This document shows positions 1 to 24,967 of a stretch of 24,967 bases of DNA, one piece after another (positions within the stretch are counted from its first letter, which is position 1; each line of letters opens with the position of its first letter). The stretch is from the IMG/VR virus record IMGVR_UViG_3300020084_000094, positions 1 through 24,967 of that record; one strand, 5' to 3'. Made by a program: the position numbers and the translations under genes. Source of the stretch: a virus. The notes below the pieces were generated by a model that was not told where the DNA came from, searched no databases, and saw nothing but the letters and a program-made list of their open reading frames with translations.

Positions 1-37
1 CGAGGTTTTTGTTGCTTACGTGATGAGGAAATGAGCG

Positions 38-487
38 ATGCCAGGCCCCATACCTAAACCGATGGCGCTGAGAGAGCGGCGCAACAAGGTGGCCACGCGC
101 GCGTCGTTGGCGCCGGAAAGCGAGCCGCGCAAGCGCGCCCCGCGTCTGCCCAAGCGGGAAGGGGACTGGCATCCCATGACGCGCGCCTGGTGGCGCGATG
201 TGTGGCACTCGCCGATGGCCGCGGAGTACATTCGCGCAGACGAGCACGGGCTTTTCCGCCTGGCGGTGCTGGTGGACCAGTTTTGGGCACATCCCACCTC
301 ACAGCTCGCGGCAGAGATTCGCCTTCAGCAGCAGGCGTTCGGCCTGACGCCCATTGACCGACGCCGGCTGGAGTGGAGCATCGAGCAGGCCGAATCCGCA
401 ACGACCAAACGGCAACAACGTAAAGTGCGCCAGGCTCATGCGGGAGAGATTGATCCGCGTGAGGCTCTCAAGGTGAGCGGCGAATGA
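38..487 (+). CDS. terS: Phage terminase small subunit (P27-like), 149 aa
   Basis: Probable DNA-recognition subunit of the packaging motor, which binds viral DNA and delivers it to the large terminase. The protein is small, very basic at the N-terminus (many Arg/Lys in residues 10-45) and helical, with a WW-containing segment (RAWWRDVW, about residues 49-56). That pattern is common in small terminases of actinophage/HK97-type viruses. The ATG at 38 follows a GAGGAA purine stretch at 25-30. The stop overlaps the next start in an ATGA at 484-487, which suggests translational coupling to the large terminase. The family call rests on size, charge and position directly before the large terminase rather than on a catalytic motif, because none is expected. 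The 37 bases upstream are too short to show what precedes it. Confidence 0.75.
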   Translation: MPGPIPKPMALRERRNKVATRASLAPESEPRKRAPRLPKREGDWHPMTRAWWRDVWHSPMAAEYIRADEHGLFRLAVLVDQFWAHPTSQLAAEIRLQQQAFGLTPIDRRRLEWSIEQAESATTKRQQRKVRQAHAGEIDPREALKVSGE

Positions 488-2106
488 CGGTGCTGATGGT
501 GCCCGCTCTCGATAAGATACCCTGGCCCACTCTCGGGCCACAGGTCTGTTCCTTCATCGAATCGTTTCTCACGTTCGGCCCTGGGGACCTGCGCGGCGAG
601 CCTGCTCGCATAGACGCGGAAAAGCGCGCTCTGATCTATCGCGCCTATGAGGTATTTCCGCAGGGGCACGAGCAGGCGGGGCGGCGCCGTTTCCGGCGCG
701 TGGCCATCTCCCTGCGCAAGGGCTCCGCCAAGACCGAACTCCTGGCGTGGATCGCCGCCTGCGAGCTGCATCCTGAGGGGCCAGTACGTTGCGACGGATT
801 CGATACCGATGGCAACCCTGTGGGCGTGGGCGTCACCGATCCCTACATCCCGCTCGTGGCCTACACCGAGGAGCAAAGCGACGAACTGGCCTATGGCGCG
901 CTGCGGGTGATCCTCCAGCACAGCCAACTGGTCAACGACTTTGACATCGGCGTCGAGCGCATCATGCGCGTTACGGGCGATGGCAAGGCCGTCAGTTTGG
1001 CCTCCTCGCCTGACGCGCGGGACGGGGCGCGCACCACGTTCCAGGGCATGGATGAGACGCACCGATGGACGAGCCCGCGGCTGAAGCACGCGCACCGCAC
1101 GATGATGGCCAACCTGCCCAAGCGCTATCTCGCCGATGCATGGAGCCTGGAGATCACCACGGCGCCAGCGCCAGGCGAGAATTCGGTGGCTGAGGACACG
1201 ATGGAGTACGCGCGGCAGGTGGCGGATGGCAAGATCGCCGACACGCGGCTCTTTTTCTTTCACCGCCAGGCGGGGGATGACCACGACTTGGGCAGCCCCG
1301 AGGGCGTGCGCGCGGCTGTCTTGGAGGCCTCCGGCCCCATCGCCGAATGGTCGGACATAGATGGCATTGTCGAGCAATGGCAAGACCCGACCGCCGACCG
1401 CACGTACCTGGAGCGCGTGTGGCTCAACCGTCTCGTCAGGGCCAGCGAGCGCGCCTTTGACGCCGAGCGTTGGCGAGAGCTGGCCGTGGACGTGAGCCCC
1501 GTTGAGGACGGGGACATGATCACGCTCGGGTTTGACGGGGCGCGCTATCACGACGCCACCGCTATCGTGGCCACGCACATTGCCACAGGATACCAGTGGC
1601 TCGTGGGCCTATGGGAGCATCCCTATGGCGTGCAGGACTGGGAAGTGCCTGAACACGAGGTGGATGTGGCCGTAGACGAGGCGTTCACGCGGTGGAACGT
1701 TTGGCGGATGTACTGCGATCCGCCCTATTGGGAGACGCGCGTGGCGGAATGGGCGGGCCAGTACGGCGAAAAGCGGGTGATGAACTGGTACACGAATCGC
1801 ATGAAGCCGATGGCCTATGCCATCCAGGCGTTCAACACCGCGATCCTGGCGGGCGATCTCTCGCATGATGGCTCCCAGGGGCTAACGCGGCACATGGGGA
1901 ACGCCGTGCGGCGCATTCTGAACCTGCGCGACGATCAGGGCAAGCAGATGTGGGTGATCTACAAAGAGCGGCCCGATTCGCCGCACAAAATCGATGCGGC
2001 CATGGCCGCGGTCTTGAGCTGGGAGGCGCGCAACGATGCCCTGGCCTCCGGCGTCATGGCGCAAGGCGAGAGCGTGTACGAGACCCGAGGCATTCTGATA
2101 ATCTGA
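484..2106 (+). CDS. terL: Phage terminase large subunit, 540 aa
   Basis: ATPase/nuclease of the packaging motor that cuts concatemeric DNA and pumps it through the portal. The N-terminal ATPase domain has a divergent Walker A (SLRKGSAKTE, residues 76-85) in place of the classical GxGKT, as in many siphovirus terminases. A Walker B with catalytic Glu follows (FQGMDE, about 186-191), then a coupling-type motif (ITTAPAPGE, about 224-232). The C-terminal RNase H-like nuclease has spaced acidic residues: LGFDGARYHD (Asp351), YCDPPYW (Asp412) and SPHKIDAAMA (Asp504). The length is normal and the reading frame is intact. It starts inside the stop of the small subunit (ATGA). Confidence is high because both enzymatic halves are visible. 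Confidence 0.95.
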   Translation: MTVLMVPALDKIPWPTLGPQVCSFIESFLTFGPGDLRGEPARIDAEKRALIYRAYEVFPQGHEQAGRRRFRRVAISLRKGSAKTELLAWIAACELHPEGPVRCDGFDTDGNPVGVGVTDPYIPLVAYTEEQSDELAYGALRVILQHSQLVNDFDIGVERIMRVTGDGKAVSLASSPDARDGARTTFQGMDETHRWTSPRLKHAHRTMMANLPKRYLADAWSLEITTAPAPGENSVAEDTMEYARQVADGKIADTRLFFFHRQAGDDHDLGSPEGVRAAVLEASGPIAEWSDIDGIVEQWQDPTADRTYLERVWLNRLVRASERAFDAERWRELAVDVSPVEDGDMITLGFDGARYHDATAIVATHIATGYQWLVGLWEHPYGVQDWEVPEHEVDVAVDEAFTRWNVWRMYCDPPYWETRVAEWAGQYGEKRVMNWYTNRMKPMAYAIQAFNTAILAGDLSHDGSQGLTRHMGNAVRRILNLRDDQGKQMWVIYKERPDSPHKIDAAMAAVLSWEARNDALASGVMAQGESVYETRGILII

Positions 2107-2113
2107 GGCGACG

Positions 2114-2287
2114 ATGAACAAAACGCCGGCCTTTGGCCTCCGCGAGATCACGGCCCTGATCGGCCTCGGCTGCCTGGCCGCGGGGTTGGGCCTCCAGAGC
2201 GTGCCCCTGGCGCTCACCGTCGTGGGTGCATTGCTATTCGGGTTGGCGGTCTGGCCGCTGCTCTGGCCGCGAAGGGGTGAGAAATGA
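2114..2287 (+). CDS. Small hydrophobic protein between terminase and portal, 57 aa
   Basis: Short gene filling the gap between terminase and portal. It starts at ATG 2114, seven bases after the terminase stop, and its TGA overlaps the portal ATG in an ATGA at 2284-2287. The product has a short polar N-terminus (MNKTPAFGLRE), then two hydrophobic stretches (about residues 12-28 and 31-51) split by a Gln-Ser turn, and a basic tail (WPRRGEK). This predicts a small membrane protein with two helices in a hairpin. The exact fit between two phage genes with coupled ends supports real translation. The function is unknown. It resembles a holin only in size and topology, and its position in the packaging block does not suggest lysis. 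The start codon has only a weak purine-rich ribosome site (GAGGCGACG). Confidence 0.6.
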   Translation: MNKTPAFGLREITALIGLGCLAAGLGLQSVPLALTVVGALLFGLAVWPLLWPRRGEK

Positions 2288-3831
2288 GCCTGCTGACACA
2301 GTTGCTACAACCCAGCGCGGTGAACCTCGGCGACGAGCGCCTGTGGCGCATAGGCTCTATCGGCTCCACGGCCTATTCCGGCGTGCACGTGAGCCCCGAG
2401 ACGGCGCTGATGTCGTCCGCGGTGTGGGCCTGCACGCGCTTGATCTCCGAGTCCGTGGCCACCATGCCCGCGATCATGTACAGACGCCTTCCCGACGGCG
2501 GGAAAGAGCGCGCGACGAACCACCCGCTGTACACCGTGCTGCACGACGACCCGAACGAGATTCAGACGGCGTTTATCTTCAAAAGGACGATGATGGTGCA
2601 CGCCCTGCTCTACGGGGGCGGCTATGCGCGTATCACGCCGGGGCCGCGCGGCCCGGTGGACAGCCTCCAGCCGATCCACCCGGACAACATCACCACCGAG
2701 GGGCTGCCCGGCGGCGGCATCCGCTACATGGTGCGCGGCGAGGACGGCGTGCGCCGGCCGGTGAACGCCGAGGACGTGTTCCACCTGCCCGGCCTGAGCC
2801 TCAACGGCGTGGACGGGCTCTCCCTGGTGCAGTACGCGCGCGAGTCCATCGGCCTGGCGCTGGCCGCGGAGGGCTATAGCGCCAAGTTCTACTCCCAGAA
2901 CGCACGGCCCTCGGGCATCCTGAAGCACCCGAATAAGCTTTCGCCGGAAGCGGCGCAGCGCGTAAAAGAATCCTGGGAGGCGGCGCACGCCGGATTGCAG
3001 AACGCGCACCGTGTGGCCGTGCTCGAAGAGGGGCTGGAATGGGTGCAGACGGGGATGACGCACGCCGACGCGGAGCTCATCGCCCAGCTTGATTGGAGCG
3101 CGGCGGACATTGCGAGGTTCTTCAATGTTCCGCTCCATATGATCCAGTTGATGACGAAATCCACCTCCTGGGGCTCCGGCATCGAGGAAATGGGCATCGA
3201 GTTCGTGGTGTTCACGTTGCTCCCGTGGGTGAAAAACTGGGAGGAGTTGATCACCAAGAAGTTGATCTTGGCCCCGCAGAGCTACTTTTGCGAGTTCCTG
3301 CTGGACAACATGATGCGCGGCAAGCTCCAGGACAGGTACAACGCCTACGCCACGGCGCGCAACTGGGGCTGGCTGAGCGCCAACGACGTGCGCCGGTTGG
3401 AGAACATGAACCCCATCGAGGGGGGCGATCAGTACCTGCGCCCAATCAATACGATGGACATGGCTCAGCCCGAGCTGCCGCCGATGCAGCGCGCGCCCAC
3501 GGTGACGCCGACCGAAGGCCATTACCATCTCCTGCTCCATGAGGCGGCCTCGCGCGTGGTGCGCAAAGAGATCGCGGCCATGACCAAGGTCGCCAAGCGC
3601 ACGGCGAACAGCCCCGACGCCTGGGCCAGCGAGGTGGCCGAGTTCTACGCGGGCCACGGCGCCTTCGTGGCCGAGACCCTGCGCATCGGGCGCAGTGCGG
3701 CGGACGCTTATGCCGCGGAGCAGCGCTGCGCGCTGCAAGAGCATGGCGCGGGCGTCATGGAGGACTGGGAGACGAGACGGGCGGGGGACTTGATTACCTT
3801 GGTGCTGGAGGCCAACAATGCCGCTACCTGA
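2284..3831 (+). CDS. HK97-family portal protein, 515 aa
   Basis: Forms the dodecameric ring at one capsid vertex through which DNA enters and leaves. Features of the HK97 portal family are visible. There is a helix with the pattern SSAVWACTRLISESVATMP at about residues 44-62, followed by the clip/wing beta elements (MYRRLPDGG). Next come a HPLYTVLHDDPN segment and the central ALLYGGGYARI stretch. A long stem/crown region contains WSAADIARFFNVPLHMI, and the NDVRRLENMNPIEGGD segment is typical of the end of the family core. About 100 residues beyond that core form a helical tail (from about residue 410) that is longer than in compact portals. The start overlaps the preceding small gene (ATGA) and the 3' end overlaps the peptidase gene by 14 bases. 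Confidence 0.93.
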   Translation: MSLLTQLLQPSAVNLGDERLWRIGSIGSTAYSGVHVSPETALMSSAVWACTRLISESVATMPAIMYRRLPDGGKERATNHPLYTVLHDDPNEIQTAFIFKRTMMVHALLYGGGYARITPGPRGPVDSLQPIHPDNITTEGLPGGGIRYMVRGEDGVRRPVNAEDVFHLPGLSLNGVDGLSLVQYARESIGLALAAEGYSAKFYSQNARPSGILKHPNKLSPEAAQRVKESWEAAHAGLQNAHRVAVLEEGLEWVQTGMTHADAELIAQLDWSAADIARFFNVPLHMIQLMTKSTSWGSGIEEMGIEFVVFTLLPWVKNWEELITKKLILAPQSYFCEFLLDNMMRGKLQDRYNAYATARNWGWLSANDVRRLENMNPIEGGDQYLRPINTMDMAQPELPPMQRAPTVTPTEGHYHLLLHEAASRVVRKEIAAMTKVAKRTANSPDAWASEVAEFYAGHGAFVAETLRIGRSAADAYAAEQRCALQEHGAGVMEDWETRRAGDLITLVLEANNAAT

Positions 3832-4957
3832 ACCGCGAGACGGAGAAGCCTACGACGACTTTATCGAGCGCTGCATGGGAGATGAGAACATGAGAGAGTT
3901 CGACGACGCGGCCCAGCGCCGCGCTGTGTGCGAGCGCCAGTGGGATGACGCCCAGGACGACGGGGGTCTGCTGCATCCTCATTGGCAGGGTGTGGGGAAC
4001 CACACGCATTCGTTCAGCGAGCTTACCGATGGGGCGCAGCTAGGACCTATGCTGACACGCTATAGCCATATCGTCAGCTATGTGCTGAACACGCCCTGGG
4101 CCATCACCGCCGACAAACTGGCGCAGATCATGAGCCTGCTGGGCTTCTACGCCGCGGGGAACAAGTTCACTGCCGAGGAGGTGCGCGAGGCCATCGGCAT
4201 GAGCCAGCGGCCCAGCGCCAGGGCCTCCGGCGCGGTGCAGATCATCCCGCTGTACGGCATCATCACCCAGAGGGCGGGGCTGATGACCGAGACCAGCGGG
4301 GGCACCTCCACGGAGGCCTTCAGCCGGCAGTTCCGCGCGGCGTTGAACGACCCGCAGATCGGGGCCATCCTGATAGACGTGGACTCGCCCGGCGGCGCCG
4401 TCACGGGGGTGGACGAGCTCTCCAGCGAGATACACGCCGCGCGCGGCGCCAAGCCTGTGGTGGCCATCGCCAACTCGCTCGCTGCCTCTGCGGCCTACTG
4501 GATCGCCACGGCGGCGGATGAGCTGGTGATGACGCCCACCGCCGAGGTGGGCAGCATCGGCGTCCTGGCGGCGCATGAGGACGACAGCGCGTTCTACGAG
4601 CGCCAGGGGATCAAGACGACCTTGGTCAGCGCGGGCAAGTACAAGACGGAAGCCAACCCCTACGAGCCGCTCAGCGACGAGGCGCGCGCCTACCTCCAAG
4701 AGCGGGTTGATGAATACTACTCGATGTTCATCCAGACGGTGGCGCGCAACCGCGGCGTGTCCGTGAGCGAGGTGCGCGGCGGGTTCGGGGAAGGGCGCGT
4801 GGTGGGGGCCAAGGCGGCCAAGTCCATGGGCATGGTGGATCGCGTGGAGACGATGGACGAGACCATCGCCCGGCTGCAAAAGGGCCGCCGCTCGCGGGCG
4901 CAGTCTCAGGCGGAGCTGGATCGCCGCGCGAGACGGCTGCGGGCGCTGGCCGGATAG
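3818..4957 (+). CDS. S49-family (SppA/phage protein C-like) serine peptidase, likely head maturation protease, 379 aa
   Basis: Probable capsid-maturation protease that removes the scaffolding part of the capsid protein. Residues 137-355 form an S49 domain. They include IDVDSPGGAVTG (186-197), the Ser nucleophile region NSLAASAAYWIA (Ser224), TAEVGSIGVL (241-250), and a Lys general-base region SAGKYKTEANPYEPLS (Lys276), which together give a Ser/Lys dyad. Residues 1-45 form a separate acidic module (MPLPEPRDGE, ERCMGDENM, AVCERQW) with two Cys residues. I recognise it as a motif often seen at the N-terminus of phage head genes. A His-rich linker (HWQGVGNHTHSF, about 55-66) joins the two parts. 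GGAGG at 3807-3811 sets the start. The C-terminus is Arg-rich, consistent with interior binding in the prohead. The position between portal and capsid fits the role. Confidence 0.9.
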   Translation: MPLPEPRDGEAYDDFIERCMGDENMREFDDAAQRRAVCERQWDDAQDDGGLLHPHWQGVGNHTHSFSELTDGAQLGPMLTRYSHIVSYVLNTPWAITADKLAQIMSLLGFYAAGNKFTAEEVREAIGMSQRPSARASGAVQIIPLYGIITQRAGLMTETSGGTSTEAFSRQFRAALNDPQIGAILIDVDSPGGAVTGVDELSSEIHAARGAKPVVAIANSLAASAAYWIATAADELVMTPTAEVGSIGVLAAHEDDSAFYERQGIKTTLVSAGKYKTEANPYEPLSDEARAYLQERVDEYYSMFIQTVARNRGVSVSEVRGGFGEGRVVGAKAAKSMGMVDRVETMDETIARLQKGRRSRAQSQAELDRRARRLRALAG

Positions 4958-4959
4958 TA

Positions 4960-4988
4960 TTGACAACCCGTTCCGGGTATGCTATAAT
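4960..4988 (+). promoter_or_regulatory. Consensus sigma70-type promoter upstream of capsid gene
   Basis: TTGACA at 4960-4965 and TATAAT at 4983-4988 are separated by exactly 17 bases, and TGC immediately before the -10 box makes an extended -10 element. All twelve core positions match the consensus. Transcription should start near 4995, giving a leader of about 160 bases before the capsid ATG at 5155. It lies just past the peptidase stop (4955-4957), in the only sizeable non-coding gap of the window. The sequence match is certain; activity is inferred. Confidence 0.9.
4966..4978. promoter_or_regulatory. Inverted repeat in promoter spacer (candidate operator)
   Basis: ACCCG (4966-4970) and CGGGT (4974-4978) form a perfect inverted repeat around TTC, lying wholly between the -35 and -10 boxes. 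A protein bound here would block RNA polymerase, or a MerR-type activator could remodel the spacer, although 17 bases is already optimal. The arms are only 5 bp, so chance occurrence in GC-rich DNA is possible. Confidence 0.4.
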
Positions 4989-4994
4989 GGTTCG

Positions 4995-5121
4995 TAGATA
5001 GGCCCGCATCCCAGAGGCTCCGTCGAGACCCGAGGGGCGCAGGCAACACGGGAAACGCCTCCGACGAGCGCGCGAACCGTTGCGACACGATGCAAATCGT
5101 GGCGTGCGGACGCGCGTTTTT
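4995..5121 (+). ncRNA. Structured capsid leader RNA / candidate small RNA
   Basis: Predicted transcript from the promoter at 4960-4988. The first half has crossing complementarities. GAGGC (5014-5018) can pair with GCCTC (5057-5061), and CGTCG (5021-5025) with CGACG (5062-5066), which together would make an H-type pseudoknot with directly abutting 3' strands. CCCG (5029-5032) with CGGG (5049-5052) could form a small hairpin in its loop. The second half is a long hairpin ending in a run of five T. The RNA could be a capsid-mRNA leader, an attenuator, or a roughly 125-nt stand-alone RNA. The pairings are read directly from the sequence; the fold and function are inferred. No coding frame with a ribosome site is seen in it. 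Confidence 0.5.
5069..5121 (+). terminator. Long hairpin plus U5, intrinsic-terminator-like, in capsid leader
   Basis: CGCGCG (5069-5074) pairs with CGCGCG (5111-5116), CCG (5077-5079) with CGG (5107-5109), and GCG (5082-5084) with CGT (5103-5105, one G-U pair). CACGAT (5086-5091) pairs with ATCGTG (5096-5101) around a GCAA tetraloop of the GNRA type. Only small mismatches interrupt the stem, and TTTTT (5117-5121) follows directly. This is the shape of an intrinsic terminator, yet it sits between a strong promoter and the capsid ribosome site, so attenuation or an RNA-stability role is likely. Confidence 0.55.
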
Positions 5122-5154
5122 CGTTGCTCCGCCGCCACCCAGCCAAGGAGCAAC

Positions 5155-6471
5155 ATGCCAAAGAGGTATCAAGCGCTACTGCAAGAGCGCGCAGAGCTCG
5201 TGGCCGAGGCCCGGCGGGCCTTTGAGTCCGCCGAGAAGGACGCGCGCGACCTGACCGATGCGGAGCGCACGCGCGATGACGAGATCGCCGCCAGGCTGGA
5301 CGTCATCGCGAGCGAGCTCCAGAGAGAAGAGCGCCGGCGGGAGTGGGAACGCTCCGTTGAGGCCGTCGCCAAGCCGAATGCGGGAACCAGCGTCACCCTC
5401 CCCGGGGAGATCGCCCGCATCCTAGACGCGCAGGATCAGCCGTTCGAGAGCCTCGCCGAGCAGCTCCTGGCCGTGCGCCAGGCCGCGCTCCCTGGGGGCT
5501 ATGTGGATCTGCGCCTGCGCGCGCAGCTCGGGCATAACGTGGGCATTCCCGCTGAGGGCGGCTTCCTGCTGCACCCGCAGTACGCCGCGGGCATCTGGCA
5601 GCGGGTGTACGAGTCCGGCGCGATCATGAACCGCACCTTCAAGATTCCCATCGGGACGGACGCGGACTCGGTGCTCGTGAACGCGCTGGCGGAGAACAGC
5701 CGCGTGACCGGCAACCGCTGGGGCGGCCTGCAAGCCTACTGGGTGCAGGAGGCGGGCAACCCCACGGCCTCGCAAACCCAGTTCCGGCAGATGCGTTTCA
5801 GCCCGCACAAGCTCGCCGTGCTCACCTATGCCACTTCCGAGATGCTACGCAACCCGGCCACGCTGGAGGGCGTGATCAACCAGCTCGTGCCGCAGGAAAT
5901 CGCCTGGCAGACAGAGAACGCTTTCGTCAACGGCATCGGCGGCGGGCAGCCCATCGGGATTCTCCAGAGCGCGGCGCTCATCGCCGTGGCCCCGGAAGCC
6001 CTCCAGGCGGCGGCCACCATCGTTTCCGAAAACATCTCGAACATGTGGGCGCAGATGTGGGCCAAGAGCCGGCCCAACGCGGTCTGGCTCATCAACCAGG
6101 ACTGCGAGCCGCAGCTCGACCAGCTCAGCCTCCAAGTGGGCGTGGGCGGCGTGCCGACCTATATGCCGCCTGGCGGATTGGCCGACGCGCCCTATGGACG
6201 CCTCAAAGGGCGGCCCGTTATCGCTGTGGAATACTGCCCGACGCTGGGCACCCAGGGCGACATCATCCTGGCCGACTGGTCACAGTACGGCATGTCGGAT
6301 CGCGGCTCCATCCGCTCGGAGAGCTCGATCCACGTCCAGTTTCTCACAGATCAGATGGCCTACCGGTTCATCTATGAGGTGGACGGCCAATCCCTTTGGA
6401 ACGCGCCGCTCACCCCGGCGCAGGGCGCGAACCAGCTTTCGCCGTTCGTGACCCTACAGGCCAGGCCATAA
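5155..6471 (+). CDS. HK97-fold major capsid protein, 438 aa
   Basis: Main shell protein. The start is set at ATG 5155, after AAGGAG at 5145-5150. An upstream in-frame TTG at 5080 would put the leader hairpin inside the gene and has no ribosome site. Residues 1-75 are highly charged and predicted coiled coil (Glu/Arg-rich), matching the delta/scaffold domain removed during maturation in HK97-type phages. From about residue 110 the sequence has family features: GGFLLHPQYAAGIWQRVYESGAIMNRT, an E-loop/P-domain region with WVQEAG, and FSPHKLAVLTYATSEML. IGGGQPIGIL follows near the middle, and GRPVIAVEYCPTLGTQGDIILADWSQY toward the end. It probably receives its own transcripts from the upstream promoter. 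The peptidase next door is the likely processing enzyme. Confidence 0.94.
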   Translation: MPKRYQALLQERAELVAEARRAFESAEKDARDLTDAERTRDDEIAARLDVIASELQREERRREWERSVEAVAKPNAGTSVTLPGEIARILDAQDQPFESLAEQLLAVRQAALPGGYVDLRLRAQLGHNVGIPAEGGFLLHPQYAAGIWQRVYESGAIMNRTFKIPIGTDADSVLVNALAENSRVTGNRWGGLQAYWVQEAGNPTASQTQFRQMRFSPHKLAVLTYATSEMLRNPATLEGVINQLVPQEIAWQTENAFVNGIGGGQPIGILQSAALIAVAPEALQAAATIVSENISNMWAQMWAKSRPNAVWLINQDCEPQLDQLSLQVGVGGVPTYMPPGGLADAPYGRLKGRPVIAVEYCPTLGTQGDIILADWSQYGMSDRGSIRSESSIHVQFLTDQMAYRFIYEVDGQSLWNAPLTPAQGANQLSPFVTLQARP

Positions 6472-6483
6472 GGAGTAGTCGAA

Positions 6484-6990
6484 ATGCCACTCGCCTTTTC
6501 ACTCGCTGAAGACCTCAAAGTCGTGGAGGGGCTTGTGCCCCAAATTGGCGGCGCCGCGCCGGTCACATCGGATTATGTGTCCTGCAAGAACCTCCAGAAG
6601 CTTTTCGCGGTGATCCACTACAACCAGGGCGACGCGACGGACGTTACCTGGCGGGTGCTGCGCGACATCAGCGTCGCGGGCGGCGCCTCCGTGGCCATCG
6701 CCAACGTCGTGCCCATCTGGTCCAATCTGAACTGTGCGGCGAGCGATACGCTCGTGCGACGCACCAATGCGGTGAACTATGCCTCGGGCGTGGCTCAGAC
6801 GCACAAGATCATCGTGTTCCAGATCGACCCGGCGGCGCTGGGCCTGACGGCCGGCGGCGTGCCGTATGATTGTATCGCCGTGGGCTCCGTGGGCAATATC
6901 GCGGCCACGAGCACGGTCGAGATCATGTTCTATGGTCTGCCGCGGTATCCCGGTCCCGTAGCGATGCAGCCGTCCATCATCATCGACTGA
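6484..6990 (+). CDS. Putative head decoration-type protein, 168 aa
   Basis: Small beta-rich protein directly behind the capsid gene. Its ribosome site (AAGGAG) overlaps the capsid stop codon, so the two are probably translated in step. There is no signal peptide, membrane segment or enzyme motif. The sequence alternates short hydrophobic strands with Gly/Ala/Asn turns (DVTWRVLRDISVAGGASVAIANVVPIW) and ends in a conserved-looking PRYPGPVAMQPSIIID tail. I recognise this general protein type from uncharacterised proteins that follow HK97-type capsid genes in environmental phages. A decoration or capsid-stabilising role is inferred from position and strand-rich composition. A minor head or fibre-attachment protein is an alternative. 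Confidence 0.5.
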   Translation: MPLAFSLAEDLKVVEGLVPQIGGAAPVTSDYVSCKNLQKLFAVIHYNQGDATDVTWRVLRDISVAGGASVAIANVVPIWSNLNCAASDTLVRRTNAVNYASGVAQTHKIIVFQIDPAALGLTAGGVPYDCIAVGSVGNIAATSTVEIMFYGLPRYPGPVAMQPSIIID

Positions 6991-6996
6991 CCGTAA

Positions 6997-7031
6997 GGGC
7001 GGGGATCAGGGCGGCGCCCTGACCCTCGCCC
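6997..7031 (+). other. Very GC-rich RNA hairpin after decoration gene
   Basis: TCAGGGC (7006-7012) pairs perfectly with GCCCTGA (7016-7022) around GGC. The stem extends outward by GGGCGGGG (6997-7004) against CCC-T-CGCCC (7023-7031) with a single bulge on each side, giving about 15 base pairs. No T run follows, so it is not a standard intrinsic terminator. It could slow 3' decay of the capsid/decoration mRNA or cause partial termination. Confidence 0.55.
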
Positions 7032-7038
7032 CAACAAC

Positions 7039-7053
7039 CCCGGGCAACCCGGG
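7039..7053 (+). other. CCCGGG hairpin next to ribosome site
   Basis: CCCGGG at 7039-7044 and 7048-7053 flank CAA and could form a 6-bp hairpin ending directly at the AAGGGAG ribosome site (7054-7060) of the beta-helix gene. It may affect access to that site. The arms are also self-complementary, so other pairings are possible. Confidence 0.35.
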
Positions 7054-7064
7054 AAGGGAGCAAC

Positions 7065-8417
7065 ATGGCAAAGACCGAACTGTTTGGGCGCTGGCTGCAG
7101 GGCTCCGTGGTCGTGGAGGACCAGGGCAAGAGCACTGGACAGCGCTTTTTCGTGCACGCCACAACGGGCCGCAATGCGGCGGGCTGGGGGCTCAACCCCG
7201 AAGCGCCGTTTGCCTCATTGGCCTACGCGGTGACGCGCTGCACGGCGGGCCGCCACGACATCATCTACCTGATGCCGGGGCATACGGAGACCATCGCCAC
7301 CACCATCACGCCCCTCGCGGGGACGCGGATCGTGGGCCTGGGCACGGGGCAGTTGATGCCGCAACTGACGCCGGCGGCCAACAACCTGGTAGCATTGACC
7401 ATCAGCGCGGCGAACGTGACCGTGGAGAATGTGTACATCAACGCCTCAACAGTTGCAGCGACGGCCACCGTGTTTGGCGTGACCGGACGGCATTTCCACC
7501 TCCGGAACTGCCACATGGATATGGGGGCCAACGACCGGATCGGCATCCGCATCGGCGCGCTGGGCTGTTACGCGGTCATCGAGGACAACGTGGTACAGGT
7601 GACCGCCAACGGACCGGACTCGTGGATCACGTTCGTGCACGCGAACGTGGATATGCCGCTGATCCGTCGCAACCATGTCATCGCGTCTGATACAACCAAC
7701 GAATTCGATGATGAAATCATCGACTTTGGCGGCCTGGCGGTGCGCAACCCGGTCATCGTGGACAACGTGTTCGACGGCGCGGACGTGGCCGTGACGAGCA
7801 TTGATGATGCCGCTGCGGTGGTCGGTGCATGCTTTAGCGCCAACAAATGCGCTGGCGCAGCGGTGAACAACGACATCACCCATGCGGGTTACGCCGATCT
7901 GCTCGACGGCGCGATATCCGCCAACAAGATCGCGGCCAACGCGCTGTCTCGCGCCAAGTTCGCGCTCGGCGCGGGTGAGATCACCGGCGATGGTGTGGTG
8001 GTCACGCGAGCGACGGCGGCCCTGCCGCAAACAGCGGCAGCGGCGCTCTTTACGGTTACAGGTCATTGTCTGCTCAAGCGCCTTGTGGGCGTAGTCACGG
8101 GGCAGGTGGGCGCGGTGGCTAACGCGACCAAATTGCGGATGAACAGCACCGGCGCGGGGGCGACAACGGATCTGTGTGCGACCGTAGAGTTCAACGCGGC
8201 AGCGGTAGACAGCCAGTTCACCATCACCGGGACGTTTGCCAACGCGATGATCAAAACGGTCAACCTGCCCATCGCCACGGCAGTGGACCTCAACGTGATG
8301 TTGGTGCCGGGCACGGTTGACCTCGACTGCGCTGGTTCGGACGGCGGTGATGGGCGCGTGCGCTGGTCCCTGGTCTATCAGCCTCTGGAATCAGGCGCGC
8401 AGATCGTGGCCGCCTAA
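7065..8417 (+). CDS. Parallel beta-helix protein, presumed head-surface protein, 450 aa
   Basis: Residues about 35-270 read as a right-handed parallel beta-helix. An opening GWGLNPEAPFASLAYAV segment is followed by DIIYLMPGHTETI, then repeated short strands with Asn/Gly turns (VTVENVYINAS, FHLRNCHMDMG, AVIEDNVVQVT, LIRRNHVIAS, PVIVDNVFDG). The last 150 residues look like a separate beta-sandwich (from about residue 320). The fold is typical of pectate-lyase-like proteins and tailspikes, but I see no clear catalytic residues, and the position is between capsid and connector genes rather than with the tail. I recognise the opening as a common type in environmental phages. A head fibre or decoration role is inferred; a glycan-binding role is possible. 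The ribosome site is AAGGGAG at 7054-7060. Confidence 0.6.
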   Translation: MAKTELFGRWLQGSVVVEDQGKSTGQRFFVHATTGRNAAGWGLNPEAPFASLAYAVTRCTAGRHDIIYLMPGHTETIATTITPLAGTRIVGLGTGQLMPQLTPAANNLVALTISAANVTVENVYINASTVAATATVFGVTGRHFHLRNCHMDMGANDRIGIRIGALGCYAVIEDNVVQVTANGPDSWITFVHANVDMPLIRRNHVIASDTTNEFDDEIIDFGGLAVRNPVIVDNVFDGADVAVTSIDDAAAVVGACFSANKCAGAAVNNDITHAGYADLLDGAISANKIAANALSRAKFALGAGEITGDGVVVTRATAALPQTAAAALFTVTGHCLLKRLVGVVTGQVGAVANATKLRMNSTGAGATTDLCATVEFNAAAVDSQFTITGTFANAMIKTVNLPIATAVDLNVMLVPGTVDLDCAGSDGGDGRVRWSLVYQPLESGAQIVAA

Positions 8418-8424
8418 CACTGAG

Positions 8425-8443
8425 GGGCCGGGCCATCCGGCCC
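8425..8443 (+). other. Intergenic GC hairpin
   Basis: GGGCCGG (8425-8431) and CCGGCCC (8437-8443) form a perfect 7-bp stem around a 5-base loop, just before the GGAGG ribosome site (8446-8450) of the next gene. Only two T follow, so efficient intrinsic termination is unlikely. It fills most of the 38-base gap. Confidence 0.5.
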
Positions 8444-8455
8444 TTGGAGGTGAAC

Positions 8456-8923
8456 ATGACCGTACTCAGAGGGCCACGCGGCGTCAACCTGATCGCAGGC
8501 GAGACCATCACCCTGGCGGCGCTGGCGGCGCGCACGGTGGTGGCCAACGCCGTGGGGGCCACGGCGAATATCGGGGGCGAGCGCAAGCGCTTTATCGTGG
8601 TGAACCGCATCACGGCCAGCGCGACGGATGCGGGCGATACGCTCGACGTGTACGTGGACTTTTCGCTGGACGGCGCCATCTGGTACAACGCCATCCATTT
8701 CACGCAGAAGGCGGGGAACACGCCGGCGCGCACCGAGTTCGCCGTGCTGGACCCCTCCAACCCGGGCGTAGCGGTGGTTGACGTGACGGCGGACGCCGCC
8801 AGCGGGGCGGTGAGGCCGGCGCTCTTTGGCGTCTACATGCGCGCGCGCTGGACGGTGGTGGAGTTCGCGGGCGCAGGGGCGGCCTCGCACACGTTCAGCG
8901 TGATCGCCTACGCGATCACGTAG
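8456..8923 (+). CDS. Beta-rich head-associated protein of unknown function, 155 aa
   Basis: The start is ATG 8456, five bases after GGAGG (8446-8450); an in-frame TTG at 8444 lies inside the hairpin and is unlikely. The protein is strand-rich throughout, with patterns such as RFIVVNRITASATDAGDTLDVYVDF and GVYMRARWTVVEF. A central LDGAIWYNAIHFTQ stretch suggests a compact beta-sandwich. There is no signal peptide, membrane segment or catalytic motif. It closes the group of three beta-rich genes between capsid and connectors, so a capsid accessory or head-surface role is the best inference. I do not recognise a named family. Confidence 0.5.
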   Translation: MTVLRGPRGVNLIAGETITLAALAARTVVANAVGATANIGGERKRFIVVNRITASATDAGDTLDVYVDFSLDGAIWYNAIHFTQKAGNTPARTEFAVLDPSNPGVAVVDVTADAASGAVRPALFGVYMRARWTVVEFAGAGAASHTFSVIAYAIT

Positions 8924-8931
8924 GGGGCGCT

Positions 8932-9519
8932 ATGGCGACCTACGCCACGATCCTCCACCTCAGGCAGTACCTGACCCAGGTGAAGGCGGGGGCGGAGAAT
9001 GACCTTCTGCTCCAGGCCATCCTGGATCGGGCGCACGCCATCGTGAACGACACGCTCGGGTTCGAGTTCGCGGGCTATGGCGCAACGGCCACGACCCGCG
9101 ACGTGCAGAGCCTGGGCGGATACATCCTCCGCCCGCAAGCCTACGAGGCGGGCACGCTCACGGCCATCGCCAGCGTGTGGGGCCGGGGCACCACGTCCGA
9201 GACGACCGAGACGGTAGAGGACTGGCTCGCTGAGGAGCAGATGCGCCCCTACCAGGTCTATCGGAACGCGGGCTGGGCCTACGGCCGCTGGTATCGGCTC
9301 ACCGCCTGCTGGGGCTATGGCGCCGCGCCGGCCTCGGTGGTGGAGGTGGAGCTCGAGGCGGCGATCAACCTCTGGCGCGGCAGGGACGCCGCGGTGTGGC
9401 AGGCGGAAACGGGCGTGGAGGGCGCCGGGGCCACGCCGTTGAATCGCGCGCTCTCCTGGCCGCAACGCGATGTGCTGAACGCGGTGCGCGCGCAGTACCT
9501 GGGGGTGGTCCATGCCTAG
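8932..9519 (+). CDS. Head-tail connector protein (gp6-like adaptor), 195 aa
   Basis: Likely adaptor ring that binds the portal and starts the neck. The N-terminal half is helical with the usual adaptor pattern: a first helix YATILHLRQYL, then LLLQAILDRAHAIVNDTLGFEF. Next comes a beta insert with Trp/Tyr-rich strands (YRNAGWAYGRWYRLTACWGYG), and a C-terminal helix VVEVELEAAINLWRGRD. That helix-insert-helix order is typical of HK97 gp6/SPP1 gp15 type connectors, which the size also fits. Location right after the head genes and before the gp10-like gene supports this. It begins 9 bases after the previous stop and overlaps the next gene by 8 bases. Confidence 0.7.
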   Translation: MATYATILHLRQYLTQVKAGAENDLLLQAILDRAHAIVNDTLGFEFAGYGATATTRDVQSLGGYILRPQAYEAGTLTAIASVWGRGTTSETTETVEDWLAEEQMRPYQVYRNAGWAYGRWYRLTACWGYGAAPASVVEVELEAAINLWRGRDAAVWQAETGVEGAGATPLNRALSWPQRDVLNAVRAQYLGVVHA

Positions 9520-9979
9520 CCGGTACGGCAAGCACTATGAGCTCACCAAACTGGAGATGCCGGACATCGAAGCGCTCGCGCCCAAGATGCGGCGGAAGTG
9601 CATGTACGAGGCCGTCAAAGTGGTAGCGCTCGTAGCCCGCACCCTCGCGCCGCAGAGTGGGCGCAAGGGCAAAGGGCGGCTGAGCAAGAGCATCTCCTAC
9701 AAGACCTTGGACGCGGGCCTGCGTGGCAGCGTGTACTCCAAAGCCCCGCACGCGCACCTGGTGCACGACGGCACAGCGCCTCACCCAACGTTCTCGCCTG
9801 GCGGCAAAATGTTGCAGTTCAAGGGCAGGTCCGGCGACCTGATCCGGGGCAAGCAGTTCGAGCACCCCGGCGCGCGGGCGCAGCCCTTTTTCACCCAGGC
9901 GCGCGACGACACGAGGGACGAGGTCGAGCAGATCATGAAGCAGACCATGGAAGAGTGCCTGGCTGAGGTGGTGGCCTGA
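9512..9979 (+). CDS. HK97 gp10-like neck / tail-completion protein, 155 aa
   Basis: Probable head-closure or tail-completion component. Recognisable features of the HK97-gp10 family are the helix MYEAVKVVALVARTLAPQSGRKGKGRLSKSI (a helix followed by a basic Gly/Lys loop) and YSKAPHAHLVHDGTAPH, the common YA-xx-VExGT-like region here as LVHDGTAPHPT. ARAQPFFTQARDD near the C-terminus corresponds to the usual RPFLxPA segment. Length is normal. It starts within the end of the connector gene and its stop overlaps the next ATG (TGATG at 9977-9981). Confidence 0.75.
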   Translation: MPSRYGKHYELTKLEMPDIEALAPKMRRKCMYEAVKVVALVARTLAPQSGRKGKGRLSKSISYKTLDAGLRGSVYSKAPHAHLVHDGTAPHPTFSPGGKMLQFKGRSGDLIRGKQFEHPGARAQPFFTQARDDTRDEVEQIMKQTMEECLAEVVA

Positions 9980-10386
9980 TGAGCTACGCCACCGTCCTGG
10001 AGGGCCTGATCGAATGTCTGAAGACTATCCCCGATCTGGTCGGCGTGTACGACTATGCGCCCACGGCTATCCACGACACGCCAATAATCTATACGTTTCT
10101 GGATCGCGCAGAGTACAAAGATGCAGTCCAGATAGAGACGCGCCACTACTTTATCACGATTCGGCTGTTGGTTCGCTGGCAAGACAGCGCGGGCGCGGAG
10201 CTCGAGGCCGCTCCTTTTGTGAACAGCATCCGGACTGCCGTACGGAACGATCCACAGTTCGGCGGGCGGATCACAAGCGGTATGGCACAGGTGCAGGAAT
10301 GCCGTGCAGTTTGGGTTACGGTCGGCGGCGTCGAATATCGCGGGCTGGATTTTACGGTGGATATTTCGGAGAAAGCCCCGTGCTAG
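9979..10386 (+). CDS. Tail terminator-like protein, 135 aa
   Basis: Small alpha/beta protein in the position where long-tailed phages encode the tail terminator (the ring capping the tail tube and joining it to the neck). A first helix (YATVLEGLIECLKTIPDLVGVYDYAP) leads into strands TPIIYTFLDRAEY and RHYFITIRLLVRWQD. A helix AAPFVNSIRTAVRNDPQF follows, with a closing strand AVWVTVGGVEYRGLDFTVDISEKAP. This beta-alpha-beta layout resembles the gpU/DUF3168-like fold. Base use is somewhat more AT-rich than in the flanking genes. No single diagnostic motif is present, so the assignment relies mainly on order and predicted fold. Confidence 0.55.
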   Translation: MSYATVLEGLIECLKTIPDLVGVYDYAPTAIHDTPIIYTFLDRAEYKDAVQIETRHYFITIRLLVRWQDSAGAELEAAPFVNSIRTAVRNDPQFGGRITSGMAQVQECRAVWVTVGGVEYRGLDFTVDISEKAPC

Positions 10387-10414
10387 AACGAGGCAAGACA
10401 ACAAGGAGACTGAA

Positions 10415-11770
10415 ATGAGCGAAATTCCTTTTGAGTACCTGCTGGCTGGCCTGGAAACGCCACGAGGCACGGCCAACGTGAACCCCACCCGGTACCTGAA
10501 CCTGGCGGGGAGCATTGTCCCTCGCGCCGAGCGCTATCGGCCCGAGGAATCCCGCGGCACGCTGGCCGAGTTCTACCGCTCGGTGCACGTGCGCCGCTGG
10601 AGCGAGTTCGAGGCGGAGGGCGGGCTGGACGTGTACACCCTGCCGCTGATCCTGAACACCATAGTGAAGGGCAGCGTGCCCGGCGCTGGCGCGACACAGG
10701 CCGACGTGACCATTGACCCGGCGGGGGCGAACAACTCCATCGACTGGGAGGCCATCGCCCCGGGTACGCAGGGGAACCTGATCTCCATCGAGTACCTGGA
10801 CCCGCTGGCCAACAACCAGCCGCTGGAGCTCGACCTGGTGGGCTATACCATCATCGTGCGTCTGGCGACGGGCGTGGCTGGCGCCATCACCACCATCGCG
10901 GACGACATCACCGCGGCGGTGCTGCTGCACCCGGCCATCTCGCTGCTGGTCACCGCGGTGGACTCGGTGGCCAACGACGGCTCGGGGCTGGTCACGGCCA
11001 TGCCGCAGACGTTTATGACGGGCGGCACCTCCGCCTACGTGGCCACGCCCGGCGGTGGCGCGCTCACCAGGCTGTGGACGTTCGAGCCCACGATGGACGA
11101 CGACGACCTGGAGAGCGCAACACTCTTCTGGGGCGACCCGAACGTGCAGGTGTTCCGCTCCACCTACGGCATGGTGGACGAGCTGACCATCACCGCGGAC
11201 GCCTCGGGGACGGACGGCGCCACGCTGAGCATCAGCGGGCAGGGCCGTTTCCCCACGATGAACGCGCCGGTGGCCGTGCCGGCCATGCTCGCTGGGCCCT
11301 TGTTGATGCCCGCGAACATGCAGCTGTGGATGGACACTGAGGGCGTGAACCCCATCGGCACCACGGCGATCACCGGGCGCGTGCTCTCCGCGGAGGTGAC
11401 CATCCCCTCGGGCATCGCGCGCAAGTGGCACGCCGTGGGGCCCACAGGCACCTTGGACTTTCAGGCCATCGGGCGCGGCAAGAGGCACGCGGAGATGACC
11501 ATCACATTCGAGCTGCCGGACACCGTGCAATACGCCCTGTGGACGGGGCAGAACGACCTGCTCACGCGGCTGCGCATCAACGGGCCGCTGATCGAGGCTG
11601 GTTTCTACCACTATGTCGAGGTGGACATCTACGGGCCGCTCGACTCGCTGGAATGGGGCGAGCACGAGGGGGCGAACCGGACGGTGAGCTTTACCATCCA
11701 GTCCGAGTACAACGAAACGGCGCAGCTCGACTGGGCGGTGAAGGTGCAGTCCGACCGCGATACGCTGTAG
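10415..11770 (+). CDS. Major tail tube protein, 451 aa
   Basis: Likely subunit of the tail tube stacked around the tape measure protein. The start is ATG 10415 behind AAGGAGAC (10403-10410); the frame is open upstream but lacks a better start. The opening EYLLAGLETPRGTANVNPTRYLNL and the later ISGQGRFPTMNAPVAVPAMLAGPLL, followed by strands of the type LSAEVTIPSG and KRHAEMTITFEL, match tail tube proteins of large Gram-positive-type siphoviruses. At 451 residues it is longer than minimal tubes of about 200 residues. A likely inserted beta-domain (about residues 80-215, rich in Ala/Thr/Asp, with DGSGLVTAMPQTFMTGG) may project from the tube surface. It is followed directly by the tail chaperone genes, as expected. 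Confidence 0.75.
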   Translation: MSEIPFEYLLAGLETPRGTANVNPTRYLNLAGSIVPRAERYRPEESRGTLAEFYRSVHVRRWSEFEAEGGLDVYTLPLILNTIVKGSVPGAGATQADVTIDPAGANNSIDWEAIAPGTQGNLISIEYLDPLANNQPLELDLVGYTIIVRLATGVAGAITTIADDITAAVLLHPAISLLVTAVDSVANDGSGLVTAMPQTFMTGGTSAYVATPGGGALTRLWTFEPTMDDDDLESATLFWGDPNVQVFRSTYGMVDELTITADASGTDGATLSISGQGRFPTMNAPVAVPAMLAGPLLMPANMQLWMDTEGVNPIGTTAITGRVLSAEVTIPSGIARKWHAVGPTGTLDFQAIGRGKRHAEMTITFELPDTVQYALWTGQNDLLTRLRINGPLIEAGFYHYVEVDIYGPLDSLEWGEHEGANRTVSFTIQSEYNETAQLDWAVKVQSDRDTL

Positions 11771-11796
11771 CATCGAATCTCTGGAGGGAGAGGATC

Positions 11797-12219
11797 ATGT
11801 CGCGTTTTATCGACGTGCAGTCCAGGGTGCCCGTGGCCCTGGACGGCGATACCGTCTACATCCGCGCAAAGATGGACGTGGCCACCAAGGCTCTTGTCGA
11901 TAACTCCATTGCGCAGTGGGCCATAACGGACAAAGAGAGAGACCCTTCGCTTGCCACTCTGAACATCGGCAGCTATCGGCTGGCATTGCTTATACATAAC
12001 ATTGTGGCGTGGGAAGGCCCCGGCTTTGAGGATGACATCGGCAAGCCAATCCCCTGCACGCGGATCAATATCATGCGCATGGACCCCGATGATCCTTTGC
12101 TGAAGTTGGTGGCCGAGGAGATCGGCAAGCGCAACGCGCCGCCGGAGAGCCCGGACCCAAATGCTCCTACGCCGAGTGGCTCTACCGACGCTGGCTCGGC
12201 GCCTTCCAAGGGACGCTGA
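11797..12219 (+). CDS. Tail assembly chaperone, gpG-like zero-frame product, 140 aa
   Basis: Zero-frame member of a lambda gpG/gpGT-type chaperone pair that solubilises the tape measure protein during tail assembly. The ATG at 11797 follows GGAGGGAGAGG. The first 110 residues are a mixed alpha/beta core (VPVALDGDTVYIRAKMDVATKAL; GSYRLALLIHNIVAWEGPGF), and the tail from about residue 113 is Pro/Ser/Gly-rich (PPESPDPNAPTPSG), like a linker. A slippery heptamer lies near this linker, so a fraction of ribosomes should continue in the -1 frame. Its place between tail tube and tape measure genes is the canonical one. The chaperone call rests on that order and on the frameshift layout more than on sequence recognition. 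Confidence 0.7.
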   Translation: MSRFIDVQSRVPVALDGDTVYIRAKMDVATKALVDNSIAQWAITDKERDPSLATLNIGSYRLALLIHNIVAWEGPGFEDDIGKPIPCTRINIMRMDPDDPLLKLVAEEIGKRNAPPESPDPNAPTPSGSTDAGSAPSKGR

Positions 12220-12455
12220 AAGAGCGCCCGGTTGGGCGCTATGACACCGAGATCGCCCTGGCGGAGCGCTACTATTGGACGCCGGAGCAGATCGCGCGGC
12301 TGGACCCGGACTATCTAACCGAGGTCGTAATGCGCCTCCGCGCAGAGGCGCAGCATGAGGCCAAAGAGCGACGGGAACGCGAACGCAAGAAAGGCAAAGC
12401 GGCCGGCAGCCGTGGCGGAGAGATCGTGGATGTTGACATCTCGGAGATCAGCTGA
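11797..12455 (+). CDS. Tail assembly chaperone gpGT-like -1 frameshift fusion, about 219 aa
   Basis: Translation through CCCAAAT (12156-12162) with a -1 shift joins the first 122 residues of the chaperone to 97 residues in the other frame, ending at TGA 12453-12455, which overlaps the tape measure ATG (TGATG). The extension reads YAEWLYRRWLGAFQGT, then ERYYWTPEQIARLDPDYLTEVVMRLRAEA. A highly charged Arg/Lys/Glu helix and the tail EIVDVDISEIS follow. The WTPEQ plus leucine-rich helix is what tail-chaperone T-domains usually look like. Its only internal ATG (12330) lacks a ribosome site, so independent translation is unlikely. Frame openness and codon quality are seen directly; the frameshift itself is inferred. 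Confidence 0.78.
12156..12201 (+). promoter_or_regulatory. Programmed -1 frameshift signal: CCCAAAT heptamer plus hairpin
   Basis: C CCA AAT (12156-12162) fits the X XXY YYZ rule in the correct phase. Seven bases downstream, CGCCGAG (12170-12176) pairs perfectly with CTCGGCG (12195-12201) around an 18-base loop, at the distance expected for a stimulatory structure. The zero frame stops at 12217-12219; the -1 frame stays open to 12455. Confidence 0.8.
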
Positions 12456-15400
12456 TGGCCAGTAGCGCTGAGCTCGCGCTGATTATGAGCCTCGTGGATG
12501 AGGTGACGAGCACCGCTGAGAAAGTTAAAGGCTCGCTGAAGGACGTTGGCACTGAGGCGCAAGGACTCCAGGGCACATTAAACGGGGCATTCCAGGGACT
12601 CGCCAAAATCGGCGGAACGGCGATCATTGGCGGAGTGGGCGCGGCGGCAGCAGCGGTTACGGGGCTGGGCGCCGCAGCGCTGGCCGCGGGCATGGACTTT
12701 GATGCCGCCTTCGACACGATTGTCCAAAAGACGGGGGCTACCGGCGCAGAGCTGGAGCAGATGAAGGCCGACGCCACGGCGGTGTTCAAATCGCTGCCGG
12801 TGGACATTGGCGCCACGGCGGATGTCATTGCCACGCTGAATCAGCGCCTCGGCGTAACGGGCGAATCGGCGCAGGGTCTCGCTTCGCAGTTGCTCATGCT
12901 CGGCACGGGCGATGCCGTAGCGAGCGCCGAGCTCTATACGCGCGTGATGGGCGACTGGGGCATAGCCACAGAAGACGCCTCAACGACCCTCGATACCCTC
13001 TTTACGGCTTCGCAACTCACCGGCATTGGCGTAGATGATCTCGCGGGCAAGCTCGTCCAATTTGGCGCGCCATTGCGATTGATGGGCTTTGACCTGGAAC
13101 AGTCGGCGGCCCTGTTCGCCAAGTGGGAACAAGAGGGCGTCAACGCCGAGCTGGTGATGGGCTCGCTGCGCATCGCGGCCGGTAACTTTGCCAAGGAAAA
13201 CATTCCGCTCCAAGAAGGTCTCCAGCAGACCATCGCGCAGATTCAGGGGATGGATGACGCCAGCGCCGCGTTGGCGCTGGGCATGGAGGTGTTTGGCGCG
13301 CGCGCGGGGCCTGATATGACCGCCGCTATTCGGGAGGGGCGGTTCAGTATCGAAGAGCTCACCGCGGCAATGCAGGACAGCGAGGGGGCCATCCTGAACA
13401 CCGCCCAGGCGACCATGGACTTTCCCGAAAAGCTCCAAGTGATGAAGAACATGGCGCAGACGGCGCTGGCGCCGATTGGCCTCTCCATCATGGACATCGT
13501 GGGCAAGCTGCTGGAATCCCTGATGCCCGCATTCGAGCGCCTGACGGGCTGGCTGGAGGGGACGCTGGCCCCGGCGGTAGACGCGGCCATGCCGCACATC
13601 GAGACGCTCATCACCGCCTTTGGCGCGCTGCTCAGCGGGGACACAGAGGCCTTCTGGGCGGGGATCACCGAGGGCCTACTGGGCCTCGGCGAGGCGTTCG
13701 GGGTGAGCCGCGAGCAACTCCAGCCGTTTCTGGAGGGGCTACAGTCCACCGCGACGGCCATTGCCACCTTCGTCAGCGAGCATTCGGAAGCGCTCAAGAC
13801 GGCGCTCATCGCCATCGGCGCGGTGTTGGCGGCGGCGGCCATCGCCGGGGCGATAGTGGGTATTGGAGCAGCCATCGCAGCATTGGCGAACCCGGTCACC
13901 GCGATCATCCTGGCGGTGGGCCTACTGGCCACAGCGTGGGCCGAGAACTGGGGCGGCATCCAGGAAAAGACGCAGGCCGTCATTGATTTTATCATGGGCA
14001 TCATCGGTCCGGCGGTGGAGTTCATCCAGGGGCTTTGGGCGGAGCATGGTGAGGCGATCAAGACCACGGCCAGCGGCGCATGGGAGGCGATCAAGACGGG
14101 CTCTAGCGCGGCATGGGAATTCCTGAAGACCAACACCTCCGCGGGTTGGGAGGCGGTCAAGGGGGCCTACGCGACAAGCTCGGAGTTCATCAAAACGCAG
14201 GTCAACACGGCGCTGGAGGCCATCCGCGCATTCTGGGCGGAGCATGGCGAGACGATCAAGGGCATCATCCAGGGGTTCCTGGACGTGATCCGTGGCGTGT
14301 TTGACACGCAACTCAATGCCATCCGCGGCGTGTTCGAGGCATTCAAGCTGCTCCTCCAGGGAGACTGGGAGGGGGCGGGCAAGAAGCTGGTAGAGACGGC
14401 AAGTCAGTTCTTGACAGACATCGCCAATGTGTTCACCACGCTCAAGAGCACGGTGGTCAACGCGGCCAAAGCGATCTTTAGCGATGCGGTAGATGCGGTC
14501 AAAAAAGCCATCACGGACAAGATTGAGGAGATCAAACAGGCGGGCAAGGACCTCATCGCCGGGTTTATCGAGGGCATCAAGAGCGCGCCAGGGGCGATAG
14601 CCGATGCGGCCAAGGGGGCGGCAAGCGGCGCGGTCAACGCGGTGAAGGGCTTCCTGGGCGTGGGCTCGCCTTCCAAGGTGATGATTGATATAGGCAAAGA
14701 CACGATGACTGGCCTGGCCATGGGCATCGATCAAGGACAGGCGAAAGTATTAGAGAAGATCGGCGAGTTCCTGTCAGGTCTCTCCGACATGTTCGGCGTG
14801 CTCACGGGCCAGGATATGGGCGGGCTCGACGCTGGCAGTTTGCGGGCGCGTGTGGACGCGCTAGCTGAGGTCCTGGTCTATGCTATCAAGCGTTTCGCGG
14901 ACATACAGCGGCTCTATGGCTACAAGGAAATCAAAGAGCTGGACAAGACTACCACGCGATTCGGGCGAATGCTGGAGGTCATCGCCAAGGACTTGAGCAA
15001 AATCAAGGGGTTGGAGGACCCCACCGCGATCCCCCGCTTTTTCAACGAACTAGAACAGATGATCCATCACGCGCTGGCCCTGGCGCGGCGCATCGGCGGG
15101 AAATACGGCAAGGATCTGCTGGAGGAGATGGGGAAGATCTCTGAGCTGATCCTGAAGGTATTGAGCCTCACAGGTTTTGACCCCGAAAGCGTCAAAATGG
15201 CTGAGAAGGGCCTGCCCGACCTGGTGAAGTGGGGCGAGCAACTATATGCTATCATCATCAGGGCTACCGAGATTCTGGCCGCTGTACGCAAGGCGGTTTC
15301 GGATAGCCTTCTAGCCGAATACGCGGGCGTCACAGAGAATGTCACCAAGATTCTTTCCCTGACACAGGGAGCCAACATTGAAAACATGCTGGCCATCGCC

Positions 15401-17359
15401 GGGGAAAAGTTCCCCGACCTGGAGCTCTGGGGCCAGCGGCTCTATGCCATGATTGTGCGCGGCGTTGAGGTGCTGCAGGCAATACGGGCCTACATCGCGG
15501 ATGATCTTCTGAAGGAGATCGTAGGAATCAGTGAGCATCTTTCGAAAATAGCGCAACTCTTCTCGGTGGGTGGCATCGAGCAGATACGGACCCTCACGAA
15601 AGAGGAGTTCCCCGACCTCACAGCGTGGGCCAACAAGCTCTATCGGATGTTTGCGATGGGGATCGAGGTTTTCAAGGCGGTGCGCGCATACATCGAAGAC
15701 GAGGCGCTCGCGGCCGCAACGGGGATCAGCGAACACCTCAGCAAAGTAGCGCAGATTTTCTCGGTTGGCGGTCTGGCAGCCATGAGGGAACTGGCGGATG
15801 CCGAGATGCCAGATCTGTTCCAGTGGGGACAAAACCTCTTCAACATGATCGAATGGGGCATCGCGGTTTTCAAGTCCGTACGGCAACAGATCGAGGATAA
15901 AGCGCTCGCGGAAGCTACGGGGATCAGCGAATCGCTGGGGAAAGTGACGCAGCTATTTTCTGTGGGCGGCCTGGCTGCTATGCGCGAACTCGTTACTCTG
16001 GAATTCCCCAACCTGGATGCCTGGGCTGGGCGGCTGTTTCACATGATCGTGGCTGGGATCAATGTGCTATTGGCCCTGCGCGCGCAGATCAACGATAAAA
16101 TGCTCAAAATCGTGGCCGGGGTCGCGGAGGATATTCAGGTCATCGCGCAGCTCTTTGAGATGGGCGGCTTGGCGGCGATGGAAAAGCTGACCACAGCTAA
16201 ATGGCCTGATTTGGGGGTATGGGGGCAACGACTCTATGCGATGATTACAGCAGCCATCGATGTGCTCAAAAGCGTGCGCGACGCCATAGGGGCCAAACTG
16301 CTAGCCGAGCTGGCGGGCATCGCGGAAGCGTTGGGCAAAGCCTGGGCCATCGTGGAGCTGCGCACGGACATTGGCGTGACGCCAGCCAAGTTCTTCGAAC
16401 GTCTCATATCGCATCTGGACGCCATCGTGGACGCCGTGCCCCTTGTGCGCGATGCTTTGCAGCGCGTGCGAGCCGCGGGCACAACGTTGGAGACTTTGGC
16501 TGCAGATGCCGAACTCTCTGAGAAGCTCAAGAGCTTTTTCAGCATCCTGGACCTGAACAAGGTCTTTCAGGAGGTGCAGGTCATCCGGTCGCTGAGCGCG
16601 GGCGAGCGGCGCACGGCGCTCTCGAATGTGCTGACCAACCTGGGGATCATGCTGGAAGCGGCTGCGCCCATTCTGCGGGCCGCTCTGGAAAAGTTCCGCG
16701 AGCAGTGGGGCTCCTTGGAGGCGCTGGCTGAGGACGTGGACCTCTCCGAGTCGGTGCAAAAGCTGTTCAGCATCCTGGACGTGAGCAAGGTGATGGAGGA
16801 GATGCGCATCGCCAAGCCGCTGGCCAAAGGCGAGAAGCGGTTGCCGTTCGTGGAGGTGCTCACGAATTTCATCGGACAGATGAAAGAAGCGGCGCCGATC
16901 ATCCGCGATGGACTGCAAGAGATCAACGAGATCTTTGAGGAGCAGGCGGAAAACATGTCCGCTATCGCGGATCGGGTGCGCGACGTGTTCGTTTCGCTGG
17001 CCAGCGCGGTGCAGGCGGCCAGCGAGATGACCGTTTCGCGCTGGAACCTGAACAATGTGCTGCGGATGATCCGCGAGATCGCCATCGCCTCGCGCGCGGT
17101 GAGCGAGATACCTGTCCCCGAGTTCGGCGCGCCGGTTACGCCGGTGGGCTCCGAAGCGGGCATGGATGGCGACCGCCGCGGGATCGACCCCGACGCCATC
17201 AAGGCGGCCATCATCGAGGGCATCCAGGGGTCGGCCATCGCCTTTGACCTGAGCCTGGTGCAAGACCCCTCGCAGCGCGCCGAGTTCTCCTTCCGCCTTG
17301 GGCGGCTGGAGCGCATGTTCGCCGAGTTCGTCACCAAGTGGGAGGCGGCAGGTGCCTGA
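12455..17359 (+). CDS. Tape measure protein with two families of helical repeats, 1634 aa
   Basis: Determines tail length; at roughly 0.15 nm per residue it suggests a tail near 245 nm if all residues count. Residues 1-320 match the TP901-type tape measure core (DFDAAFDTIVQKTGATGAEL, then ALYTRVMGDWG-like and LVQFGAPLRLMGFDLEQSAALFAKWEQEGVN segments). Residues about 448-495 hold a long Ala/Ile/Gly hydrophobic stretch that could cross the host membrane. Residues about 510-700 are Trp-containing helical repeats with coiled coil. Residues 888-1281 hold six 66-residue repeats marked by W-G-x-x-L-Y/F-x-M-I. Residues 1317-1530 hold about three 76-residue repeats with FSILD. Its ATG overlaps the chaperone-fusion stop. 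No peptidase or lysozyme domain was recognised. Confidence 0.92.
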   Translation: MASSAELALIMSLVDEVTSTAEKVKGSLKDVGTEAQGLQGTLNGAFQGLAKIGGTAIIGGVGAAAAAVTGLGAAALAAGMDFDAAFDTIVQKTGATGAELEQMKADATAVFKSLPVDIGATADVIATLNQRLGVTGESAQGLASQLLMLGTGDAVASAELYTRVMGDWGIATEDASTTLDTLFTASQLTGIGVDDLAGKLVQFGAPLRLMGFDLEQSAALFAKWEQEGVNAELVMGSLRIAAGNFAKENIPLQEGLQQTIAQIQGMDDASAALALGMEVFGARAGPDMTAAIREGRFSIEELTAAMQDSEGAILNTAQATMDFPEKLQVMKNMAQTALAPIGLSIMDIVGKLLESLMPAFERLTGWLEGTLAPAVDAAMPHIETLITAFGALLSGDTEAFWAGITEGLLGLGEAFGVSREQLQPFLEGLQSTATAIATFVSEHSEALKTALIAIGAVLAAAAIAGAIVGIGAAIAALANPVTAIILAVGLLATAWAENWGGIQEKTQAVIDFIMGIIGPAVEFIQGLWAEHGEAIKTTASGAWEAIKTGSSAAWEFLKTNTSAGWEAVKGAYATSSEFIKTQVNTALEAIRAFWAEHGETIKGIIQGFLDVIRGVFDTQLNAIRGVFEAFKLLLQGDWEGAGKKLVETASQFLTDIANVFTTLKSTVVNAAKAIFSDAVDAVKKAITDKIEEIKQAGKDLIAGFIEGIKSAPGAIADAAKGAASGAVNAVKGFLGVGSPSKVMIDIGKDTMTGLAMGIDQGQAKVLEKIGEFLSGLSDMFGVLTGQDMGGLDAGSLRARVDALAEVLVYAIKRFADIQRLYGYKEIKELDKTTTRFGRMLEVIAKDLSKIKGLEDPTAIPRFFNELEQMIHHALALARRIGGKYGKDLLEEMGKISELILKVLSLTGFDPESVKMAEKGLPDLVKWGEQLYAIIIRATEILAAVRKAVSDSLLAEYAGVTENVTKILSLTQGANIENMLAIAGEKFPDLELWGQRLYAMIVRGVEVLQAIRAYIADDLLKEIVGISEHLSKIAQLFSVGGIEQIRTLTKEEFPDLTAWANKLYRMFAMGIEVFKAVRAYIEDEALAAATGISEHLSKVAQIFSVGGLAAMRELADAEMPDLFQWGQNLFNMIEWGIAVFKSVRQQIEDKALAEATGISESLGKVTQLFSVGGLAAMRELVTLEFPNLDAWAGRLFHMIVAGINVLLALRAQINDKMLKIVAGVAEDIQVIAQLFEMGGLAAMEKLTTAKWPDLGVWGQRLYAMITAAIDVLKSVRDAIGAKLLAELAGIAEALGKAWAIVELRTDIGVTPAKFFERLISHLDAIVDAVPLVRDALQRVRAAGTTLETLAADAELSEKLKSFFSILDLNKVFQEVQVIRSLSAGERRTALSNVLTNLGIMLEAAAPILRAALEKFREQWGSLEALAEDVDLSESVQKLFSILDVSKVMEEMRIAKPLAKGEKRLPFVEVLTNFIGQMKEAAPIIRDGLQEINEIFEEQAENMSAIADRVRDVFVSLASAVQAASEMTVSRWNLNNVLRMIREIAIASRAVSEIPVPEFGAPVTPVGSEAGMDGDRRGIDPDAIKAAIIEGIQGSAIAFDLSLVQDPSQRAEFSFRLGRLERMFAEFVTKWEAAGA
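15116..16297 (+). repeat. Six 66-residue (198-base) repeats in tape measure gene
   Basis: The Trp codons that mark each unit begin at 15230, 15428, 15626, 15824, 16022 and 16220, spaced by exactly 198 bases each time. The typical unit is an L-L-x-E helix with G-I-S-E-x-L-x-K, then L-F-S-V-G-G, F-P-D-L-x-x-W, L-Y-x-M-I and V-L-x-x-V-R-x-x-I. Units have diverged at the DNA level, so the repeat is old. A weaker seventh copy begins at 16298. Confidence 0.9.
16403..17040 (+). repeat. About three 76-residue repeats in tape measure gene
   Basis: Copies start near 16403, 16631 and 16859, a spacing of 228 bases. Shared features are an A-x-P-I/L-x-R-x-A/G-L helix and, in the first two copies, L-A-x-D-x-x-L-S-E followed by FSILD (codons at 16541 and 16769, 228 bases apart). 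The third copy is partial and diverges after its first helix. Confidence 0.75.
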
Positions 17360-18143
17360 GCGCATCGTCTACAACGGTACGCCCTTATGGACGGCGGGCG
17401 CCTCGCCCAACGTGGCCTTCAAGCGCGAGGTGGACCTCACCGGGCGCACACACGTCATCGAGGAGCTGGGCGACACCTCCACCAACATCTACCGCGGCTC
17501 CAAGCGCAACACGCGCTCCTACGAGATCACCTGCGACCTGATCGCGGGCGGCGCATTCACATTGGCGCAACTGATCGCCTGGTGGGAGGAGACGCACAGC
17601 GCCGACGGCGGCCTGCGCGTGCTGTTGCGCGAGACGGGGACGGGCGTGTTCTACCTGGACTGCGTGCCCGAGGCGCCCAAGTGGGGCTCGGACAATGGGC
17701 CCGTGTTGATCGAGGTGGTGCAGACCTACACGGCGCCGATGCCGCTGTGGTATGGGGCCGAGACAAGCGCGAACGGCAATTTCAACGGGGGCGCGCCGGT
17801 GACCATTGTCTGCGCCAATGCGGGAGACGTGCCCAGTTGGGTGCGGCTCGTGCTGGAAGACGCGGTTGAGGACCCGCTCATTGAGGGGGCGGACTGGGAG
17901 ATCGAGTTCGCGCTCACCATGGGCGCAGGCGACGAGCTGGCGGTGAACTGCCAAACCCCGGCCAGCGCCTGGTACACCCCGGCGGGCGGGGCGGCCACGC
18001 GGGCCTACGGCTACCGCACAGAAGCGACATCGTTCCGCAAGGCCAAGCTGCAACCCGGGAACAACAATGTGGTCATCAGCGCGACGGCAGGCAATGGGCT
18101 CTGCACCGTCTACTGGAAACCGCTCTACGAGGCGCTGACCTAA
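17352..18143 (+). CDS. Distal tail protein (Dit)-like, 263 aa
   Basis: Likely hexameric hub at the tail end to which the tip/fibre protein binds. The start is taken as GTG 17352, six bases after GGAGG (17341-17345) and overlapping the tape measure stop; the in-frame ATG upstream at 17298 lies deeper in that gene without a ribosome site. The N-terminal half has the Dit belt pattern (REVDLTGRTHVIEELGD, then GSKRNTRSYEITCDLIAGG) and ends with VEVVQTYTAPMPLWYG, similar to the strand-PxW signature that closes the belt domain. The C-terminal half (from about residue 150) is a beta-sandwich. Its place between tape measure and tip genes is canonical. Its stop overlaps the next ATG (TAATG). Confidence 0.75.
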   Translation: MPERIVYNGTPLWTAGASPNVAFKREVDLTGRTHVIEELGDTSTNIYRGSKRNTRSYEITCDLIAGGAFTLAQLIAWWEETHSADGGLRVLLRETGTGVFYLDCVPEAPKWGSDNGPVLIEVVQTYTAPMPLWYGAETSANGNFNGGAPVTIVCANAGDVPSWVRLVLEDAVEDPLIEGADWEIEFALTMGAGDELAVNCQTPASAWYTPAGGAATRAYGYRTEATSFRKAKLQPGNNNVVISATAGNGLCTVYWKPLYEALT

Positions 18144-21100
18144 TGCCATACACGAGCACCGGCGTCTGGCGGCCACACCGCTGGGATGATTGGGAAATCG
18201 AGCTCATTGACGGCAATCTCGACACCGTGGGCGTGGTGGACGAGGCCGTGGGGCTGCGCGCGGTCTGGGGGCAATACGGGTACGGCGACGGCTCGCTGGC
18301 GCTGCACATCAAGAGCGACCTGGCGGCGCTGCTTCTCGCAGACGGCATGTTTTACTTTCGCTTGATGCGCGACGGCCAACAGCTCCGCGACTTGATGATC
18401 GCCAAGGACGACCGCGGCTACACGGTCTCCAACCAATACGTGGACGAGTATATCGAGATCAGCCTGTCACCGCTGGATGCCGTGCTGCGCGACAAGATCT
18501 GCATCGACGCCGTAAACCCCAATCAGAATTTCCAGAGCCCCGACTGGCCGCTGGACGACGCCATGAAGTGGATCGTGGACCACACCTGCGGCCCGAGCGC
18601 CATCAACGGGCCGGGGGGCTCCAACCGCGTGCTGCCCGGGCTGACCATCGCGGCGAACGTAAGCGCGCACCCGCTCGATGACGAGGTGGATGACGCGCAC
18701 AAGATGGACCTGTTCCAGTTCCTGCAAAAGTTCGGCCCCACCTGGGACGTGGACTGGCGCGTGCGCATGGAGCGTACCCTCGGCGTGGCCAACCAGATGG
18801 TGTTCGAGACGTTCTACCCTCCGCGCGGCGCCGACAAGACAGTGGGCAACGGCAGCCCGTTCATCCTGCTGAACGACGCCTCGGGGGAGATACGCCAGGC
18901 GCGGCGCTACCGCCCGGCCACCGGGTTCGTGAACGCCGTCATCGCCAAGGACTATTCCAGCGAGGTCACGGACGCGGCGAGCGTGGCGCTCTACGGGCGG
19001 CGCGAGCTGATCGCGGACACGACGGCGACGAACCGCCTGCGGGCCATCCTGGCGGAGCGGGCGCAGCGCCTGGGCTATGACTTTACGTTCACCGAGAGCG
19101 AGATGGTGACCGTGGGCCAGGGCACAGCGGCAGACGGCGAGTTCGGTTTGGGCGACGAGATCACCATCGCCGTAGAACACCTCGACCTGCCCAGCGTAGA
19201 TGAATACGTCAACCAGGTTAAGTTCCAGCTCACGAAAGAGGGAGAGGAGGAGGTCAGCCTGGTCTTTGGCCGCCCGGAGAAGAGTCTGGGCGACAAAGTG
19301 GGCGAGGGGGGCGGCGGAGGCGGCGGCAGAGGCGGCGGAGCCGTGCCGCTCTGGGACCCGATCCGCGGGCTGCGTGACGCCGCGAACCTGTTCGTGCCCT
19401 TCTCGGGCGAGGACGACTATCAGAGCGTCAAGCTGGCCAACGGCGGCGGGTTGACCATTGTGGGCAACGTGCCCACGAACACGATCACCCTGACGGTGAG
19501 CAGCGGCGACCCGGCGGCGCACGACATCATCGGCGCCAAGCACTATGTGGCGGGCGTAGCAAACAAGCTCGTGGGCCTGACGGGCGTAGACACGCTGGGG
19601 CTGCTCTCCATCGCGGCGGGGACAGGGATCAGCGTCAGCGGCGTGACGGTCAGCCTGGCGAACACTGTGGTAACGCCGGGCAGCTATGGCGGCGCGCAGC
19701 ATGTTGGCTCGTTCACCGTGGACCAGCAGGGGCGGCTGACCGCGGCGAGCAACGTGGCCATCAGCGGCGTGACGCCTTCGGCGCACGATGTGGTAGGCGC
19801 GCTGCATACCATCGCCGCGGCGCAATACCAGCTCGTGGGGGCCACGGGCGCGAACACGCTGGGGCTGCTGACTCCGAGCGCGGATGTATCCGGCGGCGGC
19901 ACGGCCATTCTGCGAAGCGCCGCGGGCATTCTCACCCTGCTCCGCTGCGCGTTTACGGCAGACCAGTACATCCTGGGCGGCGGCAGCACGCTCTCCTTCT
20001 ACGCCGCGTCGGTGCATACCTGGGTCGTGGGCGGGGCTCAGGAACTTGCGCTTACGGCGGCGGCGCTGTATCCCATGACCACGGGCGGGCTCGACCTGGG
20101 CACGTCCAGCCTGCGTTGGGGCGTGGCCTATATCACGACGCTGAATGCCTCCGGCACGACGCACTATATCCGAGGAGTTACCTACGTCTGGCCAGCGGCC
20201 AACGCTGTCGGCTCATTGTGCAACGACGGATCGGGAAATTTGTCATGGGCGGCGCCGACGCCCTCGGCGCACGCGATTACCGGAGATCGGCATACTGTTA
20301 CCGGATCACAGTATCAACTCGTGGGCCTGACGGCGGCGAACACGCTGGGGCTGCTCACCCTTACCGCAGGAACGGGTATCAGTATCAGCGGCGTGACGGT
20401 CAACCTGGCGAACACTGCGGTAACGCCGGGCAGCTATGGCAACGCCACCAACGTCGGCTCGTTCACCGTGGACGCGCAAGGCCGGCTGACCGCGGCAGCG
20501 AACGTGGCCATCAGCGGCGTGACGCCTTCGGCGCACGACGTGGTGGGCGCGCTGCACACCATCGCCGCGGCGCAATACCAGCTCGTGGGGGCCACGGGCG
20601 CGAACACGCTGGGGCTGCTGACTCCGAGCGCGGACGTATCCGGCGGCGGCACGGCCATTCTGCGGAGCGCCGCGGGCATTCTCACTCTGCTCCGCTGCGC
20701 GTTTACGACAGACCAGTACATCCTGGGCGGCGGCAGCACGCTCTCCTTCTACGCCGCGTCGGTGCATACCTGGGTCGTGGGCGGGGCTCAGGAACTTACG
20801 CTTACGGCGGCGGCGCTGTATCCCACGACCACGGGCGGGCTCGACCTGGGCACGTCCAGCCTGCGTTGGGGCGTGGCCTATATCACGACGCTCAACGCCT
20901 CGGGCACGACGCACTATATCCGAGGAGTTACCTACGTCTGGCCAGCGGCAAACGCGAGCGGGGCGCTGTGCAATGATGGGGCGGGCAACCTCTCCTGGGC
21001 AGCCCCTGTGCCCGCATCACATAACTTGTTGAGCGCCGCCATACATGGGGATACGGCAGACGGAAATGTTGTGCGGGGTGATATCATCACTGGACAGGGA

Positions 21101-21454
21101 GCAACTCCTGCCTGGATGCGGCTGGCAAAAGGTAATGCGAACGATGTGCTGATTATGGGGGCTAATGAACCGCAATGGAGCAATAGCCTCACGATAACGA
21201 ATCTGACAGCCGGGGGCAAAAATATTGTCACGCACACGCATGGACTGACTTTTACGAATACGAATTCGGGTAACAATACTGACTTTAGCAATCCATCCAT
21301 TCGGGCGGCTCTTGCGTGGTTCTCGGGCCCATACGTTTATTGCAGTGACAGTTCTGACGGTAGCAATCCATATTGGACGAAGATGGAATTGATGGATGGC
21401 ACCCATACGCATTTGTACGCCAAAACCGACACCCCTACAGGGGGAATGAGCTAG
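18143..21454 (+). CDS. Tail-tip / fibre protein with duplicated repeat domain, 1103 aa
   Basis: Probably the tail-tip hub fused to a receptor-binding fibre. Residues 1-385 resemble siphovirus ReqiPepy6 Gp37-like tip proteins: an opening WEIELIDGNLDTVGVVDE, a strand GDGSLALHIKSD, then MKWIVDHTCGP and VNAVIAKDYSSEV, and a closing EYVNQVKFQLTKEG. A Gly-rich hinge at about 388-402 joins the fibre. Residues 457-956 are two 250-residue copies built from S-A-H-D-V-V-G-A-L-H and Q-L-V-G-x-T-G-A-N-T-L-G-L-L motifs, which are typical of fibre shafts. Residues 957-1103 form the tip, with HNLLSAAIHGDT, a DIITGQGATPAWMRLAKG module common in phage fibres, and His-rich THTH segments. The tip is more AT-rich than the shaft. 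No peptidase motif was seen. Confidence 0.8.
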   Translation: MPYTSTGVWRPHRWDDWEIELIDGNLDTVGVVDEAVGLRAVWGQYGYGDGSLALHIKSDLAALLLADGMFYFRLMRDGQQLRDLMIAKDDRGYTVSNQYVDEYIEISLSPLDAVLRDKICIDAVNPNQNFQSPDWPLDDAMKWIVDHTCGPSAINGPGGSNRVLPGLTIAANVSAHPLDDEVDDAHKMDLFQFLQKFGPTWDVDWRVRMERTLGVANQMVFETFYPPRGADKTVGNGSPFILLNDASGEIRQARRYRPATGFVNAVIAKDYSSEVTDAASVALYGRRELIADTTATNRLRAILAERAQRLGYDFTFTESEMVTVGQGTAADGEFGLGDEITIAVEHLDLPSVDEYVNQVKFQLTKEGEEEVSLVFGRPEKSLGDKVGEGGGGGGGRGGGAVPLWDPIRGLRDAANLFVPFSGEDDYQSVKLANGGGLTIVGNVPTNTITLTVSSGDPAAHDIIGAKHYVAGVANKLVGLTGVDTLGLLSIAAGTGISVSGVTVSLANTVVTPGSYGGAQHVGSFTVDQQGRLTAASNVAISGVTPSAHDVVGALHTIAAAQYQLVGATGANTLGLLTPSADVSGGGTAILRSAAGILTLLRCAFTADQYILGGGSTLSFYAASVHTWVVGGAQELALTAAALYPMTTGGLDLGTSSLRWGVAYITTLNASGTTHYIRGVTYVWPAANAVGSLCNDGSGNLSWAAPTPSAHAITGDRHTVTGSQYQLVGLTAANTLGLLTLTAGTGISISGVTVNLANTAVTPGSYGNATNVGSFTVDAQGRLTAAANVAISGVTPSAHDVVGALHTIAAAQYQLVGATGANTLGLLTPSADVSGGGTAILRSAAGILTLLRCAFTTDQYILGGGSTLSFYAASVHTWVVGGAQELTLTAAALYPTTTGGLDLGTSSLRWGVAYITTLNASGTTHYIRGVTYVWPAANASGALCNDGAGNLSWAAPVPASHNLLSAAIHGDTADGNVVRGDIITGQGATPAWMRLAKGNANDVLIMGANEPQWSNSLTITNLTAGGKNIVTHTHGLTFTNTNSGNNTDFSNPSIRAALAWFSGPYVYCSDSSDGSNPYWTKMELMDGTHTHLYAKTDTPTGGMS
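19511..21010 (+). repeat. Tandem 750-base duplication in fibre gene
   Basis: Copies at 19511-20260 and 20261-21010 are in frame (250 residues each). The middle and end of each unit (19771-20209 and 20521-20959) are almost identical at the DNA level, with scattered, mostly single-base changes, whereas the first 260 bases differ more. A related start at 21011 marks the tip module. Confidence 0.92.
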
Positions 21455-21462
21455 GGAGGAAT

Positions 21463-21897
21463 ATGCAAGTCGAAGCGGCGGCATTGACGGTAGCGATGCT
21501 CCACGACCTGACCTATACCAGCGGATCGGGGCCGTTCCTGGCGTTGCTGTATGAGACCCGTCAGGAGATCGAGCGCCAGACTGCGGAACCCATGAGCAAC
21601 CTAGGGGCCTACTGGCAAGACGGCGGCGGGATCATGCTCCAGGGGACTCGGCTAGACGAATACGCCAAGGCAACGTTGACAGTAACATTATCATCGCCTC
21701 AGCTTCAGGGGCTCTTGCAAGCCTACTACGGTGATGCGCAGACTCCCGCCAAAGTGTGGCCACAACAGCTAGGGGACTATCTGCTAGGGATCGTGCGCGA
21801 GCTAGGGCCTCAGATACAGGCATGGGCAGAGGAAGCGCAGGCGGTGGAGAGCTGGGAGCGCCTGCCCGCGAGCGTGCGAGAAAAGGTGAAAGCATGA
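21463..21897 (+). CDS. Small helical protein of unknown function, 144 aa
   Basis: Gene behind the fibre. The start is ATG 21463, three bases behind GGAGG (21455-21459), and the stop overlaps the next start (ATGA at 21894-21897). An in-frame ATG at 21373 would overlap the fibre end and lacks a ribosome site. The protein begins with a helix (EAAALTVAMLHDL), has a middle region with YWQDGGGIMLQGTRL, and ends in a Glu/Ala/Trp-rich amphipathic helix (GPQIQAWAEEAQAVESWERLP). No signal peptide, membrane segment or catalytic motif is visible. Position suggests a fibre-assembly chaperone or baseplate accessory, but that is inference only. Confidence 0.6.
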   Translation: MQVEAAALTVAMLHDLTYTSGSGPFLALLYETRQEIERQTAEPMSNLGAYWQDGGGIMLQGTRLDEYAKATLTVTLSSPQLQGLLQAYYGDAQTPAKVWPQQLGDYLLGIVRELGPQIQAWAEEAQAVESWERLPASVREKVKA

Positions 21898-23504
21898 GAC
21901 ACCTGCTGGCCGTGGCGACCGTGACGCTGCTGCTGACGCCGTTCCTGGCAGCATTGCCAACCCAGGCCGCGACGGGGACACCGCTCTTTGGAATGCTCGA
22001 CCGTGAGACAGCGACCTCTGCCGCTGCCGTCTGGTTCACCGCTGAGGAGATGAACCCCTCAGCAGGCGTCTACCGCTGGGCCGTGGTGGAAGCCAAGCTG
22101 TCGCGGTTCACCAAGCCGGTGCATCTGTGGGGGTTCGCTGTGGTGAGCCTGGGGCCAGCAGGTTCGGTGGGCTACCGTGTGACGTATCCGCGATGGTGGG
22201 GAGCGCCCCACGAGGTGACGGTGGGGGGACAGAAGGGCTATTTCCCGCCCTATGACTCGGCAACCTGGCGATCCCGCTATGCTGACCTCGTGCGCGCGCT
22301 GGGGGAACGCTATGACGGCGACCCGCGCCTCGTGCATATCGCTGTCGGCTTCGGGCTGGACAATGAGAACAGCATCGCCAAGGGAGCCTGGCGCGAGGCC
22401 ACCAAGTTCCTAGAGTACAGGCATGGACAGTGGGTATACGAAGGAATCGAGGTCTGGGCAGCGAGCTTTACCAAGACATCGCTGTTCCTGAACAACTCCG
22501 TGGGCGGCGAGGCCCGCCGCGCCTGGGGCAGTCGCGCCGTAGAGCGCGGCATGGGGATCAAGCTCGTGTTGGGCACGGACTTGCCGGACATGGTGGCCTG
22601 GGTGACAACCGCCGATCCGGCCTCGATCACCGGGGCGCTTTCGATCCTGGAACTATATCCTGGAACGCCGCTGATGGTGGAAAGTCAGCATGGAATGGGC
22701 GGATCCCGTCATACCCTCTGGCTCTGGGCGCTGGCGCAGCGTCTTGGCGCGGTGGCGCTCTCGCTGCACCCTGAGCATATCACGGCGCTGGCAAGCCTCG
22801 ACTTACCACAGGGGCAGTGGGTCATGTTCCGTGACCGCGAGTATGCGCCGACGTGTTGGAGCGGCAAATGCGTAAGCGGCTACCCTGGGGACTTTGCTCG
22901 CGGGATACGCATAGTAGCGACCGGAACGCGCCTATGGGCAGCGAACTTTCCGGCCGGCGGGGATCATCCTATCATCTACCAGGCAAGAGAGGGGACTTTC
23001 GCACTGGAGATTACACCGCCGGCGGACAATGCCGCTGTGCGGATCACGTACCTGGATCATGGCTTCGCGCCGTTCACGGTGAATGGCCAGATGATACAGA
23101 GGAGGAACACAGGACAATGGCAGACAGCGATTATCAACCTGGCGAGGGCGACGACGCTGACGATCGGGCCGGACGTGCACCTGCACAGGGTGGAGGTGTG
23201 GCCTGGTGCGAGTCCGACAGCTACAGCTATTCCGCCAACCATGACGGCTACCAGTACCGCTTCCGCTACATCTACAAGGACGGCTACATGTACCGCTACG
23301 CTGTCCCCATCCGCAACGCCTACGTGCAGATCTACAGCCACTATGACACCTCAACCGTCGACATCTACCGCCACGAGGACTGCACCGGCTACAACAGCTA
23401 CGGTTATCCCTACGAAGACCGCAGCTCCCGAACCAACGTGCTGGAGCTGCGTGCAGCGGGGGGATGAGATGACGTGCCTGCACATGGAGTGTGAGCGATG
23501 GTGA
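21894..23504 (+). CDS. Exported glycoside-hydrolase-like protein with Thr/Ser/Pro stalk, 536 aa
   Basis: Residues 1-25 are a clear signal peptide (MRH, a hydrophobic core LLAVATVTLLLTPFLAAL, cleavage after TQA), unexpected in a tail gene block. Residues 30-350 look like a TIM-barrel glycosidase. RYADLVRALGERYDGDP (128-144) leads to VGFGLDNEN (Glu158, candidate acid/base), and LMVESQHG (260-267, Glu263) is a candidate nucleophile. Residues about 365-437 resemble a carbohydrate-binding beta-sandwich (VRITYLDHGFAPFTVNG; a closing HLHRVEVWP). Residues 438-515 are a stalk of Thr, Ala, Ser and Pro, like those of secreted Chloroflexota proteins. A Cys-rich end (CWSC, CLHMEC) follows. The start ATG overlaps the previous stop and the 3' end overlaps the next gene by 7 bases. 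The family is not certain. Confidence 0.65.
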   Translation: MRHLLAVATVTLLLTPFLAALPTQAATGTPLFGMLDRETATSAAAVWFTAEEMNPSAGVYRWAVVEAKLSRFTKPVHLWGFAVVSLGPAGSVGYRVTYPRWWGAPHEVTVGGQKGYFPPYDSATWRSRYADLVRALGERYDGDPRLVHIAVGFGLDNENSIAKGAWREATKFLEYRHGQWVYEGIEVWAASFTKTSLFLNNSVGGEARRAWGSRAVERGMGIKLVLGTDLPDMVAWVTTADPASITGALSILELYPGTPLMVESQHGMGGSRHTLWLWALAQRLGAVALSLHPEHITALASLDLPQGQWVMFRDREYAPTCWSGKCVSGYPGDFARGIRIVATGTRLWAANFPAGGDHPIIYQAREGTFALEITPPADNAAVRITYLDHGFAPFTVNGQMIQRRNTGQWQTAIINLARATTLTIGPDVHLHRVEVWPGASPTATAIPPTMTATSTASATSTRTATCTATLSPSATPTCRSTATMTPQPSTSTATRTAPATTATVIPTKTAAPEPTCWSCVQRGDEMTCLHMECERW

Positions 23505-24292
23505 CGATCATCCGGCCAGAGAGCCGCGTGCTGACTATCGGCAATCCCGGACTGCGCATTCTGAGCGGGCCGATGGGAGGTGGGCTGCTCAACAATCTCA
23601 TCGCGTACTGGCCCGGCAATGAGCCAAACGGGGATTTGCTAGATGCACATATAAACGGTCTGCACCTGACAGACACGAACACGGTTACAAGCGCTGCGGG
23701 CATAGTTTACCCTACGGCTCGTTTCTATCAGCAGGTGAATGGAGAATACCACAGGCGAGTGGATGAGCCATTGCTAAGCACGGGTGATGTTGATTTTACG
23801 CTCGCCGTGTGGTTGTATCGAACATTTCGGGCGTCAGTGGTAGACTGGGGAGTAATCGGCAAGTACACTTCGTCTGCCCGCGAATATGTAATATCATGGG
23901 AGGACGTGACAGAGCGAATGCAATTCAGTGTGTCACGTGATGGGGGTGTGGGAACAGTTACGGGGATTCAGGCAACTACGTTCGGTGTTGTGCCTCTCGA
24001 CACATGGATATTTGTAATAGCCTGGCATGATGCAGTATTGGACAGAATCTACATTCAGGTAAATAACGGCACCGCCGACTGGGCGTCACATGCTAACGGC
24101 GTGTTCGACGGCACTGCGCAGTTTGAGATTGGGCGGTTTTTCTCCATGGCAGAGACCACATGGAATGGTCGCATTGGCCCCTCGGCGTTCTGGAAGAGCG
24201 CGCCGGGTGGCAGTGGCGTTCTTACAGCCGCTCAGCGCACAGCTTTATGGAACGGCGGAGCAGGGCTGCCTTACACTGCATTTACGACGTAA
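23498..24292 (+). CDS. LamG/concanavalin A-like lectin domain protein, 264 aa
   Basis: Probable glycan-binding surface protein. Residues about 30-255 follow the LamG jelly-roll order. They open with LIAYWPGNEPNGDLLDAHINGLHLTDTNTV, then TGDVDFTLAVWLYRTF and GVIGKYTSSAREYVISWEDVTERMQFSV. LDTWIFVIAWHDAVLDRIYIQVNN comes next, with FEIGRFFSMAETTWNGRIGPSAFWKSA at the end and a TAAQRTALWNGGAGLPY tail that is very common in phage LamG proteins. The ATG follows GGAG at 23486-23489 and overlaps the previous gene. There is no signal peptide. Base use from about 23640 to 24200 is clearly more AT-rich than the rest of the window, which suggests recent acquisition. Confidence 0.82.
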   Translation: MVTIIRPESRVLTIGNPGLRILSGPMGGGLLNNLIAYWPGNEPNGDLLDAHINGLHLTDTNTVTSAAGIVYPTARFYQQVNGEYHRRVDEPLLSTGDVDFTLAVWLYRTFRASVVDWGVIGKYTSSAREYVISWEDVTERMQFSVSRDGGVGTVTGIQATTFGVVPLDTWIFVIAWHDAVLDRIYIQVNNGTADWASHANGVFDGTAQFEIGRFFSMAETTWNGRIGPSAFWKSAPGGSGVLTAAQRTALWNGGAGLPYTAFTT

Positions 24293-24303
24293 CGGAGGTT
24301 CTT

Positions 24304-24585
24304 ATGTCTACACCGGCAGATTTCACCACGAGAGTACGGACGGAGATGTTCAGCATCTACACGGCCTACCAGGCGCTTCAGCGGCGCGTCCAAGACCTGC
24401 AGGATGAAGTAACGGCATTGGGCGGCGCGGCGGGCATCTATGGCGCGAACCAGGAGAAATGGCCTGAGCAGGGCGACGGCTTCAAGTACGCGGATATGGT
24501 CAACGCCTTCACGAACGTCTCTAACCTGGTAGCATCGCCCTCGACAGCACAGAAGCAGACGATCATCCGCACGCGACGGGACTGA
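24304..24585 (+). CDS. Short coiled-coil protein, 93 aa
   Basis: The start is ATG 24304, five bases after GGAGG (24294-24298). Residues 5-40 form a likely coiled coil (VRTEMFSIYTAYQALQRRVQDLQDEVTAL) and the rest is polar, with NQEKWPEQGDGFKYADMVNAF. It follows the lectin gene by 11 bases and is probably co-transcribed with it. No family is recognised. A small structural or assembly helper is possible. An in-frame ATG upstream at 24160 lies within the lectin gene and has no ribosome site. Confidence 0.6.
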   Translation: MSTPADFTTRVRTEMFSIYTAYQALQRRVQDLQDEVTALGGAAGIYGANQEKWPEQGDGFKYADMVNAFTNVSNLVASPSTAQKQTIIRTRRD

Positions 24586-24597
24586 TAGGAGGGCGCT

Positions 24598-24967
24598 ATG
24601 CCAAGTTACGTACCCCCGAAGCGCGCAACGGCGTTCGTCGGCTACTTTCCGCTATTCCAACAGGCGAACCCGCGCCTCGTGCAGGTCAACCCAACCATCG
24701 CCGCAGCCGATTTTAGCGTCTCACTGGATGGTGGGGCTTTCAACGCGCTGACCACGACGCCGACGGTGACTCCTGCGGGCGGGGCGACGGTGCTCATCCA
24801 GCTCTCGGCGCTAGAGATGACGGCGGATAACGTGGTCGTGCGTTGCAGCGACGCGGCGGGGGCGCAGTGGTGCGACCTGACGATCCTGTTGCAGACGAGC
24901 GAGCAGCAGATAGACACCTTGGCGACGCAGGCAAACATCGGCGCGGCGGGCGCGGGGCTCACCGCCC
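24598..24967 (+). CDS. Phage structural-region protein of unknown function, 5' part only
   Basis: Incomplete at the window end: 123 full codons are visible and the frame remains open. The start is ATG 24598, after AGGAGGG (24587-24593). The protein begins MPSYVPPKRATAFVGYFPLF and contains PTIAAADFSVSLDGGAFNAL, then LIQLSALEMTADNVVVRC and GAQWCDLTILLQT, a strand-rich domain. I recognise this N-terminal type from uncharacterised proteins near tail genes of environmental phages, where it is often followed by a low-complexity helical tail; the visible end (TSEQQIDTLATQANIG) fits that. Function is unknown; a fibre or tail-surface protein is the likeliest inference. Confidence 0.65.
   Translation, partial: MPSYVPPKRATAFVGYFPLFQQANPRLVQVNPTIAAADFSVSLDGGAFNALTTTPTVTPAGGATVLIQLSALEMTADNVVVRCSDAAGAQWCDLTILLQTSEQQIDTLATQANIGAAGAGLTA

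Follow-up and report, generated by a model that had tools for sequence, protein, structure and literature searches.

In RAT antiterminators of the BglG/SacY type, a short hairpin overlaps the 5' arm of a terminator. The RNA targets of ANTAR proteins, including those of NasR, AmiR and EutV, are antitermination leaders with dual hairpins whose hexanucleotide loops begin with A and have G as the fourth base (PMC3369931). The put RNA of phage HK022, a cis-acting element of about 70 nt, consists of two stem-loops and binds directly to the zinc-binding domain of the beta' subunit of RNA polymerase (PMC9378689). The leader RNA described here, located in front of a phage major capsid protein (MCP) gene, has a twin-hairpin design closest to that of the ANTAR-target RNAs, but its loops do not follow their rule.

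The leader was found in IMG/VR virus record IMGVR_UViG_3300020084_000094 (positions 1 to 24,967); this entire stretch of 24,967 nt is referred to as the window. It carries an HK97-type operon in the order small terminase subunit, large terminase, portal, S49 head-maturation protease, MCP and tail genes, and the gap of 197 nt between the protease and MCP genes (4958-5154) contains a promoter. Relatives in Chloroflexota genomes, together with a Thr/Pro-rich linker in the protein encoded at 21756-23504, suggest that the host belongs to the Chloroflexota. Region 18143-21454 encodes a putative tail protein with a Sipho_Gp37-like N-terminus and a long internal duplication, with the motif GVTPSAHDVVGALHTIAAAQYQLVG present twice. 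The features of the gap and its neighbours are as follows.

3818-4957, plus strand: head maturation protease of peptidase family S49, a neighbouring gene given for context.
4960-4988, plus strand: sigma70-type promoter, with the -35 box TTGACA at 4960-4965, an extended TG at 4980-4981 and the -10 box TATAAT at 4983-4988.
4966-4978, no strand assigned: a probably incidental inverted repeat, ACCCG-TTC-CGGGT, within the promoter spacer.
5002-5044, plus strand: domain 1, comprising an outer stem, an internal loop and hairpin HP1; covariation 0.713 versus 0.299 in shuffled sequences (five lineages).
5016-5030, plus strand: HP1, with a bulged A5028 and the loop CGTC at 5021-5024.
5048-5080, plus strand: domain 2, the proposed antiterminator, comprising the outer stem P2, an internal loop and hairpin HP2; P2 shows compensatory variation among lineages.
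5048-5051/5077-5080, plus strand: outer stem P2, part of domain 2.
5056-5072, plus strand: HP2, with the loop CGAC at 5062-5065.
5066-5121, plus strand: intrinsic terminator, with its 5' arm at 5066-5091, 3' arm at 5096-5119 and U-tract at 5117-5121.
5123-5154, plus strand: hairpin GTTGCTCC/GGAGCAAC over the MCP Shine-Dalgarno sequence (AAGGAG, 5145-5150), complementary at 8/8 positions.
5155-6471, plus strand: MCP, HK97-type Phage_capsid, given for context and as the proposed target.

The original prediction described a perfect consensus promoter with TTGACA, 17 bases, TATAAT and an extended TG, and this is exactly what the window contains, the 17-nt spacer being ACCCGTTCCGGGTATGC; transcription is predicted to start near 4995. 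A scan of bases 1-20000 revealed no other 12/12 match, and four sites matching at least 9/12 positions were observed versus 3.3 in shuffles, the remaining three each scoring 9/12. According to a first-order Markov estimate, 0.00033 perfect matches on the plus strand and 0.00023 on the minus strand, or about 0.0005 in all, would be expected by chance in this GC-rich sequence. A search with the protease yielded 47 loci among viral contigs. Protease identity to the window is 73-75% in L006 and L007 and 62% in L011, and the gaps of these three loci share the same parts: a promoter scoring 10-11/12 (11/12 in L006), two CUCCGNNGAG-type hairpins, a GC-rich hairpin with a U-tract, and the MCP ribosome site. 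The boxes are also retained in L086 and other relatives with the same flanking genes, a comparison that the original prediction had itself named, and in most promoter-bearing relatives the distance from the boxes to HP1 is similar (22-36 nt). Matches of at least 10/12 numbered 11 in 41 kb of gap sequence, compared to 32 in the remainder of the 2.0 Mb scanned. The retention of the boxes supports the proposal of a genuine promoter inside the operon, which would be a source of capsid mRNA, of a separate RNA or of both. Since a phage needs hundreds of MCP copies and the consensus is perfect, one could propose an ordinary strong unregulated promoter, with hairpins that are due to chance or to general mRNA structure; this explanation is already disfavoured by the comparison of relatives, and the hairpin enrichment, covariation and loop conservation reported below make it highly improbable.

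The repeat ACCCG-TTC-CGGGT does exist within the spacer, and it had been taken as a sign that such a strong promoter is controlled. The search for further ACCCG-N3-CGGGT copies proposed at that time found only this one in the window (0.02 expected), and a short inverted repeat in a single spacer is weak evidence for control. The spacers of the closest relatives, GAGTCGAACAAATGTGC in L006, TTCTGCCTCAAGCGTGC in L007 and TTTTGCGGAATGTGGGA in L011, do not contain the repeat, and a role as an operator was therefore rejected. The control element appears to be located downstream of the promoter, outside the spacer repeat. Judging from the sequences compared, the leader RNA just downstream, which the original prediction missed, is conserved more widely than the promoter itself: L010 and L076, the MCPs of which are 62-64% identical to that of the window, keep both hairpins and have no promoter. 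We read the promoter as one of several ways of feeding a leader RNA whose conserved core is the twin hairpins. In the promoter-type leaders of the window (4997-5004), L006, L086, L176 and L271, the 5' end also carries a short conserved motif between the predicted start and domain 1; it reads GAATAGG or similar, the window form being GATAGG.

The two domains are similarly built, each hairpin ending in a tetraloop C-R-W-H closed by a C-G pair. The third loop base, which was left out of the selection rule, is either A or T in each of the 91 hairpins, and the bulged base following the third pair of HP1 is retained in most members of the promoter group. Covariation scores were 0.745 versus 0.163 for HP1 (25 sequences), 0.704 versus 0.211 for HP2 (34 sequences) and 0.542 versus 0.158 for the hairpin pair, the pairing counts of the inner stems being biased upward because the hairpins were partly selected for pairing. 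In the outer stem of domain 1, which was not used in selection, 9 of 11 pairs have changed on both sides across five lineages. Likewise, P2 keeps its pairing despite sequence change (ACGG/CCGU, ACAG/CUGU, GCGGUU/AGCCGC, AGCAG/CUGCU, CCACAG/CUGUGG, ACAACC/GGUUGU). Taken as a whole, the window RNA exceeds its shuffles in stability only slightly (z -1.07). The possibility that the hairpins are DNA palindromes serving as protein sites was rejected as unlikely, because the stems change freely in a compensatory manner, yet the loop and the one-sided bulge are kept. A pseudoknot CCCG/CGGG after HP1 was also rejected: it is invariant across four close sequences and absent from L086 and L064, and its CGG bases are better accounted for by the P2 stem.

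The first twin-hairpin pattern matched 34 viral contigs, 12 of which have the hairpins ahead of MCP by open reading frame context; the others are apparent chance matches, mostly within open reading frames. Further loci were collected by protease-alignment searches of bacterial genomes and viral contigs, and twin hairpins were detected in prophages of Anaerolineaceae, Ardenticatenaceae, Limnohabitans, Polynucleobacter, Comamonadaceae and others. Of 159 non-redundant 300-nt segments at the protease stop, 45 contain twin CRWH-type hairpins, where shuffles gave 0.87; in 972 kb of same-strand sequence outside these segments, 67 were counted. With the less strict assignment made for the tree, they precede MCP in 62 of 157 related loci, ranging from Chloroflexota to Betaproteobacteria prophages. 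With promoter and terminator calls that are heuristic, 12 of these have a promoter and a terminator, 33 have hairpins and, usually, a separate terminator, and 17 have hairpins only. These class labels cluster on the protease tree, yet many gains or losses are required.

A covariance model (R1) was built from the short-linker group. It gave one to four matches per bacterial genome that has any, and all matches with checkable sequence and enough flank are located directly before an MCP gene, while no match was found in the three proteobacterial control genomes of Kaistia, Phenylobacterium and Brucella, whose prophage gap does not carry the element. R1, with E-values that are rough, fails to pick up the window at E below 1, and the window's assignment to the family rests on the loop, the twin arrangement, the position and the class-A alignment.

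The element of L136 and L258 stays beside MCP, at a distance of about 1-2 kb from the protease gene; L163 resembles them, but this locus ends before MCP could appear. The DNA inserted between the protease and the twin hairpins in these three loci amounts to about 1-2.8 kb. On the contig of L014, the MCP encoded at L069:2605-3864 matches that of the window at 63% over its first ~70 residues and is unrelated at this level in the shell region; the part that follows the conserved N-terminal domain has apparently been swapped, and the twin hairpins remain. A link of the element to particular MCP or protease C-termini was rejected, since L013, which has no element, carries the same types. The capsid alignment A1, used as a search query, revealed no conserved stretch. 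Three new matches to the pattern GAGACCCG-N-ACACGGGAA (L267-L269) are chance hits in unrelated sequence. The annotated phages BgVeeders33 and ppBdUSDA122-1 have no CRWH twin hairpins. In Burkholderia phage BgVeeders33 (L242), a terminator-like hairpin with a T-tract lies directly before MCP (2600-2660), and terminators ahead of MCP may be more general than the twin-hairpin element.

The terminator of the window, stem plus U-tract, ends 33 nt ahead of the MCP start, as would suit an attenuator. Its 5' arm is formed by the 3' half of domain 2, and the antiterminator and the terminator are therefore mutually exclusive. Thermodynamic folding of the RNA up to, but excluding, the terminator 3' arm showed domain 2 as the alternative hairpin, with 7-17 bases of the terminator arm paired upstream in eight lineages computed in this way (window, L006, L007, L011, L086, L064, L041 and L028). 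Such upstream pairing was read by eye from the folds of L023, L031, L032, L270, L271 and L272, although P2 is not clearly visible in the predicted prefix folds of L031 and L032 and HP2 is short in L271. A pattern of promoter plus HP1 only, in which the overlap was not required, found four new contigs (L270-L273), of which three (L270, L271 and L272) are protease-MCP gaps where the terminator reuses the upstream hairpin region. Altogether, comparison of sequences shows the promoter, the two covarying domains with their conserved loops, the position before MCP and the overlap of domain 2 with the terminator, and promoter, domains and overlap recur with compensatory changes in some fifteen divergent lineages. 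For the full-length RNA of most lineages, folding predicts the terminator as the stable form, so that termination would be the equilibrium default unless a stabilising factor intervenes.

We propose that the promoter starts an MCP leader that acts in cis as a transcription attenuator in the window phage, with a probability of about 0.58. RNA polymerase would make domain 1 and then domain 2 first. If domain 2 holds, the 5' arm of the terminator would be occupied and transcription would read through into MCP; if it opens, the more stable 5066-5121 terminator would form and a short RNA of ~125 nt would be released. The twin loops would be the binding site of a factor that stabilises the antiterminator, by analogy with ANTAR proteins on dual hairpins. 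The transcription start, the switching, the way in which regulation runs and the factor, both its existence and its identity, are what we infer here. Among the proteins of the window that were scanned with Pfam, none was recognisable as an RNA-binding regulator.

The same ~125-nt RNA, compact in structure and bracketed by a promoter and a strong terminator in about a dozen lineages, could instead be the product of a stand-alone small RNA gene that acts in trans as a sponge, antisense RNA or decoy, MCP being a mere neighbour. However, the same-strand position before MCP persists across very diverged phages and survives insertions, and many lineages carry hairpins with no terminator, where they are therefore part of the MCP mRNA; a separate small RNA gene is thus unlikely.

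The terminator of the Betaproteobacteria group is separate and does not overlap HP2, and the third group has hairpins with no terminator at all; attenuation by overlap is therefore not a universal function of the element. Either the recruitment of a protein or an action on RNA polymerase may be the role of the hairpin core, its outputs differing by group. The group with non-overlapping terminators would be accounted for if the stem-loops bind RNA polymerase and make it ignore late-operon terminators with no need for a protein factor, as in HK022 put. Two stem-loops of ~80 nt directly after a promoter and ahead of one or two terminators, in phages whose hosts belong to different phyla, would be consistent with this. 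On the other hand, most promoter-bearing lineages have the antiterminator/terminator overlap, which such a mechanism does not need, and no Rfam family was matched. To our knowledge, a conserved terminal loop is not among the described requirements of put. A put-like action is also rather unlikely. The resemblance to put is one of shape and position: two stem-loops, location in cis directly after a promoter, phage origin and downstream terminators. The element differs in its conserved terminal loops, in the mutually exclusive terminator of one group, and in preceding a late capsid gene, whereas put acts at early promoters.

In the window, the additional stem over the MCP Shine-Dalgarno sequence could provide a second, translational layer of control; a similar stem was seen by eye in L006 and L007, and a shorter one, CUCC/GGAG, in L031 and L032. 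This stem, and the persistence of the hairpins with MCP even where the promoter or terminator is lacking, would fit a protein-binding leader that governs how MCP is translated or how the mRNA is processed and how stable it is, for instance through feedback by a capsid protein, with the terminator-like hairpins only protecting mRNA ends. The systematic overlap of antiterminator and terminator in the promoter group, and the Shine-Dalgarno stem being seen in few lineages beyond the window clade, argue against such a leader, which we consider improbable.

As to known RNA families, Rfam 15 gave no match at the gathering threshold for the window and 20 related loci, and none up to E 10 for 4900-5200, and membership in a known family was rejected on this basis. 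No earlier description of a twin-hairpin capsid leader was found in the open-access literature, and a new family of capsid leader RNA is our best reading of the sequences. Like ANTAR targets, the element has tandem small hairpins with a shared loop consensus, joined by a variable linker in the leader of the gene controlled, the second adjoining or overlapping an intrinsic terminator. Unlike them, it has a C-R-W-H tetraloop closed by C-G and resides in phage structural operons. Read as a hexaloop, it would be C-C-R-W-H-G, with which the class-A loops agree: the C at position 1 follows from the search rule, and position 4, which was not constrained, is always A or T (91 of 91 hairpins). No ANTAR-domain protein was detected with Pfam among the window proteins scanned, which represent a partial phage genome. 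RAT antiterminators of the BglG/SacY type share a short hairpin over the 5' arm of a terminator with the element, which differs in having twin hairpins and other loop and internal-loop sequences; a regulator of this type was not found.

More tentatively, and with the odds against it, one could hypothesise a phage RNA family crossing phylum borders, in which a sensor of capsid assembly, or an RNA acting by itself on RNA polymerase, gates MCP production, with attenuation by overlap as one mode of output among several attached to a common sensing module, as in riboswitches. The silence of capsid genes in a lysogen of a tailed phage, followed by hundreds of copies of the product, is usually credited to one late promoter and antitermination. 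The element offers defined loops and helices for mutation and is carried by prophages of sequenced Limnohabitans and Polynucleobacter strains. If the proposal is true, a conserved RNA gate before MCP in phages of Chloroflexota and Proteobacteria would represent an unrecognised layer of late-gene control.

Follow-up and report, generated by a model that had tools for sequence, protein, structure and literature searches.

What does the RNA between the promoter and the capsid gene of an uncultured phage fold into, and could it control the gene that follows? Tailed phages require very many copies of their capsid protein, and the timing and limiting of capsid synthesis have mostly been attributed to promoters and late antitermination. 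The locus lies in a 24,967-base IMG/VR phage record, analysed over its full length (the window), in which the gene order is terminase, portal, S49 protease, capsid, tape measure and tail. The protease and capsid genes are 197 bases apart, and this interval contains a perfect promoter. An initial annotation, made from the letters alone, had proposed a structured regulatory RNA downstream of the promoter, drawn as a pseudoknot followed by a long GNRA-looped hairpin and five U residues. We find that the capsid leader is a genuine conserved RNA element, with a structure that differs from this drawing. Its features and their surroundings are as follows, in window coordinates.

3818-4957, plus strand: S49 protease gene, the upstream neighbour in members whose record covers the upstream gene.
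4960-4988, plus strand: promoter TTGACA-17-TATAAT with TG before the -10 element, 12 of 12 consensus matches.
5002-5044, plus strand: outer stem of hairpin 1 (HP1), 5002-5012 paired with 5034-5044, with internal loop AGA/CGA, from folding.
5016-5030, plus strand: HP1, GG-CUC-[CGUC]-GAG-(A bulge)-CC, from covariation among 13 leaders.
5056-5072, plus strand: hairpin 2 (HP2), candidate antiterminator, CGC-CUC-[CGAC]-GAG-(C bulge)-GCG, from covariation and alternative pairing.
5066-5121, plus strand: terminator-like hairpin (5066-5119) with T5 (5117-5121), its 5' arm overlapping HP2 at 5066-5072.
5123-5154, plus strand: 8-bp hairpin GTTGCTCC/GGAGCAAC around the capsid Shine-Dalgarno sequence, 5123-5130 paired with 5147-5154, from folding.
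5155-6471, plus strand: HK97-type major capsid gene, ATG at 5155 (PF05065, E 3e-40).

The consensus promoter named in the initial annotation was confirmed, and promoters of 10-12 matches stand at the corresponding place in L109, L110, L113 and L240. Neither the Shine-Dalgarno hairpin nor the two tandem hairpins had been noted. The former is kept in L109 and L113, and both of its sides are changed in L116. Farther downstream, about 645 bases of the tail-protein gene (window 18143-21454) are directly repeated within it at 93% identity (gene positions 1422-2063 and 2173-2813).

Relatives were gathered with capsid, portal and S49 queries, each used as an alignment. L008, which is one record with L109 (capsid identity 67%), gave the earliest homologous leader; it retains GAGGCTCCGTYGAGACCCG and ACACGGGAAMCGCCTCCG, and it keeps the terminator hairpin, in which pairs have changed. 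Further homologous leaders were L110, L113, L114, L115, L116, L118 and L119, and a scan with the hairpin-pair pattern added L249, L253, L258, L228 and L240, each of which precedes a capsid gene and has an S49 protease gene immediately upstream where the record covers that gene. The pair is located once per phage, between the S49 protease and HK97-type capsid genes, in more than 20 IMG/VR phages. A covariance model, R1, matches the window at 5008-5075 with 62.6 bits; the 14 core records score 45-63 bits, with one clear copy per phage, and all other matches score at most 36 bits. L366 (35.6 bits), L117 (24 bits) and L044/L047 (17 bits) lie at the corresponding place and resemble diverged members. 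The pattern also matched many pentapeptide-repeat genes, which consist of tandem 15-nt repeats, and gave other chance matches in coding sequence (L108, L111, L308, L309, L311 and L312); we discarded these on the basis of their context, reading frame and covariance score. The capsids of the window, L109, L113-L115, L249, L253 and L258 are mosaic: the N-terminal delta domain travels with the S49 protease, and the body is exchanged.

The annotation had also stated that no named RNA family could be assigned. This holds for Rfam 15, which gave no match in the window or in 14 related loci at gathering score, and none for 4900-5200 even at E 10. We found no description of this tandem-hairpin element in the open-access literature. 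There was no covariance match in 14 bacterial genomes with capsid relatives (150 candidates scored per genome) and no pattern match in 398 Pseudomonadota genomes. Among phage records, capsid identity is about 30% at best, and the nearest S49 protease (43%) is that of Sinorhizobium phage NV1.1.1, which has a 24-nt gap and lacks the element.

The conserved unit consists of two hairpins, each with a three-pair stem (CUC/GAG being commonest) closed by C-G, a C-[CGWH]-G tetraloop, often a single bulged base on the 3' side, and a lower stem. Across 13 leaders, the tandem-hairpin model had a covariation score of 0.447 compared to 0.131 ± 0.027 for shuffles, none of 500 reaching the observed value, and shuffle-based scores of this kind are inflated by the relatedness of the sequences. 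Slid versions of the model scored at most 0.155. The model paired 86.9% of cells, with double changes in 12 of 17 pairs, and the four innermost pairs of the HP1 outer stem also change on both sides. Swapping 3' flanks among hairpins broke the lower stems, with a mean of 3.6 pairs observed versus 1.6, the first of these values being depressed by the second hairpin of L240, which was placed three bases off register. The strong covariation and the recurrence of the element at the corresponding place in many phages support the idea of a structured regulatory capsid leader.

Two other readings of the conserved letters were rejected. An anti-Shine-Dalgarno role had been conceivable for the hairpin CUCC, but these letters covary with their partners (CGC/GCG, UUC/GAA, GUC/GAC and GCC/GGC), and therefore it is the stem, not CUCC, that is conserved. 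An inverted-repeat DNA operator is less likely, since G-U pairs and the 3'-side bulge are retained. HP1 and HP2 are spaced 41-43 nt apart in the eleven promoter/terminator leaders (window, L109, L110, L113, L116, L240, L258, L339, L342, L343 and L366) and about 23-50 nt apart in the promoterless ones. The internal loop RGA/CGA (window 5013-5015/5031-5033) is kept in the window, L110 and L113, with CGC in L109, and may form non-standard G-A pairs between the outer stem and HP1.

The pseudoknot did not survive the same analysis. Its crossing 5-bp helices are present in the letters, yet their covariation score across the 13 related leaders was 0.106 compared to 0.112 for shuffles, with 445 of 500 shuffles reaching or exceeding the observed value. 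Helix 1 forms in 55% of cells of that alignment, and a proposed helix is broken in L008 (CGTTG versus CGTAG). Crossing 5+5-bp pairs with adjacent 3' strands arose in 122 of 3000 dinucleotide shuffles (~4%), and crossing 5+5 pairs of any kind arose in 758 of 3000. The segment 5001-5068 folded no better than its shuffles (z +0.16). The H-type pseudoknot was thus rejected, its covariation being absent and its shape common by chance.

The long hairpin with U5 at 5066-5121, in contrast, was borne out. Segment 5066-5122 alone folds at -30.3 kcal/mol (z -3.3, with 2 of 200 shuffles equally stable), nothing notable is seen on the opposite strand (z -0.9), and the predicted stem with U5 has the shape of an intrinsic terminator, a GC-rich hairpin followed by a U run. 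Such stems are conserved with changed pairs and U runs in L109, L110, L113 and L116, and short U tracts are found in L240 and L258. The annotated GCAA loop does occupy 5092-5095 but is not conserved in related leaders, and its GNRA character is incidental.

HP2 and the terminator-like hairpin are alternative pairings of shared bases in the window. Among leaders of the window's type, seven of seven (window, L109, L110, L113, L116, L258 and L240) have one stretch that can serve both as the 3' arm of HP2 and as the 5' arm of the terminator-like stem. At its first position the stretch has G, A or C depending on the phage, and the partners of this letter in HP2 and in the terminator both change accordingly. 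We folded growing transcripts thermodynamically, as in all folding reported here, and HP2 had a probability of 0.75-0.99 until the 3' arm of the terminator was made, then fell to approximately zero in all seven; HP1 was formed at most lengths. In controls with the downstream part shuffled, HP2 was also frequently lost (mean probability 0.18-0.71), so its loss in a single leader is weak evidence. Because HP2 is often lost anyway in GC-rich shuffles, the weight of the evidence falls on the double covariation rather than on the loss. L335 behaved like the seven, exclusion was partial in L366, and in L339, L342 and L343 HP2 lies directly against the terminator without competing with it, and both can form together. 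Given these three leaders, strict competition between HP2 and the terminator is not universal in the folding predictions. The terminator stems have energies of -30 to -51 kcal/mol compared to -6 to -8 kcal/mol for HP2, and with this gap of roughly 24-43 kcal/mol HP2 would need outside help to win. No local promoter, and no obvious terminator on the HP2 arm, was found in L114, L115, L118, L119, L249, L253, L228 and L044.

The S49 search supplied leaders that had not been used to define the motif. The pair was seen in L318, L320, L324, L328, L329, L339, L342, L343 and L366; L326 and L335 have three hairpins each, and L322 has a weaker form. Ten of these leaders contained 16 counted hairpins, compared to 0.11 in shuffles. 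The covariation of 22 held-out hairpins, mostly from the S49-search leaders, was 0.679 versus 0.167 for shuffles, in a register picked by eye, which favours structure. A sliding control gave at most 0.179, so the choice of register is not the whole cause of this score. The loops of the S49-search leaders drift to CAUU, CAUA, CUUU and CCAA, the last replacing CGWH in all three hairpins of L335 (~1765-1870) and both hairpins of L339 (~3107 and ~3148). Hairpins of one phage tend to have a common loop class even where the class shifts, with unlike loops in L366 (CGUC/GGUA) and L322 (CUUU/CAUA). L391, from the Paraburkholderia phymatum STM815 plasmid pBPHY01, carries GUUC[CAUU]GAAC and GAUC[CAUC]GAUC at 1840-1890, between the S49 protease and capsid genes. 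These hairpins, in a prophage of a culturable host, are possibly a diverged pair.

The tandem hairpins, their place and conservation, their covariation and the alternative pairings of HP2 and the terminator are computed results. The initial annotation had offered three functions for the leader: an attenuator, a capsid-binding RNA and a small RNA. Of these, the attenuator agrees best with the alternative pairing of HP2 and the terminator, and we put the chances at about even that transcription of the capsid gene is attenuated by its leader in a factor-dependent way. The strong promoter would start the RNA, and HP1 would fold first, followed by HP2 about 42 nt away. If HP2 is left unheld, its 3' arm would be captured by the far more stable terminator-like hairpin, and transcription would halt at approximately 5121, leaving a transcript of roughly 125 nt. 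Binding of the hairpin pair by a trans-acting factor, for which an RNA-binding protein of the phage with contacts to both loops is the likeliest candidate, would hold HP2, block the terminator and allow the capsid gene to be transcribed. The common loop class within most phages and the 41-43-nt spacing in eleven leaders suggest that one factor holds both hairpins. A functional terminator, protein binding, the kind of protein involved, and a switch that acts positively and late are the inferred parts of this model. In relatives without the promoter and terminator, the pair would have to work differently, the same factor probably controlling translation or the stability of the RNA.

The neighbouring genes offer candidates for this factor. 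The distribution of the element follows the S49 lineage and the N-terminus of the capsid, for which identity is 43-62% in most members versus 21-36% in relatives without the element, and it does not follow the capsid body (33-72% versus 46-62%). This linkage makes the S49 protease and the capsid N-terminus candidate factors. RNA-phage coat proteins control synthesis by such binding, and the N-terminal delta domain of the capsid, or the S49 protease, could likewise bind the hairpin pair and tune capsid synthesis autogenously; that the element is also present without promoter and terminator would suit such control. We nonetheless consider it unlikely. Linkage to neighbouring genes alone would yield an identical pattern, L319 has the same N-terminus without the element, and other N-termini occur in L118, L228, L044 and L117. 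Moreover, neither the capsid nor the S49 protease has a known RNA-binding fold.

A second alternative dispenses with the factor. The leader could be an antitermination RNA like the put sites of phage HK022, which would modify polymerase without any protein and let it pass adjacent and later terminators. Two tandem hairpins near a terminator, constantly spaced in the promoter-bearing leaders, would be expected of such an RNA, as would the retention of the pair in leaders without a local terminator and the coexistence of HP2 with the terminator in L339, L342 and L343. A constant antiterminator ahead of its own terminator would be purposeless, however, and in eight leaders the terminator takes the HP2 arm and would destroy the hairpin. 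The drift of the loops (CGWH, CAUY and CCAA) is also large for a site that binds conserved polymerase, and overall we find this reading quite improbable.

The perfect promoter and strong terminator-like hairpin of the window, L109, L110 and L113 could instead delimit a small RNA unit of about 125 nt, made stable by the outer stem and HP1, which would act in trans or as a protein sponge while the capsid gene is expressed by read-through from upstream. This proposal has little to recommend it, since the pair is retained in phages without a local promoter, always at the capsid gene, and a small RNA would have no need of the overlap between HP2 and the terminator. That the hairpins protect the capsid messenger at its 5' end, or act as nuclease sites, is very hard to credit. 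They lie 5' to a highly expressed gene and are present also without the terminator, but such a role would leave the conserved tetraloop, the bulge, the common loop class and the double pairing of HP2 and terminator unexplained.

Beyond the factor-dependent attenuator itself, we tentatively raise a wider and somewhat doubtful idea, that the leaders belong to a family of RNA switches in phages that has not been described before. A dedicated phage RNA-binding protein, perhaps the maturation protease or the delta domain of the capsid, would read the tandem C-[CNNN]-G tetraloop hairpins and so tie shell production to assembly, and the loop class (CGWH, CAUY or CCAA) would change with this protein. 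If this is true, a conserved switch before the capsid gene would add an extra layer of control across distantly related uncultured phages, and it would indicate an RNA-binding factor and a new loop-protein pair. Model R1 and the clear members make the element directly testable.

Several known systems resemble parts of this leader. Operators of the MS2/PP7 type are hairpins close to the coat gene that combine a bulged base with a short loop, and a short-looped, bulged hairpin close to a coat gene is found here as well. Those operators belong to RNA phages, whose coat fold is unrelated, and place a single hairpin over the replicase start, whereas the present leader is from a dsDNA phage and has two hairpins with the bulge on the 3' side. 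HK022 put RNAs also form two stem-loops in a phage leader and let polymerase pass terminators, a likeness drawn by description and not by sequence; they serve early operons and have no need of terminator overlap. The RAT of BglG, SacY and LicT targets is a single hairpin of another sequence, in contrast to the two or three hairpins of the phage capsid leader. The likeness lies in a candidate protein-held hairpin that overlaps a terminator, as the protein-held RAT hairpin does (PMC3369931).

The closest parallel is with the targets of ANTAR proteins, 5' leaders in which two small hairpins have a common loop motif and the second precludes an intrinsic terminator that it overlaps; certain copies lack the terminator (PMC3369931). 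Each loop has six nucleotides, the first being A and the fourth G, and the linker is 5-12 nt long (PMC3369931). The ANTAR domain (PF03861) had no match in 29 phage records, which are mostly fragments, and a gene for the factor could lie in the host or in another part of the phage. Like the dual-hairpin antiterminators recognized by EutV, NasR and AmiR, the capsid leader has tandem small hairpins, and the second overlaps the terminator in all seven window-type leaders and L335, less clearly in L366, and not in L339, L342, L343 or the promoterless members. Unlike them, its loops are C-CGWH-G or C-CCAA-G including the closing pair, with no A at position 1 and no consistent G at position 4, and HP1 carries an extra outer stem in the window's group. 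Judged from sequence and predicted pairing, the layout of the capsid leader is that of the ANTAR targets and its loop is different.

Follow-up and report, generated by a model that had tools for sequence, protein, structure and literature searches.

Why does the tail block of a phage carry a gene whose product looks like an exported cell-surface enzyme? We addressed this question for the gene at 21894-23504 of IMG/VR record IMGVR_UViG_3300020084_000094, analyzed as the whole 24,967-base virus sequence (the window), perhaps itself only part of a phage genome. ORF calling and translation showed a real reading frame of 536 aa (Table 1). Its ATG overlaps the stop codon of the upstream 144-aa ORF as ATGA and is preceded by AAGG at a distance of 7 nt, and the downstream ORF begins 7 nt before the end of the gene's own stop codon. 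The overlaps on both sides bear out the translational coupling and tail-operon membership claimed in the original prediction, which was made by reading the sequence without database searches. We rejected an in-frame GTG start at 21756 because translation from it would traverse the upstream gene and leave the signal peptide internal to the product; the homologue described below starts at the position matching the ATG. The gene order in the record is terminase, portal, protease and capsid, then tape measure, Dit-like protein, tail-tip hub, small ORF, the gene under study and the LamG-like ORF. Actinobacterial phages have the terminase most similar to that of the window (~50% identity), and the capsid and portal matches come from mixed hosts; a Chloroflexota host is unsupported. 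Elsewhere in the window, an ORF shortly after the capsid gene (7065-8417) looks beta-helix-like by eye and has no PHROG match, and the related phage described below carries an ORF of similar look on its minus strand (L010:4046-5014). The tape-measure gene (14010-16245) contains several repeat pairs with a spacing of 198 nt (66 codons). In the hub gene, a 300-nt stretch within 19568-21067 recurs at a distance of 750 nt with 87% identity (19568-19867 and 20318-20617), suggesting an internal duplication.

Table 1. Features of the exported glycosidase-like protein and of the neighboring tail-tip genes (window positions; L002 and L005 are related phage contigs)
Feature	Positions	Strand	Evidence
Dit-like distal tail protein, shared module, start codon uncertain	17298..18143	+	phrog_106 minor tail protein, E 2.6e-6; 43-50% identity to L002 and L005
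Tail-tip hub, Sipho_Gp37 at N-terminus, shared module	18143..21454	+	Pfam PF14594, E 2.9e-11; 56% identity to L002 over N-terminal part
Small ORF, 144 aa, ATGA overlap; distant homologue after L002 hub	21463..21897	+	Shuffle test
Exported glycosidase-like protein CDS, 536 aa	21894..23504	+	ORF and translation; L002 homologue, 26% identity, E 2e-30
Predicted Sec signal peptide, residues 1-25, cleavage-type site TQA/A	21894..21968	+	Hydropathy and charge rules; lipobox signal in L002 homologue
Predicted glycosidase-like (beta/alpha) region, ~residues 26-355	21969..22958	+	L002 homology; low-confidence models and fold matches
Glu158 codon, candidate acid/base, just after predicted strand (GLDNE)	22365..22367	+	Kept in L002; strand model residues 121-127 = protein 146-152
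Glu263 codon, candidate nucleophile, end of predicted strand (MVES)	22680..22682	+	Kept in L002; strand model residues 235-238 = protein 260-263
Predicted C-terminal beta-sandwich, ~residues 358-436, CBM35-like	22965..23201	+	pLDDT ~70 in single-sequence model; CBM35 match 2w1w, E 3e-4
Thr/Ala/Pro/Ser stalk, residues 437-514 (78 residues)	23202..23435	+	Composition
Cys-rich end, residues 515-536: Cys516, 519, 528, 533	23436..23501	+	Sequence
Downstream ORF, LamG-like by eye, 7-nt overlap, no L002 match	23498..24292	+	Weak phrog_18503 match

The 536-aa protein begins with Arg2, a 12-residue stretch of mean hydropathy 2.4 and a cleavage-type site after Ala25, with no acidic residues. By the hydropathy and charge rules on which the export call is based, this N-terminus reads as the Sec-type signal peptide that had been proposed. 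No second membrane segment was found in the protein. The composition of the stalk (33% Thr, 21% Ala, 15% Pro, 12% Ser) and the four Cys within the final 21 residues likewise match the long Thr/Ser/Pro stalk and Cys-rich end of the original prediction. The window protein has no lipobox or known anchor; release into the medium and display at the surface are equally possible. Searches of Pfam, NCBIfam and PHROGs returned no family for it (no meaningful match in the case of NCBIfam).

We found one homologue, a 1148-aa protein in a 60-kb IMG/VR phage contig (L002) that was located by an IMG/VR scan using the tail-tip hub as the query. The shared region is 26% identical over 481 columns (E 2e-30; local shuffle Z-score 54), and 121 of the 401 aligned residues of the two proteins are identical. 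The homologue has two Thr/Pro-rich stalks and is predicted to be exported as well, because it carries a lipobox signal (ILCGC); it would be anchored at its N-terminus, and the window protein would carry its stalk at the C-terminus. In addition, a Peptidase_C11 (clostripain-type) domain covers residues 767-1121 of the homologue (E 2.1e-33, almost the full profile) and is absent from the window. A C11 match in 'Bacteriophage sp.' MT835489.1 (L015) was dropped as a phage example because its mutS- and miaB-like neighbors, found there with a rubrerythrin-like gene, make it look like a bacterial contig. Querying Pfam, PHROGs, NCBIfam, PDB, phages, plasmids, and IMG/VR and GTDB contigs with the protein, the homologue's matching domain, their alignment and the module genes gave no other homologue, the IMG/VR and GTDB scans being by short patterns that miss distant relatives.

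The signal peptide and stalk, joined by the lipobox, the Thr/Pro stalks and the same post-hub position in an independent homologue, uphold the claim of a host cell-surface design. They also weigh against the protein being a virion part, that is, a depolymerase of the tail fibre or baseplate in which the hydrophobic N-terminus does not act as a signal peptide. The location of the gene between the tail hub and the LamG-like ORF, in one operon, is what such a component would show. However, tail proteins assemble in the cytoplasm, which is at odds with a signal peptide here and a lipobox in the homologue; the protein has no tail PHROG match, and no other listed gene of the window has a comparable hydrophobic N-terminus. 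We consider a virion part improbable.

Predicted structures and the homologue together point to a glycosidase-like region. The AlphaFold models were poor overall (pLDDT 40-45): the single-sequence model gave no usable barrel and was set aside in that respect, and the two-sequence model reached a mean pLDDT of 44.9 with a pTM of 0.42. Foldseek matches at E < 0.001 were mostly glycosidase barrels (endoglycoceramidase, GH5, GH10, GH2, GH44 and GH158) with global TM-scores of ~0.3 or less, and the fold matches from a viral structure library included GH5 and DUF4832 proteins of phages along with various others. Low-confidence models may yield meaningless fold matches, and we take these as support, not proof. 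Profiles of GH42, GH5, GH35 and DUF4832, run at E 10, matched nothing in either phage genome. Both candidate catalytic residues, Glu158 and Glu263, are kept in the homologue, but so are 12 of the 20 Glu residues overall, which makes this conservation weak evidence alone. In the two-sequence model Glu158 comes directly after one predicted strand and Glu263, 105 residues further on, ends another one three strands later, a spacing resembling the 4/7 strand arrangement of clan GH-A, with the strand numbering itself unreliable. The models lend support to a putative clan GH-A-like fold of residues ~26-355. The originally proposed TIM-barrel-like catalytic region fits the majority of fold matches, with the barrel itself standing as a low-confidence model and the two Glu residues as candidates; the carbohydrate-binding-like sandwich was recovered in the single-sequence model. 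From these models we regard a glycosidase-like fold as probable, and glycosidase activity as somewhat less so.

A gene in this position might instead be cargo of no enzymatic role, its degenerate glycosidase-like fold acting as a surface adhesin or blocking protein. The lack of a recognizable family would suit such a product, as would a putative acid/base motif that differs between the window protein (DNE) and the homologue (DGE). Retention of both candidate catalytic Glu residues at 30% overall identity argues the other way, and we think this very improbable. A lysis helper, namely a signal-peptide-bearing enzyme that degrades the wall, could be imagined from the two ORFs that follow the homologue (L002:16974-17312 and L002:17314-17670), both of which look like small membrane proteins. 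Yet neither has a PHROG match, the remainder of the window downstream holds no comparable small membrane genes, the protein matches no lysozyme, amidase or wall-binding family, and stalk and lipobox fit surface display; this role is quite improbable. Also downstream of the homologue, L002:18001-18858 encodes an anti-restriction (ArdC-like) protein (phrog_7245). Elsewhere in this related phage, the product of L008:8197-8829 is a membrane protein that by eye looks like a queuosine-precursor transporter (phrog_4899, function unassigned).

The relationship of the two phages bears on what the enzyme might act upon. We compared the 21 window genes with four fetched pieces of the L002 phage (tblastn, E 1e-3), and matches were restricted to the end of the tape measure, the Dit, the hub and the gene at 21894-23504. 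The shared tail-tip genes (17298-21454 in the window, L002:9207-12184) are 43-56% identical. The small ORF at 21463-21897 has a weak but significant counterpart, with a local score of 53 against a shuffle mean of 28 (SD 5; none of 500 shuffles reached 53). The terminase and capsid of the window had no match in the pieces compared. In L002 the homologue follows the hub (56% identical) and two small ORFs, and in the window the gene follows the hub and one, so the order hub, small ORF(s), exported enzyme is common to both. Sharing of the tail tip without a terminase match is, by sequence comparison, module exchange between the two phages. Because the tail-tip genes and the gene at 21894-23504 are the ones that match, this gene appears to travel with the tail-tip module and not with the rest of the phage, a pattern based on two phages. 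Two further contigs located through Dit and hub relatives (L005/L013 and L006) end inside the hub and are uninformative on this gene.

An exported glycosidase could also clear exopolysaccharide or environmental polysaccharide generally, for spread or host nutrition and unrelated to the receptor. Hydrolases of this kind are documented in phages, including PghP (late, non-virion, burst-released) and LevP of Bacillus phage NIT1 (PMC6966330), and a viral GH5 endomannanase is active in vitro (PMC6786970). The position of the gene in a conserved tail-tip module, however, favors a link to adsorption, and the peptidase fused to the homologue is odd for carbohydrate nutrition. General matrix clearing is, in our view, somewhat unlikely.

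As the best explanation, to which we give a probability of roughly 0.4, we propose that the gene encodes a late, Sec-exported, stalked, glycosidase-like, non-virion enzyme that belongs to the host-recognition module and would trim glycans at the surface, freeing progeny and blocking re-adsorption. The enzyme would be made late together with the tail proteins and exported through the host Sec pathway, with the stalk and Cys-rich end holding it at or near the cell surface. There the glycosidase-like region would cut a surface glycan, which may be a receptor sugar, exopolysaccharide or the glycan of a glycoprotein. Released progeny would thus not be trapped on the surface or debris of their own host, and further adsorption would be reduced. 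The Dit, the hub, the small ORF and the exported gene would together make up the host-recognition module, an enzymatic counterpart of T5 pb5/Llp in which the hub is the putative receptor binder. We infer the late timing, the substrate, the C-terminal tethering and the biological role, the timing from the coupling of the gene to tail genes within the structural block. That the enzyme would trim the host surface with consequences for the same tail tip is suggested by combining the precedents of T5 Llp and NIT1 PghP/LevP, on which the proposed role rests in part. In favor of this explanation are the signal peptide and lipobox, the shared gene order, the kept Glu pair, the fold matches, the C11 domain of the homologue and these precedents; against it are the low model confidence, the low global TM-scores, the lack of a GH42, GH5, GH35 or DUF4832 match and the finding of one homologue. 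Of the roles originally suggested, remodeling of the host surface or a superinfection block may apply, and co-inheritance with the tail-tip module makes it more plausible. Display by lysogens finds no support, the gene being in the structural block and coupled to tail genes with no lysogeny gene seen in the window.

A stronger version of the proposed explanation, which we judge unlikely, is a receptor-destroying system: the module would encode, besides the tail tip, a stalked glycosidase exported by Sec (protease-fused in one lineage) and of a new family that strips the receptor glycan, as the catalytic equivalent of Llp blocking. If true, an exported enzyme would be the phage answer to self-trapping, comparable to the neuraminidase of influenza, and would be paired genetically with the matching tail tip. 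The substrate of the enzyme would then reveal what the neighboring tail tip binds, and so the receptor glycans of uncultured hosts, and a glycosidase-like family lacking a Pfam model would be added.

Among known systems, T5 Llp, the Cor-type proteins of T1/Rtp and TP-J34 Ltp are, like the window protein (by the signal-peptide rules), phage-encoded and exported to the envelope. In T5, llp adjoins the receptor-binding gene pb5 and encodes an exported exclusion lipoprotein (PMC9586334); the two together are described as forming a functional module, and a further presumed effect of Llp is less loss of phage on debris (PMC4728585). The window gene lies one small ORF after the hub, and its homologue two, with the hub as receptor binder being putative. 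Llp and Cor are small, non-enzymatic lipoproteins that block a protein receptor, whereas the window protein is 536 aa long, stalked, enzyme-like and without a lipobox; the homologue resembles Llp, Cor and Ltp in being a predicted envelope-anchored lipoprotein. The Ltp gene belongs to a lysogeny module (PMC3952083), in contrast to the structural block here. LevP (GH32) and PghP of NIT1 share with the window protein, in its case by prediction, the action of a phage enzyme on polymers of the host surface. Both are referred to as soluble enzymes, PghP being a late, non-virion product (PMC6966330). Signal peptides are absent from phage GH32 enzymes (PMC4595243), and the papers examined describe no stalk or tail-tip module for either; LevP is thought to be a beta-propeller, whereas the window protein is barrel-like in low-confidence models. 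The models of the window protein resemble clan GH-A (GH5, GH10, GH42) and DUF4832 proteins in predicted strand-helix order, in two candidate Glu three strands apart and in an accessory beta-sandwich, but no GH42, GH5, GH35 or DUF4832 sequence match was found and the fold here is putative. The link to the clostripain family is confined to the C11 domain of the homologue. Tail-spike depolymerases are likewise encoded among tail genes and glycan-directed (putatively so here), but the window protein has a signal peptide, a stalk and no tail-family match. In a limited literature search we found no exported, stalked, glycosidase-like enzyme tied to a tail-tip module. Phage enzymes that attack polymers of the host surface are nevertheless already known, as are exported exclusion proteins, and with NIT1 PghP/LevP and T5 Llp as precedents, the initial suggestion of a wholly new system is too strong.
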